This document shows, one piece after another, positions 1 to 64,000 of a stretch of 64,000 nucleotides of DNA; the first letter of the stretch is position 1, and each line of letters opens with the position of its first letter. Under the pieces are notes generated by a model. It searched no databases. It was not told where the DNA came from and saw nothing but the letters and a program-made list of their open reading frames with translations. The position numbers were made by a program, and so were the translations under genes. The stretch is taken from assembly GCF_011317445.1 (NCBI RefSeq), contig NZ_JAAAPL010000002.1:434001-498000 (forward strand). Reading direction: 5' to 3'. The stretch is from Chelativorans multitrophicus. GTDB taxonomy: Bacteria > Pseudomonadota > Alphaproteobacteria > Rhizobiales > Rhizobiaceae.

Positions 1-159
1 CACTTCGCGCACGACGCCCCGGCTGGCGCCGAGCTGCTCGCAAAGTTTCGGTTCCGGCGGGATGACACCGCTCTCGCCGAACCGGCCGCTGACAATCTGC
101 CGGCCGAGCTGGTTGAGCGTGTGCGAAAAAAGCGAGGGCCTTCGAGTAAGCTCCGGCAT
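1..159 (-). CDS. GntR-family regulator, FadR/FCD-like, N-terminal part only
   Basis: The reading frame starts with ATG at 157-159 on the minus strand and runs off the window edge, giving 53 codons. The visible residues form the start of a GntR-type winged helix: the LGRQIVSGRF segment, then VIPPEPKLCEQLG and SRGVVREV, which are the recognition-helix signatures of FadR-like members. It is divergent from the FAD oxidoreductase operon starting at 276, with a large nested dyad in the shared upstream region, so it is likely the local regulator (inference). The effector-binding domain lies outside the window, so the FCD assignment is a guess from the N-terminus. Confidence 0.8.
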   Translation of the reverse strand, partial: MPELTRRPSLFSHTLNQLGRQIVSGRFGESGVIPPEPKLCEQLGASRGVVREV

Positions 160-209
160 GCGCGACTCCGAGTAGGTGCGTGGAAAACCTCTACATATCA
201 ATTTTGCGG

Positions 210-262
210 TTGACACAATCCTCTTATCATATGAGTAAATAGGCTACTCATATCATAAGAGG
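210..262 (+). promoter_or_regulatory. Candidate -35 box and nested dyad operator in the divergent promoter region
   Basis: A TTGACA hexamer at 210-215 is followed by an 18-bp inverted repeat: arms 220-237 and 245-262, 17 of 18 positions paired, 7-nt loop. Each arm is itself an imperfect 15-bp dyad (CTCTTAT-C-ATATGAG, centred on 228; the copy is centred on 254). Two dyads 26 bp apart fit binding of two regulator dimers. The right arm ends in AAGAGG, which also serves as the ribosome binding site of the gene at 276. The likely ligand is the divergent GntR protein. No good -10 hexamer was found at standard spacing. Confidence 0.6.
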
Positions 263-275
263 AAAGACCCCTACG

Positions 276-1592
276 GTGCCCCTCCCGATGACCGTTGAAA
301 CAGCACCGCCTTCAGTGCTTCCGAGGCTGCCGGAAGACGGACGCACCTATGTCGTCGTGGTCGGAGCGGGCATTGTCGGACTGTCGTCGGCTCTCTGGCT
401 GCAAAAGGCAGGGCATGCGGTCGCGATCGTCGACCCGGAACCGCCGCTGCCCGGGTCCGGCTACCTGAATGCGGCAAGCTTCGGCAACGCCTGCACCGTG
501 GCGCTCGGCGCTTGCATACCCGTCGGAACCCCCGGCATCTTGCGCGAACTGCCCAGCATGCTCCTGAAGCGCAGCAGTCCCCTGTCCATCTTCTGGGGTG
601 ATCTGCCACGGCTTCTGCCCTGGCTGATCGATTTCCTGCGGTCGTCCACTCAAAAGGAATTCGATCGCATCGTCGGCGTCCTTGGGAAGCTGATGAGGCT
701 GGCGGAGGCGGGACACAACCCGCTTTTCGAAGAAGCGCAGGCGACGCATTTGAAGAAATCGGATGGATGCCTGTACCTCTACCGTTCTGAACGCAGCTTC
801 CAGCGGGCGCAGCGCGACATCGAGCTGCGGCGGCGCGAGGGCGTGCGCATGGAACTGCTCGATCGGAAGGCGGTCAAGGAACGGGAGCCGCATCTGGCGC
901 CGCTCTACAGCAATGGGCTGCTGTTCAACGACGCTTACAGGATAGACGATGCGCTGCAGTATGCGCAGGCCCTCGCCGCGTTGTTCCAGAAGAAGGGTGG
1001 CAAGTTCATCAGGAGCCGCGCTCGCGCGATCGAGCCGGGCGAGCAAAGCCTCGCCGTGCATTGTGAAGACGGGCACACAATCAAGGCGGATCGCGTGGTT
1101 GTCGCGGCGGGCGGATGGTCGCGCCACCTGGCGCTCACCTTGGGCGACAGGATACGGCTCGATGTCGAGCGCGGCTATCACGTTCTCTTCCCGCGCGACG
1201 GAAGCCTCCTGGGTGCTCCGACGTGCTACCCGGAGCACGGCTTCTACATGACGCCGCTCGGCGAGGGGCTGCGGTCGGCAGGCACTGTGGAGCTTGGCGG
1301 CCTCGGCAAGCCGGCGCGGCCAGAAAGAACCGAAATCATCGAGAGGATGAGCCGCGTTCTCCTGCCGGGGCTGAGAGACTCCGGCAGGAAATGGCTCGGC
1401 TACCGCCCATCCATGCCGGATTCGCTTCCCGTGATCTCGCGGTCGCCTTCCGATTCGAGGGTAACTTATGCGTTCGGCCATGGGCACATAGGGCTCACGC
1501 TCGCCGGCATCACCGGGCGGCTGGTTTGCGACCTTGTCGGCGGTCGGACTCCGGTCATCGATCTTCATCCGCTGCGCGCGGATCGTTTCTAG
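276..1592 (+). CDS. DadA-like FAD-dependent amine/D-amino acid oxidoreductase
   Basis: This is a 438-aa flavoprotein of the DAO/DadA family, which oxidatively deaminates amino acids or N-substituted glycines. The FAD-binding GAGIVG is at residues 30-35, and the C-terminal segment (YRPSMPDSLPVI ... FGHGHIGLT) is typical of the family. It is first in an operon with a polyamine-type ABC importer, so its substrate is probably an imported amine (inference). The GTG at 276 has AAGAGG about 12 bases upstream; the ATG at 288 is an alternative start. It is paralogous to the protein at 26464, including the ending (ADRF versus QSRF). The substrate cannot be read from sequence, so dadA is not assigned. 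Confidence 0.85.
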   Translation: MPLPMTVETAPPSVLPRLPEDGRTYVVVVGAGIVGLSSALWLQKAGHAVAIVDPEPPLPGSGYLNAASFGNACTVALGACIPVGTPGILRELPSMLLKRSSPLSIFWGDLPRLLPWLIDFLRSSTQKEFDRIVGVLGKLMRLAEAGHNPLFEEAQATHLKKSDGCLYLYRSERSFQRAQRDIELRRREGVRMELLDRKAVKEREPHLAPLYSNGLLFNDAYRIDDALQYAQALAALFQKKGGKFIRSRARAIEPGEQSLAVHCEDGHTIKADRVVVAAGGWSRHLALTLGDRIRLDVERGYHVLFPRDGSLLGAPTCYPEHGFYMTPLGEGLRSAGTVELGGLGKPARPERTEIIERMSRVLLPGLRDSGRKWLGYRPSMPDSLPVISRSPSDSRVTYAFGHGHIGLTLAGITGRLVCDLVGGRTPVIDLHPLRADRF

Positions 1593-1750
1593 GACACGCG
1601 CGGAAACAATTCACGCAGGGAGGAAGAAGTATATATTGAAGGAAAATGTTATTGCAAAGAATACAATGATAAATGTGGAATTCTATTTGTAAGTTTTCCA
1701 ACATAATTCGAACCATGGGTGTGGACATCAACATGAATGGGAGCAGACAG

Positions 1751-2791
1751 ATGAAATATTGGAACGGTGCAGTAGCTGCGATCGCGGTCCTGATGCTTGG
1801 AGCCTCGCCATCGAGCGCTGAAGACAAGCCGGAAAGCATCATCGTAAACACCTCGGGCGGCGAGAACGGCCCGATGCTCAGGGAAGCCTACTTCAACGAT
1901 TTCGAGGCCACGACAGGCATCAAGATCGTCGACTCGAGCCCGGCGGATTTCGGCCGGCTACGCGCGATGGTCGAGAGCGGCAATGTGGAGTACACAGTCA
2001 CCGAGGTGGAGTCGGAGGATGCTTGGCGCGCGATCGAGATGAACCTGCTGGAGCCGATCGACGATGAGATTGTCGACCGCTCAAAATTTCCACCGCAGAC
2101 GTTGAACCCCTACCTATATCCGATCTCCAGCTATTCTACCGTGATCGGCTATTCGACCGAGGCCTTCCCGGAAGGTGGTCCCACGAACTGGAAGGAGTTC
2201 TGGGACGTCAAGACGTTCCCCGGCCCACGTTCCATGCGCAACCACCCGATCGACAATCTAGAAGCGGCATTGCTTGCCGACGGTGTGGCTCCGGAAGATC
2301 TCTATCCGCTGGATCTGGATAGAGCCTTCGCCAAGCTCGACGAAATCTATCCGCATGTCACGACGTGGTGGACCACCGGCGCGCAGCAGGCCCAGCAGCT
2401 GATCGACGGAGAGGTCGTGATAACCACCGGCTATAACTCGCGCCTTTACAGCGCCATCCGCAAGGGCGCCCCGATCAAGATGGAATTTGGCGGCGGCATC
2501 CTCAAAGCGGCAGCCTATGCGATCCCAAGGGGCGCTCCGCACGCTGAATGGGGCCAGAGATTCCTCGCCACGATGGCCAAGCCCGAGAACCAGGGCAAAT
2601 ACGCGCTGGCGTTCGGCCTCTCCGGCCCGGATCCGGACCACGTGAACTATGTCCCGGAAGACGTGCGCCAGTTGCTTCCGCTGCATCCGGACAATCTCAA
2701 GAAGCAGGTCTGGATGGATCAGGAGTGGTGGCTGGAGAATGGCGAGGCGGTGTCCGAACGTTGGACCGAGTGGATGCTGAGCCACAACTGA
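1751..2791 (+). CDS. ABC transporter periplasmic binding protein, spermidine/putrescine type
   Basis: This 346-aa exported solute-binding protein of the PotD/PotF-like family captures a ligand in the periplasm for the ATPase and permeases that follow. The start MKYWNGAVAAIAVLML gives a normal signal peptide, with likely cleavage after SSA near residue 23, and GGGAGC lies 7 bases upstream. In-frame starts at 1673 and 1733 would add an unusual N-terminal extension and are less likely. The order binding protein, ATPase, permease, permease is that of polyamine importers. Ligand specificity is not visible; a diamine or another small amine fits the FAD oxidoreductase before it. Confidence 0.88.
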   Translation: MKYWNGAVAAIAVLMLGASPSSAEDKPESIIVNTSGGENGPMLREAYFNDFEATTGIKIVDSSPADFGRLRAMVESGNVEYTVTEVESEDAWRAIEMNLLEPIDDEIVDRSKFPPQTLNPYLYPISSYSTVIGYSTEAFPEGGPTNWKEFWDVKTFPGPRSMRNHPIDNLEAALLADGVAPEDLYPLDLDRAFAKLDEIYPHVTTWWTTGAQQAQQLIDGEVVITTGYNSRLYSAIRKGAPIKMEFGGGILKAAAYAIPRGAPHAEWGQRFLATMAKPENQGKYALAFGLSGPDPDHVNYVPEDVRQLLPLHPDNLKKQVWMDQEWWLENGEAVSERWTEWMLSHN

Positions 2792-2836
2792 CACCGAAGC
2801 ACAGGCCTCTATGGGTTCAAACTTGTAGGACGTTCC

Positions 2837-3922
2837 ATGCCCGATTTTCGCAATACTTCGGCACTCAAGCTCGAGAACATTAGGAAGACCTTTGGGAGCG
2901 TTGAGGCCCTGAGCTCTATCAACCTGGAGGTGAGCGCCGGCGAGTTTCTTACGATTCTCGGGCCGAGCGGATCGGGCAAGACGACTCTTCTGAGGCTGAT
3001 AGCGGGCTTCGTGACGCCGGATTCGGGCAGCCTCACCATCTTTGGCGAGGATATGACCATGGCTTCGGCCGGGAAACGGCAGATCGGGATGGTGTTCCAG
3101 AACTACGCACTGTTCCCGCATCTGACGGTTCTGGAAAACGTAATGTTCCCGCTGGAAATGCGCAAGCATTCCCGGCGGGAAGCAGCCGAGAAGGCGGCGG
3201 CTGCGCTCGCTGCCGTGCACCTGGATGCGTTCGGGGATCGTTATCCAAAGCAAATCTCAGGCGGTCAGCAGCAGCGCGTGGCACTGGCTCGTGCAGTGGT
3301 CTTCGAGCCGAAACTGCTGCTGCTGGACGAGCCGTTCAGCGCGCTCGACCGCCGATTGCGCGAATCCATGCAGAGGGAGGTCAGGCAGTTGCAGGCCTCT
3401 CTCAACCTGACGACCATCTTCATCACGCACGATCAGGAAGAAGCCCTGTTCATGAGCGACCGCATCGCCGTCATCGACGGCGGCACGATACAGCAACTCG
3501 GTACGCCGAATGAGATCTATTACCACCCGAGGTCAATCACCGTCGCCGAGTTCATCGGCGACTCAAACATACTGGAGGGGACGGAAACTCCTGATGGCCT
3601 GCGCACGCGTTCCGGCATGCTGCTGCGGCGAGCCTCGTCTTCGAATAGCGGGCGTGTCCTCATCCGCCCGGAAGCGATCAGGATCTCGCGTGAGCCTGCC
3701 GATGGCGTTGCGATGAACCAGTTCAAGGGCAAAATCGCAAACCGAACCTTTGTCGGTGGCTTTACCATCTATCAGGTCGACGTTCACGGCGGTGACACAC
3801 TCACGGTCCGCTGCCTGGCGGACGAAGAGACTATGTTCGACACCCACCAGGAGGTTCACCTCAGCATTCGCGAGGCGGATTGCCGCCCCGTACCGCGGGA
3901 CGCAAAGGAGCCGCGCGGATGA
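2837..3922 (+). CDS. ABC transporter ATPase, PotA-like
   Basis: The 361-aa cytoplasmic ATPase energises the polyamine-type importer. Walker A GPSGSGKTT is at residues 42-50, the signature ISGGQQQRVALARA near 140, Walker B LLLLDEP near 160, and the switch histidine sits in FITHDQEEA. The last 100 residues form the TOBE-like domain seen in PotA, FbpC and related spermidine/iron/sulfate ATPases. An AGGA ribosome binding site precedes the ATG by 6 bases. Its TGA overlaps the ATG of the next permease gene (ATGA), so the two are translationally coupled. Confidence 0.92.
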   Translation: MPDFRNTSALKLENIRKTFGSVEALSSINLEVSAGEFLTILGPSGSGKTTLLRLIAGFVTPDSGSLTIFGEDMTMASAGKRQIGMVFQNYALFPHLTVLENVMFPLEMRKHSRREAAEKAAAALAAVHLDAFGDRYPKQISGGQQQRVALARAVVFEPKLLLLDEPFSALDRRLRESMQREVRQLQASLNLTTIFITHDQEEALFMSDRIAVIDGGTIQQLGTPNEIYYHPRSITVAEFIGDSNILEGTETPDGLRTRSGMLLRRASSSNSGRVLIRPEAIRISREPADGVAMNQFKGKIANRTFVGGFTIYQVDVHGGDTLTVRCLADEETMFDTHQEVHLSIREADCRPVPRDAKEPRG

Positions 3923-4776
3923 ACCAGGGTTTCCAGGCGATCAAGGCCCAGGCAGGCTCACTGGCGCTTGTAAGTCCCGCCCTCCTGCTGCTCGGGATCC
4001 TGTTCTTCTACCCGATCCTTCTTTTGTTCTTAACGACCCTCGAACTGGAGAACATCGGCAATTATGCGCAGGTGGTGAGCAGCGACACCTCCATGCAGGT
4101 TTTCTTCAACACGCTGCGCATCGCCGTCATCGTCACGGTAGTCGATCTGGTCCTCGCATATCCGCTGGCGGTCTACATCTCGCGCCTGTCGCCGACAGCA
4201 AAGACGTTTGCCTTTTTCCTGGTGCTGATCCCGCTGTGGACGAGCCAGCTCGTGCGCACCTATGCCTGGATGGTCCTTCTCGGGCGCAACGGACCGATCA
4301 ACAACGCGCTTGTCTGGCTGGGCATAGTCGATGCGCCGATCAGGCTGGCCAACAGCGAGTTCGCGGTCATCGCCGGCATGACGCATATCCTGCTGCCATA
4401 CATGCTGCTGCCGATCTACAACTCAGTTTCCAAAATCGATCCATCGCTCTTCGACGCGGCGCGCGGGCTCGGCGCCGGAGCCTTCTCGACCTTTACGCGG
4501 GTGCTGATGCCGCTGAGCATCCAAGGTGTCCTGGCGGGGGTCAGCCTTGTGCTGGTGCTTTCGCTCGGCGTGTTCATCATGCCGGCCTTGCTGGGCGGTG
4601 GCCGGGTTCCCGTCATTGCGCTCCTCATCGAGCAGCAGGCTGGATCGTTTTTGAACTGGGCGATGGCTGGAACCCTGTCCGCGGTGCTGATGGTCATCGT
4701 GATGATCACGTTCTTCATCATTAAACTTGCTACGCGACTGTTTGTCAGGGGACGGGCCGATGCCGCATTCAGTTAG
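3919..4776 (+). CDS. ABC transporter permease, PotB-like
   Basis: This 285-aa inner-membrane permease has about six hydrophobic segments and a BPD-transport EAA-type loop (FDAARGLGAGAFSTFTRVLMPLS), where it docks on the ATPase. The start is the ATG in the ATGA overlap with the ATPase gene, preceded by AAGGAG at 3905-3910; an upstream in-frame start at 3880 lies inside the ATPase gene and was not used. It pairs with the permease at 4760 as the two different membrane subunits of the importer. Confidence 0.9.
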   Translation: MNQGFQAIKAQAGSLALVSPALLLLGILFFYPILLLFLTTLELENIGNYAQVVSSDTSMQVFFNTLRIAVIVTVVDLVLAYPLAVYISRLSPTAKTFAFFLVLIPLWTSQLVRTYAWMVLLGRNGPINNALVWLGIVDAPIRLANSEFAVIAGMTHILLPYMLLPIYNSVSKIDPSLFDAARGLGAGAFSTFTRVLMPLSIQGVLAGVSLVLVLSLGVFIMPALLGGGRVPVIALLIEQQAGSFLNWAMAGTLSAVLMVIVMITFFIIKLATRLFVRGRADAAFS

Positions 4777-5578
4777 CATACAGAAGGCGTCGGGGTGGCT
4801 GGGCAACGGGCTGCTGCGGATCTTCTCCTGGATCGTGTTTCTCTTCCTCGTGTCGCCGCTTCTTGTGGTTGTGCCGATATCCTTCAGCGGCGGATCCTAT
4901 CTTCGCTTCCCGCCCGAGAGCTATTCGCTTCGCTGGTACGCGACCTATTTCGGGTCGGAGACCTGGATCGACGCCACCCTCCTGAGCATACTGGTCGGAG
5001 TCGTGGCGACGGTCCTGTCGGTTGCCTTTGGGTTCCTGTTTGCGCTGGGTATCACGCGCGGATTGAGAAAATGGTCCGGAGCGCTTGAGAAACTGGCGCT
5101 GGCGCCAATGATCGTACCGTCGATCGTCTATTCCGTCTCCATGTACGCGCTGTTCGCCGACCTCCGCTTGGTCGGCACCTGGTACGGCATCGCATTGGCC
5201 CATACCGTACTCTGCCTGCCCTTCGTGATCATCGTCCTGACCGCCGGGTTGAAGGAATTCGATATCGATCAGGAAACGGCCGCGATAGGGCTTGGAGCGA
5301 GCCGGCTGGTCGCGATCCGGCGGATCACCATACCGCAGATCCGATCGAGCCTGTTCTCGGCGGCGTTTCTCGCATTCATAACCTCCTTCGATGAGCTGGT
5401 CGTGGCGATGTTCCTTTCGGGAACGTTCGGCACCCTTCCCAAGAAAATGTTCGACAACATCCGCTTGCAGATCGACCCCACGATCGCCGCGGTCTCAGTG
5501 CTCGAAATCGCAATGGTCGTGATCGTCATGTTCGTGCTGCTCCGCATGAATAAAGGAAAAGCAGGCCGCCTGGCTTGA
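4760..5578 (+). CDS. ABC transporter permease, PotC-like
   Basis: This is the second membrane subunit, 272 aa, of the polyamine-type importer. It has about six hydrophobic segments and the EAA-type loop (ETAAIGLGASRLVAIRRITIP). I chose the ATG at 4760 (MPHSVSIQ); it overlaps the previous gene by 17 bases. A TTG at 4727 would lengthen it by 11 residues. The gene end overlaps a TTG that could start the next gene, showing tight operon packing. Confidence 0.9.
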   Translation: MPHSVSIQKASGWLGNGLLRIFSWIVFLFLVSPLLVVVPISFSGGSYLRFPPESYSLRWYATYFGSETWIDATLLSILVGVVATVLSVAFGFLFALGITRGLRKWSGALEKLALAPMIVPSIVYSVSMYALFADLRLVGTWYGIALAHTVLCLPFVIIVLTAGLKEFDIDQETAAIGLGASRLVAIRRITIPQIRSSLFSAAFLAFITSFDELVVAMFLSGTFGTLPKKMFDNIRLQIDPTIAAVSVLEIAMVVIVMFVLLRMNKGKAGRLA

Positions 5579-5583
5579 AAGCA

Positions 5584-7140
5584 ATGGAAACAGAGATGGA
5601 AAACATGCGCCCCGCCCTTACGACGTTTAATGGGCGATCCTTTGACGTGGCAATTATCGGAGGAGGGATAAACGGATGCTCCGCTGCGCAGCATCTCGCG
5701 GCGTCCGGCTATAAGGTGCTGCTGGTCGAGAAGCATGATTTCGCCAGCGGCGCAACCAGCCGATCTGGGCGCATCCTGCACTGCGGATTGAGATTCCTGG
5801 CGCCGGAGAAATCCGTCTCGGAATTCCTCTTCGCGCCAGGAAAGCTGCTAATGAAGCTGCGGACGGCGAGTGACATGGCCGTTGCGCAGGGTGAACTCTA
5901 CAAGACCATCCGGGCTTATCTGCGGCCTATGGACATCGCATTGCCCATCTACAAGCATGCCGGCTATCGGGGCTGGCATGTGGATATCGGAGCGGCTCTC
6001 GTGCGGGTGATGAATCGTGGCCGCAGCCCGATCAATTATCGCCGATGGAAAGGTGCCGCGTCGCCTCATCCGTTTGTAAAGCATCTCGTCAATCAGGACG
6101 ACATACGCTCCGTCGTGGCCTTCACCGACCAGCAGTTCAGGTGGCCCGAGCGCATCGCACTCGATGCATGCCTGAACGCGGAAGACATGGGCGCGGTGAT
6201 CCGCAACTACACCAAGGTGGTCCACCTGGAGAAAACTGGCAAGACCGACTGGAAGCTGACGCTGGAGGACAGCGAGCACACAGCCTCCGTCAACGCCCGC
6301 TATGTCCTGAATCTTGCAGGCATCGAGATCGACCGCACCAACCGCATGGTTCCCGGCCTGGATAATATTCCTCCTCGCGTTCGCGCGATGAAGGGCGTCC
6401 ACGTACTCATTCGCCTGCCCGAAGAATTCCGCGGTCATGGCATAGCCGGCGAAAATTCCGAGGGTGAGCATATTTTCTGCCTTCCCTGGGGCGATTATCA
6501 CTACCTCGGGCCGACTGAGACGTTCTACGACGGACATCCGGATGAGGTGACCCCGCTGGACGAGGACATCGATTTCATCATCCGCGAAGCACAGGCTTTG
6601 CTTCCCGGCTTGCCGATCAAGGAAGCAAAAATTGAAATGGCCTGGGCTGGCGCGCGGCCGATTACTTTTGACCCCAGCAGGGCGAAGGGCAAGCGCCTGC
6701 CGTTCAGCATCTTCCACGACATGGTAGACCATGGCGCGCGCAATCTCCTGGCGGTGACCTGGGGCATCATTGTCAACCATCGGCAGACCGCCCGGAAGGT
6801 CACCCAGAAAGTCAAAGGTGTGCTGGGCGCCGCCGGTCCGGCTAAGACGATAAACTATTCTCCGCGCGGGATACCGGCCCTGACGCCGACATCATCACAG
6901 GCGGAAATCGAACGCGCTGTGCGTCACTTCTTGACGGCAGAGCACGCTACCAGCGCGATTGATATCCTTTGCCGCCGCACTCCACTCTTCTGGGACAAGG
7001 CAGTGACGCTGGACTTCCTGGGTAGGATCGTCGACGCGATGGGGGTAATCCTGCAGTGGTCAGAGGAGAGAAAGCAGGCGGAACTGGACAGCTTCGCCGA
7101 GTATGTGTGGCGTAACCACCGAGTGAAGCTTCCGTCCTAA
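5584..7140 (+). CDS. GlpD-like FAD-dependent dehydrogenase
   Basis: This 518-aa flavoprotein resembles aerobic glycerol-3-phosphate dehydrogenase. It has a GGGINGCSAA dinucleotide fold (residues 26-36), LLVEKHDFASGATS, an ILHCGLRFL segment like the GlpD HGGLRYL motif, and a C-terminal region resembling the DAO_C domain. It closes an operon with an amine oxidoreductase and a polyamine-type importer, with no glycerol genes nearby, so the substrate may not be glycerol-3-phosphate. Starts at TTG 5575, ATG 5584 and ATG 5596 are all possible; none has a strong ribosome binding site. The function beyond FAD-dependent dehydrogenase is uncertain. Confidence 0.8.
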   Translation: METEMENMRPALTTFNGRSFDVAIIGGGINGCSAAQHLAASGYKVLLVEKHDFASGATSRSGRILHCGLRFLAPEKSVSEFLFAPGKLLMKLRTASDMAVAQGELYKTIRAYLRPMDIALPIYKHAGYRGWHVDIGAALVRVMNRGRSPINYRRWKGAASPHPFVKHLVNQDDIRSVVAFTDQQFRWPERIALDACLNAEDMGAVIRNYTKVVHLEKTGKTDWKLTLEDSEHTASVNARYVLNLAGIEIDRTNRMVPGLDNIPPRVRAMKGVHVLIRLPEEFRGHGIAGENSEGEHIFCLPWGDYHYLGPTETFYDGHPDEVTPLDEDIDFIIREAQALLPGLPIKEAKIEMAWAGARPITFDPSRAKGKRLPFSIFHDMVDHGARNLLAVTWGIIVNHRQTARKVTQKVKGVLGAAGPAKTINYSPRGIPALTPTSSQAEIERAVRHFLTAEHATSAIDILCRRTPLFWDKAVTLDFLGRIVDAMGVILQWSEERKQAELDSFAEYVWRNHRVKLPS

Positions 7141-7206
7141 GACCTTCAGGCATTATGAAATTTTAACATCGCGTGCGATGCGTAGCCTGGTTGGGTTGGC
7201 AGCTTA

Positions 7207-7341
7207 ATGCACGAATGCGTTTGGTTCAAAATCGGCGTGAAGAGCCTCGCCGATTCCGAAATTGTCTGGGATGCCGTCTGCAAGGCGATCAAGAAGATCG
7301 CCGCCTTGCTGCGCGCCACGGTCTACCGGTTAAGATTATGA
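7207..7341 (+). pseudogene. Short orphan reading frame, possible gene remnant
   Basis: A 44-codon frame from ATG 7207 to TGA 7341 lies in the gap between convergent genes. It encodes an amphipathic helical segment (AVCKAIKKIAALLRATVYR) that looks protein-like, but there is no good ribosome binding site and I do not recognise the family. The 3' end overlaps the end of the creatininase-family gene by six bases. It may be the tail of a decayed gene or chance. A 7-bp stem (7284-7290 with 7296-7302) lies inside it, without a T tract. Confidence 0.2.
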
Positions 7342-8157
7342 ATTCGGCATGGCGTTGGGGGCAGAGCGCAGATCGGCCGGATCGCAGTTGCGGAAATGTT
7401 TTACGAACTCGGCGGCGAAGGAGATGATGTGCTCAGCAAAGGCCGCCCCGATCTCAGCGCTAGACAGCCGTGAGTTCCCGCCGATCAAGCCGTGCGGATT
7501 GACGTCAAGCGCGTCCAAGGGAACGGCCACCTCGCAGCCTTGGAACGATATTGCCGACAGGCCGACCGGCTCATGCCCGAAGGCCTTCGCGGCCTCGCTC
7601 GTTTTCTGAAGATCCGGTCGCATCAGCTCGGGAAAGTAATGCCAGTAGACCGAGGTGATCGGGTCGGCCCCATGGCCACCGGCGCGCTCGGCAAGATCCC
7701 CGTGCAGCCTCGTCCAGAGTTCGTGCGGTATGGCCTTCCAAATATTGATGGAGGGAATGATCAGGCCTGTACGGATCTTCAATTCGCGCACGGTCTGGTC
7801 GATCAGGCCCGCATTGCCGGTGTGACCGTTGAATAGCACGATCCGCCGCAATCCGTGATCCAGGAAGGCTGCAATCGTATCCTCCAGCAGCGCGCAGAAG
7901 GTCGCCGGCCGTAGCTGGATACCGCCTGCCATGCCTCGGAAGACATCGGCATAGCCGAACGGGATAGTAGGAGCGGCGATCGCTCCGGAGCGTTCGGCGA
8001 CGGCGGCCGCAAGACGTTCGGAGAGCATGAAATCGCCCATGGGCGCGTGCGGCCCCTGTTCCTCCTGGCTGCCGAGCGGAACGAGGATGACCGGGTCCTC
8101 CGCCATGCGCTCGCGAAATTCCACGAAGGTCATGTCCTTTAGCTGATGTTTCTTCAT
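7336..8157 (-). CDS. Creatininase-family amidohydrolase
   Basis: The 273-aa protein belongs to the creatininase family, metal-dependent enzymes that open cyclic or linear amides. The N-terminal metal motif reads GSQEEQGPH where the family usually has GSxEQHGPH, so one conserved His is Gln. The second motif FNGHTGN is intact, and GHGADP follows further on. The ATG overlaps the TGA of the preceding ATPase gene (ATGA at 8154-8157), so it is the last gene of the importer operon, suggesting that it acts on the imported compound (inference). The substrate is unknown. Confidence 0.85.
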   Translation of the reverse strand: MKKHQLKDMTFVEFRERMAEDPVILVPLGSQEEQGPHAPMGDFMLSERLAAAVAERSGAIAAPTIPFGYADVFRGMAGGIQLRPATFCALLEDTIAAFLDHGLRRIVLFNGHTGNAGLIDQTVRELKIRTGLIIPSINIWKAIPHELWTRLHGDLAERAGGHGADPITSVYWHYFPELMRPDLQKTSEAAKAFGHEPVGLSAISFQGCEVAVPLDALDVNPHGLIGGNSRLSSAEIGAAFAEHIISFAAEFVKHFRNCDPADLRSAPNAMPNS

Positions 8158-9140
8158 TGGCCGGCCAATAGCTCCAGGCTTGATTTGCGTGTTGGGGCGC
8201 CGCCGGGATTGAGGCAGGCATGGAGGTGATGCTTGGGCCCCGCCAGGACCGGAGTCCCGGCGGCGCAAGCGGGAAGCGCGAACGGGCAGCGCGGGCGGAA
8301 CGGGCAGCCTTCCTCCGCGACCTCGGTGCTGTCCACGTCGGCCTCCCACGACCAGTCGGGCTTCAGGCGGTCGTCCTCCGCCGAAACGGTTGGGATAGAG
8401 GCCAGGAGCTGCTGCGTATAGCGGTGGCGCGGCCCGGAAAACACGTCCGCGACGGCGCCTTCCTCGACCACCAGGCCGCGATACATCACGATCACGCGGC
8501 TGGCGAGCACGCGCACGACGCTCAGATCATGGGTGATGAAGAGATAGGTCAGGCCCAGCTCCTCCTGCAGGTCCTTTAGAAGCCGCAGGATATGTGCCTG
8601 CACGGAGACGTCGAGCGAGGAGGTGGGCTCGTCGAGCACCAGCAGCTCCGGGTCCGTTGCGAGCGCGCGGGCAATGGCCACGCGCTGCCGTTGCCCGCCC
8701 GAAAGAGCTAGCGGCCGCCGGTCCTGCAGCTCGGGATGAAGGCCTACCTTTTCCAGAAGCTCGCCGATCCGCCGGCGCCGTTCGGATCGGCGGCAGACAT
8801 TGTGGACCGAGAGCGGCAACCCGATCGCTTGGCCGATGGATTTGCGCGGGTTGAGCGTGGAGTAGGGATTCTGCTGCACGAGGCCGATCTGCCGGCGGTC
8901 CGCCTTCGAGCGCCGGCCGGACAATGGCCTGCCCGCCAGGACGATCTCGCCGGCGGATGGCTTCTCGATGCCCAGAATGAGGTTGGCGAGCGTCGTCTTG
9001 CCCGATCCGGATTCGCCGACAATGGCGACGGTCTCTCCCTTGCCGACCGATAGATTGACGCCCTTTAGAGCCTTCACCTCGGAGCTGCCGACGTGAAAGG
9101 TCTTCGCGGCCTCGCGTATCTGGAGCAGCGGCTCGCTCAT
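8154..9140 (-). CDS. Peptide-type ABC transporter ATPase, DppF-like
   Basis: This 328-aa ATPase of a dipeptide/oligopeptide-type importer has Walker A GESGSGKTT at residues 42-50, signature LSGGQRQRVAIARA, Walker B LLVLDEPTSSLD, and the C-terminal oligopeptide-transporter extension with CPFRPRCPF. The ATG at 9138-9140 overlaps the TGA of the DppD-like gene; an upstream in-frame start at 9233 lies inside that gene and was rejected. It probably forms a heterodimer with the product of 9137-10102. Confidence 0.93.
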   Translation of the reverse strand: MSEPLLQIREAAKTFHVGSSEVKALKGVNLSVGKGETVAIVGESGSGKTTLANLILGIEKPSAGEIVLAGRPLSGRRSKADRRQIGLVQQNPYSTLNPRKSIGQAIGLPLSVHNVCRRSERRRRIGELLEKVGLHPELQDRRPLALSGGQRQRVAIARALATDPELLVLDEPTSSLDVSVQAHILRLLKDLQEELGLTYLFITHDLSVVRVLASRVIVMYRGLVVEEGAVADVFSGPRHRYTQQLLASIPTVSAEDDRLKPDWSWEADVDSTEVAEEGCPFRPRCPFALPACAAGTPVLAGPKHHLHACLNPGGAPTRKSSLELLAGQ

Positions 9141-10102
9141 GCCGGGTTTACCTCGTGGATGCAGGCGACGCCGTGGCCGGCATGCCGCCACATGGGCACC
9201 GGAGCTTCGCATTCGGGCCGGGAGAACTGGCACCGCGGGCGGAAGGCACAGCCTTCGGTGAGCGCGGTGAGATCCGGCACCGAGCCTTCGATAGCCTCCG
9301 GGAGCCGGTCGGACGAAAGCCGCGGGACTGAGGCGAGCAGGGCGCGTGTATAGGGATGGCGAGGATTGGCGAAAAGCGCATCCGTCGGCGCACTCTCGAC
9401 GATCCGCCCCGCATACATTACGCAGACGCGGTCGGCGAATTTGCGGACGACGCCGAGATTGTGGGAGATGAACAGGATCGCCGTGCCGTAAGCCTGGGAG
9501 AGGTTGGCCATGATGTTCAGGGTCTGCTGCTGGACCGTCACGTCGAGCGCGGTGCCCGGCTCATCCGCGATCAACAGCTTCGGCCGGCTCGCCAGGGCCA
9601 TGGCGATCATGACACGCTGGTTGAGGCCGCCGCTCAGTTGGAAGCTGTAGCTGTCCAGAACGCGTTCGGGATCCGCAATGGAGACGTCCCGGAGGGCCGT
9701 GCGCATGCAGCTTTCCGCCTCGGCGGTGCTGAGCCGTCGGTCAAGACGCGTCAGAACGGCGGCGAATTGCTGCCGGATGGTGAAGACCGGGTTGAGAGCG
9801 GCCATCGGGTCCTGGAAAATCATGGTGATGTCGCGCCCCCGGCGGCCTTTGGCGCGGGCGGGAGATTCCTTGAGGACGTCGGAGCCGTCTAATTGCAGGT
9901 TGCCGCTGGTGCGGATGCGCCGCTGCGGCAATAGCCCCATGATCACACGTGCGGTTACGGATTTTCCGCTGCCGGATTCGCCAACCAGCGCCACGCGCTC
10001 GCCCGTTCCGACCGTCAGATCGACGCCACGCAGGACGCTGACCGGGCCGTCATGGGTCTCGAAGGTCAGTCTCAGGTCATCTATCCGCAGGAGATCTTCC
10101 AT
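9137..10102 (-). CDS. Peptide-type ABC transporter ATPase, DppD-like
   Basis: The first of two ATPases, 321 aa. Walker A GESGSGKS is at residues 41-48 and Walker B reads [12 protein letters not shown]. The signature is LSGGLNQRV, with Leu in place of the usual Gln or Met. The C-terminus carries the Cys-rich oligopeptide extension ([14 protein letters not shown]). Three bases separate it from the permease gene upstream. It pairs with the DppF-like subunit. Confidence 0.93.
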
Positions 10103-10105
10103 GTC

Positions 10106-10957
10106 TTATCCAACGATATCGAAGAGATCGCGCAGGCCGTCCGCGACCAGGTTGAACCCGAGGACGATCACGAAGATCGCGAGACCCGCGGTGATGGAAA
10201 GCCACCATAGGTCGGGAAGGTATTGGGAGCCTTCCGATACCATGGTGCCAAGGTCGGGGGTGGGCGGCGGAGCGCCCATGCCGAGAAAGCTGAGGCTGGC
10301 TCCGAGCAGGATCACGAAACCCATGTCCAAGCTCGCCTTGGTCAGCAGGTTGGGCGCACAGTTCGGCAGGAGCTCGCCAAACATCACCTTCAGGGGAGAG
10401 GCGCCCACAACTTCGGCAGCGGTCACGAAACCCTCGTGCCTCAGCGAGCGGACGATGCCGTAGACCAGCCGCGCGTGCCAGGGCCACCAGGCGACTGCCA
10501 TGGCGATCATTGCCAGCATCTGCGACGGCTGGGAGATGCCAAGGATGGCCATGGCCAGCACCAGCGAGGGTATGGCGAGGAAGATGTCGGTGACACGCAT
10601 CAGCACGCTCTCCACCTTGCCGCCGAGATAGGCCGCTACGAGCCCGACGATGGTGCCGAGGGAAATCGCCAGGGATACGACGACCGCTCCGAGCATCAGG
10701 GAGTTGCGGAAGCCGAAGATAATGCGGCTCAGCACGTCCCGGCCCACGCTGTCCGTGCCAAGCCAATACTTCGCGCTCGGCGGCTTGTTTGCGTCGGCGA
10801 AGTTCACCACCACGCCGGCATGCTCTGGGTAGGGCGCCACATAGGGAGCGAAGAGGGCGCAAAATAGCACGAGCGCGATGAGCGCCGCCCCAAACACCGA
10901 CAAGCGGTTGCGGGCGAAGCGGCGCCATCCGCGCCATCTGGGATCAGCCTTGCTCAT
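10106..10957 (-). CDS. Peptide-type ABC transporter permease, DppC-like
   Basis: This 283-aa inner-membrane subunit has about six hydrophobic segments. It carries the DppC-type motif WLGTDSVGRDVLSR after the first membrane span and an EAA-like loop (AEVVGASPLKVMFGELLPN). The ATG overlaps the stop of the DppB-like gene (ATGA at 10954-10957). It forms the membrane channel with the DppB-like subunit. Confidence 0.93.
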   Translation of the reverse strand: MSKADPRWRGWRRFARNRLSVFGAALIALVLFCALFAPYVAPYPEHAGVVVNFADANKPPSAKYWLGTDSVGRDVLSRIIFGFRNSLMLGAVVVSLAISLGTIVGLVAAYLGGKVESVLMRVTDIFLAIPSLVLAMAILGISQPSQMLAMIAMAVAWWPWHARLVYGIVRSLRHEGFVTAAEVVGASPLKVMFGELLPNCAPNLLTKASLDMGFVILLGASLSFLGMGAPPPTPDLGTMVSEGSQYLPDLWWLSITAGLAIFVIVLGFNLVADGLRDLFDIVG

Positions 10958-11967
10958 GAGGCCTTCAACCTGATCTTGGGGTCGATAAAGGAGACGATCG
11001 TGTCGATGATCATATTGATCAGCACGAAGAAGACCGAAATCAGCATGACCACGGCGATCACCGCGTTAAGATCCTTGCGCATAATGGCATTGACGCCGTA
11101 TTTCGCCATTCCGGGCCAATGGAAGATCGTCTCGACGATGAAGGCGTTGCCGAGCAGCGCGACGATCTGCATGCCCAGGATCATCAAGGTCGGGATGATG
11201 GCCGGCCGCAGCGCCCATTTGAGCGCGATCGAGCTTTCAGCCAAGCCGTAAGCCCGCGCGAACTCGACAAAAGGCCGATCGTAGCTATCGACCATGTTGG
11301 TGCGGGTGAGGCGCGAGATCTGCGCCAGGCCAGGGAGGGAAAGGGCCACCGCCGGCAGCACGATATGGGCAAGCGCGTCACGGAAAACCTGCCACTGGCC
11401 CGCCAACAGGGCATCGACCGTGTACAGCCCGGTGACGGCCGGCGGCGCCGTCAGGCTTTCCGACAGCCTGCCCGTGAGCGGCAGGAGACCGAGCCAGAAG
11501 GAAAGAAGCAGCATCAGGAAAAGGGCCCAGACAAAATTGGGCAGAGCCACGGCCAGCAAAGAGAGGATACGCGCAGCATTGTCCGGCCAGCGGTCCTTGA
11601 AGTGGGCGCTGGCAATTCCCATCGCGCCGCCGATCAACGTCATGGCGACGCCAGCGAAGATCACTAGCTCCAGCGTGGCAGGGAAGGTGGCGGCAACGTC
11701 CTGCGAAACGGGATTGTCGGTATAGAGCGACCTGCCAAAATCGAAGTTCAGCGCACCCTTCATGAAGCGTATGTACTGCTCGGCGATGGGCCGGTCGAAG
11801 CCCATCTGCTGGCGCATGGCCTCCACCTGTTCCGCGCTCGCCTCCGGCCCCAGTGCAAGGCGCGCCGGGTCGCCCGGAATGACACGCGCGAGTAGGAACA
11901 TCAGTACGGAAACGCCGATGACGACGATGATGCCGCTCATCAGCCGGTTGAAGAGAAAGCGCGTCAT
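10954..11967 (-). CDS. Peptide-type ABC transporter permease, DppB-like
   Basis: This is a 337-aa inner-membrane permease with a typical start (MTRFLFNRLMSGIIVVIG). The FLLARVIPGDPARLALG segment after the first span and the FVEFARAYGLAE loop are classic DppB features. An in-frame upstream start at 12042 would add a charged leader without family support. It is separated by 308 bases from the binding-protein gene upstream in the same operon, a gap that holds a GC-rich hairpin. Confidence 0.92.
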   Translation of the reverse strand: MTRFLFNRLMSGIIVVIGVSVLMFLLARVIPGDPARLALGPEASAEQVEAMRQQMGFDRPIAEQYIRFMKGALNFDFGRSLYTDNPVSQDVAATFPATLELVIFAGVAMTLIGGAMGIASAHFKDRWPDNAARILSLLAVALPNFVWALFLMLLLSFWLGLLPLTGRLSESLTAPPAVTGLYTVDALLAGQWQVFRDALAHIVLPAVALSLPGLAQISRLTRTNMVDSYDRPFVEFARAYGLAESSIALKWALRPAIIPTLMILGMQIVALLGNAFIVETIFHWPGMAKYGVNAIMRKDLNAVIAVVMLISVFFVLINMIIDTIVSFIDPKIRLKAS

Positions 11968-12275
11968 ACCGAGGGCCCTTTTTCCACTAGGGAGGGCAGG
12001 GGTGCGCCGGGCTCGATCGTGCGCTGCTTTGATTCGAAACAATCCGGGTGACCTGGAGGCGAAATGTACCGCGCCCCAGTTTCCCCGATCGAATTCTGCT
12101 TTGATGACGTCAACTTCCCTGACCAGTCGCTCGTATGTTGAAGATGGCGGTTGGAACGCTCCGATCGAAATGTCGGCGTGGCTCCGGCTTTCGCCGGAGC
12201 GCTAGCCGAGCCGCGCCGAAACGGATTTGCCGGACCGAAACAGGCAAGGAGATTTCCATGCCTGCCCGTCGCCGG
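11968..12275 (-). other. 308-base gap between importer binding-protein and permease genes
   Basis: No coding sequence is supported here. The only clear structure is an 8-bp perfect stem at 12181-12200. Short plus-strand frames in the region have no family resemblance. The gap separates the binding-protein gene from the rest of its operon. Confidence 0.5.
12181..12200 (-). terminator. GC-rich hairpin between binding-protein and permease genes
   Basis: GCTCCGGC (12181-12188) pairs perfectly with GCCGGAGC (12193-12200) around a TTTC loop. There is no T tract on the minus strand, so it is a weak terminator at best. Similar stems after binding-protein genes often stabilise the upstream mRNA and lower permease expression. 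Confidence 0.4.
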
Positions 12276-13898
12276 TCAAACATCCATTGTCATCCTGTCG
12301 TACCGGTAATTGCCGGCCATGATCGGAATGGACTGCTTCGGGTCTTCGAAGCCCGGCACATGCAGGTTTTCCCGGAATGCCACGAGATCGATGGCCTGGT
12401 AAAGGAAGACCGACGGATACTCGTCCGCGATCACGCGCGCCAGCTCCTTGTAAAGCTCGTGACGCGCCGCGGGATCGGTGGTTTGGCGGCCCTTTTCGAG
12501 CGCGGCATCGATTTCCGGTTTTTGCAGCCAGTGCATGGAAAGATAGGTGCCTGCCGCCGAGCTGTGATATTCGGCCCACAGCATGGAGTCCACGTCCGTT
12601 GTCGAAAGAGAGGTCGCCACACAGGCAAGGTGGGGCGTCGCTTCGGGACTGGTGGCCATTTCCACGATCTGAGGCCACGGGGCGGAGGTGATATTCACCT
12701 TCATTCCGAGCTCGGCCAGATTGGCCTGCAGCAGGAGCGCGAACTTCTCCTGCAGCGCTACCGACTTGAACCAAACGAGATTGAGCTCCAAGGGCTGATC
12801 GGCATATTTGGACTCGGCGAGTGCGGCCTTTGCCGCCTCGATATCGCGCTTGATCAGGGGTACACCGGGATCATAACCCATGACATCCGCCGGGATCGGG
12901 CCGCGGATCGGCGTACCCTGCTGCTGGCCGGCCACATCAAGAAGCGCGTAAAGCTGGTCATAGTCGAAGGCAAGCGCGATCGCTTTCCTGACATTCACGT
13001 CATCGAGCGGCGCCTTCTGCGTGTTCATCTTGAAGTGAAAGATGGTGGGCTTGCGGTCTTGGCCGATAGAAATGCCGTCCGACTGCGAAAGCGCGGCGAC
13101 AATCTCCGGCGGCAGCGGCAGGCGCGTAAGGTCGATCTCGCCTCGCGGCATGAGCTGGCGCACGGTCACGGCCTCGACGCCGAATTTCGAGCGCACCACC
13201 TCGGGCGGATTGGGCGCAAAGCCCGCGAAATAATCGGGATTGATCTCCATCACCGTTTCGTTCTGGGAATCATGCCTGGCGATTTTGTATGGTCCGCTGC
13301 CGGCGTCGTTGCTGCTCAGGAATGCCTCGCCGTAGTCACCGAACTCCCCGAATTCGCCGTCCTTCAGATTGGCCGTCACGAGCTTTTTGTTGACTATAGC
13401 AAGGCGCACCAGCGCTGCAAGGAAGGGTGAAAACGGCTCGCGCAGCCGGAAGATAACCTTGTTGCCATCCTGCTCGGCTTTCTCGACAGCGGCCAAGAGG
13501 AACGAGAAGCCACGCTTCATCGTGATCATGCGGTTGGCGGAGAAGACAACATCCTCGGCCGTCAGCGGCGAACCGTCATGGAACTTGATGCCGTCGCGAA
13601 TGGTGAAGGCGTAGACCTTGCCGTCCTCCGAAATCTCCCAGGATTCCGCCACGGAAGGCTCAATCTCTCCACCGGGCGCTGGACGCACCAGAAAGTCGTA
13701 AAGATTGAACATGAGGATGGAGCCCGGAAAGTCCACGGGCTTGTGCGGGTCGGCCTGACCGATATTGCCGTCGGCCAGACGCAGCGTTCGCTTATCGGCG
13801 GCTGCCGCGAAGGGCATCGTCGGCCCGACGCCGAACGTTATGCCGGCCGACGCCGTTCCGGCCAGAAGTTGCCTGCGCGTGAGCATGAAATTCGACAT
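12276..13898 (-). CDS. Peptide-type ABC transporter binding protein, Tat-type signal
   Basis: This 540-aa solute-binding protein of family 5 (DppA/OppA-like) is exported. The N-terminus MSNFMLTRRQLLAGTAS has a twin-arginine pattern (TRRQLL) followed by a hydrophobic stretch and a likely AAA cleavage site, so it is probably folded before export. Family features include the VAESWEISEDGKVYAFTIRDGIKFHDGSPLTAEDV region. GGGGAA lies just upstream of the chosen ATG at 13896-13898. It is the first gene of the importer operon and diverges from the AroM-LuxR regulator gene. The ligand is unknown; a peptide-like or aminopolycarboxylate compound fits the neighbours. Confidence 0.92.
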   Translation of the reverse strand: MSNFMLTRRQLLAGTASAGITFGVGPTMPFAAAADKRTLRLADGNIGQADPHKPVDFPGSILMFNLYDFLVRPAPGGEIEPSVAESWEISEDGKVYAFTIRDGIKFHDGSPLTAEDVVFSANRMITMKRGFSFLLAAVEKAEQDGNKVIFRLREPFSPFLAALVRLAIVNKKLVTANLKDGEFGEFGDYGEAFLSSNDAGSGPYKIARHDSQNETVMEINPDYFAGFAPNPPEVVRSKFGVEAVTVRQLMPRGEIDLTRLPLPPEIVAALSQSDGISIGQDRKPTIFHFKMNTQKAPLDDVNVRKAIALAFDYDQLYALLDVAGQQQGTPIRGPIPADVMGYDPGVPLIKRDIEAAKAALAESKYADQPLELNLVWFKSVALQEKFALLLQANLAELGMKVNITSAPWPQIVEMATSPEATPHLACVATSLSTTDVDSMLWAEYHSSAAGTYLSMHWLQKPEIDAALEKGRQTTDPAARHELYKELARVIADEYPSVFLYQAIDLVAFRENLHVPGFEDPKQSIPIMAGNYRYDRMTMDV

Positions 13899-14064
13899 TC
13901 CTGTTCCCCTTCTCAAGCTAGAATCGCCGGCATTAAGGAAGCAAGTCTCGCCTTGGAGCGGGGCGCCGCTTCCGGCTGCCTTTTATGGCTTCGTCGGGCG
14001 CGCCGGTTCTCCAGGGCACCTGCCTCGATCCTGCAAGCTTATCAAGCCAGTGTGGGCCTAAGAA

Positions 14065-14080
14065 TACGTGGCAGCACTTA
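14065..14080. promoter_or_regulatory. Imperfect 16-bp dyad in the importer/regulator divergent region
   Basis: TACGTGGCAGCACTTA at 14065-14080 matches 13 of 16 positions of the perfect palindrome at 15148-15163. It sits 166 bases before the binding-protein gene and 101 bases before the AroM-LuxR gene, so it could control both. The AroM-LuxR protein is the obvious candidate ligand (inference). Confidence 0.5.
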
Positions 14081-14181
14081 CAGCCGGCATTCGTTGGCAC
14101 GATGGACGAGGCCTGGGCAATGTCTATACTCGGGCGAAAGCAATGATGCCAAGAGAGGCTAAATGGAGTGTCCGGCCCGGA

Positions 14182-15129
14182 ATGTCGTTTGATGGCATGA
14201 AAAAGCGAGTCTGCTTCATAACGCTCGGCCAGTCACCGCGGCCGGAGCTTATCTCGGAGGTGCTGGAGCATATTCGCGAACCGATCGACTACACGGAAAT
14301 CGGCGCGCTGGACGGCCTTTCGGACGGTGAGATCGAGCCGCCGCGTTCGCTGCGCGATACGCCTCTCGTGACGCGGCTGGCCAGCGGCGAACAGGTCGTC
14401 GTCTCTTCGGAGTTTATCAACAGGCGGCTGGATATCGTGACCGCCCAGATCGACCGGCTGGGGCACGATCTGCTTGTGCTGCTCGCCAGCGGCATCTTCC
14501 GCAAATTCGAGACGTCCACCCCACTCATCCACGGCCAACTGGCGGTGGATGAATGGATCGCCTCCTTCATCCTCGGCACGGCACAGCTTGGCGTCGTTTT
14601 TCCCCTACGGAAACAAGCCTCCGATCCGGTGACGCTCCATGACTACGGCATCCTCATCCAGAACTACCAGACCGTGGCCTATTCCGGCGAGGCAAGCCGC
14701 ATCGACGAGACGGCGCTCCTGCTCAGGGATGTCGATTTCATCCTGATGCATTCGGTCGGGTACACCAAGGAGATGGCCCAGCAGTTGGCGAGCGAATCGC
14801 ACAAGCCGGTGGTCACGGCCAGACGTGTCATCGCCGGGGCCCTCCACCTGCGGCTTATGGAAATGGGCAGCACGGCCCATCACAGCTTTGCTCAGGCGAG
14901 CGAGCTCGACCTGATAAAGCGTCTGCCGCGGCCGGAAGAACCGCTTACCGGCCGCGAGCAGGAAGTGCTTTCGCTCGTGCTCGAAGGCCGTTCCAATAAG
15001 GAAATCGCCAAACAGCTCGGGATCAGCCACCGGACGGTTGAGATCCACCGGTCACGCGCCATGGCGAAATACAACGCGACGACGGCAATGCAGCTCATCC
15101 GCCGCGCCATGATCGAGAATCCGGGCTAG
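14182..15129 (+). CDS. AroM-domain / LuxR-type HTH fusion regulator
   Basis: This is a 315-aa protein with two parts. Residues about 6-230 resemble the AroM family: the ITLGQSPRPE start, the IGALDGLSDGEI segment and LLVLLASGIF; this is a poorly characterised domain I expect to bind a small molecule. Residues about 254-312 form a LuxR/GerE helix-turn-helix (LTGREQEVLSLVLEG, SNKEIAKQLGIS, RTVEIHRSRAMAK). A one-protein ligand-sensing transcription factor is the simplest reading. It lies between a divergent importer operon and a monooxygenase operon, and related dyads lie upstream of both. ATG 14182 has GGAG 13 bases upstream; ATG 14197 is an equally good start. Confidence 0.85.
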   Translation: MSFDGMKKRVCFITLGQSPRPELISEVLEHIREPIDYTEIGALDGLSDGEIEPPRSLRDTPLVTRLASGEQVVVSSEFINRRLDIVTAQIDRLGHDLLVLLASGIFRKFETSTPLIHGQLAVDEWIASFILGTAQLGVVFPLRKQASDPVTLHDYGILIQNYQTVAYSGEASRIDETALLLRDVDFILMHSVGYTKEMAQQLASESHKPVVTARRVIAGALHLRLMEMGSTAHHSFAQASELDLIKRLPRPEEPLTGREQEVLSLVLEGRSNKEIAKQLGISHRTVEIHRSRAMAKYNATTAMQLIRRAMIENPG

Positions 15130-15147
15130 CTTTGTCTTTTCGCCTCC

Positions 15148-15163
15148 TACGTGCCGGCACGTA
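15148..15163. promoter_or_regulatory. Perfect 16-bp palindrome upstream of the monooxygenase operon
   Basis: TACGTGCCGGCACGTA is a perfect dyad with no loop, 66 bases upstream of the monooxygenase start and 18 bases after the AroM-LuxR stop. Its size suits a LuxR-type dimer site, and a related copy (13 of 16) lies in front of the importer and regulator genes. TTTT follows directly, but a loopless palindrome is not a good terminator. Confidence 0.6.
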
Positions 15164-15229
15164 TTTTGCGGCAGGTGGCTTTCATCTACGCTTTGGCAAC
15201 TCCGCAAAGATCCACCCAAGGGAGGTGTC

Positions 15230-16600
15230 ATGAGGAAAGCGGGCGAACAGATGAAGCTCGGGGCGTTTCTGACCGCGACCGGCCAGCATATAGCCGCCTG
15301 GCGTCATCCCGACGTGAAGGCCGACGCCGGCGTCGATCTCCAGGAATACATCCGGGTGGTGAAGATCGCCGAGCGCGGCAAGTTCGACATGATGTTCCTC
15401 GCCGACAATGCGGGCATTTGGAGCCGCGAGCTGGAGTCCGACGGACGCAGCTCGCGCGCAGCCTATTTCGAGCCGATCACGCTGCTTTCGGCGCTCGCAG
15501 CGGTCACGGAGCGGATCGGGCTTGTCGCGACGGCTACCGCGACCTTCAACGAGCCTTACAACGTGGCGCGTAAATATGCCTCGCTCGACCATCTGAGCGG
15601 GGGCAGGGCGGGCTGGAACCTTGTCACTTCGGCGAACGAGGCCGAGGCTTACAATTTCGGCTTCGACGTTCACCTGGCGCATGCGGACCGCTATGCACGG
15701 GCGCGCGAGTTTGCCGAAATCGTCATCGGCCTGTGGGACAGCTGGGAAGATGACGCGCTGATCCTCGACAAGGAGGGCGGGCGCTTCTTCGATCCGCAAA
15801 AGCTCCACATGCTCAACCACAAGGGTGAGCGGTTCTCCGTCCGAGGCCCACTCAACGTGCCGCGCACGCCACAGGGCCGCCCCATCATCGTGCAGGCGGG
15901 CTCCTCCGACGCGGGCATGGATCTCGCCGCCTGGTGCGCCGACGTTGTCTTCACCGCGCAGCCGGCCCTCTCCGACGGAATCACCTTCTATAGGGAACTG
16001 AAGGAGCGGGTGCGGAAGGCAGGCCGCTCGCCCGACGATCTGAAAATCATGCCTGGCCTTTCGCCTGTCGTCGGCCGGACGCGGGAAGAGGCGCAAGCGA
16101 AGTTCCAGGAACTGCAGGACCTCATCGATCCCGTCGTCGGCCTCGGCCTCCTGTCGTCCATGGCCGGCCACGATCTTTCCGGCTATCCGATCGACGGACC
16201 CTTCCCGGACTTGCCGGACAACAATACCGGAAAGGGCCGGCTGAAGGTGCTGAAGGACACGGCCGCTCGAGAGAACATGACGATCCGCCAGCTCTATACA
16301 AGGATCGCCGGGACGCGCGGGCACAATCTCGTCATCGGCACGGCGGAGGACATCGCCGACCAGATGGAAGAATGGTTCACCTCCGAAGCCGCCGACGGCT
16401 TCAATATCATGCCGCAAGCGCTGCCGGGCAGCCTCTCCGACTTTGTCGACTTCGTCATCCCCGAACTCCAGCGGCGGGGTCTTTTCCGCAGGGAGTACGA
16501 AGGCAGCACGCTGCGTGAGCATTTGGGCTTGTCGTGGCCGCATACGCGCCACGTGCTCGCCCGCGATGGCCGAAACGCAAAGCCCGATGCGGCGGAATAG
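15230..16600 (+). CDS. FMNH2-dependent monooxygenase, NtaA/SnaA/DszA (EmoA-like) family
   Basis: This 456-aa LLM-class monooxygenase uses reduced FMN from a separate reductase to oxidise its substrate, in this family often by N-dealkylation or C-S cleavage. Family signatures are FDMMFLADNAG, YASLDHLSGGRAGWNLVTS, VRGPLNVPRTPQGRPIIVQAGSS and the C-terminal FRREYEGSTLREHLGL. It is a paralogue of EmoA at 40162. GGGAGG lies 5 bases before the ATG. The matching FMN reductase follows 85 bases downstream, as with emoA-emoB. An aminocarboxylate substrate is inferred; methionine- or sulfone-type substrates are alternatives. Confidence 0.92.
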   Translation: MRKAGEQMKLGAFLTATGQHIAAWRHPDVKADAGVDLQEYIRVVKIAERGKFDMMFLADNAGIWSRELESDGRSSRAAYFEPITLLSALAAVTERIGLVATATATFNEPYNVARKYASLDHLSGGRAGWNLVTSANEAEAYNFGFDVHLAHADRYARAREFAEIVIGLWDSWEDDALILDKEGGRFFDPQKLHMLNHKGERFSVRGPLNVPRTPQGRPIIVQAGSSDAGMDLAAWCADVVFTAQPALSDGITFYRELKERVRKAGRSPDDLKIMPGLSPVVGRTREEAQAKFQELQDLIDPVVGLGLLSSMAGHDLSGYPIDGPFPDLPDNNTGKGRLKVLKDTAARENMTIRQLYTRIAGTRGHNLVIGTAEDIADQMEEWFTSEAADGFNIMPQALPGSLSDFVDFVIPELQRRGLFRREYEGSTLREHLGLSWPHTRHVLARDGRNAKPDAAE

Positions 16601-16685
16601 GGCGGGGACCCCGACGCATTCTCCAGGGGTGACGGATTCGCCATCACGCCAAACGCGTCTCCCAACAATCTGAAGGAAAAGCAGT

Positions 16686-17258
16686 TTGACAAGAAAGATC
16701 ATCGGTCTGGCGGGAAGCATACGCCGGCCTTCCAAGACACGGGCGCTCGTAACCAGCCTTGTCGCCGAAACGGCGCGCCAATGCGGCGGCGCGAACGCCG
16801 TTTACGACGTGCTCGATCTTATGCCGGATCTCGGCACCTGCCTCTTCCGCTCGGACGCATCACCGAAACTCGAGCGGATCCTGCAGGAAATCGAGTCGGC
16901 CGACGCGCTCATCGTCGCAAGCCCCGTCTACAAAGGCTCCTATGGGGGCCTTTTCAAGCACCTGATCGACCTTCTCGATCCCAACAGCCTTCTGGAAAGG
17001 CCGGTCCTGATCGCCGCCACCGGCGGCGGCCAGCGGCACGCGCTAATGGTGGAGCATCAGATGCGGCCGCTCTTCGGGTTTTTCGGCGCCTCCAGCGTGC
17101 CGCTTGCGGTCTATGCGTCGGATACGGACTTCAAGGACGGCGAGCTGACGGATGAGCCGACGAGGCAGAGATGCGTGATGGCCTGCCGGCAGCTCTCGAG
17201 CCTCATCAAGCATCGTATCCCCTTTGAAACAGACCCGGCAGAGAAGCGCTGGGCGTAG
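16686..17258 (+). CDS. NAD(P)H:FMN reductase (SsuE/EmoB-like), TTG start
   Basis: This 190-aa flavodoxin-fold reductase supplies FMNH2 to the monooxygenase encoded just upstream. The FMN-phosphate loop GSIRRPSKTR is near residue 10, followed by SPVYKGSYGGLFKHLIDLL and TGGGQRHALMVEHQMRPLFGFFGA, all typical of the SsuE/MsuE group. The start is a TTG with AAGGAA about 9 bases upstream; no ATG is available before the conserved loop. It is a paralogue of EmoB at 41567. Confidence 0.9.
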   Translation: MTRKIIGLAGSIRRPSKTRALVTSLVAETARQCGGANAVYDVLDLMPDLGTCLFRSDASPKLERILQEIESADALIVASPVYKGSYGGLFKHLIDLLDPNSLLERPVLIAATGGGQRHALMVEHQMRPLFGFFGASSVPLAVYASDTDFKDGELTDEPTRQRCVMACRQLSSLIKHRIPFETDPAEKRWA

Positions 17259-17281
17259 GCGGCAACTGGGACCAGGACAAG

Positions 17282-18838
17282 ATGTACCGATTGGGAATCG
17301 ATGTCGGAGGGACGAACACGGACGCGGTCATCATGGCCGGCCGGTCCGTCCTTGCGGGCGTGAAGGCTGCAACCACCGAGGATGTCACGAGCGGCGTGAT
17401 CGAGGCGATGGAGGCGGCTATCTCCAAGGCCTCCGTCGAGCGCTCGAAAATAACCCATGTGATGATCGGCACGACGCATTTCACCAATGCAGTGATCGAG
17501 CGTAAGCACGTCAATCCGGTGGCGGCGATCCGTCTCGGCCTGCCGGCCACCGCCTGCCTGCCGCCTATGGTGGACTGGCCGGCGGATCTGCGCGAGACCG
17601 TCGGCGGGCACCGGTACCTGGTGCGCGGCGGCTACGAATTTGACGGCCGCGAGATCGCGCCGCTCGACACGGACGAGCTTGACCGGATCGCTGCGGACAT
17701 TCGCGCCAAGGACCTGACGGCCGCGGCGATCACCTCCGTCTTCAGCCCGATCAACGCCGCGATGGAGACCGCCGCACGCGAGCACCTCATGAAGCGCTGT
17801 CCCGGCCTGCGCGTGGTTGTCTCCAGAGATATCGGCCGCATTGGCCTGCTCGAACGCGAAAGCGCGGCTATCATGAACGCCAGCCTGCTCGAGCTCAGCG
17901 GCCGCACGGTCGATGCCTTCGGAAGGGCGCTCCAGGCGGCAGGACTCAACTGCCCCTTCTTCATCACCCAGAACGACGGCACGCTCATGGGCGCTGATGT
18001 CGTGCGGGAATTCCCGGTCCTTACCTTCGCATCCGGTCCCACCAATTCTATGCGCGGGGCAGCCTTCCTAACAGGGGAAAGCGATGCCATCGTCGTCGAT
18101 ATCGGCGGGACGACCACGGACATCGGGGCTATCCAGCGCGGCTTCCCGCGCCAGGCATCGACGGTGGTCGATATCGGCGGTGTACGCACGAATTTCCGCA
18201 TGCCTGACGTTTTCTCCATCGGGTTGGGCGGGGGCTCGCTCGTCCAAGGGACAAGCGATGCAGTGAGCGTCGGGCCGCAATCCGTCGGCTATCGCATCAC
18301 GAAGGAGGCGCTGGTGTTCGGCGGCGGAACGCTGACGGCGACCGATATCGCCGTCGCGGCCGGCCGGGCATCGATCGGCAATCCCGCAGCGGTCGCCTCG
18401 CTTTCCGGCGAACTCGTAGACGAGGCTCTGGCCGAGATCGTGCGGATGCTGGAACGAGGCGTGGAGCGCAGCCGCATCTCGCCCGAGCCGATACCAGTGG
18501 TCGCGGTGGGTGGCGGCTCCATCCTCATGCCGGAGAGGCTCGGCGACCTGCGCGTAATCCGTCCGGAGAACTTCGCCGTCGCTAACGCGGTGGGGGCTGC
18601 GATCGCGCAGGTGAGCGGCGAGGTGGACCGCATCTTCTCGCTCGCCAACGGGCTTACCCGCGAGACCTGCCTGAAACAGGCGGAGGAGGAAGCGCGCGAG
18701 AAGGCGATGCGCTCCGGCGCCGCGCCGGCGACGATAACCGTCATCGAACGCGAGGACGTGCCGCTCGCGTATCTTCCCGGCAATGCCACCCGCATCCATG
18801 TGAAGGTGGTCGGCGAGATGGACGGCGTACATGCTTGA
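17282..18838 (+). CDS. Hydantoinase/oxoprolinase-family ATPase (HyuA-like)
   Basis: This 518-aa protein has the ASKHA nucleotide-binding fold of HyuA and 5-oxoprolinase alpha parts, which use ATP to open cyclic amides such as hydantoins. The phosphate loops are GIDVGGTNTD (residues 5-14) and VVDIGGTTTDIG, and VAVGGGSILMP lies later. It has only the HyuA half; no HyuB gene is near. Instead, two DUF917 genes follow, the first overlapping it by 8 bases, a pairing that suggests one complex or pathway. AGGA precedes the ATG. The substrate is unknown; an ATP-driven lactam or cyclic imide opening is plausible. Confidence 0.88.
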   Translation: MYRLGIDVGGTNTDAVIMAGRSVLAGVKAATTEDVTSGVIEAMEAAISKASVERSKITHVMIGTTHFTNAVIERKHVNPVAAIRLGLPATACLPPMVDWPADLRETVGGHRYLVRGGYEFDGREIAPLDTDELDRIAADIRAKDLTAAAITSVFSPINAAMETAAREHLMKRCPGLRVVVSRDIGRIGLLERESAAIMNASLLELSGRTVDAFGRALQAAGLNCPFFITQNDGTLMGADVVREFPVLTFASGPTNSMRGAAFLTGESDAIVVDIGGTTTDIGAIQRGFPRQASTVVDIGGVRTNFRMPDVFSIGLGGGSLVQGTSDAVSVGPQSVGYRITKEALVFGGGTLTATDIAVAAGRASIGNPAAVASLSGELVDEALAEIVRMLERGVERSRISPEPIPVVAVGGGSILMPERLGDLRVIRPENFAVANAVGAAIAQVSGEVDRIFSLANGLTRETCLKQAEEEAREKAMRSGAAPATITVIEREDVPLAYLPGNATRIHVKVVGEMDGVHA

Positions 18839-19949
18839 ACGCACGAGCGGCTTTCTTCTCGACGAGCGGCAGATTGATGCGCTGGAGATCGGCGCCGCGA
18901 TCCTGGGGACCGGCGGCGGCGGCAATCCCTATATCGGCAAGCTGCGCGCCCGCGAGGCGCTGCGGCAGGGCTTCAAGATGCAGATTGTGCCGCTCGAGAC
19001 CCTTCCCGACGACGCCGTCGTCGTTTCCGTGGGCGGCATCGGCGCGCCGCTCGTCTCGCATGAGCGGATCAAGGAGGGGAAGGAAGGGCTCAGGTGCATC
19101 CGTGCGCTGGAAGAGCGGCTCGGCGTTTCCATCGATGCCGTCGCCTGCGAGGAGATCGGCGGGCAGAATGCGATGGAACCGCTGATCACCGCTTCCGCGG
19201 CCGGGCTCCCGGTCGTCGATTGCGACGGGATGGGGCGCGCGTTCCCCGAGATGCAGATGACGACCTACTCAATCTACGGCCATCGATCGACGCCGAGCGT
19301 AATGTGCGACCTGCACGGCAATGTGGTGATCTTTGAGCACGCGATCTCGGAAAAGTGGCACGAGACCATGGCGCGGGCCTGCGTCGTGGCCCAGGGCGGT
19401 GCGTCGACGCTTGCAAGCGCGCCGATGTCGGGAAAGTTCCTGAAGCAGTTCGCCATCCCCGGCTCTTACAGCCGGGCCATGGCACTCGGCGAAGCCGTCA
19501 TGACGGCGCGGCGCGCGCATGCTGATCCGATCTGCGCCATATGCGAGAGCGAAAATGGGAGAATGGTCTTCCGGGGGAAGATCGCCGATGTCAGCCGTAC
19601 GATCGCCGGCGGCTTCGTGAGAGGCAAGGTGCACCTTACCGGCTTCGATCAGTACGAGGGAGACGAGGGCTCGGTTCTCATCCAGAACGAAAACCTCGTG
19701 TTTCTGCGCAATGGCGCGGTCGAAGTGGTCGTTCCCGACCTCATCGTGATTCTCGACGTGGATAGCGGCGAGGCCATCACCACCGAGATGCTTCGCTATG
19801 GCCAGCGCGTGGCCGTTCTCGCCCTTCCATGCCACCCGTTGCTCCGCTCCGACGCGGCGCTGGAGGTGGTCGGACCCAAGGGATTCGGCCTTGAAGGGAT
19901 CGATTACAGGCCAATGTGCGAGCAGGAACGGGAGAGGGTGGCTCGATGA
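18831..19949 (+). CDS. S-Me-THD/DUF917-family protein, copy 1
   Basis: This 372-aa protein is of the DUF917 family (now linked to S-methyl-thiohydantoin desulfurase-type domains). A GTGGGG loop is at residues 26-31, and VDCDGMGRAFPEMQM and YGHRSTP lie near the middle. The ATG overlaps the HyuA-like gene by 8 bases. It is clearly paralogous to the next gene, with the same landmarks throughout. Together with the ATPase it probably processes a cyclic hydantoin-like or lactam intermediate (inference). The exact reaction is not known to me. Confidence 0.85.
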   Translation: MLERTSGFLLDERQIDALEIGAAILGTGGGGNPYIGKLRAREALRQGFKMQIVPLETLPDDAVVVSVGGIGAPLVSHERIKEGKEGLRCIRALEERLGVSIDAVACEEIGGQNAMEPLITASAAGLPVVDCDGMGRAFPEMQMTTYSIYGHRSTPSVMCDLHGNVVIFEHAISEKWHETMARACVVAQGGASTLASAPMSGKFLKQFAIPGSYSRAMALGEAVMTARRAHADPICAICESENGRMVFRGKIADVSRTIAGGFVRGKVHLTGFDQYEGDEGSVLIQNENLVFLRNGAVEVVVPDLIVILDVDSGEAITTEMLRYGQRVAVLALPCHPLLRSDAALEVVGPKGFGLEGIDYRPMCEQERERVAR

Positions 19950-21031
19950 CATCATTCCAGGTGATGCCGCAGGACATGGAAGCGATCGCGACGGGCGGTG
20001 CGTTTCTCGGCACGGGCGGCGGTGGAGACCCGTATATCGGCAAGCTGATGGCGCAGTCCGTGATGGCGGAGAAGGGGCCGGTGACGGTGATTTCGCCCGA
20101 CGACGTCGAGGACGACTGGCTTTGCCTGCCAGTGTGCATGATGGGCGCGCCGACCGTAATGGTGGAGAAGCTACCCAACGGATCGGAGGCCGGTTTCGCC
20201 CTGGCGCAGCTCGAGGCCTTTCTCGGGCGCAGGGCCGACGCGCTGATCTGCATCGAGGCCGGCGGGCTCAACTCGACAATTCCCTTCGCCGTCGCCTCCG
20301 CCACCGGCCTGCCGCTGATCGACGGCGACGGGATGGGCCGGGCCTTTCCGGAACTGCAAATGGTGTCCTTCACCATGCACGGCGTCTCGGCAACGCCCAT
20401 GGTGCTGGCCGACGACAAGGGCAACAGCTCCATCATCAACGCGATCTCCAACCGCTGGACGGAGCGTCTCGCCCGATGCCAGACCGTGGAAATGGGGGGA
20501 GCGGCCCTGGTGGCGCTCTACCCGATGAGCGGGGCAGAGGTGAAGCGCGGCATCCTTCGCCACACCCTGTCGCTTATCAAGGAGATCGGCGAGACGATAT
20601 CGGCGGAGCGGAATGCACACCGCAATCCCGCAGAGGCGCTGATCAGGCGTCTTGGCGGCAAGCGCCTGTTTTCCGGCCGGGTCGCCGATATAGACCGGCG
20701 GACCGTAGGCGGATTTGCGCGCGGGCAGGCGCTATTCAAGGGAATGGAAGCGGACGAGGGGAAGAGCTTCCGCGTCGATTTCCAGAACGAATTCCTGATT
20801 TGCCGAGGCGACGATGGCGCCCCGATGGCGATAACGCCCGACCTGATCTGTGCGCTCGACGCCGACGGAGGCCTTCCGGTGACCACGGAGCAGCTCCGCT
20901 ACGGCCTGGCCGTGACGATGATCGGCCTGCCCTGCGACGAGCAGTGGCGGACGCCGGCCGGGCTCGATCTCGTGGGTCCCGCCTATTTCGGCTACGATCA
21001 CGAATACGCGCCGTTACACAGCCTGTCCTGA
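19946..21031 (+). CDS. S-Me-THD/DUF917-family protein, copy 2
   Basis: This 361-aa paralogue of the preceding protein starts at the ATGA overlap at 19946. It shares GTGGGGDPYIGK (residues 22-33) and DGDGMGRAFPELQM, but has diverged widely elsewhere, with an added segment around HRNPAEALIRRLGGKRLFSGRV. Two diverged copies kept side by side suggest a heteromer or two consecutive steps rather than a recent duplication. The last base of the stop is followed within 10 bases by a GC hairpin. Confidence 0.85.
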   Translation: MTSFQVMPQDMEAIATGGAFLGTGGGGDPYIGKLMAQSVMAEKGPVTVISPDDVEDDWLCLPVCMMGAPTVMVEKLPNGSEAGFALAQLEAFLGRRADALICIEAGGLNSTIPFAVASATGLPLIDGDGMGRAFPELQMVSFTMHGVSATPMVLADDKGNSSIINAISNRWTERLARCQTVEMGGAALVALYPMSGAEVKRGILRHTLSLIKEIGETISAERNAHRNPAEALIRRLGGKRLFSGRVADIDRRTVGGFARGQALFKGMEADEGKSFRVDFQNEFLICRGDDGAPMAITPDLICALDADGGLPVTTEQLRYGLAVTMIGLPCDEQWRTPAGLDLVGPAYFGYDHEYAPLHSLS

Positions 21032-21038
21032 TGTCCGA

Positions 21039-21055
21039 GGCGCCGGATCGGCGCC
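21039..21055 (+). terminator. GC hairpin after the DUF917 pair
   Basis: GGCGCCG (21039-21045) pairs with CGGCGCC (21049-21055) around a 3-nt loop, eight bases after the stop codon at 21031. It could end or stabilise the operon mRNA, but no T tract follows. Confidence 0.35.
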
Positions 21056-21222
21056 GACAACGTGCTTGATCCGCCCGATCATAATGGCGGCCTGACAATG
21101 ATCTTCCTGGCTGTGAACGCCACCTCGATCAAGGTGCGCCTGGGAGGCCTGCCGATGAAAGGCGCGCTCCGCGCGAAATTGTGGTTTCATTGGTTTCCTT
21201 GCCAGTATGAGGAGGCGAACCA

Positions 21223-22167
21223 ATGAACCTCAGAAGCATCCCCGTGGCGCAGCTCTTGGAGTTGCTGGCGGTGGTCCGGTGTGGCAGCATCAATCGGGCC
21301 GCTCAGGAGCTGAACACCACCCAGCCTACGCTGACCAGAAGCATCAAAAGGCTGGAGGACCGGCTGAGGGTGCCTCTGCTTCAACGAACCGCACATGGCG
21401 TGACGCCATCCGAATACACCAAAGCGATGCTCCCTTTCCTCCAGAGCATCGAGAGCGACTTCAGGAAAGCCTTGGCGGAAATTGAGGCTGCCACCGGAGC
21501 CGGCGCGGGCAAGATCTGCATCGGCTCGACGGCCATGGTGGCAAACAAGATCGTCCCGCAGGTGCTTGCCCGGTTTGTCCCGCGCTGGCCGCATCTGACC
21601 ATCGAATTCGTCGAGGACCGCAAACCCGCCCTGCTCGAAGGATTGCGGAGCGGCAAATACGATTTCGTCATGGCCCTTATGAGCCCCGAGGAGCAGGCGC
21701 GGGACATCCTGCAGCAGGAACTCTTCACCGACACGCTCGTGGTCATTGCCCGCCCGGGCCATCCTCTTACCAAGCTTTCGTCCCTGTCCGTGCGCGATAT
21801 CGTCCAGTGCAAATGGATCCTGCCTACGGAGGGGCTCGACCTGCGCAGCCGCCTGGAGAATTTCTTCCGCAACGAAGGACACGACGTGCCGGCGTTCCCG
21901 GTCGAAACGACGCTCTTCACAGCGATCGTCGCTCTTGTGAAGAGCACCGACCGGATCTCCGCGATTCCATCCGTGGTCGTAAGGGACGAACTGCTCAGCG
22001 GCGAGCTTGTAGCGCTGCGCGGCCCTTGGAACTTCATCCACCGCTCGTTCAGCGCCTATTTCAGGCGCGGGCATACGCTCTCTCCTTCCGCCCGCGAGCT
22101 GTTCCGGGAAACCCGCCGATATATTACCGAACTCGGCGTCAACGTTCAGAAGGCGGCTGCCGAATAG
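21223..22167 (+). CDS. LysR-family transcriptional regulator
   Basis: The 314-aa protein has the LysR winged HTH at the N-terminus (LLELLAVVRCGSINRAAQELNTTQPTLTRSIKRLEDRL, about residues 8-46), followed by a type-2 periplasmic-binding effector domain. A GAGGAGG ribosome binding site precedes the ATG. It lies on the same strand as, and between, the DUF917 operon and the dipeptidase/Tct operon; it may activate the latter (inference). No clear T-N11-A site was picked out in the 190 bases upstream. Confidence 0.93.
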   Translation: MNLRSIPVAQLLELLAVVRCGSINRAAQELNTTQPTLTRSIKRLEDRLRVPLLQRTAHGVTPSEYTKAMLPFLQSIESDFRKALAEIEAATGAGAGKICIGSTAMVANKIVPQVLARFVPRWPHLTIEFVEDRKPALLEGLRSGKYDFVMALMSPEEQARDILQQELFTDTLVVIARPGHPLTKLSSLSVRDIVQCKWILPTEGLDLRSRLENFFRNEGHDVPAFPVETTLFTAIVALVKSTDRISAIPSVVVRDELLSGELVALRGPWNFIHRSFSAYFRRGHTLSPSARELFRETRRYITELGVNVQKAAAE

Positions 22168-22321
22168 GTCAGAGGGCACTTCTGCTGCGCTAATGGAGGA
22201 TGGCTATACACTTCAGGCATAACCCCGTGCCTCAATGCATTGGCGAAATGCTCCAGCTTGGAGTGAACTCCAATATGGGTTCCGGTCGGAATTCGAGATG
22301 CAGCAGCCGCAAGAGGGAGTG

Positions 22322-23395
22322 ATGTCGTACTACGAATTGTCCGCCGATGAGGATTTGAACATCCTTAGACTGCATGAAAAGGCGATTGTGTTCGACGGTG
22401 CCTTCCCGATGCTCGGCTTCTACAAGGCGCCTGAGGAGGAAATCGACGCTTTCCTTAAGGGCGGCGTGACGGGCGGGAACGCGACGCTCTCTTCCGACGA
22501 GACCGATTTCTCCGGCGCGATCGCGAATTTCCGCAACCTGAAGGCTCTCATTTCGCGCAATAGCGATCGGATGGCCCTTTGCACCCGTGCGGCCGATATC
22601 GAGCGTTGCAAGCGGGACGGCAAGATTGGCATGGTTCCCTTCTTCCAGAATCCCAAGCCGATTGCCGACCGGCTGGCCGATCTGGAGATTTTCTACGAGC
22701 TGGGCCTGCGCGTATTCCAGATGACATACAACAATCTGGGCTTCATCGGCGCCGGCTGTTGCGAGCGCAACGATCCGGGGCTGAGCAATTTCGGCATCGA
22801 GGTGGTGAGCAAATGCAACGAGCTCGGCATTCTGCTAGACATCTCCCATTGCGGGCCGGCGACATCCTGGGACACGCTGAAGTTTTCCAAGGCGCCCGTG
22901 GTCGCCAGCCATTCGGGTGCATATGCCCTTGCGCGCGCCTTCGGGCGCAATAAGCCCGACGACATGTTAAAGGCGGTGGCTGACACGGGTGGACTGGCAG
23001 GCATTCCCTTCTTCCCCTGCCTCGTGAAGAGAGATCCGGAGACGCATGTCGTGCAGCCCTCCACCGTCGAGGACGTCATCGACCATATCGACCACGCCGT
23101 CGAGATCATGGGCATAGACCATGTTGGAATTGCTTCCGACATGTCCTCCCATCTGGCGCGTACCCTGGAGCTTACGCGAGACTCGGTGCTGCGCACCACG
23201 CGACTGCGTCATCCGGAGGTTTTCGGCGTCGGGCCTACCGATCGCTACGATCCTTATCCGGCAGGTTTAGACAGCCATGCCAAAATGCTGAACCTCAGCC
23301 GCGGGCTCCACAAACGCGGCTATGCCGAAGGCGATATCATAAAGATACTCGGGGGGAACTGGATGCGCGTCTACAGCGCAGTGTGGAAGGACTAG
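22322..23395 (+). CDS. Peptidase M19 (membrane dipeptidase) family protein lacking zinc ligands
   Basis: This 357-aa TIM-barrel protein of the M19 family normally hydrolyses dipeptides with two zinc ions. It retains YNNLGFIGAGC, LDISHCG and ASHSGA, and the C-terminal GGNWMRV. The usual DGHND motif near the start reads DGAFPM, so the His and Asp ligands are absent, and the bridging-Glu region reads PFFQNP. Other M19-like proteins share such changes, so it may be a separate clade with a different reaction. The chosen ATG has GAGGGAG about 5 bases upstream; a start at 22235 is possible. It precedes a Tct transporter operon. Confidence 0.85.
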   Translation: MSYYELSADEDLNILRLHEKAIVFDGAFPMLGFYKAPEEEIDAFLKGGVTGGNATLSSDETDFSGAIANFRNLKALISRNSDRMALCTRAADIERCKRDGKIGMVPFFQNPKPIADRLADLEIFYELGLRVFQMTYNNLGFIGAGCCERNDPGLSNFGIEVVSKCNELGILLDISHCGPATSWDTLKFSKAPVVASHSGAYALARAFGRNKPDDMLKAVADTGGLAGIPFFPCLVKRDPETHVVQPSTVEDVIDHIDHAVEIMGIDHVGIASDMSSHLARTLELTRDSVLRTTRLRHPEVFGVGPTDRYDPYPAGLDSHAKMLNLSRGLHKRGYAEGDIIKILGGNWMRVYSAVWKD

Positions 23396-23463
23396 AGGGG
23401 AAGGCAGGGTGAACCTGACCGTCACAAAAACCGACAAGGGGAATTCGTGAGGAGAACAATGCG

Positions 23464-24429
23464 ATGAACACATCCATTCTCAACCGGCTGCGGCGCTGCT
23501 TTTCGCTGTTGTTCATATCGGCGCTGGCCGGCCTTTCCGTGTTGCCGGCCCAAGCGGCCTGGCCGGAGCGCGCGATCGAAATCATCGTCGCCTACGCTCC
23601 GGGCGGCGGGTCGGACGCGATCGCGCGCATCGCCGCGCGCATCATGTCGCGCGAACTGGGCGTGCCGGTGAACGTCGTCAACATGCCGGGCGGCAACCAG
23701 CTGCCGGGGATCGAGGCGGTGATGCGGGCAGCGCCCGACGGCTATACTCTTCTTCTGGAAACACCCGCGACGAGCTCGATCAAGGCGACCATACCCGACA
23801 ACCCGGTCGATCTGCAGGCGCGCACCTATGGCCCTCTCATGGCCGCCCAGGGCGCGCTCATCATGGTCAAGGGCGATTCCCCCTGGAACAGCGTCAGCGA
23901 CATGGTCGACTTCATCAAGAACAATCCCGGAAGCTTCACTTATGTCCGGCTTGGTGGATCCACCTATTCCGATCTCGTAACCCAAGGACTTTTCTCCGTG
24001 GCGGGCATCGATCCCCAGACGGTGAAGCCGGTCGACTACAGTGGGAATGGTCCCGGCAACATTGCGGTCGCGGGCGGTCACGTGATGATGTCCGGCGGCT
24101 CGATCAATCCGCTGATCTCATCGGGCGATCTCAAGGTGCTGGCGATCGCCGGTCCTGAAAGAGCCACCGCGCTTCCCGATGTTCCGACCCTCGCCGAGTC
24201 GGGCTATCCGGTCGATTTCGTCGCTTATTTCGGATTCTCGGGACCGGTCGGTCTGCCTGAAGAGGTGCTGAACCGGCTCGATGAGGTCGTCCAGAAGATG
24301 AGCGGGGACGACAGTTTCCGCAAGGAGATCGAAGCGATCGGCTTCTATCCGCGTTTCCTGCCGGCGAAAGAGGCGCGCACCTATATCCTCGATGAGGCGG
24401 AGGAATATCGCGCGCTGGCGAAGCGATGA
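23464..24429 (+). CDS. Tripartite tricarboxylate transporter binding protein (TctC/Bug family)
   Basis: This 321-aa periplasmic receptor has a signal peptide ending near AQA (residues 27-29), then WPERAIEIIVAYAPGGGSDAIAR, the classic Bug-family start. It binds a carboxylate for the TctA/TctB pump. GAGGAG lies about 9 bases upstream of the ATG at 23464. The order TctC-TctB-TctA is complete here. Bug ligands range from citrate to aromatic acids and amides; the ligand here is not predictable. Confidence 0.92.
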   Translation: MNTSILNRLRRCFSLLFISALAGLSVLPAQAAWPERAIEIIVAYAPGGGSDAIARIAARIMSRELGVPVNVVNMPGGNQLPGIEAVMRAAPDGYTLLLETPATSSIKATIPDNPVDLQARTYGPLMAAQGALIMVKGDSPWNSVSDMVDFIKNNPGSFTYVRLGGSTYSDLVTQGLFSVAGIDPQTVKPVDYSGNGPGNIAVAGGHVMMSGGSINPLISSGDLKVLAIAGPERATALPDVPTLAESGYPVDFVAYFGFSGPVGLPEEVLNRLDEVVQKMSGDDSFRKEIEAIGFYPRFLPAKEARTYILDEAEEYRALAKR

Positions 24430-24504
24430 ACGAGTCAGGAGGGCAGGCGGATCGCTGCGGCCGCCCCCCTGCATCCGTCGATCCCAACTTGCGGAGCAAC
24501 CGCG

Positions 24505-24978
24505 ATGTCCGATGAGCAGACCGTGCGCTCGCGCCTGGTGAAGAATGCTGAAATCGGCATTCTTCTGCTCCTTGGCGCGGTGGTGACCGGCGACGGAATC
24601 CGCTTCGTCCTGGTCACGCGGCATCTGCGCGCGCTCGAAGTGGGCGGCTACCAGATTCTTCTCGGCCTGCTCCTCATCATCCTGACGCTTTTCTATGCCT
24701 TGAAGCCGCTGGCGGAGAACTGGCGGATTTCCGAGGGCAATCGGAACACGGCGATCGGCTATGGCCTGCTCGTTGCATATGCCGCTTCGCTTCATGGCCT
24801 CGGTTACATCATCAGCACGCTTATCGTGGTTGCCGCCTATATGCGACTGCTGGGTGGGTACCGAATGGCAAGCAGCCTGGCGGTAGCGGCCATCTTTGCA
24901 ACCGCCTCCGCCTGGCTCTGGACCACGCTGATGATCAGCCTCCCACGCGGCTATTTTTCCACCTGGATTTTTTGGTAG
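24505..24978 (+). CDS. Tripartite tricarboxylate transporter small membrane protein (TctB family)
   Basis: A 157-aa protein with four hydrophobic segments, the usual size and shape of TctB, lies between the tctC-like and tctA-like genes. Sequence conservation in TctB is low, so the call rests mainly on position and topology. A GGAG lies 12 bases upstream of the ATG. Confidence 0.85.
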   Translation: MSDEQTVRSRLVKNAEIGILLLLGAVVTGDGIRFVLVTRHLRALEVGGYQILLGLLLIILTLFYALKPLAENWRISEGNRNTAIGYGLLVAYAASLHGLGYIISTLIVVAAYMRLLGGYRMASSLAVAAIFATASAWLWTTLMISLPRGYFSTWIFW

Positions 24979-24993
24979 GGAACGGAGCCGCAC

Positions 24994-26451
24994 ATGGACG
25001 CCTTTCTAGCCGGTATCCTCGCCGCCTGTTCTCCCCAGAACCTGGCGTTTGCCTTCATGGGATGCCTGATCGGGACGATCGTCGGCGTTCTGCCCGGCAT
25101 CGGAGCCGTTTCCGCGGTTGCCATTCTCTTCCCGTTCACGGTCTATCTGCCGCCGGAGGGGATGATCATCGCGTTAATCTCCATCTACTACGGCTCGATG
25201 TATGGCGGGTCGACGACTGCGATCCTGATGAAGGTTCCCGGAGAGGTTTCCTCCATCGTCACCGCTATCGATGGTTATGAGATGACGAAGCAGGGGAGGG
25301 CGGGGCCGGCACTTGCAATAGCCGCGATCGCTTCCTTCCTCGCCGGTATCATCGGCACGATCCTGGTAGCGACGCTCGGCCCTTCCACGGCGCGCCTGGC
25401 GCTCGGTTTCGGCCCGGCGGAGTATCTGGGGCTCAGCATATTCAGCCTGACCGCGATCGCCGCCCTTTCAGGACGCTCGCTGCTTCGCGGCGCCATCATC
25501 GCCGTGGTCGGCCTGATCCTCGTTTCGGTGGGCTATGACGAGGCCGCCGGGCTGGCGCGCCTGACCTTCGGCACGACCGCGCTGCAGCAAGGCTTCAATA
25601 TCGTGCCCGTGATGATCGGCCTCTTCGGCCTGGGCGAGATGCTGCGCATCTATGAGGAGGAGACCGGACATTTCAGCAAGGTCAGGATCGAAAAGCTCAT
25701 GCCCAGCCGGGAGGAATGCGCCCTCGGGCTGGCTGCAGGGGCGCGGGCGACAGCCCTGTCGTTTCCTCTCGGCCTGCTGCCGGGCATGCTGCCTTCGGTT
25801 CTGTCCTTCCTCGCCTATACTCTCGAAAAGCACTTTTCCAAGACGCCGGAAAAGTTCGGCAAGGGCGCGGTGGCCGGCGTTGCGGCGGCCGAGGCCTCGA
25901 ACAATGCGGCGGCGATGGGCAATCTGCTGCCGCTGATGGCGCTGGGCGTCCCCACCGGACCCACCATGGCGCTGATCCTGGGCGCCCTGACCGTCTATGG
26001 CCTCGCGCCGGGGCCGATGCTGTTCATAGCGCAAGCCGATTTTGTGTGGACCGTCATCGGCAGCTTCTTCGTTGCCAATGTGATCCTCCTCGTCCTCAAT
26101 CTTCCCCTCGTGGGCGTCTGGGTCCGCATCGCCGCGATTCCCAAGGCGATCCTCACGCCGGCGGTGATGGTCCTTTGCCTGGTGGGCGCTTTCAGCGTGC
26201 GCAACAGCATGTTCGATCTCTGGGTGTGCGTCGTCTTTGGCTTCCTGGGCTGGTTGCTGACGCGGGCCAAATGGCCGCTGGCGCCTTTGGTGCTGGCCTA
26301 TGTGCTGGGACCGATGCTCGAGAGCTCGGCCCGCCAGGTCATCGAGCTCTCCCCCCTCGTGCTTTTGGAGCGGCCGCTCTTCTGGATGTTCATCGTCCTT
26401 GCGGCGCTCTCGCTCTGGTTCAGCCGCCGCCTCTGGCGCGCTATCGAATAA
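24994..26451 (+). CDS. Tripartite tricarboxylate transporter large membrane protein (TctA family)
   Basis: The 485-aa main transport subunit has about 11-12 membrane segments. Conserved stretches include GTIVGVLPGIGAVSAVAILFP, SIYYGSMYGGSTTAILMKVPGE and GVPTGPTMALILGALTVYG. It couples ion flow to uptake of the ligand delivered by the TctC-like receptor. An FAD oxidoreductase gene follows 12 bases later and is likely cotranscribed. Confidence 0.95.
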   Translation: MDAFLAGILAACSPQNLAFAFMGCLIGTIVGVLPGIGAVSAVAILFPFTVYLPPEGMIIALISIYYGSMYGGSTTAILMKVPGEVSSIVTAIDGYEMTKQGRAGPALAIAAIASFLAGIIGTILVATLGPSTARLALGFGPAEYLGLSIFSLTAIAALSGRSLLRGAIIAVVGLILVSVGYDEAAGLARLTFGTTALQQGFNIVPVMIGLFGLGEMLRIYEEETGHFSKVRIEKLMPSREECALGLAAGARATALSFPLGLLPGMLPSVLSFLAYTLEKHFSKTPEKFGKGAVAGVAAAEASNNAAAMGNLLPLMALGVPTGPTMALILGALTVYGLAPGPMLFIAQADFVWTVIGSFFVANVILLVLNLPLVGVWVRIAAIPKAILTPAVMVLCLVGAFSVRNSMFDLWVCVVFGFLGWLLTRAKWPLAPLVLAYVLGPMLESSARQVIELSPLVLLERPLFWMFIVLAALSLWFSRRLWRAIE

Positions 26452-26463
26452 GGTCGGACGGAA

Positions 26464-27726
26464 ATGCAAAATGGGAAAAAACAGAACGTAGCTGTCGTGG
26501 GAGCGGGCATTGTGGGCGTATGCAGCGCCCTCTGGCTGCAAAGGGAAGGCTACGACGTCACGCTCATCGATCCCAATCCGCCGGGCAGCGGCGCTTCCTA
26601 CGGGAATGCCGGCGCCTTCAGCCCTGCCTCCGTGGTGCCCATGGCAATGCCCGGCGTGCTGCGCCATGTGCCGGGCTATCTGCTCAATCCCCATGGTCCC
26701 CTCGCGATCCACTGGGGATATCTGCCGAAGCTGGCGCCCTGGCTCCTGCGCTTCATCCGTTCCGGCCGGCGCGAGCGGGTGGACAAGCAGGCAGCGGCAC
26801 TGGCGGGCCTCCTCGGTCCCGTTTTCGACTGTCTGATGCCGTTGGCGAAGCAGGCTGAAGCAACGCATCTCATCCGGCGCGACGGCTTTCTCTATGTCTA
26901 TCGAACCGAGGCCGCGCTCCGCGGCGATGCCTATGGCTGGGAGCTACGGCGCCGGCACGGGATCGCCTTCGATATCCTCGAAGGCCCTGAAATCAAGGAG
27001 TTCGATCCGGCGCTCTCGCCCGACTACCACGCCGCGCTTTTCGTGCCCGGGAACGGCCATACCGTCGATCCGCAAGGCCTCGTTCAGCATTTGGCGAGGG
27101 CGGTGGAAAAAGCCGGCGGGCGGCATTTCAAGGCGAGCGCGGAGGATTTCAAGCGTGACGGATCGGCTGTTAGGGCGGTGTTGACCGATAGGGGCGAGGT
27201 GGCCTGCGATTTCGCCGTGATCGCCGCCGGCGCCCGGTCCGCGCGGCTTGCCGCCCGGTTGGGCGAGAAGATCCCGCTCGACACCGAACGGGGGTATCAC
27301 CTGATGCTCAAGTCGCCGGAGGCGATGCCCAGGGTGCCCGTCCTCGAGGCCATGCATAAATTCGTTGCAACGCCGATGCAGGCCGGGCTGCGGATAGCGG
27401 GAACCGTCGAGTTCGCGGGCCTCGATAGACCGCCCAACATGGATCGTGCGCGCCGCCTGCTGCGTCCTGCAAGGGCGCTGTTTCCCGCCTTGCGCGAGGA
27501 CTACCCGGAATCGGAAATGTCCAAGTGGATGGGATTCCGCCCCAGCCTGCCGGATTCTCTTCCGGTGATTGGCCGGTCGAAAGCTTCGCCGGGCATCGTC
27601 TACGCCTTCGGACATGGGCATGTGGGCATGTGCGGCGGACCGATGACGGGCAAACTGGTCGCGGAAATGATCGCCGGCCGCCCGACATCCATCGATATCG
27701 CGCCTTTCAGCCAATCGCGCTTCTGA
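26464..27726 (+). CDS. DadA-like FAD-dependent amine/D-amino acid oxidoreductase, second copy
   Basis: This is a 420-aa DAO-family flavoprotein with the FAD motif GAGIVG at residues 13-18, NPPGSGASYGNAG and the C-terminal GFRPSLPDSLPVIGRS ... FGHGHVGMCGGPMTGKL. It probably oxidises an N-substituted amino acid imported by the adjacent Tct system or produced by the monooxygenase block (inference). It is a clear paralogue of the protein at 276; the spacing of motifs and the C-terminus correspond. The ATG lies 12 bases after the tctA-like stop. Confidence 0.88.
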   Translation: MQNGKKQNVAVVGAGIVGVCSALWLQREGYDVTLIDPNPPGSGASYGNAGAFSPASVVPMAMPGVLRHVPGYLLNPHGPLAIHWGYLPKLAPWLLRFIRSGRRERVDKQAAALAGLLGPVFDCLMPLAKQAEATHLIRRDGFLYVYRTEAALRGDAYGWELRRRHGIAFDILEGPEIKEFDPALSPDYHAALFVPGNGHTVDPQGLVQHLARAVEKAGGRHFKASAEDFKRDGSAVRAVLTDRGEVACDFAVIAAGARSARLAARLGEKIPLDTERGYHLMLKSPEAMPRVPVLEAMHKFVATPMQAGLRIAGTVEFAGLDRPPNMDRARRLLRPARALFPALREDYPESEMSKWMGFRPSLPDSLPVIGRSKASPGIVYAFGHGHVGMCGGPMTGKLVAEMIAGRPTSIDIAPFSQSRF

Positions 27727-27785
27727 GCCGCCTCGCTTTTTGCGGCGACTGCCACCACCTCCTGATAAAGATCGGAACGTCTCGA

Positions 27786-28625
27786 ATGCGCATCTTTGAT
27801 TGCCGCCTTAGACCTCCCTTCGGGGAGTTTCTTACCACCAGCTACTTCACCGACGTGCCGCGGATCACGCGGATGGCAGCTGAAATGGGCCTGGAGGCGC
27901 CCGCGTCGCTTGCGGAAACCTCAATGGAACTACTGTTCACGGAGATGGATGCGGCCGGCGTTGGAGTGGGGCTGGCAGCGGGCCGTATTTCGCCCGGTTT
28001 GGGGAACGTGAGCAACGCCAGCGTCCGTGAGCTTTGCCGGCTGTGGCCGGACAGGTTCGTGGGCCTTGCGGTGGTGGATCCTGGCAAGGCGGCCGAGGCA
28101 TCGGCGGAGATTGACCGCGCCATGCGCGACGGCTTCAAAGGCGCACTCATCGAACCGGGATTGCTGGGAAACGCGCTGGCGATCGACGACAGGCGCATCT
28201 ACCCCTTCTATAGCCATTGCGAGGACGCAGGCATCCCGCTTTTCATCATGGCCGGAGGAAATGCGGGACCGGACCTGAGCTTCACAAATCCCGAGCACCT
28301 CGATCGTGTTGCGGCCGATTTCCCGCGTCTCAAGCTGGTGTCGTTGCATGGCAGCTGGCCATGGGTGCTGCAAATCCTGCATGTGTGCCTGCGCCGGCAA
28401 AACGTGTATCTGTGTCCAGACATGTATCTGGCCGGCCGCATGCCGGGGTTCGAGGAATATGTCCGCGCTGCAAACGGCTTCCTCAGCGACCGGTTGCTCT
28501 TCGGCAGCTCCTATCCCGTGCTTGCGCTGGACCGAGCCGTCAAGAGCGTGCAGCAAATCGGTTTCCGTCCGGAGGTGCTCGAGCGCATTTTCTTCCGCAA
28601 TGCCGCAGCATTGCTGGGGCTGTGA
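27786..28625 (+). CDS. Amidohydrolase-2 family protein without the canonical metal ligands
   Basis: This 279-aa TIM-barrel protein resembles the amidohydrolase-2 group (lactonases and decarboxylases). The usual DxHxH start reads DCRLRP, and the late FGSDYP motif reads FGSSYP, so the HxH pair and the catalytic Asp are replaced. The fold features KGALIEPG, LVSLHGSWPW and the terminal FFRNAAALLGL remain. It may be metal-independent, like some lactonases of this group, or have another role. It is last in the Tct-DadA operon and convergent with an IclR gene 18 bases away. Confidence 0.75.
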   Translation: MRIFDCRLRPPFGEFLTTSYFTDVPRITRMAAEMGLEAPASLAETSMELLFTEMDAAGVGVGLAAGRISPGLGNVSNASVRELCRLWPDRFVGLAVVDPGKAAEASAEIDRAMRDGFKGALIEPGLLGNALAIDDRRIYPFYSHCEDAGIPLFIMAGGNAGPDLSFTNPEHLDRVAADFPRLKLVSLHGSWPWVLQILHVCLRRQNVYLCPDMYLAGRMPGFEEYVRAANGFLSDRLLFGSSYPVLALDRAVKSVQQIGFRPEVLERIFFRNAAALLGL

Positions 28626-28643
28626 TGGCATCTTTCCGGTGGC

Positions 28644-29429
28644 TCAGCGTCCGCCGAGCGCTCCCGTCAATTCCTGCGCGACAGACGACACGAGCGGGCC
28701 AACCGCTTCGATGCGCTCGTCCGTCAGGCGGCTGACATGACCGGAGACGGAGATGGCGCAGAGAGGTTCGCTGTTGGCACCGTAAACCACGGAGGCGACG
28801 CACCGCACGCCCCGGGCCAAGCCTTCGTCGTCGATGGCGTAGGCGCGACGCCTGGTGACATGCAGGTCGTCACTGTAGCAGGGGCCCAGGGCATCCGTGC
28901 TCACCGCCATATTTGCGATGACGGCTCTGACCTCTTTCTCCGGATAGGCGGCGAGGATGGCCTTGCCCATTCCCGAACAGTGGATGGGCATGCGGCCGCC
29001 CACCTTGGCCACCGAAAGTCTTGCCTCGCGGCTCTCGATCTGCGCCAGAACGACCACGTCGTGGCCTTCGGCAATGCCGAGATTGGCGGTCTCATGCGTC
29101 AGGTCCCTGAGCCTGCGCATGTATGGGATGGCGGAGGCGACGAAGGCCCGCTTATGAACGAAGGCGCTCGCCACCAAATAGGCCTGGCGGCCGATATACC
29201 AGCGTCCATCATGCCGATTGAACTGCACGAAATGCCGCTTTTCCAATGTGGTGAGCAGCCTGTGAGTGGTCGAACGGGAAAGCTCTGCGACCGCGGTGAT
29301 CTCCCTCAGGCGCATTCCCGATCCGTGTTCCGCCAGCACCTCCAGGAGGGAGATGGCGCGCTCGACGGATTGAACGGTCCCCAGCCGTTCATTGGAGGTG
29401 GCCTCCTCAGGGAATTCCGGTGCACCCAT
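28644..29429 (-). CDS. IclR-family transcriptional regulator
   Basis: The 261-aa protein has the IclR N-terminal HTH (VQSVERAISLLEVLAEHGSGMRLREITAVAELSRSTTHRLLTTL) and the C-terminal effector domain (CSGMGKAILAAYPE; RGVRCVASVVYG). I chose the ATG at 29427-29429 because GGAGG lies 9 bases upstream; a TTG at 29459 would add 10 residues. IclR proteins here usually control aromatic or carboxylate catabolism. It is convergent with the amidohydrolase operon and lies upstream of a MATE gene on the same strand. Confidence 0.92.
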   Translation of the reverse strand: MGAPEFPEEATSNERLGTVQSVERAISLLEVLAEHGSGMRLREITAVAELSRSTTHRLLTTLEKRHFVQFNRHDGRWYIGRQAYLVASAFVHKRAFVASAIPYMRRLRDLTHETANLGIAEGHDVVVLAQIESREARLSVAKVGGRMPIHCSGMGKAILAAYPEKEVRAVIANMAVSTDALGPCYSDDLHVTRRRAYAIDDEGLARGVRCVASVVYGANSEPLCAISVSGHVSRLTDERIEAVGPLVSSVAQELTGALGGR

Positions 29430-29563
29430 CGCGTCGATGCCTCCGTAGAATGCTTCCAACTCTCGGGTATCGGTACCACCTCAGTAAAGTACACTTCTAC
29501 ATTCAAATCAATATTTTTAATTGCATACAGAAAGAAATTCCGCCGGGGGGCTTCCGCTGACGG

Positions 29564-30940
29564 CTATCGGGAGGGGAGCGGAAAGGTGCGTGACATCAGC
29601 CGGTTCATGCGCCAACGAAGCGTGAAACCGCGCACGGCGAGGAACGCGAGGAAGGCGATCCATAGTCCATCGTTGCCGAGCCAGGGGATAAGGGTGAAGA
29701 TGAGCAGCAGGTAGCAGGCCGAAGCGACGAGCATCATGTTGCGGATGTCGCGCGCCCAGGTCGCACCTATGAAGACGCCATCCATGACGAAGGCAAGACT
29801 GCCGAGCGGGGCAGTCAGTAGCGCCCAGTGAAAATAGGCGTGAGCGAGCGCACGTACATCAGGACTTGCCGTCATGAGCGCGATGATCGGGTCTTGAACG
29901 ATGAGATAGACCGCCGCCACAGCAAAGCCCGTCGCAACGCTCCAGAAGACGGAGAGGTTTACCGATGTTTCGAACATGACGCGGTCACACCCGCCCACCG
30001 CCCTTCCGGCAAGGTGCTGGGCGGCGACGGCAAGCCCCTGGATCATCGCGCCGGAAAAATAGAAGAGGTTCATCAGCACGACGTTGGCTGCGAGCATCGC
30101 CGTGCCAAAAGCGGCACTCTCCCGCGTGAAGAGAGCGATGCTGAAAAAGCGAATCATGGATCGCAGAAGAATGTCTGCATTGATGCTGAGTATCCGCTTC
30201 AGTTGGCGCATGTCCGGCAGGGCTGAAAGCACTGCCCGTGCCTTTCCATGAAGAGCGCGCGCTATCAGAATGCCGCCGGCGAGAGCGGTGGCCGTCTCTG
30301 CGGCCACCGTCGCCAGCGCCGCGCCGGCAACACCCCAATCGAAATGGAGGACGAAAGCGATACTGAGTATTGCGTTGACGAGGTTGAGCACTGCCTGGAG
30401 GGCAAGGCCCGGCAGGAAAGAGCCCTGGCCGAAGAGCCAGCCCACCAGCGCATAATTGACGAGCAGCAGCGGCGCTGACCAGACGCGGATGCCGAAATAG
30501 ACCATTCCGGCTGCCCTTACATCCTCGCCGACGCCGAGCAGGGAAAAGCCGGCATAGGCAATCGGCCACTGTAGCGCCACTGCGATGAGGCCTGCCGCGA
30601 AAGCCAAGCATATGGCGCGGAGCGCATGCGCGAGCATCTCTATCCCGTGTCCCGCCCCGAACGCTTGCGAAACCATGGCAGTGGTGGAGGAACGCAGGAA
30701 GTTGAAGGTGAAGAAGACGAGGTTGATGATCACGTTGGCGGCAGCGATGCCGCCGATCAGGGCTTCGTTCCCCAACTGCCCGACAACTGCAGTGTCAACG
30801 ATGCCGACCAGGGGTGTCGATATCGATGCCAGGGTGATTGGCAACGCAATCTTCAGCACCTGGCCATGGGTAACGGTGGTGGCAGGCATCTGCGAACCAG
30901 GGGAAGATTCCTGGTCAAGCCGTGGCTGGTCAATTGTCAT
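29564..30940 (-). CDS. MATE-family multidrug/toxin efflux protein
   Basis: This 458-aa inner-membrane antiporter has about 12 hydrophobic segments. Family features include the N-terminal KIALPITLASISTPLVGIVDTAVVGQLG and a repeat of the same pattern in the second half. DinF-like MATE proteins export cationic compounds in exchange for ions. The ATG at 30938-30940 has GGGAG 9 bases upstream. Its role in this catabolic region may be export of a toxic intermediate or excess metal-free chelate (inference). Confidence 0.9.
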   Translation of the reverse strand: MTIDQPRLDQESSPGSQMPATTVTHGQVLKIALPITLASISTPLVGIVDTAVVGQLGNEALIGGIAAANVIINLVFFTFNFLRSSTTAMVSQAFGAGHGIEMLAHALRAICLAFAAGLIAVALQWPIAYAGFSLLGVGEDVRAAGMVYFGIRVWSAPLLLVNYALVGWLFGQGSFLPGLALQAVLNLVNAILSIAFVLHFDWGVAGAALATVAAETATALAGGILIARALHGKARAVLSALPDMRQLKRILSINADILLRSMIRFFSIALFTRESAAFGTAMLAANVVLMNLFYFSGAMIQGLAVAAQHLAGRAVGGCDRVMFETSVNLSVFWSVATGFAVAAVYLIVQDPIIALMTASPDVRALAHAYFHWALLTAPLGSLAFVMDGVFIGATWARDIRNMMLVASACYLLLIFTLIPWLGNDGLWIAFLAFLAVRGFTLRWRMNRLMSRTFPLPSR

Positions 30941-31207
30941 CGGGCGGCGCTCCCGCTTCTTTTGAACGGGCGCACCCTGCCGCACCCAGCGCAGCAGGAT
31001 GCGGTCATACGATCAGTCGCACTCGCTGCCGTTCTGCCCATTCACTCAGGATTGGACCACTTTGCACGGTGTGTCGAAGGCGGCGCGATCTGCTCCCGCA
31101 TCGCGGGAATCCTTGCAGCGCGCTATCGACTGCGCTGTTGATTGAGTTTAGCCGGTTTCTGACATGCGCCGTGCCAACCGGCCGGTGCCAGCGGAGGTGG
31201 CTTCAGC
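30941..31207. other. Divergent intergenic region between MATE and amine dehydrogenase genes
   Basis: The 267 bases between two divergent genes hold no supported coding sequence. A small perfect stem (TCCCGC 31093-31098 with GCGGGA 31102-31107) is the only structure I see. Promoters for both directions should lie here, but no convincing -35/-10 pair was found. Confidence 0.4.
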
Positions 31208-32338
31208 ATGGCGGTTCAGCATGCCGATACGATCGTCGTCGGGGGCGGCTTGGTTGGCGCCGCCATAAGCTACGGGCTGGCGAAAATCGGGCAAGGCGTC
31301 ATCGTCCTCGACGAGGGGGATGTGGCTTTTCGGGCGTCCCGCGGCAATTTCGGGCTCGTGTGGGTGCAGTCGAAAGGCGACGGCATGTCCGAATATGCGC
31401 GTTGGACACGCCGCTCGGCCGACCTCTGGCCGGAATTCGCCGGAGAGCTCGCCGGGGAGACCGGCGTATCGCCGCATTATTACAAGGCTGGAGGAGTGCA
31501 TACCTGCCTTTCTGAGGAGGAACTGCAGGCCCGTACCAATCTCATCGAACGGATGCGGCAAGTGCATGGGCCGGAGCGCTATGAAGCAAGGGTCCTCGAC
31601 CGCCGCGAGCTTGCCGAGATGCTTCCCGGCTTGGGTGAAGCAGTCATTGGCGGCTCGTGGTCCCCGCACGACGGCCATGCGAGCCCGCTTCACCTCTTGC
31701 GAGCGCTGCATGCTGGGCTCCTGCAAGGGCGCGGACGCTATCATGCCGACGCCCGTGTGACCGCGATAGCAAGGGACGGCTCGGGTTATCGCGTCACGAC
31801 CGCCGCCGGGGTGTTCGCGGCGGAGAGAGTGGTGCTCGCCGCTGGCCTTGCTAACCGCGCGCTCGCGCCAATGGTGGGGCTCAGCGCGCCGGTCTCTCCG
31901 CTCAAGGGGCAGATTCTTGTCACGGAGCGCGCAGCGACGGTCCTGCCTATGCCAACCGCCTTCGTTCGCCAGACGGAGGAAGGCACATTCCTCATGGGAG
32001 ACAGCTACGAAGACTCGGGCTTCGATACCGCGTCGCGGCCAAACGTCATGGCGGAGATTGCCAGACGCGCCGCCCGCACCTTTCCATTTCTCAGAAAGCT
32101 GCAGGTCGTGCGGGCCTGGGCCGCGCTCCGCGTCATGTCCGGCGACGGGTTTCCCATCTACGAGCAATCGCGGACTCATCCGGGCGCCTTCGTGGTGAAC
32201 TGCCATTCCGGCGTCACTCTGGCAGGCGCTCATGCGCTGGCGCTCGCGCCGATGATCGCGCGCGGCCGCCTTGATGAAGAATTCGCCGCCTTCAGCGCAG
32301 GGAGGTTTGATGTTCAAGCGCATCGCGACGTCGCGTAA
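31208..32338 (+). CDS. FAD-dependent oxidoreductase, HcnC/OoxB-like catalytic (beta) subunit
   Basis: This 376-aa DAO-family flavoprotein has the FAD motif GGGLVG at residues 12-17. With the next two genes it forms the set known from opine oxidase, D-hydroxyproline dehydrogenase and HCN synthase: a catalytic FAD subunit, a small [2Fe-2S] protein and an NAD/FAD-type subunit. This subunit should oxidise the amine. It overlaps the [2Fe-2S] gene by 29 bases. The neighbouring EDTA cluster suggests an N-carboxymethyl amine or opine-like substrate (inference). Confidence 0.87.
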   Translation: MAVQHADTIVVGGGLVGAAISYGLAKIGQGVIVLDEGDVAFRASRGNFGLVWVQSKGDGMSEYARWTRRSADLWPEFAGELAGETGVSPHYYKAGGVHTCLSEEELQARTNLIERMRQVHGPERYEARVLDRRELAEMLPGLGEAVIGGSWSPHDGHASPLHLLRALHAGLLQGRGRYHADARVTAIARDGSGYRVTTAAGVFAAERVVLAAGLANRALAPMVGLSAPVSPLKGQILVTERAATVLPMPTAFVRQTEEGTFLMGDSYEDSGFDTASRPNVMAEIARRAARTFPFLRKLQVVRAWAALRVMSGDGFPIYEQSRTHPGAFVVNCHSGVTLAGAHALALAPMIARGRLDEEFAAFSAGRFDVQAHRDVA

Positions 32339-32609
32339 GGCAAGGCTCTCTTTCGATTTCGAAGGGCACAGACTCGAGGCGGAGGACGGCGATACCGTGG
32401 CGGCCGCGCTGCTGCTTGCCGGCGAAAGGGTCCTGCGCAGCACAGCGGTTTCAGCGTCCGAACGCGGGCCCTTCTGCCTCATGGGCGTGTGCTTCGAATG
32501 CCTGGTCGAGATCGACGGGATCCCTAACCGGCAGGCCTGCATGGTGAAGGTGCTGCCAGGTATGCGGGTGCGCCGCCAGCGCGGCGCGGCGCGGGTGGGA
32601 AGCACATGA
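32310..32609 (+). CDS. Small [2Fe-2S] ferredoxin-like subunit of the amine dehydrogenase
   Basis: This 99-aa protein has four cysteines in the pattern Cx4Cx2Cx12C (GPFCLMGVCFEC ... RQAC), the Fer2_4-type site found in opine and D-hydroxyproline dehydrogenase small subunits. It should pass electrons between the two flavoprotein subunits. AGGGAGG lies just before the ATG; an upstream in-frame start at 32271 lacks this. Its stop overlaps the next start (ATGA at 32606). Confidence 0.88.
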   Translation: MFKRIATSRKARLSFDFEGHRLEAEDGDTVAAALLLAGERVLRSTAVSASERGPFCLMGVCFECLVEIDGIPNRQACMVKVLPGMRVRRQRGAARVGST

Positions 32610-33991
32610 GCGCATATGATGTCGCGATAATCGGCGCCGGCCCCGCGGGTATGGCCGCGGCGGTGGAGGCATCTCGCGCCGGCTTTTCCGTAGTCGTCTT
32701 CGATGAGCAGGACGCGCCTGGCGGGCAGATCTATCGCGCCATCGAGCGGGCGGATGCGGGGCGGCTGGCGCTGATGGGTGAAGATTATGCCAGGGGTAGA
32801 GCTCTTGCCGAGGCTTTCAGGACGAGTTCCGCGGTCTACATGCCAGGCACGATTGTCTGGAATGTCGATGCGTCGCTCCGTATCAACTACAGCGGCGCGA
32901 CTGGCAGTGGCGAAGTCACTGCGGGATCGGTGATCATAGCCACGGGTGCCATGGAGCGCGCCACGCCTTTGCCGGGCTGGACTCTGCCGGGCGTGATGAC
33001 GGCCGGCGCGTTGCAGATCCTGCTTAAGGCGCACGAGCTCGTCAGTGACGATACGGTATTGGTCGGCTGTGGCCCTCTCCTTTTCCTGGTGGCACAGCAA
33101 ATGACGGAGGCTGGATCGCCTCCCAGAGCGGTCGTCGAGACCACAGCGCCTGGCGCGCTCCGCCGGGCGCTGCCGCATCTCTTCGGGGCGTTGCGCGCTC
33201 CGGCCTATCTGAGGAAAGGCTTGGCCATGATCCGGCAGCTCGCCCGCGCGGGCGTGCCGGTCTATCGCCATGCGCAGGCGGTTGCGATCGAGGGCCGCGA
33301 GGCGGCGGAAGCCGTCAGCTTCACGATCAAAGGCCAGCGCCATCGCATTTCGGCGGGCACCGTGGGCCTGCACCAGGGCGTGATACCCAACCAGCAGATC
33401 ACGCGCCTCCTCGGTTGCGAGCAGGATTGGAGCGCAAGTCAGCGCTGTTTCGTGCCTAGGCTGGATCCGTTCGGCGAAACGAGAATCCAGAATGTCTACG
33501 TCGCCGGCGACGGAGCAGGAATCGGCGGCGCCGTTTCCGCCGCTCTCGGAGGGAGGCTCGCGGCCCTGCGCATCGCCGCCAGGGCGGGCAAGGCTACTAC
33601 GGGCGAAGCCCGGTCCGTAATGGCGCGGCTCGCGCGCGATCGGGCGATCCGCCCCTTCCTGGAGGCGCTCTATGCGCCGTCCGATGAAGTGCTTGTGCCC
33701 GCGGATGATACGCTCGTGTGCCGCTGTGAAGAAGTAACCGCCGGACAGATCCGCGAAGCCGTGGCGCTTGGGGCGCCCGGGCCAAATCAGGCGAAGGCCT
33801 TCCTGCGGTGCGGCATGGGGCCGTGCCAAGGCCGCATCTGCGGCCCCGTGGTCACGGAAGTCATCGCAGCGGCGCGCCGGACCCCGCAGGATGCTGTTGG
33901 GTACTACCGCATCCGCCCCCCGCTTAAGCCACTCTCCGTAGCCGAGATAGCGGGCCTGGCGCCGGCTGCGGAGGGCCAGCCCCTGGACTAG
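32606..33991 (+). CDS. NAD/FAD-type oxidoreductase with C-terminal BFD-like [2Fe-2S] site, HcnB/OoxA-like alpha subunit
   Basis: This 461-aa pyridine-nucleotide-disulfide-type flavoprotein has GAGPAG at residues 10-15 and PGGQIYRA, a TGAMERATPLPGWTLPGVMTAGA segment, and VAGDGAGIGGA near the end of the fold. The C-terminal part has CRCEE and a later CGMGPCQGRIC, a BFD-like [2Fe-2S] site. In the related heteromeric enzymes this subunit handles electron transfer. It starts at an ATGA overlap and is followed 59 bases later by a RidA gene. Confidence 0.9.
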   Translation: MSAYDVAIIGAGPAGMAAAVEASRAGFSVVVFDEQDAPGGQIYRAIERADAGRLALMGEDYARGRALAEAFRTSSAVYMPGTIVWNVDASLRINYSGATGSGEVTAGSVIIATGAMERATPLPGWTLPGVMTAGALQILLKAHELVSDDTVLVGCGPLLFLVAQQMTEAGSPPRAVVETTAPGALRRALPHLFGALRAPAYLRKGLAMIRQLARAGVPVYRHAQAVAIEGREAAEAVSFTIKGQRHRISAGTVGLHQGVIPNQQITRLLGCEQDWSASQRCFVPRLDPFGETRIQNVYVAGDGAGIGGAVSAALGGRLAALRIAARAGKATTGEARSVMARLARDRAIRPFLEALYAPSDEVLVPADDTLVCRCEEVTAGQIREAVALGAPGPNQAKAFLRCGMGPCQGRICGPVVTEVIAAARRTPQDAVGYYRIRPPLKPLSVAEIAGLAPAAEGQPLD

Positions 33992-34050
33992 GGCCGTGCT
34001 GCTGAATCTGCAATTTCCATCAACACCAGCGAACAATGAAGGAGAAGGTT

Positions 34051-34401
34051 ATGATCAAGCGTCACATGCAGACACGCATCAACCATCGGGTGGTCGAGCA
34101 CAACAGGGTGCTCTATTTTGGCGGCCTTATTGCCGATGACCTGAGCGTCGACATGAAGGGCCAGACACAGCAGATCTGCCGCAAGATCGACGAACTGCTG
34201 CAAAAGGTGGGCTCCTCAAAGGCGCATCTGCTCACGGCGATGATCTACATCTCCGATTTCTCGCAGAAGGAAGGAATGAACGAGGCCTGGCTCGAATGGC
34301 TGCCCGGTGAGCTTTTGCCCACCCGTGCGACCATCGGCGTCGCTGACCTCGGCGAAAACGTCCTGATCGAGGTGGTCGTGTCCGCAGCCAAGACTGCGTA
34401 G
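34051..34401 (+). CDS. RidA/YjgF-family enamine/imine deaminase
   Basis: This 116-aa protein of the RidA superfamily hydrolyses reactive imines and enamines to ketoacids and ammonia. The imine-binding Arg is kept in LPTRATIGVADL, and LTAMIYISDF and LIEVVV mark the trimer-core strands. GGAG lies 8 bases before the ATG at 34051; a start at 34036 would include the ribosome binding site. Its place right after an FAD amine dehydrogenase, which makes imines, fits a clean-up or pathway role. Confidence 0.9.
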   Translation: MIKRHMQTRINHRVVEHNRVLYFGGLIADDLSVDMKGQTQQICRKIDELLQKVGSSKAHLLTAMIYISDFSQKEGMNEAWLEWLPGELLPTRATIGVADLGENVLIEVVVSAAKTA

Positions 34402-34680
34402 GAATCCGGGTCCGCCGGTCAATGGCTGCCTGGTCCTACGATGCGGGAATCCAGCCGTGGCTCCATTGACAGGGCGGTCATCTCACGAAACTCTGCTTGC
34501 CGTGCTGCAAAACAAGCAACAGTAAAAACGCAGCGAAGAACGTATTGTGTTGAAAAACAATACGGGGAACACTCGCAGTCGTGATCCGGTATTGAGAAGT
34601 CGTACAACAAAAAATCTCAATTCGGGTCCGATTTGCATCGGGTTAATAGAAATATGTACTCGTATGGATGGGAGTAATAC
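34402..34680 (+). promoter_or_regulatory. Upstream region of the EDTA transport-degradation operon with an 8-bp inverted repeat
   Basis: No coding sequence is supported in these 279 AT-richer bases. CGTATTGT (34541-34548) and ACAATACG (34557-34564) form a perfect 8-bp inverted repeat with an 8-bp spacer, a good regulator site about 117 bases before eppA. GGGAG lies 5 bases upstream of the eppA ATG. I could not place a convincing -35/-10 pair. Confidence 0.5.
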
Positions 34681-36372
34681 ATGAACATCCGACTACATGG
34701 TCTAACAACAATTCTATCTGCATTGGTAGTGTTGACGGCGCCGACCGCTGTCCTTGCTCAGGACAATTTGGTCACCGGGGAGTTGATCACGACCGTCAAT
34801 TCGGGCACGCCCGGAAAGGGCGGTGAGGTTACCTTCGCAGTCACGCGCGACATCACCAACTGGAACGTCACCTCGGCCCTCGGCAACAACGCCGTGGTCC
34901 GCACGGTAACGCTGCCAATCGTTCCGTCGGCTTTCATGGTGCAGCCGGACTTCACCCTGAAGATGAACACCGACCTCCTGGAGAGCGCCGAGCTTACATC
35001 GACCGATCCCCAAACCGTGGTCTACAGGATCAGGGAAGATGCGGTGTGGAGCGACGGCGTCCCGATAACGGGCGACGACTTCATCTATTTCTGGAAGACG
35101 CAAAACCGCCGCGACTGCCCGGAATGCCTGATCAATGCGAGCTATGGCCACGACTTCATCGAAACGCTCGAGCAGGACGAGACCGGAAAAGTCGTGACGG
35201 CGACATTCAGCGAGCCGTTCCTGGGCTGGCAAGGACTTTTCATGTTCCTCTATCCGGCTCATCTAGCCGAGAAGCACGGCGACATCGCGGAGAGCTACAA
35301 CAACTTCCTCTCCAATGAGGTGCCGGCCTGGTCGGGCGGACCCTACATGGTCGAGTCGTTCGATCCGGGGCAACTCGTCACGCTTGTGCCAAATCCGAAA
35401 TGGTATGGCGAAAAAGGGCCTTATCTGGACAAGCTGAAATTCCGGATCATCACCGATTCAACTCAGCAGCTGACGGCGCTCGAAAACGGCGAGGTCGATG
35501 TGATCTATCCGCAGGGCGCCACCCAGGACATGGTCGAGCAGGCGGCGGGCCTCGATTATCTCGGCATCGATTTCCAGATGAATCCGTCCGCCAACTGGTA
35601 TTTCATGGGCCTCAACTCCAAAGCCGGCCCGATGTCCGACATCGCGCTGCGCAAGGCGGTTCTGACGGCTATTGACGCCGGTGACCTGAAGGCCAAGACC
35701 GCTGATCCGTATTTGCGCAACTGGCCCCATATGGGCAGCGTGATGTTCCTGCCCAACCAGGCAGGTTATGCCGACCGCAGGGGAGCGCGCGGCTACGGTA
35801 CGGGGGACGTGGAGAAGGCGAAGGGGATCCTCTCCGAGGCGGGCTACAAGCTCAGCGGAGGCAGTCTGCTGGATCCCTCCGGCAAGCCTGTATCCACGCT
35901 TCGGCTTAGCTTTCCGCCCGGCTATCCGGCGGCCAACGACATGGCACGACTGATCACAGGCTATATCGCCCCGCTCGGCCTCAAGACGGATTTGTTGACC
36001 GGCCCGAACGCCACCGCCGACTATCTCCTGAGCGGCAATTTCGACCTTCACCTCAACTATTTCTCGCAGCAGGTCTTTCCCGCGGTGAAGGCGGGGCAGA
36101 TTTTCCTCAGGGATACCCGTCAGAACTATTTCGGCTTCAATGATCCGAAAATCGAGGAGATCATCGGCAAGGCTGCGGCAGCCTCGTCAATAGAGGAATC
36201 TGCCGCAATCCTGTCCGAGGCCGACGAGCTCGCGATGGATTACGCGGCGCTATTCCCGATCTATCAGTTGCCGACGGCGCTGATCTACAAGGAAGCGATC
36301 CTCAACCTGCGCGACAATCCGAACCAACTTGGTCCGGCCTACAACACGGCCGAATGGGGTTTAGCGGAGTGA
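34681..36372 (+). CDS. eppA: EDTA ABC transporter periplasmic binding protein
   Basis: This 563-aa family-5 solute-binding protein has a normal signal peptide (MNIRLHGLTTILSALVVL, cleavage near VLAQ) and the NPKWYGEKGPYLDKL and FNDPKIEEII features of the DppA group. By position in the eight-gene cluster it is EppA, reported from strain BNC1 as the receptor that binds free EDTA for uptake. It is longer and more divergent than ordinary dipeptide-binding proteins. The assignment rests on gene order plus the recognised EmoA/EmoB downstream. Confidence 0.87.
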   Translation: MNIRLHGLTTILSALVVLTAPTAVLAQDNLVTGELITTVNSGTPGKGGEVTFAVTRDITNWNVTSALGNNAVVRTVTLPIVPSAFMVQPDFTLKMNTDLLESAELTSTDPQTVVYRIREDAVWSDGVPITGDDFIYFWKTQNRRDCPECLINASYGHDFIETLEQDETGKVVTATFSEPFLGWQGLFMFLYPAHLAEKHGDIAESYNNFLSNEVPAWSGGPYMVESFDPGQLVTLVPNPKWYGEKGPYLDKLKFRIITDSTQQLTALENGEVDVIYPQGATQDMVEQAAGLDYLGIDFQMNPSANWYFMGLNSKAGPMSDIALRKAVLTAIDAGDLKAKTADPYLRNWPHMGSVMFLPNQAGYADRRGARGYGTGDVEKAKGILSEAGYKLSGGSLLDPSGKPVSTLRLSFPPGYPAANDMARLITGYIAPLGLKTDLLTGPNATADYLLSGNFDLHLNYFSQQVFPAVKAGQIFLRDTRQNYFGFNDPKIEEIIGKAAAASSIEESAAILSEADELAMDYAALFPIYQLPTALIYKEAILNLRDNPNQLGPAYNTAEWGLAE

Positions 36373-36463
36373 ATGGGCGGAAGGGGCCGGGCAGCTTCCG
36401 GCATGACGGCCCCTTCACCCAAATCGTTCCGCCGATGATTTTCCAAGCTGCAGGGAGTTGAGC

Positions 36464-37444
36464 TTGCTAGCCTATCTGGTCAGGCGACTGCTTGTCATGA
36501 TCCCGATGATGCTGATCGCCAGCTTTCTCATGTTCGTCGTCATCAGCTTCTCCGGCGATCCGCTCGCGGGATTGAAGACCATGCAGCCGCCTCCGCCGCC
36601 CGAGGTGCTGCACGCCATGGCGGTCAAGTTGAGGCTCGATCAGCCACTTCTCGACCGATACTGGATGTGGCTCTCCGGCCTGTTCGTCGGGGATTTCGGG
36701 CCGAGCATTCACAATATCGATATCGGTGCGGAGCTCGTGAAGCGCCTTGGTGTTTCGCTGCGGCTCCTGGCGCTCGGCATCGTGCTCGCATTCTTGATGG
36801 CTGTCGCGGCGTCGGTTATCGGCGCAGTGCTGCAGTTTTCCTGGGCCGACCATATTATCAGCTTCGTCGCCGTCGCGATGATATCGATGCCGGTGTTCTG
36901 GCTTGCGCTGCAGCTCAAGCGGCTGGCGATCAGCATCAATCAGGAGCTTGGGTTCAGGCTGCTCTATACGTCCGGGGATGGCGCGGGCATGACGGCGAGC
37001 ACACCGTGGGATCGGGTGCTGCTTCTCATCGGTGTGCTGGCGCTCCCCACGATCGCGCTTTCCATGCAGGCTTGCGGGAAATGGAGCCGCTACGGCCGTG
37101 TGGCCCTAATCGACGCGTTAAACAGCGAATATGTGAAGCTTGCCAGGGCCAAGGGCCTTTCGGAGACGCGCGTGGTGCTGGCGCACGGCCTGCGAACCTC
37201 GCTTGCGCCTATGCTTACCGTTGTGGCTGCGGGCGGCGCCGTCATTCTCGGCGAGTCCGTCGTCACCGAGACGGTCTTCCAATGGCGCGGGATGGGAGAC
37301 CTCCTCGTCACCGGAATCCAGAACAACGACGTCTATGTCGTTCTCGGCTGGCTGCTGGTGGCCGGTCTCATCATCATGGTCTTCAATCTGATTGCGGATA
37401 TCCTCTATGCCGTCCTCGACCCCCGCATCCGCTATGAGCGATAG
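36464..37444 (+). CDS. eppB: EDTA ABC transporter permease, DppB-like, TTG start
   Basis: This 326-aa permease starts MLAYLVRRLLVMIP, typical of DppB-like proteins. The TTG at 36464 has AGGGAG 6 bases upstream; another TTG at 36458 directly abuts that site and is less likely. The EAA-like loop (SEYVKLARAKGLSETRVVLAHGLR) and late FQWRGMGDLLVTGIQNND are family features. It lies 91 bases after eppA and overlaps eppC by 11 bases. Confidence 0.87.
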   Translation: MLAYLVRRLLVMIPMMLIASFLMFVVISFSGDPLAGLKTMQPPPPPEVLHAMAVKLRLDQPLLDRYWMWLSGLFVGDFGPSIHNIDIGAELVKRLGVSLRLLALGIVLAFLMAVAASVIGAVLQFSWADHIISFVAVAMISMPVFWLALQLKRLAISINQELGFRLLYTSGDGAGMTASTPWDRVLLLIGVLALPTIALSMQACGKWSRYGRVALIDALNSEYVKLARAKGLSETRVVLAHGLRTSLAPMLTVVAAGGAVILGESVVTETVFQWRGMGDLLVTGIQNNDVYVVLGWLLVAGLIIMVFNLIADILYAVLDPRIRYER

Positions 37445-38333
37445 AGCAGTGGAAATAGGACAGGCGCCTGCGCAGGAGCAGGTCTACCGTCCCTGGCGTG
37501 CCATTGCGCGCAAGTTCTTTAGCTACAAGGCATCAGTCGTCTCGCTCGTCATCCTGATCCTGATCGTGCTCTTCGCCTTCGCCGGCGGGCCCTTGTGGAA
37601 ATATTCCTATGCCGTATCGACGTCCGACCTGTCGGCGCCGCCGAGCTGGGAGCATCCCTTCGGGACCGATCATCTGGGCTACGATCTCATGGCGGGCGTG
37701 ATGCGGGGCACGCAGCGCTCGCTCTCCATCGCTGGAACGGTGGCGGTGCTCGCCACGCTGATCGGCTCGATCTGGGGTGCGGTCGCCGGCTATGTCGGCG
37801 GCTGGGCGGACTCGCTCCTGATGCGGATCGTCGATCTCATCATGATTTTCCCACTCCTGGCGGTCGCCGCCTTCCTCGCCCGGCAGTCTCAGGGCGGGGA
37901 GCACGGCTGGCTGCTGGTGGCGCTCGTGCTGGCGACCCTCTCATGGACGGTGCTGGCGCGTGTCGTGCGCTCGGTAGTGCTCTCGCTTAGAACGCGCGAA
38001 TTCGTCATCGCGGCGAAGATCGCCGGAGCGGGGCCGGTGCGCATCATCTTCCGCCACCTGCTTCCGAACACGGTGGGGCCGATCATCGTCGCGGCCACGG
38101 TGCTGGTGGCGAGCGCCATATTGTCGGAGACCGCTCTTTCCTACCTCGGCTTCGGCGTGCAGCCTCCGGACACCTCGCTCGGGCTCCTGATCAACCAGGC
38201 CCAAGGTGCGATTTCTACCCGCCCCTGGCTCTTCTACTTCCCGGGGCTCTTCATCATCCTGATCGCGCTCTGCGTGGCCTTCATCGGAGACGGCTTGCGG
38301 GCCGCCCTCGATCCCAAGCAGCAGAGGAAATGA
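37434..38333 (+). CDS. eppC: EDTA ABC transporter permease, DppC-like
   Basis: This 299-aa second permease carries the HPFGTDHLGYDLMAGVMRGT segment after the first span and an EAA-like loop (FVIAAKIAGAGPVRIIFRHLLPN). The ATG at 37434 lies inside the end of eppB, so translation is coupled. An in-frame start at 37392 is deeper in eppB and was not chosen. With EppB it makes the channel for EDTA. Confidence 0.87.
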   Translation: MSDRAVEIGQAPAQEQVYRPWRAIARKFFSYKASVVSLVILILIVLFAFAGGPLWKYSYAVSTSDLSAPPSWEHPFGTDHLGYDLMAGVMRGTQRSLSIAGTVAVLATLIGSIWGAVAGYVGGWADSLLMRIVDLIMIFPLLAVAAFLARQSQGGEHGWLLVALVLATLSWTVLARVVRSVVLSLRTREFVIAAKIAGAGPVRIIFRHLLPNTVGPIIVAATVLVASAILSETALSYLGFGVQPPDTSLGLLINQAQGAISTRPWLFYFPGLFIILIALCVAFIGDGLRAALDPKQQRK

Positions 38334-38341
38334 GGCCCCAT

Positions 38342-40162
38342 ATGAGCGAGAGCGTCCATATCGCGGGCGGCACCGGCGCGCCGCTGGTCAGCGTCTCCGG
38401 CCTTACCGTCAGCTTCGACCGGCACAGGGAAGAGCCGATCGAGGCAGTGCGCGACGTAAGCTGGTCTATCGGATCGGGCGAGGTGCTGGCGCTGGTCGGC
38501 GAATCCGGCTCGGGCAAGTCGGTCTCGGCGCTTGCCGTCATGGGCCTCCTTCCCAGGAACGCGCGCGTGGCCGGCTCCATACGCTGGCGCGGGGAGGAAC
38601 TGCTCGGTGCCTCCGAGAAGCGGCGCCGGGCCCTGCGCGGCAGCCGCATCGGCCTCGTGCCGCAGGATCCGATGACGTCGCTCAACCCCGTCTACACCAT
38701 CGGCGCACAGATCAGGGAAGGCATTAGGGCCCACCAGAAGCTGAGCGAGAGGGAGATGGCCGAGCGCACGCTGGAGCTTCTCGAAACGATGGGCATCCCG
38801 CATGCGCGCGAGCGTATGAACAGCTATCCGCACGAGCTTTCAGGCGGCATGCGCCAGCGCGTAGTCATCGCCATGGCGATGGCGAACAACCCCGATTTGA
38901 TCATTGCCGACGAAGCGACCACCGCGCTCGACGTGACCGTGCAGGCCCAGGTGCTGGATGCGCTCAAGAAAGCACAGGCGCTCACCGGGGCGGCGCTGCT
39001 TCTCATAACGCACGACCTTGGTGTGGTGGCGGGCCGTGCAGATCGCGTCGCGGTCATGCAGCGCGGCGAAGTGGTCGAGCAAGGCACGGTGGATGAGATT
39101 TTCTACCAGCCAGCGTCATCTTATACACGCAAGCTGCTCCACAGCATCCCCCGATTGAACCACACGCCTGACCTGAGTGCCCCCAGCGATGTCGCGCCCG
39201 ATGCCGAGGTGATCCATTCAGCCTTTGAAAGGAAGGTCGGTGCTGAGGGAGCTCCGATCCTATCGATGCGGAATGTCGGGAAGCATTTTCCCGTCTATTC
39301 GCGCGGCGTTATTCGGGGCAGGGTGGGGGTGATCAAGGCCGTCGCCGGCGTCGATCTCGACGTGGAGGCGGGCACCACGCTCGGCATCGTCGGCGAGTCG
39401 GGTTCGGGAAAGACGACGCTCATCCGATCGCTTTTCAACCTGGAGCCAATCACCCACGGCACTATTCTGTTCGATGGCCAGGACGTTCACCGAATGCCGC
39501 CGCGCGATAGGCGGCGGATGCGCAAATGCGTGCAGATGGTCTTCCAGGATCCATATGCGTCGCTAGACCCGATGATGACGGTCAGGGACATCCTGATGGA
39601 GCCGGCGGTCATCAACCGAATGGATCGCAAGCTCGCTGAGCGCCGCGTCATGGAGCTGCTCGAGCGGGTGCACCTCAAGCCGGAGCACGCCGCGCGCTAT
39701 CCCAACGAATTCTCCGGCGGGCAGCGCCAGCGCATCGCCATCGCGCGTGCGCTGATGCTGTATCCGCGGCTCCTGGTGCTCGACGAGCCCGTCTCCTCTC
39801 TCGACGTGTCTATTCAGGCAGAGGTGCTGACGCTTCTCAAAGAACTGCAGAAGGACCTCAACCTTTCCTACCTCTTCGTCTCGCACGATCTTTCGGTGGT
39901 CGCTGAGATCGCCCATTCCGTGATCGTGATGTATCGCGGCCGCATCGTCGAGCGCGGCCGGGTCGACGAGCTCTTCCGCAATCCGAAGCACCCCTACACA
40001 CGCGCGCTGCTTTCGGCGGTTCCGATCCCAGACCCGAGGACGGAGCGTCGGCGCGAGCGGATCGTCTTCAATAGCGACACCCTTGCCAGCCCGATCACGC
40101 CGGTCGAACGGACCGGAATGTGGCGGCGTCTTTTTGGCGGCAGAACCCAGGAGGCCTCTTAA
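38342..40162 (+). CDS. eppD: EDTA ABC transporter ATPase, two fused nucleotide-binding domains
   Basis: This 606-aa protein is a fusion of DppD-like and DppF-like halves. The first half has [17 protein letters not shown] and IIADEATTALD, and the second GESGSGKTT, FSGGQRQRIAIARA and LLVLDEPVSSLD. One chain thus replaces the two ATPases seen in the importer at 8154-10102. The ATG at 38342 has GAGG 6 bases upstream; another ATG at 38330 sits too close to its site. Its stop overlaps the emoA start by one base. Confidence 0.9.
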   Translation: MSESVHIAGGTGAPLVSVSGLTVSFDRHREEPIEAVRDVSWSIGSGEVLALVGESGSGKSVSALAVMGLLPRNARVAGSIRWRGEELLGASEKRRRALRGSRIGLVPQDPMTSLNPVYTIGAQIREGIRAHQKLSEREMAERTLELLETMGIPHARERMNSYPHELSGGMRQRVVIAMAMANNPDLIIADEATTALDVTVQAQVLDALKKAQALTGAALLLITHDLGVVAGRADRVAVMQRGEVVEQGTVDEIFYQPASSYTRKLLHSIPRLNHTPDLSAPSDVAPDAEVIHSAFERKVGAEGAPILSMRNVGKHFPVYSRGVIRGRVGVIKAVAGVDLDVEAGTTLGIVGESGSGKTTLIRSLFNLEPITHGTILFDGQDVHRMPPRDRRRMRKCVQMVFQDPYASLDPMMTVRDILMEPAVINRMDRKLAERRVMELLERVHLKPEHAARYPNEFSGGQRQRIAIARALMLYPRLLVLDEPVSSLDVSIQAEVLTLLKELQKDLNLSYLFVSHDLSVVAEIAHSVIVMYRGRIVERGRVDELFRNPKHPYTRALLSAVPIPDPRTERRRERIVFNSDTLASPITPVERTGMWRRLFGGRTQEAS

Positions 40163-41454
40163 TGCGCAAACGCAGGATGTATCTTGTCAGCTGGCTGAAC
40201 TCCTCGGGGGTTCTCCCCAATTCCTGGAATGAGGGCCGGGGAAACCGGGCGAGGATCTTTGACCTGGAGAATTATATCCGCAGCGCCGAGATCGCCCGGC
40301 GCGGCCGGATCGATGCCTTCTTTCTAGCCGACCAGCCGCAACTAACCCCCAACCCGAAGGTTCGTCCTGAGTATCCGTTCGACCCTATCGTGCTTGCGGC
40401 AGCGATCACAGGCCGCGTGCCAGACATCGGCGGGATTGTGACTGCCTCCACCAGCTTCAGCCTGCCCTACACGCTCGCCAGGCAAATCGCCTCGGTGAAC
40501 CTGCTTTCGGGCGGCCGCATCGGCTGGAACGCGGTCACAACCGCCAACCCCGCCGTCGCGGCCAACTACGGCGCCGCGATTGCCACACATGACAATCGCT
40601 ATGAGCGGGCGGAAGAGTTCCTGGAGGTTGTCCATGGCCTTTGGAACAGCTGGAAATTCCCGTGGGATGAGGCGATCGGCCCCAATCCAAATCCGTTCGG
40701 CGAAGTGATGCCGATCAACCATGAGGGGAAATATTTCAAGGTTGCGGGTCCCCTCAACGTGCCTTTGCCGCCTTACGGCCCGCCGGTGGTCGTGCAGGCA
40801 GGCGGCTCGGACCAGGGCAAAAGGCTCGCCAGCCGTTTCGGCGAGATCATCTATGCGTTCCTGGGGAGCAAGCCGGCCGGCCGGCGCTTCGTCGCCGAGG
40901 CGCGAGCGGCCGCTCGCGCGCAGGGCCGCCCCGAGGGCTCCACGCTGGTCCTGCCGAGCTTTGTGCCGCTGATCGGGTCGACCGAGGCAGAGGTCAAGCG
41001 GCTCGTCGCCGAGTACGAAGCCGGGCTCGATCCGGCCGAGCAGCGGATCGAGGCGCTGTCGAAGCAATTGGGCATTGATCTTGAAAGGATCAACGTTGAC
41101 CAGGTGCTGCAGGAGAAGGACTTCAATCTTCCGAAGGAGTCCGCCACGCCGATCGGCATCCTGAAATCCATGGTCGACGTCGCTCTCGACGAGAAGCTTT
41201 CACTGCGGCAACTGGCTTTGCGCATGCGGCTGATTGCGGGCACGCCGGATCAGGTCGCCGACCGTCTCATCGATTGGTGGCAAGACGAGGCGGCGGATGG
41301 ATTTGTGATCAATGCCCCGCTGCTACCCGACGCTCTGGAGATTTTTGTCGATCAGGTCGTACCGATCCTGCAGTCGCGAGGCGTTTTTCCCCGCAGCTAC
41401 ACCGAGTCGACCTTGCGTGAGAGGTTGGGTTTGCCTCGAAATCCGCTAGGTTGA
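40162..41454 (+). CDS. emoA: EDTA monooxygenase
   Basis: This 430-aa FMNH2-dependent monooxygenase of the NtaA/SnaA/DszA family starts MRKRRMYLVSWLNSSG, which I recognise as EmoA of strain BNC1. It oxidises EDTA stepwise to ED3A and N,N'-EDDA and also NTA to IDA, releasing glyoxylate each time. Family motifs are FFLADQPQLTPN, IASVNLLSGGRIGWNAVTT and VQAGGSDQG. AGGAGG lies 7 bases before the ATG. FMNH2 comes from EmoB, encoded next. The 112-base gap to emoB holds a predicted operator and internal promoter. Confidence 0.95.
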   Translation: MRKRRMYLVSWLNSSGVLPNSWNEGRGNRARIFDLENYIRSAEIARRGRIDAFFLADQPQLTPNPKVRPEYPFDPIVLAAAITGRVPDIGGIVTASTSFSLPYTLARQIASVNLLSGGRIGWNAVTTANPAVAANYGAAIATHDNRYERAEEFLEVVHGLWNSWKFPWDEAIGPNPNPFGEVMPINHEGKYFKVAGPLNVPLPPYGPPVVVQAGGSDQGKRLASRFGEIIYAFLGSKPAGRRFVAEARAAARAQGRPEGSTLVLPSFVPLIGSTEAEVKRLVAEYEAGLDPAEQRIEALSKQLGIDLERINVDQVLQEKDFNLPKESATPIGILKSMVDVALDEKLSLRQLALRMRLIAGTPDQVADRLIDWWQDEAADGFVINAPLLPDALEIFVDQVVPILQSRGVFPRSYTESTLRERLGLPRNPLG

Positions 41455-41485
41455 CCAAGCGAAAATCATGGTTTGTTCCACATCT

Positions 41486-41521
41486 GCATACATTTACAAA
41501 TACAAAATTGTATGCTTTATT
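41486..41521 (+). promoter_or_regulatory. Predicted EmoR operator and internal emoB promoter
   Basis: GCATAC (41486-41491) and GTATGC (41510-41515) form an inverted pair with an 18-bp spacer. A promoter-like TTTACA (41493-41498) and TTTATT (41516-41521) with 17-bp spacing overlaps it, so bound regulator would block RNA polymerase. The same pair with the same spacing occurs upstream of emoR at 42989-43018. Confidence 0.55.
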
Positions 41522-41566
41522 TGGGCTGTGAGTGGATGCCACCCATGCGTTTAAGAGGAAGCGGAA

Positions 41567-42160
41567 ATGACCTACTCCATCGTGGCTATCTCCGGCAGTC
41601 CATCGCGCAACTCAACCACTGCTAAGCTGGCAGAGTATGCTCTGGCACACGTTTTGGCGCGAAGCGACTCGCAAGGCAGGCATATTCACGTCATCGACCT
41701 CGATCCGAAGGCGTTGCTCCGCGGCGACTTGAGCAATGCCAAGCTCAAGGAAGCAGTGGATGCCACCTGCAACGCGGACGGGCTCATCGTGGCGACGCCG
41801 ATCTACAAGGCTTCTTATACGGGTCTGCTGAAGGCTTTTCTCGACATCCTCCCGCAGTTCGCTCTTGCCGGGAAGGCTGCGCTGCCGCTTGCCACAGGCG
41901 GCAGCCCTGCGCATGTGCTCGCCCTAGATTACGGATTGCGGCCCGTCCTGCACTCGATGGGCGTACGCCATGTGGTGCAGAGCTTTTTCCTCGTGCAGTC
42001 CCAGTTTTCCGTCGTCGATGGAAAACTGGCCGTTGAGGACGACGTGGCGTCGCAGCTCAACAACGCCATCGATCATTTCCGTCTTTCGCTGTCGTCGGAG
42101 CCTTCGACGCGGCATCTGGGTCACCCACGCCCCTCGCTCGATGCGACGCGCGCGGCCTGA
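41567..42160 (+). CDS. emoB: NADH:FMN oxidoreductase of the EDTA monooxygenase system
   Basis: This 197-aa flavodoxin-fold reductase has the FMN loop GSPSRNSTTAK (residues 10-20), TPIYKASYTGLLKAFLDILP and LATGGSPAHVLALDYGLRP. I recognise it as EmoB, which supplies FMNH2 to EmoA. AGAGGAAG precedes the ATG by about 8 bases. Literature on strain BNC1 reports emoA-emoB cotranscription; the operator-promoter in front suggests emoB can also be read separately. It is convergent with emoR, 30 bases apart. Confidence 0.95.
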   Translation: MTYSIVAISGSPSRNSTTAKLAEYALAHVLARSDSQGRHIHVIDLDPKALLRGDLSNAKLKEAVDATCNADGLIVATPIYKASYTGLLKAFLDILPQFALAGKAALPLATGGSPAHVLALDYGLRPVLHSMGVRHVVQSFFLVQSQFSVVDGKLAVEDDVASQLNNAIDHFRLSLSSEPSTRHLGHPRPSLDATRAA

Positions 42161-42190
42161 CATCACTTGAACTGCGCCAAATCTTGCGCG

Positions 42191-42931
42191 TTAGAATTCG
42201 GCTCCAACATAGATGTCGGCGATGCCGGCTCGAATAACCTCGACAATCTCGTCATAGCGGCGGTTGATCATGGTGGCGATACGCTTTGCACAGGCGTCCG
42301 CATCGCGCCGCATCAGCATATCGATGAATTCGCCGTTGTGACGGACACCGGGAGGAGGGGGGCGCAGGCGTAAGTCGATCCAGCGCACAAAATGAATGCG
42401 CCCATTGATCTGCTCGAGTGCCTTCACCAACTCTGCGTTGCCCGTCATTCTCGCAATGCGCAAGTGAAACTCCTCGTCATCGCGGGGGTTCTGTAAGGTC
42501 GGCTTCTCCCTCCAATTTGCCGCCTGGTCGTCTGCGAAGAGCTTCAGCGCCTCAAGCTCCTCATCGCTTGCGCGCTCACAGGCCAGACGCACGATCCCTT
42601 GCTCGAGAATGGAGCGAAGCTCGAATAGCCCCTGAATTTCGGTTGGATCCAACTCGCGGCCGATAAAGCCGCGATTGGGAGCGACGCTGATATAGCCTTC
42701 GGAGGACAGGCGGTTCAGCGCTTCGCGAAGCGGCGTGCGGCTCACCTGCAGCTGTTCCGCAAGGAGGACCTCGTTGATCCGTTCGCCGGGCCGGAAGCGG
42801 TAGGTCATCGCCATCAGCTTGACCTCCTCATAGACACGATCCGTGATGCTGCCGCTCTTTTGTCCAGCGTCGGGATTGCTGTGCTTCGGGCGCGTCGCGT
42901 TTTTTACGCTGCGCTTGCTGTTGGAATGCAC
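42191..42931 (-). CDS. emoR: GntR-family (FCD-type) regulator of the EDTA cluster
   Basis: This 246-aa protein has a GntR winged HTH (LMAMTYRFRPGERINEVLLAEQLQVSRTPLREALNRL) and an FCD effector domain with conserved Asp/His residues (DDEEFHLRIARM), where a metal and carboxylate usually bind. By position it is the putative regulator of the BNC1 cluster. I chose the GTG at 42929-42931 because GGGAG lies 8 bases upstream; an ATG at 42997 would add 22 residues and run into the operator. A metal-linked effector pocket would suit a chelate sensor (inference). Confidence 0.87.
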   Translation of the reverse strand: MHSNSKRSVKNATRPKHSNPDAGQKSGSITDRVYEEVKLMAMTYRFRPGERINEVLLAEQLQVSRTPLREALNRLSSEGYISVAPNRGFIGRELDPTEIQGLFELRSILEQGIVRLACERASDEELEALKLFADDQAANWREKPTLQNPRDDEEFHLRIARMTGNAELVKALEQINGRIHFVRWIDLRLRPPPPGVRHNGEFIDMLMRRDADACAKRIATMINRRYDEIVEVIRAGIADIYVGAEF

Positions 42932-42988
42932 CGGCCGTTCTCCCTGTCTGCCATCATTGAACGTGTGACGGTCTGATTCTATTTCTAA

Positions 42989-43018
42989 GCATACCATTCT
43001 GTGTTCAATAGAGTATGC
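42989..43018. promoter_or_regulatory. Predicted EmoR operator in the emoR/idaA divergent region
   Basis: GCATAC (42989-42994) and GTATGC (43013-43018) repeat the spacing seen before emoB (18 bp). On the minus strand a TTGAAC element lies inside, and GTATGC precedes a TTAGAA element, similar to GTATGC-TTTATT at emoB. This fits autoregulation of emoR and control of idaA. Confidence 0.55.
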
Positions 43019-43237
43019 ACAAAAATCCCCCCGTGGCCGACCATCCGTGAATTGCCTAATATCGGCCTAGGAGGTGAGCCGCGACTTTTTGTTCAAGCTG
43101 CCTTGAACCTTCCCACAGGGTGGGAATTTTCCGTCTCCTGCCGAGGTTTTCCGTCGCTGGCCGTTGGAAAATCACCCCTGCCAAGTATCGTCGGCAGTAT
43201 TCCTTGACTCGTCACTCAAACATTGGTCGTGAAACGC

Positions 43238-44353
43238 ATGCGTGTGCTGATCATTGGCGCAGGAATTCTTGGAGCGAGTGCTGCCTACCACCTAGCCCGC
43301 CTCGGGGCGCAGGTGGAAATCATCGATCAAAATCATCCGGGCAAGGCGACTTTGGCGGGCGCCGGAGTCGTCTGTCCCTGGGCAACGGAGGCGGACGATC
43401 CAGACTGGTATCTACTCTATGCCCGGGGCGCTCGCTATTACGGCACGCTGATCGAGGAACTCAGGGGGCAAGGTGAGACGGAGCTTGGCTATAGTAGGGT
43501 AGGCGCGCTCGTGCTGGCCGAAGACAGGGCACGGCTCGACACGATCGAGGGCCGGATTAGCCGCCGCATCAAAGATGCACCCGAAGCGGGCACTGTGCGA
43601 CGGCTCGGTGCTGGCGAGGCGAAAAGGTTGTTCCCTCCGCTGCGTGACGATCTGGAAGCAATCCACATTCCCGGCGGCGCGCGGGTCGATGGCAGGCTGC
43701 TTGCCGCGTCAATGCTGCGCGTTGCCATTTCGTCGGGCGCGACCTTGCGGAACGATTATGTCTCCTTGCGCCTGAATGATGGACGCGCGGAATGCCTTGG
43801 CAGCGATGGCAGGCCCATTCCCGCCGACGAAATTATCGTGACCGCCGGCGCATGGGCAGCGCAGATCCTGGCGCTGCTCGGGCTCCGTCATCCAGTTGTG
43901 CCTCAAAAGGGGCAGATTATTCATCTGCATCTGCCGGGCGTAGCCACGAGCGGATGGCCGGTCGTCCTGCCGATGAACAGCTACTATATGCTAGCCTTCG
44001 ATGACTCGCGCGTTGTGGTCGGGGCAACGCGCGAGGACGGTTCAGGTTTCGATTACCGCGTGACCGCGAGAGGCCAATTGGAGGTGCTGCAGGCAGGACT
44101 TGGCATCGCACCGGGGCTTGCTGACGCCACTCATATTGAAACGCGGGTAGGTTTTCGGCCGGCGGGCTCCGCCATGAGACCGATCCTTGGACGCGTACCG
44201 CAAATCGCCGGCCTCACGATCGGCAATGGTCTCGGAGCCTCAGGTTTGACGGTAGGCCCCTTTGCCGGTCATCTGCTGGCCGGCGTGGTGATGGGCGAGC
44301 CCGCCGAGGTTCCCCTGGAGCGTTATAGCCCCACGGGGCCTGAAGCCGGCTGA
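43238..44353 (+). CDS. idaA: Iminodiacetate oxidase (FAD-dependent)
   Basis: This 371-aa DAO-family flavoprotein has GAGILG at residues 7-12 and the C-terminal RVGFRPAGSAMRPILGRV and GLGASGLTVGPFAG features of glycine oxidase-like enzymes. By position it is IdaA, which oxidises IDA to glycine and glyoxylate and EDDA to ethylenediamine. No strong ribosome binding site is visible; the ATG at 43238 was chosen because the FAD fold starts at once, while GTG 43229 and TTG 43223 remain possible. It diverges from emoR. Confidence 0.88.
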   Translation: MRVLIIGAGILGASAAYHLARLGAQVEIIDQNHPGKATLAGAGVVCPWATEADDPDWYLLYARGARYYGTLIEELRGQGETELGYSRVGALVLAEDRARLDTIEGRISRRIKDAPEAGTVRRLGAGEAKRLFPPLRDDLEAIHIPGGARVDGRLLAASMLRVAISSGATLRNDYVSLRLNDGRAECLGSDGRPIPADEIIVTAGAWAAQILALLGLRHPVVPQKGQIIHLHLPGVATSGWPVVLPMNSYYMLAFDDSRVVVGATREDGSGFDYRVTARGQLEVLQAGLGIAPGLADATHIETRVGFRPAGSAMRPILGRVPQIAGLTIGNGLGASGLTVGPFAGHLLAGVVMGEPAEVPLERYSPTGPEAG

Positions 44354-44411
44354 CCAAGCCTTGGCGTCGTTAGTGTCCACCGTGCCTCCGAAACCGATAC
44401 CGGCTTTGGGG

Positions 44412-45095
44412 CTAGAACCGCCTGGTGAGGACGAAGATCGCCCCTTTGACCAGCGCGAAGACCACGCCGCCCGCGACAACGGCAGAGATTACGGCGAGAA
44501 GGACGCCGCAGATGACCCAAAGACCATCTCGGCCGAGAATCCCAAAGGAGAAAACGGAGATAGAGAGGGCCGGCAGCATGTTGCCAAGCGGAACCGGCAG
44601 AAAAAGGACGATCGCGAGCACCAGGCAGACGGCTCCGACCAGACGCTCCGCGGCCGGACTTACGAGAAATACCAGGCGCGGGCGCAGCAGGCGTTCGGCA
44701 CGGCGCAGCCACGGCGCCGCACGCTCGATGAATGCTGCAAAATCCTCGCGCCGGATCGAACGGCTTCCAATGAATTTCGGCAGCCAGGGGCGCTGTCCCA
44801 GCATGAGCTGGGCGGCAAGATAGACGAGAGGCAAGCCGAGCAGGCCAGAGGTTCCCGGCGGCGTGGGCAGCACATTGGGAAGAGCGAAGACGAGCATGAG
44901 CGCGCCAAAGGCGCGGTCGCCCATCGCGACGACCAGATCGTTGACGGATATGCGCTCGCGCGCCGTATCCTCCGCCATTGCCTGCAGCAGCCGGGAGAAG
45001 CGGCGCGGCGATTTGCGGCCCTTTCTAGCGGCGGCTTCTTCCCCCATCCTGCTTTCCAGCATCACCTTCTCTCGTAAGACCTGCTGCAACGGCAC
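44412..45095 (-). CDS. exoD: ExoD-family membrane protein
   Basis: This 227-aa inner-membrane protein of the ExoD family is linked in rhizobia to exopolysaccharide synthesis and alkaline tolerance. Features are VNDLVVAMGDRAFGALMLVFALPNVLPTPPGTS and four to five hydrophobic segments. The GTG at 45093-45095 has AGGA 7 bases upstream; ATGs at 45062 and 45047 are alternatives. It is convergent with idaA and divergent from tuf, so it stands at the border between the catabolic region and the ribosomal block. Confidence 0.85.
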   Translation of the reverse strand: MPLQQVLREKVMLESRMGEEAAARKGRKSPRRFSRLLQAMAEDTARERISVNDLVVAMGDRAFGALMLVFALPNVLPTPPGTSGLLGLPLVYLAAQLMLGQRPWLPKFIGSRSIRREDFAAFIERAAPWLRRAERLLRPRLVFLVSPAAERLVGAVCLVLAIVLFLPVPLGNMLPALSISVFSFGILGRDGLWVICGVLLAVISAVVAGGVVFALVKGAIFVLTRRF

Positions 45096-45299
45096 CGGTC
45101 TATCCTGTTTTGGTGACCTGAATTTGACGCAGCCGTCTTAAGACTTTCATTCCCGAAGCGGATAAACTTTCGCGGATTTTTGGCCGCGGGATAACCGAAG
45201 CCGCGAGCCTATAGGCGATAGGGACTTGTTTTTTGCGGTCTTTGTCGTTAATCGCCCCGCAACCAAAGTCCACAACTACGCCGCCCAAGGGAATCTGAG
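45096..45299 (+). promoter_or_regulatory. tuf upstream region
   Basis: This 204-base divergent region must hold the promoter for tuf and possibly the S10 operon, since no ribosomal gene lies upstream. TTGTTT (45226-45231) and GTTAAT (45247-45252) with 15-bp spacing are a weak candidate. AAGGG lies near 45289, before the ATG. Confidence 0.35.
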
Positions 45300-46475
<1,176 letters not shown>

Positions 46476-46540
46476 AGAGGCAAGGCATCCGGCGCGGCGC
46501 TGGCTTAGCCCGCGCCGCAAGCCGAACGAGGAACTGAAGA

Positions 46541-46849
46541 ATGAACGGACAAAATATCCGTATCCGCCTCAAAGCGTTCGACCACCGGGTGCTCGACGCC
46601 TCCACGCGTGAGATCGTGTCCACGGCCAAGCGCACCGGCGCGAATGTCCGCGGCCCCATCCCGCTGCCGACGCGGATCGAGAAGTTCACGGTGAACCGCT
46701 CGACGCATATCGACAAGAAGAGCCGCGAGCAGTTCGAGATGCGCACTCACAAGCGCCTTCTCGACATTGTGGATCCGACTCCGCAAACGGTGGACGCGCT
46801 GATGAAGCTCGATCTCGCCGCCGGTGTCGATGTCGAGATCAAGCTCTAA
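46541..46849 (+). CDS. rpsJ: Ribosomal protein S10 (NusE)
   Basis: This 102-aa protein of the 30S head is also transcription factor NusE. The start [15 protein letters not shown] and [28 protein letters not shown] are diagnostic. GAGGAA precedes the ATG. It opens the S10 gene order, with L3 following after 76 bases. Confidence 0.98.
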
Positions 46850-46925
46850 GAGGCGGAAGAAAGAGGACAGGACCCCGCGCGAGGCGAGAGCCGGTAGGCG
46901 GGAAGTCTGAAAGGAAATCGAACCG

Positions 46926-47654
46926 ATGCGTTCAGGTGTTATCGCACAGAAGATCGGGATGACGCGCGTCTACAATGAGACGGGCGAGCACATTCCCGTC
47001 ACGGTTCTGCGCATGGAAAACTGCCAGGTCGTCGCCCAGCGTACCGAGGAAAAGAACGGCTATACCGCTGTTCAGCTCGGTGTCGGGCTGGCCAAGGTCA
47101 AAAACACGTCCAAAGCTTTGCGCGGCCATTTTGCTGCTGCAAGCGTGGAGCCGAAGGCGAAAGTGGCGGAATTCCGCGTATCCCCGGAAAACCTGCTCGA
47201 CGTGGGCGCGGAGATCACGGCTGATCATTTCGTGCCGGGCCAGAAGGTGGATGTGACGGGAACCTCCATCGGCAAGGGTTTCCAGGGTGTCATGAAGCGC
47301 CACAATTTCGGCGGTGGCCGGGCCACCCACGGTAACTCCGTTTCGCACCGCACGCACGGCTCGACCGGTCAGCGCCAGGACCCCGGCAAGGTGTTCAAGG
47401 GCAAGAAGATGGCCGGCCATATGGGCGACCGCCGCGTGACGACGCAGAACCTGGAAGTCGTTTCAACCGACACCGAGCGCGGCCTGATCCTGGTCCGCGG
47501 CGCCGTTCCGGGCTCGAAGGGATCGTGGATCATGGTGCGCGATGCCGTGAAGGCGCCGCTGCCCAAGGAGGCGCCGCTTCCGGCTGCCATCCGCGCCAGC
47601 AACAACAATGCCGAGAAGGCTGCAGCAACCGCCGCCGGCGAGGGGGCAGAGTGA
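46926..47654 (+). CDS. rplC: Ribosomal protein L3
   Basis: This 242-aa 50S assembly protein contains the RPL3 signature region [21 protein letters not shown], with [23 protein letters not shown]. It has an Ala-rich C-terminal tail, common in alphaproteobacteria. AAGGAA lies before the ATG. Its TGA overlaps the rplD ATG by one base, coupling translation. Confidence 0.98.
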
Positions 47655-48274
47655 TGGATCTGAAGGTAACCACCCTGGCGGGCAAGGATGCCGGCAAAGT
47701 TGAGGTCTCAGACGAGATCTTCGGGCTCGACCCGCGTGAAGACATTCTTCATCGCGTGGTGCGCTGGCAGCTGGCCAAGCGCCAGCAGGGCACCCACAAG
47801 GCCAAAGGCCGCGCGGAGATCGCCCGTACCGGCGCCAAGATGTACCGCCAGAAGGGCACGGGTCGCGCCCGCCATTCGTCGGCGCGCGCTCCGCAGTTCC
47901 GGGGCGGCGGCAAGGCTCATGGCCCGGTGCCGCACAGCCATGCCCATGACCTGCCGAAGAAGGTGCGGGCACTGGGCTTGAAGCATGCGCTTTCGGCCAA
48001 GGCCAAGTCGGCTAACCTCATCATTGTCGACGATCTGGCAATCAAGGAGGCGAAGACCAAGGCGCTGGTCGAGAGCTTCGCCAAGCTTGGAGTGACCAAC
48101 GCTCTCATGATCGGCGGCGCCGAGATCGACGCCGGTTTCAAGCGCGCGGCCGCCAACATTCCGAATATCGACGTGCTGCCGATCCAGGGCATCAACGTCT
48201 ACGACATCCTGCGCCGCGGTACCCTGGTGCTTTCCAAGGCTGCGGTCGAGGCCCTCGAGGAGCGGTTCAAATGA
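47654..48274 (+). CDS. rplD: Ribosomal protein L4
   Basis: This 206-aa 50S protein lines the exit tunnel. The loop region [21 protein letters not shown] and the C-terminal [22 protein letters not shown] identify it. ATG 47654 overlaps the rplC stop; a GTG at 47651 is possible. It overlaps rplW by four bases. Confidence 0.98.
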
Positions 48275-48564
48275 CGGATCTTCGCCATTACGACGTGATC
48301 GTGAGCCCGGCGATCACGGAAAAGTCGACGATGGCCTCGGAGAACAACCAGGTCGTCTTCAATGTGGCCCGCAAGGCGACAAAGCCGGAGATCAAGGCGG
48401 CGGTGGAGGCTCTCTTCAACGTCAAGGTCACCGGTGTGAACACGCTGGTGCGCAAGGGCAAGGTGAAGCGTTTCCGCGGCACCGTCGGACGGCAGAGCGA
48501 CGTGAAAAAGGCGATCGTGACGCTGGCCGAGGGCCAATCCATAGACGTCGCGACGGGTCTTTGA
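48271..48564 (+). CDS. rplW: Ribosomal protein L23
   Basis: This 97-aa 50S protein sits at the tunnel exit and docks trigger factor and [21 protein letters not shown] and [25 protein letters not shown] are typical. It starts at an ATGA overlap with rplD. Confidence 0.98.
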
Positions 48565-48584
48565 GAGGCCGCGAGGATTAAGAC

Positions 48585-49421
48585 ATGGCACTCAAGAATT
48601 ATAAGCCGGTAACGCCGGGCCAGCGCCAGCTGGTGATCGTGGATCGCTCCGGCCTTCACAAGGGCAAGCCCGTCAAGGGGTTGACTGTGGGTTTGACGTC
48701 CAAAGGCGGGCGCAACAATTACGGCCGCATCACGGCCCGTTTCCAGGGTGGCGGTCACAAGCGCACTTACCGCCTGATTGATTTCAAGCGCCGTAAGTTC
48801 GACGTCTCCGGCGTCATCGAGCGCCTGGAATACGATCCGAACCGGACAGGCTTCATCGCGCTGGTGCGCTATGATGACGGTGAACTCTCCTACATCCTGG
48901 CGCCGCAGCGCCTGGCTGCAGGCGATCGCGTGATCTCCTCTGCGCAGAGTGTGGACGTGAAGCCGGGCAACGCGATGCCATTGGCTGCGATGCCCGTCGG
49001 CACGATCGTGCACAATGTGGAGCTGAAGCCGGGCAAGGGTGGCCAGATTGCGCGTTCGGCCGGTTCCTACGCCCAGCTCGTCGGCCGCGACCAGGGCATG
49101 GCGATCCTGAGGCTTAACTCCGGCGAGCAGCGCCTCGTGTCCGGCACCTGCATGGCGACGGTCGGCGCGGTCTCCAATCCGGACCACGCGAATGTGAGCC
49201 TCGGCAAGGCCGGCCGCAAGCGGTGGCTCGGCAAGCGTCCGCACAATCGCGGCGTCACCATGAACCCTGTCGACCACCCGCACGGCGGCGGTGAAGGCCG
49301 CACCTCCGGTGGCCGGCATCCGGTCAGTCCGTGGGGCAAGCCCACCAAGGGCCGCAAGACCCGGTCCAATAAGGCGACCGACAAGTTCATCATGCGCTCG
49401 CGCCATCAGCGCAAGAGCTAA
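48585..49421 (+). CDS. rplB: Ribosomal protein L2
   Basis: This 278-aa 50S protein near the peptidyl transferase centre keeps the signature [20 protein letters not shown], including the conserved histidine. [17 protein letters not shown] is a typical start. GAGG lies upstream. A 16-base gap separates it from rpsS. Confidence 0.99.
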
Positions 49422-49437
49422 GGAAAGGTAACGGCAA

Positions 49438-49716
49438 GTGTCCCGTTCAGTCTGGAAAGGCCCGTTCGTCGACGGCTATCTGTTGAAGAAGGCCGACAAA
49501 AGCCGCGAAAGCGGCCGCAAGGAAGTGATCAAGACCTGGAGCCGGCGCTCCACGATCCTGCCCCAGTTCGTGGGCCTCACCTTCGGCGTCTATAACGGCC
49601 AGAAGCATATTCCGGTATCCGTCTCGGAAGAGATGGTGGGCCACAAACTCGGTGAGTTCGCTCCGACCCGCACCTATTACGGCCACGGCGCGGACAAGAA
49701 GGCAAAGAGGAAGTAA
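49438..49716 (+). CDS. rpsS: Ribosomal protein S19, GTG start
   Basis: This 92-aa 30S head protein contacts S13. [19 protein letters not shown] and [27 protein letters not shown] are diagnostic. The start is a GTG at 49438 with AAGGAAAGG about 9 bases upstream; no ATG fits. Confidence 0.98.
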
Positions 49717-49718
49717 CC

Positions 49719-50108
49719 ATGGGCAAGGCCAAAGCGCCGCGCAGGCTTGCGGACAACGAAGCGCGCGCAGTTCTGCGCACGATCCGCGTCAGCCCGCAGA
49801 AGCTGAACCTCGTTGCTGCGCTGATCCGCGGCAAGAAGGTAGCGACCGCACTCGCTGACCTCGAATTCTCGCGCAAGCGGATCGCGGATACGGTGAAGAG
49901 GACGCTCGAGTCGGCGATAGCCAACGCGGAGAACAACCACAATCTGGATGTAGACGCGCTGGTGGTGGCTGAGGCCTATGTCGGCAAGTCGATCGTCATG
50001 AAGCGCTTTCACGCCCGCGGCCGTGGCCGTGTCAATCGCATCGAGAAACCCTTTTCGCATCTGACGATCGTCGTCCGCGAAGTCGAAGAGCAAGTGGAGG
50101 CCGCCTGA
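49719..50108 (+). CDS. rplV: Ribosomal protein L22
   Basis: This 129-aa 50S protein has a loop that reaches into the exit tunnel near L4. The [17 protein letters not shown] start and the C-terminal [25 protein letters not shown] hairpin identify it. It lies two bases after rpsS, and its stop overlaps the rpsC ATG. Confidence 0.98.
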
Positions 50109-50815
50109 TGGGCCAGAAAGTCAACCCGATCGGTCTCCGTCTCGGCATTAACCGCACCTGGGATTCGCGCTGGTTTGCGAATACCAACGAGTATGGCCAA
50201 CTGCTGCACGAGGATCTGAAGATCCGCACTTATATCGAGAACGAGCTGAAGCAGGCTGCGATTTCGAAGGTGGTGATCGAGCGTCCGCACAAGAAGTGCC
50301 GCGTGACGATCCATTCGGCGCGCCCGGGCCTCATCATCGGCAAGAAGGGTGCGGATATCGAGAAGCTGCGCCGCAAGATCACGCAGATGACGAATGCGGA
50401 GACGCATTTGAACATTGTGGAAGTGCGCAAGCCCGAGATCGACGCGCGTTTGATCGCTCAGTCGATTGCCCAGCAGCTGGAGCGCCGCGTCGCTTTCCGC
50501 CGCGCCATGAAGCGCGCGGTGCAGTCGGCCATGCGCCTCGGCGCGGAAGGCATCCGCATCAACTGCACCGGCCGTCTGGGCGGCGCCGAGATCGCGCGTA
50601 TCGAATGGTACCGCGAGGGCCGCGTGCCGCTGCATACGTTGCGCGCCGACATCGATTACGGCACAGCCGAGGCAAAGACTGCTTACGGCGTCTGCGGCGT
50701 GAAGGTTTGGGTCTTCAAGGGCGAGATCCTGGAGCATGACCCGATGGCTTCTGAGCGCCGAGCGGTCGAGGGTGCCGGTGACGGCGGCGGCCAGCGCCGC
50801 CGCGAGAACGCCTGA
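50108..50815 (+). CDS. rpsC: Ribosomal protein S3
   Basis: This 235-aa 30S protein at the mRNA entry has a KH domain, [16 protein letters not shown], and the C-terminal [48 protein letters not shown] is the standard start. A short Gly/Arg-rich tail is typical for the group. Confidence 0.99.
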
Positions 50816-50839
50816 GCCGGAATTTTGGAGTAGATAAAG

Positions 50840-51253
50840 ATGCTGCAACCAAAGCGCACGAAATTCCGTAAGCAGTTCAAAGGCCGGATCCACGGCGCGG
50901 CGAAGGGCGGAACGGACCTGAACTTCGGGGCTTTCGGCTTGAAGGCCTTGGAACCGGAGCGTGTCACAGCGCGCCAGATCGAGGCTGCCCGCCGTGCCAT
51001 CACGCGCCAGATGAAGCGCCAGGGACGGGTGTGGATCCGTGTGTTCCCGGACGTTCCGGTAACCGCGAAGCCCACCGAGGTTCGTATGGGTAAGGGCAAG
51101 GGGTCGGTCGAGTTCTGGGCCTGCCGGGTGAAGCCTGGCCGTATCATGTTCGAGATCGACGGCGTTGCCGAGGATATAGCGCGCGAGGCGTTGAGGCTCG
51201 GTGCCGCAAAGCTCCCGATCAAGACGCGCTTCATTCAGCGCATCGCAGAGTAG
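50840..51253 (+). CDS. rplP: Ribosomal protein L16
   Basis: This 137-aa 50S protein near the A-site tRNA has [46 protein letters not shown] and the [18 protein letters not shown] ending. GGAG lies 10 bases upstream. It is followed 13 bases later by rpmC. Confidence 0.99.
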
Positions 51254-51266
51254 GAGAGGCAACGCC

Positions 51267-51467
51267 ATGAAGGCCGCTGACGTAAGGGCGATGACGACCG
51301 ACCAGCTCGACGATGAGCTGGCGAACCTGAAGAAGGAGCAGTTCAATCTTCGCTTCCAGAAAGCGACGGGACAGCTCGAGAAAACCGCGCGGGTGAAGCA
51401 AATTCGCCGTGACATTGCGCGCATCAAGACAATCGCCGCCGAGAAATCGGCCGGCAAGAAGGCCTAA
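51267..51467 (+). CDS. rpmC: Ribosomal protein L29
   Basis: This 66-aa helical 50S protein near the tunnel exit has [38 protein letters not shown], which is typical. GGAGAGG lies 7 bases before the ATG. A longer frame starting at 51201 overlaps rplP and was rejected. Confidence 0.97.
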
Positions 51468-51479
51468 GGAAAAGCGAGA

Positions 51480-51722
51480 ATGCCAAAGCGCGTTTTGCAG
51501 GGCACCGTGGTGAGCGACAAGAACGACAAGACCGTTGTCGTCCGCGTCGAGCGCCGGTTCGCGCACCCGCTTCTCAAGAAGACGGTGCGGCGCTCCAAGC
51601 GGTACAAGGCACATGACGAGAACAATATGTGCAAGGTCGGCGACGTAGTGCTGATCCAGGAGACGCGCCCGATCTCCAAGGATAAGTGCTGGGTCGTGGT
51701 GAACGAGAATCAGGCACAGTAA
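51480..51722 (+). CDS. rpsQ: Ribosomal protein S17
   Basis: This 80-aa 30S protein has an OB fold. [47 protein letters not shown] is diagnostic. AAGGAAAAG precedes the ATG. A 68-base gap, the first sizeable one in the operon, separates it from rplN. Confidence 0.98.
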
Positions 51723-51790
51723 ATTTGGAACAGGCGGGGAAGGCGGTTTGAAGCCTGACACCCGGAAAAGAGAATAGAAGGCGGCCAGTC

Positions 51791-52159
51791 ATGATTCAGA
51801 TGCAAACAAACCTCGACGTGGCGGATAATTCCGGCGCCCGTCGTGTCATGTGCATCAAGGTGCTCGGCGGCTCGAAGCGGAAATATGCCTCCGTCGGCGA
51901 CATCATCGTCGTTTCGGTCAAGGAGGCCATCCCGCGCGGCCGCGTGAAGAAGGGCGACGTGATGAAGGCGGTGGTGGTTCGCACCGCCAAGGATATTCGC
52001 CGTCCCGATGGGAGCGTCATCCGCTTTGACAGCAATGCCGCCGTTCTGGTGGACAATAAGAGAGAACCGATCGGCACCCGTATCTTCGGACCGGTTCCGC
52101 GCGAGCTGCGCGCCAAGAACCACATGAAGATTATCTCGTTGGCGCCGGAAGTTCTCTAA
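51791..52159 (+). CDS. rplN: Ribosomal protein L14
   Basis: This 122-aa 50S protein at the subunit interface has [40 protein letters not shown] and [13 protein letters not shown], which are invariant features. It starts the spc part of the operon. Confidence 0.99.
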
Positions 52160-52172
52160 AGGAGCCGGAGAA

Positions 52173-52487
52173 ATGCAGAAGATCAAAAAAGGCGACAAGG
52201 TTGTCGTGCTCTCCGGCCGCGATAAAGGCCGTACGGGCGAAGTTTTGAAGATGATGCCGAAGGAAGACCGCGCGCTGGTGCGTGGCGTTAATCTGGTGCG
52301 CAGGCATCAGAAGCAAACGCCTCAGGCTGAAGGCGGCATCATAACAAAAGAGGCGCCGATCCATGTATCGAATCTGGCGCTGGCCGATCCCAAGGATGGC
52401 AAGCCGACCCGAGTGGGCTTCAAGATCCAGGAAGACGGCAAGAAGGTGCGCGTGGCGAAGCGCTCAGGAGAATTGATCGATGGCTAA
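52173..52487 (+). CDS. rplX: Ribosomal protein L24
   Basis: This 104-aa 50S assembly starter has the KOW motif [22 protein letters not shown] at the N-terminus. AAGGAG and GGAG precede the ATG. It overlaps rplE by 8 bases. Confidence 0.98.
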
Positions 52488-53037
52488 GGCAGGATACCAG
52501 CCACGCTTGAAGAAGCACTATGAGGAAGCGATCCGAAAGCAGCTCCTCGAGACCTTCAAGTATGAAAACGAGATGCAGGTTCCGCGCATCGATAAGGTCG
52601 TTATCAATATGGGGGTCGGAGAGGCGACGGGCGATTCCAAGAAGCCGTCGGTAGCCGCCGAGGACCTCGCGCTGATCGCCGGCCAGAAGGCGGTTATTAC
52701 CCGGGCGCGCAATTCGATTGCCGGTTTCAAGGTGCGCGAGGGCATGCCCATCGGCGCCAAGGTGACCCTGCGCAAGGACCGCATGTACGAGTTCCTGGAC
52801 AGGCTCGTGAATGTTGCGCTCCCGCGCGTCCGCGACTTCCGGGGCTTGAGCCCCAAGAGCTTCGACGGCCACGGCAACTTCGCCATGGGCATCAAGGAGC
52901 ACATCGTGTTCCCCGAGATCAACTACGATAAAGTCGATCAGATCTGGGGAATGGACATCATCGTCTGTACGACCGCCAAGACCGACGACGAGGCGCGCGC
53001 CTTGTTGAAGGCTTTCAACTTCCCGTTCCGGCAGTAA
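52480..53037 (+). CDS. rplE: Ribosomal protein L5
   Basis: This 185-aa 50S protein binds 5S rRNA. The [16 protein letters not shown] region, [18 protein letters not shown] and the C-terminal [17 protein letters not shown] are typical. The ATG lies within the end of rplX. Confidence 0.99.
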
Positions 53038-53065
53038 CGGCAGGCGAGAAAAAGGAAATTTTCAT

Positions 53066-53371
53066 ATGGCAAAGACTAGCGCAGTCGAGAAGAACAATCG
53101 GCGCCGGAAGATGGCCGACCGTTACGCCAACAAGCGTGCGGCTCTAAAGGCCATCGTCATGGACCAGGGCAAGCCCATGGAGGAGCGCTTCAAGGCGCAG
53201 CTTCAGCTTGCCGCGCTTCCGCGCAACTCGTCCAAAACGCGCATCCGCAACCGCTGCGAAGTCACCGGCCGGCCGCGTGCTTTTTATCGCAAGCTCAAGA
53301 TGTCGCGTATCGCGCTTCGCGAGCTGGGCAGCCAGGGGCTTATCCCTGGTCTTGTCAAATCCAGCTGGTAA
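53066..53371 (+). CDS. rpsN: Ribosomal protein S14, zinc-free type
   Basis: This 101-aa 30S protein is the long form. It lacks the CxxC pairs of the zinc-binding type and has a single Cys in [37 protein letters not shown] lies upstream. This form is standard in alphaproteobacteria. Confidence 0.98.
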
Positions 53372-53383
53372 GGGAGGCGACCT

Positions 53384-53782
53384 ATGTCCGTGAATGATCC
53401 TCTCGGCGATATGCTGACCCGCATTCGCAATGCGATCGGGCGCAAGAAGACCACGGTCTCCACGCCGGCGTCGCGGTTGCGTGCCCGGGTGCTCGACGTG
53501 ATGAAGGCGGAAGGCTATATCCGCGATTACACGCAGGTCGATTACGACAACGGCAAGTCGGAGCTGGAAATCCAGCTTAAATACCTCGAGGGCGCCCCGG
53601 TCATCCGTGAGATCGCGCGCGTTTCGAAGCCCGGCCGCCGTGTTTACGTATCGGTGAAGTCGATTCCGCATGTCGCCAACGGCCTTGGTATCGCGATCCT
53701 ATCGACCCCCAAGGGTGTGATGGCTGACCACGAGGCCCGCGAGAAGAATGTCGGCGGAGAGTTCCTCTGCCAGATTTTCTGA
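53384..53782 (+). CDS. rpsH: Ribosomal protein S8
   Basis: This 132-aa 30S assembly protein has [18 protein letters not shown] and a C-terminal [39 protein letters not shown] lies 6 bases before the ATG. Confidence 0.99.
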
Positions 53783-53819
53783 TCCGGCTGGACGACAGAC
53801 AGAGAACGAGGACAGAGCA

Positions 53820-54353
53820 ATGTCTCGTATAGGCAAGAAGCCGGTTCCGGTGCCACAGGGCGTGACAGCAAATGTCGATGGCCAGGTGGTTACAGCCAAG
53901 GGACCGAAGGGCGAACTGAAGTTCGTCGTTAACGACGATGTGCTGGTGAAGTTGGAAGACGGTGCGATCGCCGTCGATCCGCGCAACGAGTCGAAGATGG
54001 CCCGTTCGAAGTGGGGCATGTCCCGCACTCAGATCGCCAACATCCTCACCGGCGTGAAGGACGGCTTTGAGAAGCGGCTGGAGATCAACGGCGTCGGATA
54101 CCGCGCGGCGATGCAGGGCAAGAACCTGCAGCTTTCGCTGGGCTTCAGCCACGATGTGAGCTATGAGCCCCCGACGGGAATCACGATCACCGTGCCGAAG
54201 CCGACGGAAATCGTCGTTAGCGGCATCGATAAGCAGGTCGTGGGGCAGGTTGCTGCCGAGATCCGCAAGTATCGTGGGCCGGAGCCTTACAAGGGCAAGG
54301 GCGTGAAATACGCGGGCGAGACGATCGTCCGTAAGGAAGGCAAGAAGAAGTAA
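53820..54353 (+). CDS. rplF: Ribosomal protein L6
   Basis: This 177-aa 50S protein near the factor-binding site has [15 protein letters not shown] and the C-terminal [26 protein letters not shown]. The ATG at 53820 was chosen over an upstream in-frame start at 53748 that overlaps rpsH. Confidence 0.99.
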
Positions 54354-54364
54354 GGACGCGAGCC

Positions 54365-54724
54365 ATGGTGTCGAAAGTATCCGTTACGCGGCGCGCCGGG
54401 CGCGTCCGCCGAAAGTTGAAGGCGGTTGCCACCGAGCGGCCGCGGCTTTCGGTTTACCGTTCGTCGAAGCATATCTATGCCCAGGTGATCGATGATGTGA
54501 AAGGCCACACGCTTGCGGCGGCCTCATCGCTGGACAAGGACCTGAGGGAAAAGCTCAAGACCGGAGCCGACGTCGATGCCGCTGGAGTGGTTGGCAAGCT
54601 GATCGCCGAACGCGCCAAGAAGGCCGGCATCGACAAAGTCGTGTTCGACCGGGGTCCCTACATCTATCACGGCCGCGTTAAGGCGCTGGCTGATGCCGCC
54701 CGCGAGGGCGGGCTGGAATTTTAA
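54365..54724 (+). CDS. rplR: Ribosomal protein L18
   Basis: This 119-aa 50S protein binds 5S r[23 protein letters not shown] and [27 protein letters not shown] identify it. GGACG lies upstream. A 69-base gap follows before rpsE. Confidence 0.98.
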
Positions 54725-54793
54725 GCCGCTTCGGGCGAAAAGCCCGGAGTTTTCCTCAACCCGTGCTACCGGAAAAGAACAAGGACAAGGACA

Positions 54794-55351
54794 ATGGCAC
54801 AGCCACGTAGGGACGACCGCAGGGAGCGCGAAGAGCGCGACAGCGAGTTCGTCGACAAGCTCGTTCACATCAACCGCGTTGCCAAGGTGGTCAAGGGCGG
54901 CCGCCGTTTCGGCTTCGCAGCACTCGTCGTGGTCGGTGATCAGAAAGGCCGCGTGGGCTTCGGACATGGCAAGGCCCGCGAGGTGCCGGAGGCCATTCGC
55001 AAGGCTACCGAGAGCGCCAAGCGCGATTTGATCTTCGTGCCACTGCGCGAAGGCCGTACCCTTCATCATGACGTTGGCGGCCATCATGGCGCCGGCCGCG
55101 TGCTGATGCGCGCCGCCAAGCCCGGCACTGGGATCATCGCCGGCGGCCCGATGCGCGCCGTCTTCGAGACTCTGGGCGTACAGGACGTGGTGGCCAAGTC
55201 GCTTGGATCGTCCAACCCGTACAACATGGTACGGGCGACTTTCGACGCGCTGAAGCGCCAGATGCACCCGAAGGACATCGCCGCCCAACGCGGTATTAAG
55301 TATTCGACCCTGCAGGCGCGCCGCGGCACTGCCGTCGCAACCGAGGAATAG
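54794..55351 (+). CDS. rpsE: Ribosomal protein S5
   Basis: This 185-aa 30S fidelity protein has the double-stranded RNA-binding signature [37 protein letters not shown], followed by [18 protein letters not shown]. The acidic-basic N-terminal leader is usual for the order. Confidence 0.99.
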
Positions 55352-55413
55352 GGCTGGACGCGGCTTCTCACCGAGAGGGCAGGGGAGCCGCCGGGCTTTG
55401 AGGATTGATGAAG

Positions 55414-55614
55414 ATGGCTGAGAAGAAGAAGGGCAAGACGATCACGGTCGAGCAGATCGGAAGCCCCATCCGCCGCCCCAAGGAGCAGCGCGCGACGCTA
55501 GTCGGCCTGGGGCTTAACAAACTGCATCGCCGCTCGACGCTGGAGGACACGCCTTCGGTGCGCGGCATGATCGCCAAGGTAGAGCACCTCGTGCGCGTCG
55601 TCGACGAGGCCTGA
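55414..55614 (+). CDS. rpmD: Ribosomal protein L30
   Basis: This 66-aa 50S protein has [44 protein letters not shown], which is typical. ATG 55414 was chosen because GAGG lies 10 bases upstream; ATG 55408 and TTG 55405 are closer to it. Confidence 0.97.
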
Positions 55615-55633
55615 GAGAGCGGGACGAGAGATC

Positions 55634-56101
55634 ATGAAACTCAACGAACTCAGGGACGCTGAAGGCGCAACAAAGGCCCGCAAGCGGGTCGGGCGCGGTA
55701 TCGGCTCCGGCTCCGGCAAGACCGGCGGCCGCGGCGTCAAGGGACAGAAGTCGCGCTCGGGTGTTGCCATCAAGGGCTTCGAAGGCGGCCAGATGCCGCT
55801 CTACCGGCGCCTGCCGAAACGCGGTTTCACCAATATTTTCGGCAAGGACTACAACGAGGTCTCCCTCGGCCGCATCCAGGCTGCAATCGATGCCAACAAG
55901 CTCGATGCAGCGGCGACGATCGACGGCGCTGCCTTGCTCAATGCCGGCGTGATTCGCCGTCTGAAGGACGGTGTGCGGGTGCTTTCCGGCGGTGAGATCA
56001 CGGCAAAGGTGACGCTGGACGTTGCCGGTGCCTCCAAATCGGCTGTGGAAAAGATCGAGAAGGCAGGCGGTTCGGTCAAGTTGCCGGAAAAAGCGGCCTG
56101 A
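55634..56101 (+). CDS. rplO: Ribosomal protein L15
   Basis: This 155-aa 50S assembly protein has [34 protein letters not shown] and the [17 protein letters not shown] region. The C-terminal [29 protein letters not shown] is typical. It is followed by an unusually long gap before secY. Confidence 0.99.
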
Positions 56102-56335
56102 AGATCATGAGCAAGCGGCGGTAGGGACAATCCGCCGCTTGCATCCAGTCCGTCCCGGGCCTATCTCGGGTTTCGGCACCATGCACAAAGCGGTCTCGGC
56201 CGATTTGCTGCGTGATCCGCCCAGGAGTGAGCGGCTCGGTGCTCCCAGCGCGGTTGTTCTGTTCTTTCGGCGCTGTCGGGTAAGGGCGTTCACTTTTCCA
56301 GTCGCGCATAAGCGTGACGAAGCGGAGAATTCTTC
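56102..56335 (+). other. 234-base gap between rplO and secY
   Basis: No gene is supported in this gap within the ribosomal operon. It contains an 11-bp perfect hairpin right after the rplO stop. The remaining sequence has no clear promoter pair. Confidence 0.5.
56111..56142 (+). terminator. Strong hairpin between rplO and secY, terminator or attenuator
   Basis: GCAAGCGGCGG (56111-56121) pairs perfectly with CCGCCGCTTGC (56132-56142) around a 10-nt loop, starting 10 bases after the rplO stop. No T tract follows. It may be an attenuator or mRNA processing site lowering secY relative to ribosomal genes. Confidence 0.55.
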
Positions 56336-57672
<1,337 letters not shown>

Positions 57673-57676
<4 letters not shown>

Positions 57677-58257
57677 GGCTTATACTTCTCGGGCCGCCGG
57701 GGGCGGGCAAGGGAACCCAAGCGCAGATCCTGGTTGAAAAGCTGCACATTCCGCAACTCTCCACGGGAGATATGCTGCGCGCTGCGGTGAAGGCCGAGAC
57801 CGAGATCGGCAAGAAGGCCAAGGCGGTGATGGATGCGGGCGAGCTCGTGTCCGACGCCATCGTCAACGCCATCGTGGCGGAACGGATTGATCAGCCCGAC
57901 TGCGCGAATGGTTTCATTCTAGACGGCTATCCACGTACGCTGGCGCAGGCCGATGCGGTCGAAGCGATGCTCGGCGAGCGCGGCCTGAAGCTTGACGCGG
58001 TCATCGAACTCGTGGTCGACGATAAGGCGTTGGTTGGCCGGATCATGAAGCGGGCGGAAGACGCACAAGCCGCGGGCCAGCCGGTGCGCCGTGATGACAA
58101 TCCGGAGGTCTTCGAGGAGCGCCTGCGCGAATATTACAAAAAGACGGCGCCGCTGGTCGGGTATTATTATGCAAAGGGCCTGCTGAAGGGCGTCGACGGC
58201 ATGGCCTCGATCGATGAGGTGACGCGGCAGATCGAAGGGATCCTGGCAAAGGCGTAA
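57673..58257 (+). CDS. adk: Adenylate kinase
   Basis: This 194-aa enzyme converts AMP and ATP to two ADP. The P loop [10 protein letters not shown] is at residues 7-16, [10 protein letters not shown] marks the nucleotide-binding region, and the lid is the short type ([16 protein letters not shown]) without zinc cysteines. It starts in an ATGA overlap with secY, the normal place in the spc operon. Confidence 0.98.
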
Positions 58258-58308
58258 TCCCTTGCAGGGTCAGGGCAGCGGAACGCGAGCCCTGCCGGGC
58301 AATCGCGG

Positions 58309-58337
58309 TTGACGCTGGTCCTTTTATCGACTATAGC
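58309..58337 (+). promoter_or_regulatory. Predicted internal promoter for rpsM-rpsK-rpoA-rplQ
   Basis: TTGACG (58309-58314) and TATAGC (58332-58337) are spaced by 17 bp, a near-consensus sigma-70 type promoter, about 150 bases upstream of rpsM in the 228-base gap after adk. It would give the alpha-operon genes a separate transcript. Confidence 0.6.
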
Positions 58338-58485
58338 GGCGCATCTCCTAACGAGACGCTCTGTTGGCCGGGCCTGTTTGGCTCGGCTTCGTTATTGAGA
58401 AAAGAAAATGCTCGCAAGGGCCGGCCTCCACCGGACGCGAGCCAACCCAGCGCCGGTGTGAGTGCCGGCCCAGATGGAGAAGAAG

Positions 58486-58854
58486 ATGGCCCGTATAGCC
58501 GGCGTCAATATCCCGACAAACAAGCGCGTCGTGATCGCGCTTCAATATATTCACGGCATTGGGCCGAAGCTTGCCCGCGAAATCACTTCCAAGGTCGGCA
58601 TCCCGGATGATCGTCGCGTGCACCAGCTCACCGACGCCGAGGTTCTTGCGATCCGCGAGGCCATCGACCGCGACTACCAGGTCGAGGGTGACCTGCGCCG
58701 CGAAGTCTCCATGAACATCAAGCGCCTGATGGATCTTGGCTGCTATCGCGGCCTGCGCCATCGCCGTTCGCTGCCGGTCCGCGGCCAGCGCACGCATACC
58801 AATGCGCGCACGCGGAAGGGGCCTGCGAAGCCGATCGCGGGCAAGAAGAAGTAA
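58486..58854 (+). CDS. rpsM: Ribosomal protein S13
   Basis: This 122-aa 30S head protein has [30 protein letters not shown] and the C-terminal [32 protein letters not shown] lies just upstream of the chosen ATG; an in-frame start at 58462 is possible but unusual for S13. A palindromic repeat lies between it and rpsK. Confidence 0.98.
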
Positions 58855-58858
58855 TTGA

Positions 58859-58925
58859 GCGAATAGCGAGATCGCGAATAGCGAATAGGAATAACCCTAC
58901 TCACTATTCGCTACTCCCTAATCGC
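58859..58925. repeat. Intergenic palindromic repeat with GCGAATA units
   Basis: GCGAATA occurs at 58859, 58874 and 58881, and the inverse TATTCGC at 58905-58911, with a TAATCGC variant at 58919-58925. The stem 58874-58889 with 58896-58911 pairs at 14 of 16 positions. It resembles short dispersed repeats of rhizobial genomes (from memory). It sits between rpsM and rpsK, inside the operon. Confidence 0.6.
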
Positions 58926-58982
58926 TTCTTTGGTGTAGCCGCTGGCATTACGGCGGTGCAGAGATCGACTGAAAGGAAGAAT

Positions 58983-59372
58983 ATGGCCAAGGAAGCCGCA
59001 CGCGTTCGCCGTCGTGAACGTAAGAACATCTCGTCGGGTGTTGCGCATGTCAACTCGACCTTCAACAACACCATGATCACCATCACCGATGCCCAGGGCA
59101 ATGCGATCGCCTGGTCGTCTGCCGGTGCCCAGGGCTTCAAAGGCTCGCGTAAGTCCACCCCCTTCGCCGCTCAGGTAGCGGCAGAGGATTGCGCCCGCAA
59201 GGCGCAGGAGCATGGCATGCGCACCCTCGAGGTTGAGGTTTCCGGACCGGGCTCCGGTCGTGAATCGGCGCTGCGCGCCTTGCAGGCGGCCGGTTTCACC
59301 ATTACATCCATCCGCGATGTGACCCCAATCCCGCACAACGGATGCCGCCCGCGCAAGAAGCGCCGGGTTTAA
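58983..59372 (+). CDS. rpsK: Ribosomal protein S11
   Basis: This 129-aa 30S platform protein has [45 protein letters not shown] and the C-terminal [27 protein letters not shown] precedes the ATG at 58983; a start at 58956 was rejected. Confidence 0.99.
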
Positions 59373-59468
59373 CACCTGTTTGCCGTAAGAGCTCCTTCGG
59401 GCGCTCCTCTGCGGTTTCCAGAACGCCCGCCACGATTGGATGGTGGCGGGGTAACGGAAGGAAAAACT

Positions 59469-60479
59469 ATGATCCAGAAAAACTGGCAGGAACTGATCAA
59501 GCCCAGCAAGATCGAGTTCACGTCGAAGGGCCGTACCCAGACCAACCTCGTGGCCGAGCCGCTCGAGCGCGGCTTTGGCCTTACCCTTGGCAATGCGCTG
59601 CGTCGCGTTTTGCTTTCGTCGCTGCGCGGCGCGGCTGTCACCGCGGTGCAGATCGATGGTGTGCTGCACGAGTTCTCCTCGATCGCCGGCGTGCGCGAGG
59701 ACGTGACCGACATCGTGCTTAACATCAAGGAAATCGCCATCAGGATGGAAGGCGACGGGCCGAAGCGCATGGTTTTGCGCAAGCAGGGCCCCGGCGCCGT
59801 CACTGCCGGTGACATCCAGACAGTCGGCGATGTCGAGATCCTGAACCCCGAGCATGTGATCTGCACCCTTGACCAGGGCGCCGAGATCCGGATGGAGTTT
59901 ACGGTCAACACGGGTAAAGGCTATGTCCCGGCCGACCGCAACCGCGCCGAGGATGCGCCGATCGGGCTCATTCCCGTCGACAGCCTCTATTCGCCGGTCA
60001 AGAAGGTCTCCTACAAGGTCGAGAACACCCGTGAGGGTCAGGTCCTCGACTATGACAAGCTGACCATGACGATCGAAACGGATGGCTCGGTGACCGGCGA
60101 GGACGCGGTGGCTTTCGCCGCACGCATCCTGCAGGATCAACTTGGCCTCTTCGTCAATTTCGAGGAGCCGCAGAAGGAAGTCCCTGCAGAGCAGGTTACA
60201 GAGCTCGCCTTCAATCCGGCGCTGCTCAAGAAAGTGGACGAGCTGGAGCTTTCGGTTCGTTCCGCCAACTGCCTCAAGAACGACAACATTGTCTATATCG
60301 GCGACCTGATCCAGAAGACGGAAGCCGAGATGCTGCGCACGCCGAATTTCGGGCGCAAGTCGCTCAACGAGATCAAGGAAGTGCTGGCCTCGATGGGGCT
60401 CCACCTCGGCATGGAAGTGCCGGATTGGCCACCAGACAACATCGAAGAGCTCGCCAAGCGCTACGAAGACCAGTATTGA
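59469..60479 (+). CDS. rpoA: RNA polymerase alpha subunit
   Basis: This 336-aa subunit starts polymerase assembly. The N-terminal domain has [41 protein letters not shown], and the C-terminal domain has [22 protein letters not shown] and [20 protein letters not shown], which bind UP elements and activators. GGAAGG lies upstream of the ATG. Confidence 0.99.
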
Positions 60480-60521
60480 CCCCGGCGGGCCGCGCGCCCA
60501 GGGAATTGAAGGAGACAAGCC

Positions 60522-60953
60522 ATGCGTCACGGTAAAGCCGGCCGCAAGCTCAACCGGACCTCTAGCCACCGCAAGGCCATGTTCGCAAATATGGCGGCTT
60601 CGCTCATCGAGCATGAGCAGATCGTCACCACCCTGCCCAAGGCAAAGGAGCTTCGTCCGATTGTGGAGAAGCTCGTCACGCTTGGCAAGCGCGGCGACCT
60701 CCATGCCCGCCGCCAGGCGATCGCTGCTATTCGCAGCGAAACCCTGGTGCGCCGTCTCTTCGATACGCTCGCCCCGCGCTATGCTTCGCGCAATGGCGGC
60801 TACACGCGCATCATGAAGGCGGGCTTTCGCCATGGCGACAACGCGGCGATGGCCGTGATCGAGTTCGTCGATCGCGATCCGTCGGTCAAAGGCGCTGCCG
60901 ACCGCGCCCGCGTCGAGGCAGAAGCTGCCAATGAGGAAGCCGAAGCAGCGTGA
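60522..60953 (+). CDS. rplQ: Ribosomal protein L17
   Basis: This 143-aa 50S protein has [46 protein letters not shown] and an acidic Ala-rich tail. AAGGAG precedes the ATG. It ends the ribosomal block; a terminator follows 28 bases later. Confidence 0.99.
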
Positions 60954-60980
60954 TTTCGCGGCTCTCGTGTCGAGAAATTG

Positions 60981-61002
60981 AAGGGGCCTCAGGGCCCCTT
61001 TT
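60981..61002 (+). terminator. Rho-independent terminator of the ribosomal operon
   Basis: AAGGGGCC (60981-60988) pairs with GGCCCCTT (60993-61000) around a 4-base loop, and the strand continues TTTTGCTTTT. It lies 28 bases after the rplQ stop and just before the convergent DUF486 gene. Confidence 0.85.
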
Positions 61003-61011
61003 GCTTTTGGC

Positions 61012-61362
61012 CTATCCGATTGGCCCCTTGAAGATGAAGAAGGCGCCAAGGCAGATGAGCCCGAAGCCGACGGCATGGTTGATGGTGAGCTGCTCGCCCA
61101 AATAATAGACGGAAAAAACCGCGAAAACCGAAAGGGTGATCACCTCCTGCATGGTCTTCAGTTCCGCCGCGCTGTAAACGGCGTGGCCGTAGCGGTTGGC
61201 AGGCACGGCAAAGCAATATTCGATGAAAGCGATGCCCCAGCTCGCCAGGATCACGAGAAGGAGCGGCTTGCTTCCGAATTTAAGGTGGCCATACCAGGCG
61301 AAGGTCATGAAGATGTTGGAGATTGTGAGCAGCAGGATGGGCGCCAGATAAGGCAGGGCCAT
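61012..61362 (-). CDS. DUF486-family small membrane protein
   Basis: This 116-aa protein has four hydrophobic segments, starting MALPYLAPILLLTISNIFMTFAWYGHLK. ASWGIAFIEYCFAVPANRYG and LKTMQEVITLSVFAVFSVYYLGE are features of the DUF486 family, related in shape to small multidrug transporters. GAGG lies 6 bases before the ATG at 61360-61362; a start at 61392 is possible. The function is unknown. Confidence 0.88.
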   Translation of the reverse strand: MALPYLAPILLLTISNIFMTFAWYGHLKFGSKPLLLVILASWGIAFIEYCFAVPANRYGHAVYSAAELKTMQEVITLSVFAVFSVYYLGEQLTINHAVGFGLICLGAFFIFKGPIG

Positions 61363-61560
61363 GGACGTCCTCGAAGAGATCCGACGGGTCAAATGCGATG
61401 AGAAGACTTGATGATTCGCTGGATAAAACCGAAATGGAATCTAGACGATTGGAAAACAGCAATCATCCGCCGTTTTGCGGCGCACTCGTCCGGCGTCGTT
61501 GGCCTTTTCTTGTGCACAATCCTATCCGATGATGCGCGAACCAGTGGCCCAGGGAGTCCG

Positions 61561-63039
61561 ATGAAAGTGAGATTTTTTGTTCTTCGCGTGCTCTTCGTTC
61601 TTTGTGCGCTTTCACTGCCGGCCCATGCGCAGGACCGCCCGGCAGAATCGCTGCTTGATCCGCTGAGGCAGCTCCTGCGCGGCGGCGAAGACGCTTCCAA
61701 GCCGACGACCGGCGAGGCCCAGCGCCGCGTCCCCTTCAGCCAGCAGGAAATCCAGCTCTCCTTTGCGCCCCTGGTTCGTCAGGTCGCACCCGCCGTTGTC
61801 AACGTCTATGCCTCGACGCGTGTGCAGGCTCGCTCGCCCTTCATGGGAGATCCATTCTTCGAGCGCTTCTTCGATTTTCCGCAAATGCCTCCGCGCGTGC
61901 AGTCCTCATTAGGCTCCGGCGTGCTGGTCGATGCCTCCGGCATCGTGGTGACCAACTACCACGTGATCCGCGAGGCGGATGAAGTGAAGGTCGCACTCGC
62001 CGACGGACGGGAATTCGAAAGCACTATCCTGCTCAAGGATGAAGGGCTCGATCTCGCCGTTTTGAAGGTCGAAGGCTCGGATCCTTTCCCGGCCGCCGCG
62101 CTCGGAGATTCGGAAGCGCTTGAGGTCGGTGACCTAGTTCTGGCGATCGGCAACCCCTTCGGCGTCGGCCAGACCACGACGAGCGGCATCGTCTCGGCCG
62201 TGGCGCGCAGCTTGGGTGGCGTTTCCGACTTCGGCTTCTTCATACAGACGGATGCGGCCATCAATCCCGGCAATTCGGGCGGTGCGCTCATCAACATGGC
62301 CGGCGAGGTGATTGGAATCAACACGGCGATCTATAGCCGCTCGGGTGGGTCGATCGGGATCGGCTTCGCGATTCCGGCGAACATCGTGCGCGCCGTGGTC
62401 GAATCGGCGAAAAACGGTAAGGACTTCTTCGAGCGTCCTTATTTGGGCGCGAGCTTCGATCGGGTGACGCCCAATATCGCCGAGGCGCTCGGCATGGCCA
62501 GGCCAGCGGGTGCTCTCGTCACCAATATCGCCCCGGACAGCCCGGCCGCCAAGGCGGGACTGAAAAGCGGCGACGTTGTGGTTGCGGTGGACGGCAGGCC
62601 TGTGGATACGCCTGAGGCGCTGGATTACCGCCTCGCCACCGTACCAATCGGCGAGACGGCCCAAGTGGAGGTGCTGCGCAATGGCGAGGAGATGGCGCTT
62701 TCCATGCCGGTCGAACGCGCGCCTGAAGGCGATGGCAGGGAGCTCGAGATCGGTGGCGTAGGGCCCTTTGCCGGCGCCAGGGTGGCGGAGGTGTCGCCGG
62801 CGCTCGCCCAGCGCCTGCGTCTCCCGGTTACTGGAAAAGGCGTTGTCATCACGGATCTGGCGCGCAATTCCCCCGCCGCCAGCATCGGCCTGCGACCCGG
62901 CGATATCGTGCGGGAACTCAACGGGGAGGAAGTCACCGATGCCGCGCAGATGAAAGCGCTCGCGGAGGCCGATGGCCGCTGGTGGCGGTTCACCATTGAT
63001 CGCGGCGGGCAGATTATCCGGCAGACGATGCGGTTCTAG
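61561..63039 (+). CDS. Do-family serine protease (DegP/DegQ-like) with two PDZ domains
   Basis: This 492-aa periplasmic protease degrades misfolded envelope proteins. It has a signal peptide (MKVRFFVLRVLFVLCALSLPAHAQ). The catalytic triad is visible: His134 (VTNYHVI), Asp164 (GLDLAVLK) and Ser239 (GNSGGAL). The two PDZ regions follow, with PYLGASFDRVTPNIAEALGM and a second from about residue 395. GGAGT precedes the chosen ATG by 4 bases; an upstream in-frame start at 61408 would bury the signal peptide. DegP or DegQ cannot be separated from sequence alone. Confidence 0.93.
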   Translation: MKVRFFVLRVLFVLCALSLPAHAQDRPAESLLDPLRQLLRGGEDASKPTTGEAQRRVPFSQQEIQLSFAPLVRQVAPAVVNVYASTRVQARSPFMGDPFFERFFDFPQMPPRVQSSLGSGVLVDASGIVVTNYHVIREADEVKVALADGREFESTILLKDEGLDLAVLKVEGSDPFPAAALGDSEALEVGDLVLAIGNPFGVGQTTTSGIVSAVARSLGGVSDFGFFIQTDAAINPGNSGGALINMAGEVIGINTAIYSRSGGSIGIGFAIPANIVRAVVESAKNGKDFFERPYLGASFDRVTPNIAEALGMARPAGALVTNIAPDSPAAKAGLKSGDVVVAVDGRPVDTPEALDYRLATVPIGETAQVEVLRNGEEMALSMPVERAPEGDGRELEIGGVGPFAGARVAEVSPALAQRLRLPVTGKGVVITDLARNSPAASIGLRPGDIVRELNGEEVTDAAQMKALAEADGRWWRFTIDRGGQIIRQTMRF

Positions 63040-63040
63040 C

Positions 63041-63081
63041 GCATCGGACCGAGAGTGATACCGGTTGGAGAAGTCCGATGC
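63041..63081. repeat. Rhizobiales-type intergenic palindrome
   Basis: GCATCGGAC (63041-63049) and GTCCGATGC (63073-63081) are perfect 9-bp inverted arms with a 23-base spacer containing ACCGAGAGTG and ACCGGTTGGA. This resembles dispersed palindromic elements that I recall as common between genes in Mesorhizobium-like genomes. It starts two bases after the protease stop. Confidence 0.55.
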
Positions 63082-63144
63082 TGAAACAAAGAGATGGATC
63101 GCCACCTCCGCGCCCGGAAGGGTGTATGGCGATCTAGTGAGCAT

Positions 63145-64000
63145 ATGAGCGACCTTTTCAACAGAAGTGAGCCTCACGCTCCGGCCGAAGTGGGCAAGCC
63201 GCTGGCGGACCGGCTGCGGCCGAAACGGCTTGACGAAGTGGTGGGCCAGGAGCACCTGACGGGCCCTGAGGGGGCGCTCACGCGCATGATCCGCTCGGGC
63301 TCGCTCGGCTCGCTCGTTTTCTGGGGACCTCCTGGCACCGGGAAGACTACAGTCGCCCGGCTGCTTGCGGGGGAAACCTCCATGGCATTCGAGCAGATCT
63401 CTGCGATCTTCTCCGGCGTGGCCGACCTCAAGAAAGTCTTTGAAGCCGCACGCCTGCGCCGCAGCCAGGGCCGGCAGACCCTTCTGTTCGTCGATGAAAT
63501 TCACCGGTTCAACCGCGCGCAGCAGGATTCCTTCCTGCCGGTGATGGAGGACGGCACTGTTGTCTTGGTGGGCGCGACGACGGAAAATCCGTCTTTCGAG
63601 CTCAACGCGGCGCTTCTCTCGCGCGCCCGCGTGCTCGTTTTTCATTCGCTCGAAGCGAACAGCCTCGAAAACCTGCTTCAGCGCGCCGAGGAGGCGGAAG
63701 GGCGCAAGCTGCCGCTTACGGAGGAGGCGAGGGCGGTGCTGCTGCGCATGGCCGATGGCGACGGGCGAGCCGTGCTGACGCTTGCAGAAGAGGTCTGGCG
63801 GGCCGCCAATGAGGGCGAGGTGTTCGATGCGGAAGCCCTGCAGCGCATCGTCCAGCGCCCCGCGCCGATCTACGACAAGGGGCAGGACGGGTATTACAAT
63901 TTGATTTCCGCGCTGCACAAGTCCGTTCGCGGCTCGGATCCGGACGCCGCGCTCTATTATCTCTGCCGCATGTTCGATGCCGGCGAGGATCCGCTTTATT
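63145..64000 (+). CDS. rarA: Replication-associated recombination protein RarA (MgsA), N-terminal part
   Basis: This AAA+ ATPase of the clamp-loader-like RarA family acts at stalled replication forks. The frame starts at ATG 63145 and runs off the window after 285 codons, against about 430-440 for the family. Walker A GPPGTGKT is at residues 61-68, Walker B reads [11 protein letters not shown], sensor 1 is [12 protein letters not shown], and the start [18 protein letters not shown] is typical. No good ribosome binding site is visible. The helicase-like C-terminal part is outside the window. Confidence 0.95.

Follow-up and report, generated by a model that had tools for sequence, protein, structure and literature searches.

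The fusion protein P0001 is probably a one-component, ligand-responsive transcriptional activator, built from an AroM domain without its racemase-type cysteines and a FixJ/LuxR-type helix-turn-helix (HTH); we infer ligand binding, DNA binding and activation from its sequence and that of its relatives. The protein is encoded in a stretch of 64,000 nucleotides from Chelativorans multitrophicus, referred to here as the window, between a divergent operon for a peptide-type ABC importer and a downstream operon headed by a flavin-dependent monooxygenase. The coordinates of the features discussed are collected in Table 1, and related loci are identified by L numbers.

P0001 is read as a single open frame of 315 amino acids (14182–15129, forward strand), and profile searches bore out the sequence-only reading that an AroM domain and a GerE/LuxR HTH are combined within it. 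The N terminus was assigned to AroM (PF07302, E=3.7e-36) with 125.1 bits against a cut-off of 23.8, and the C-terminal part to GerE (PF00196) with 67.3 bits against a cut-off of 23.5, so that by Pfam the protein belongs to the AroM family and carries a LuxR/FixJ-type domain. Among PDB sequences, FixJ gave the best match to the HTH (1x3u, E=1.7e-9). Among the Pfam hits at E≤0.01 there was neither a receiver domain, the mark of two-component response regulators, nor an autoinducer-binding domain, the mark of quorum-sensing LuxR proteins, and the NCBIfam response-regulator matches on P0001 covered the HTH part only.

Full-length alignment was made with three relatives, of which the nearest named one is from Chelativorans sp. 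J32 (L002, 94% identical); the other two are more distant (L003, 69%; L004, 68%). The frame of P0001 stays open upstream as far as a GTG at 14068. Because the relatives begin with MEKR (L003 and L004) or MPGMKKR (L002), the true start of P0001 is taken to be 14182 or 14197. Purifying selection acts on the AroM part of the fusion, with dN/dS values of 0.12, 0.26 and 0.08 in three pairs. A profile search of the window genome returned P0001 as its one PF07302 match.

Table 1. Features of the P0001 locus, with positions numbered from the first nucleotide of the window
Feature	Position	Strand	Remarks
Creatininase-family amidohydrolase	7336..8163	-	Adjoins importer genes, same strand; PF02633 E=1.5e-47
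Peptide-type ABC importer: two ATPases, two permeases, SBP_bac_5 binding protein	8154..13916	-	Divergent from regulator; Pfam
-10-like TAAGCT	14036..14041	-	23 nt from operator 1, towards importer operon
Putative operator 1	14065..14080		Imperfect palindrome, 11/12 defined positions; between importer and regulator; also in L002
Promoter-like TGGACG-16-TATACT, possible regulator promoter	14103..14130	+	Consensus match only
AroM-LuxR fusion P0001, putative regulator	14182..15129	+	315 aa; alternative start 14197
AroM (racemase-like) domain, putative sensor, residues 11-219	14212..14838	+	PF07302 E=3.7e-36; profile to 2eq5 E=0.0048
Ala102 codon, position of first racemase-type Cys	14485..14487	+	Cys 41/48 standalone, 0/30 fused
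Ser191 codon, position of second racemase-type Cys	14752..14754	+	Cys 48/48 standalone, 0/30 fused
GerE/LuxR DNA-binding domain, residues 254-309	14941..15108	+	PF00196 E=9.3e-19; 1x3u E=1.7e-9
Putative operator 2	15148..15163		Perfect palindrome; between regulator and monooxygenase gene; also in L002, L003, L004
-10-like TACGCT	15187..15192	+	23 nt from operator 2, towards monooxygenase operon
NtaA/DmoA-family FMN-dependent monooxygenase	15230..16600	+	TIGR03860 E=9.7e-180
MsuE-type FMN reductase	16686..17258	+	TIGR03566 E=4.6e-76
HydA-type hydantoinase/oxoprolinase-like protein	17282..18838	+	PF05378, PF01968
DUF917 (S-Me-THD) protein 1	18831..19949	+	PF06032, PF20906
DUF917 (S-Me-THD) protein 2	19946..21031	+	PF06032, PF20906

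Census and phylogeny of fused and standalone AroM domains

AroM domains were gathered from genome samples of the window's order, phylum, family and class, in which 20 of 397, 14 of 398, 23 of 394 and 15 of 367 genomes, respectively, had a match to PF07302; each figure includes the window's own genome, and the samples overlap. A search for related loci starting from the window and a set of plasmid records served as further sources. Entry into the census required a match by our own AroM profile at E≤1e-6, and proteins with more than 50 residues beyond the AroM part were classed as fused. Domains were counted after removal of duplicates with identical sequence and of hits below 150 bits (12 rows, including a divergent group of ~260 amino acids). 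When full-length P0001 was used as the query in the order, HTH-only matches dominated, and that search did not contribute to the counts.

Of the distinct AroM domains in the census, 30 were fused and 48 were standalone. The domain search proposed in the sequence-only reading as a way of counting AroM–HTH fusions thus yields 30 distinct proteins at 29 loci, all of them alphaproteobacterial as judged from named organisms or, failing a name, from the kinship label of the window's class. Both PF07302 and PF00196 were matched in 30 of 30 fusions at E≤1e-5, and phmmer found no HTH in the 48 standalone AroMs. In the phylum sample, the 13 genomes other than the window's own in which PF07302 was matched all gave standalone AroMs, and plasmid hits in Niallia, Salinigranum and Paenibacillus matched the AroM part alone. 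In database records the fusions are named "AroM family protein" (Shinella, Ketogulonicigenium) or "hypothetical protein" (Neorhizobium).

In a tree built from 215 columns, the 30 fusions form one side of a branch with support of 100/97. Of the next 16 standalones to join them, 15 come from fusion loci and the other is L071, with weak support (81/60). The wider group that also takes in the standalone of L144 is supported at 96/88, and the one that takes in that of L143 as well at 99/93. The standalone AroMs of three fusion loci (L129, L141 and L142) sit on a distant branch, and several long branches (L129, L143, L124 and L153) leave the details unsure. Duplication of AroM beside the operon is therefore the simplest account of how the fusion arose, but it is not proven.

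Two further arrangements were seen among the loci. In L143 (genome G1429), two different AroM–LuxR fusions and a standalone AroM surround one importer operon. Members of the divergent group of ~260 amino acids occur in four genomes as opposite-strand pairs 4–5 kb apart (L045/L057, L046/L058, L047/L056 and L048/L059); the two members scanned, L045 and L057, gave Pfam AroM matches of 57 and 44 bits.

Racemase-type cysteines in AroM proteins

P0001 lacks the pair of racemase-type cysteines that most standalone AroMs have, two catalytic cysteines being a mark of the Asp/Glu/hydantoin racemase superfamily, and has Ala102 and Ser191 in their places. This holds for the fusions as a group: none of the 30 has Cys at the first position (22 Ser, 3 Ala, 3 Thr and 2 Met) or at the second (28 Ser and 2 Ala), whereas the first Cys is present in 41 and the second in all of the 48 standalones. 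Both cysteines are kept in the 21 standalone AroMs that lie within fusion loci, and the seven standalones without the first Cys, none of which is in a fusion locus, retain the second. Those seven (L062–L065 and L067–L069, from the same phylum and with the family label f92) have Ser at the first position; they might resemble enterobacterial AroM, and this subgroup may catalyse a reaction other than racemisation.

The domain was compared at 21 positions with a conservation of 85% or more among the standalones. Eight of these (G16, P19, R20, G41, L43, D44, G104 and G137) show the same residue in every one of the 30 fusions. Besides the cysteines, two are nearly lost: P168 is present in all 48 standalones and in one of 30 fusions, and I15 in 44 of 48 standalones and three of 30 fusions, the others having mostly Val, Leu or Ala there.

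Profile comparisons gave signs of a possible kinship with racemases. A profile of AroM proteins matched the hydantoin racemase 2eq5 weakly (E=0.0048), with both AroM Cys positions falling on cysteines that we take to be the catalytic pair of that enzyme. One standalone AroM matched PF01177 at E=1.8e-6, which is below the family cut-off, whereas hhalign of A2 against one PF01177 protein aligned no more than 26 columns, around the first Cys position. Structure prediction, also proposed at the outset, gave poor models: AlphaFold returned a pLDDT of 54 for the full protein and 52 for the AroM part (four sequences each), a Foldseek search with the latter found nothing at E≤0.001, and no structural claim rests on these low-confidence models. 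Viral contigs, searched for additional homologues that could be used in the modelling, yielded none. The window genome has two PF01177 matches (G000:C1:1214310-1214930 and C1:279993-280598), on a contig other than the window's.

The distribution of the cysteines, absent from all 30 fusions and present in 41 and 48 of the 48 standalones, argues that the fused AroM domain has very probably lost its activity as an enzyme and taken on the role of a sensor, and a conserved pocket without the cysteines is what an enzyme-derived sensor should look like. The losses map to one branch, and the 30 fusions are not independent; because they form one group on the tree, the loss may have been a single event. 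The family as a whole still has the look of enzymes. The suggestion in the sequence-only reading that AroM proteins at large are sensors was not supported by this comparison, and we reject a general sensor family on the Cys pattern: the standalones keep the cysteines and the fusions keep neither, so that the fused copy appears to be an exception derived from an enzyme. For P0001 itself the suggestion fared better, and its AroM part very probably does sense a small molecule on behalf of the importer and monooxygenase operons on either side, at whose promoter-like positions matching putative operators are found.

A fused domain that still catalyses, with Ser or another residue replacing Cys, and reports flux to the HTH as a trigger enzyme would be in keeping with the serines at the second position in 28 and at the first in 22 of the 30 fusions. 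It is nevertheless highly improbable, with Cys at either position in 0 of 30 fusions and Ala102 in the window's own protein, and we know of no racemase activity in Cys-less members of the Asp/Glu/hydantoin racemase superfamily.

Candidate operators, promoter-like elements and gene neighbourhood

The dyads to which attention had been drawn at 14065 and 15148 are both present and turn out to be two copies of one 16-bp candidate operator, TACGTG-N4-CACGTA. The first (14065–14080) reads TACGTGGCAGCACTTA and the second (15148–15163) reads TACGTGCCGGCACGTA. With at most one mismatch, the motif occurs at these two sites only in the 64 kb (mean 0.01 in 100 shuffles, none of which had two), and with two mismatches there are 4 matches in the window versus 0.73 in shuffles. 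Both sites are shared by L002, and in L003 and L004 the site after the regulator is found without mismatch and the site beside the importer with two.

More distant fusions have either TACGTG-N4-CACGTA (class A) or TAGGGG-N4-CCCCTA (class B) at the same places. When both consensuses were searched within 300 bp upstream and 200 bp downstream, sites matching at least 10 of the 12 defined positions were found to flank 25 of the 30 fusions (shuffles: mean 0.59, maximum 3), a count that is partly circular, as the class B consensus was read from the same loci; that of class A was taken from the window. The sites lie upstream in 23, downstream in 16 and on both sides in 14 of the 25, and five of the 30 fusions have no operator at this threshold. 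Class A, at 10 to 12 of 12 positions, occurs in six fusions beyond the window's close clade (L132, L141, L142, L151, L145 and L146). A count of TA-ended 16-mers with at least 7 of 8 pairs is weaker than the two-class count and not circular; these were present at 6 of 30 fusions (shuffles: mean 0.11, maximum 2).

Sites at 10 or more of 12 positions also lie upstream of 12 of the 21 standalone AroMs in fusion loci, most of these being the same sites as were counted downstream of a fusion, versus 0 of the 27 standalones elsewhere. This last figure, together with the recurrence of operators and of a fixed promoter spacing alongside the fusion, argues against an HTH without a regulatory role at this locus, which we regard as the least probable reading of all. 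Among the 25 fusions with an operator (the five without one at this threshold being left out), the recognition-helix motif ends with Arg in all 10 of class A and with some other residue in all 15 of class B. The tree has a single class switch, which amounts to one independent pair, and for that reason the apparent tracking of operator class by this residue is a lead only and carries no statistical claim.

In the window, each operator is followed at the same distance by a −10-like element directed at the neighbouring operon: TAAGCT lies 23 nt beyond TAAGTGCTGCCACGTA on the importer side, and TACGCT lies 23 nt beyond TACGTGCCGGCACGTA on the side of the monooxygenase gene. Across the loci, TANNNT stands 23–24 nt past the site, on the side facing away from the regulator, at 34 of the 39 sites with at least 10 of 12 matches (2000 letter-shuffled tails: mean 1.1, maximum 7) and at 39 of 48 with at least 9 of 12 (19/22 and 20/26), this spacing having been read off the same loci before counting. 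In the direction of the regulator, TANNNT was found at this distance at 0 of 23 sites. If TANNNT is the −10 element, the operator would be centred near −44, and class II activators bind near −44. Since the element points to the neighbouring operons and not to the regulator, this geometry suggests a class II-like activator.

Repressors are common among catabolic one-component regulators, and palindromic operators on both sides of the gene are also what would be expected of a fusion that occupies its operators until released by ligand. Such a repressor is unlikely here, however. A site upstream of the −10 element at this spacing is typical of activators, and it is there, with 23–24 nt between, that 34 of 39 sites are placed; by eye, no consistent −35 was noticed in the listed promoters.

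As for the genes concerned, DUF917 and HydA proteins are encoded within 8 kb of the fusion in 28 of the 29 loci, SBP5 in 26, both permeases in 23 and a standalone AroM in 20; in L129, neither DUF917 nor HydA was found within 8 kb by these queries. DUF917 is divergent from and adjacent to 23 of the 30 fusions. Both DUF917 and HydA are present as well in four mapped stretches that have a standalone AroM and no fusion (L147–L150), and the neighbourhood therefore belongs to AroM at large. The NCBIfam models for thiohydantoin and S-methyl thiohydantoin desulfurases (DUF917) scored far below their cut-offs on both DUF917 proteins of the window. In the Shinella locus (L151), an OPT transporter, a PF01177 racemase and an M20 aminoacylase are encoded nearby, with the PF01177 protein at the place held by AroM in many other loci. 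Importer, hydantoinase-like proteins, racemase and aminoacylase, taken by their family names, together point to a hydantoin-like compound or a cyclic amide as the substrate.

That a standalone AroM is encoded less than 8 kb from the fusion at 20 of the 29 loci could also mean that the AroM part of the fusion serves mainly to bind the neighbouring AroM enzyme, with the regulator sensing that enzyme and not a free ligand. This is quite improbable: nine of the 29 loci have no standalone AroM within 8 kb, and a second PF07302 match is absent from the window genome.

Two other groups of genes were noted in the window. After the DUF917 genes and in the same orientation come genes for a LysR-type regulator and a protein of the M19 membrane-dipeptidase family (21223–23395), as they do in L002, and translations inspected by eye at 276–1592 and 26464–27726 look like DadA-type FAD amino-acid dehydrogenases.

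Proposed mechanism and relation to known systems

In the mechanism proposed here, a copy of a racemase-like AroM gene would have been joined to a FixJ/LuxR-type DNA-binding domain and the fused AroM would have lost both racemase-type cysteines, in an order of steps that we infer. The Cys-less pocket would bind, without converting it, a compound that is imported and degraded by the products of the neighbouring operons. This ligand is probably either a substrate, be it hydantoin-like, another small cyclic amide or derived from a peptide, or else an intermediate. Bound ligand would alter dimerisation or the accessibility of the HTH, and P0001 dimers would then occupy the 16-bp operators at about −44, recruiting RNA polymerase to the importer operon from operator 1 and to the monooxygenase/FMN reductase/HydA/DUF917 operon from operator 2.

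A wider proposal is held only tentatively, at a little short of an even chance. The AroM–LuxR proteins may form an undescribed activator family that originated once, within the Alphaproteobacteria, when a pathway racemase was duplicated next to the operon to which it belongs, and in which the dead copy would sense the substrate or product of the live enzyme and two operator dialects would be linked to one recognition-helix residue. Since the window genome has no standalone AroM, sensing of the substrate of AroM cannot hold literally there.

Several known systems share parts of this arrangement. By profile, P0001 belongs to the family of E. coli AroM (PF07302), of which the 48 standalones lack an HTH and all have the second Cys. 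Its HTH is shared with FixJ/NarL-type LuxR regulators (FixJ, 1x3u, being the best match), from which P0001 differs in having AroM as its input and no receiver. The NarL operator is a 7-2-7 inverted repeat, and the 16-bp operator of the P0001 locus fits such a repeat. With the hydantoin and Asp/Glu racemases (PF01177), the AroM Cys positions align with cysteines of 2eq5, and it is these two residues that the fused AroM lacks.

The closest precedent is BzdR, which in the portions of its description available to us (PMC3602430) consists of a DNA-binding domain and a shikimate-kinase-like domain without enzyme activity and controls catabolic genes. Its authors report that the domain had to lose its enzyme activity in order to become regulatory (PMC3602430). 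Like BzdR so described, P0001 joins an HTH to an enzyme-like effector domain that appears, by sequence, to be without catalytic residues. The two differ in that BzdR is presented there as a repressor with a shikimate kinase fold and an N-terminal DNA-binding domain (PMC3602430), whereas P0001 has a racemase-like domain, a C-terminal FixJ-type HTH, a presumed role as activator and, in the fusion loci, often a standalone paralogue nearby.

No AroM–LuxR regulator was named in the titles or abstract openings of the open-access papers retrieved by our searches, which is weak evidence of absence; in parts of that literature, "AROM" also denotes the fungal pentafunctional enzyme. The standalone AroM proteins are described as uncharacterised in PMC11055893. 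Enzyme-derived regulators are already known, and what appears to be new, as far as our searches show, is the racemase-like input, the FixJ-type HTH, the two-site activator-like geometry and the frequent Cys-bearing paralogue. For proteins now recorded as "AroM family protein" or "hypothetical protein", the proposal supplies a mechanism and testable candidate operators, and it argues that the standalone AroM proteins are enzymes of the same pathway. The fusions would be a naturally occurring example of an enzyme that became a sensor, and in 20 of 29 loci a Cys-bearing AroM is no more than 8 kb away. They would also help in finding the substrate of the DUF917/HydA operons, for which any inducer of the regulator would be a candidate.
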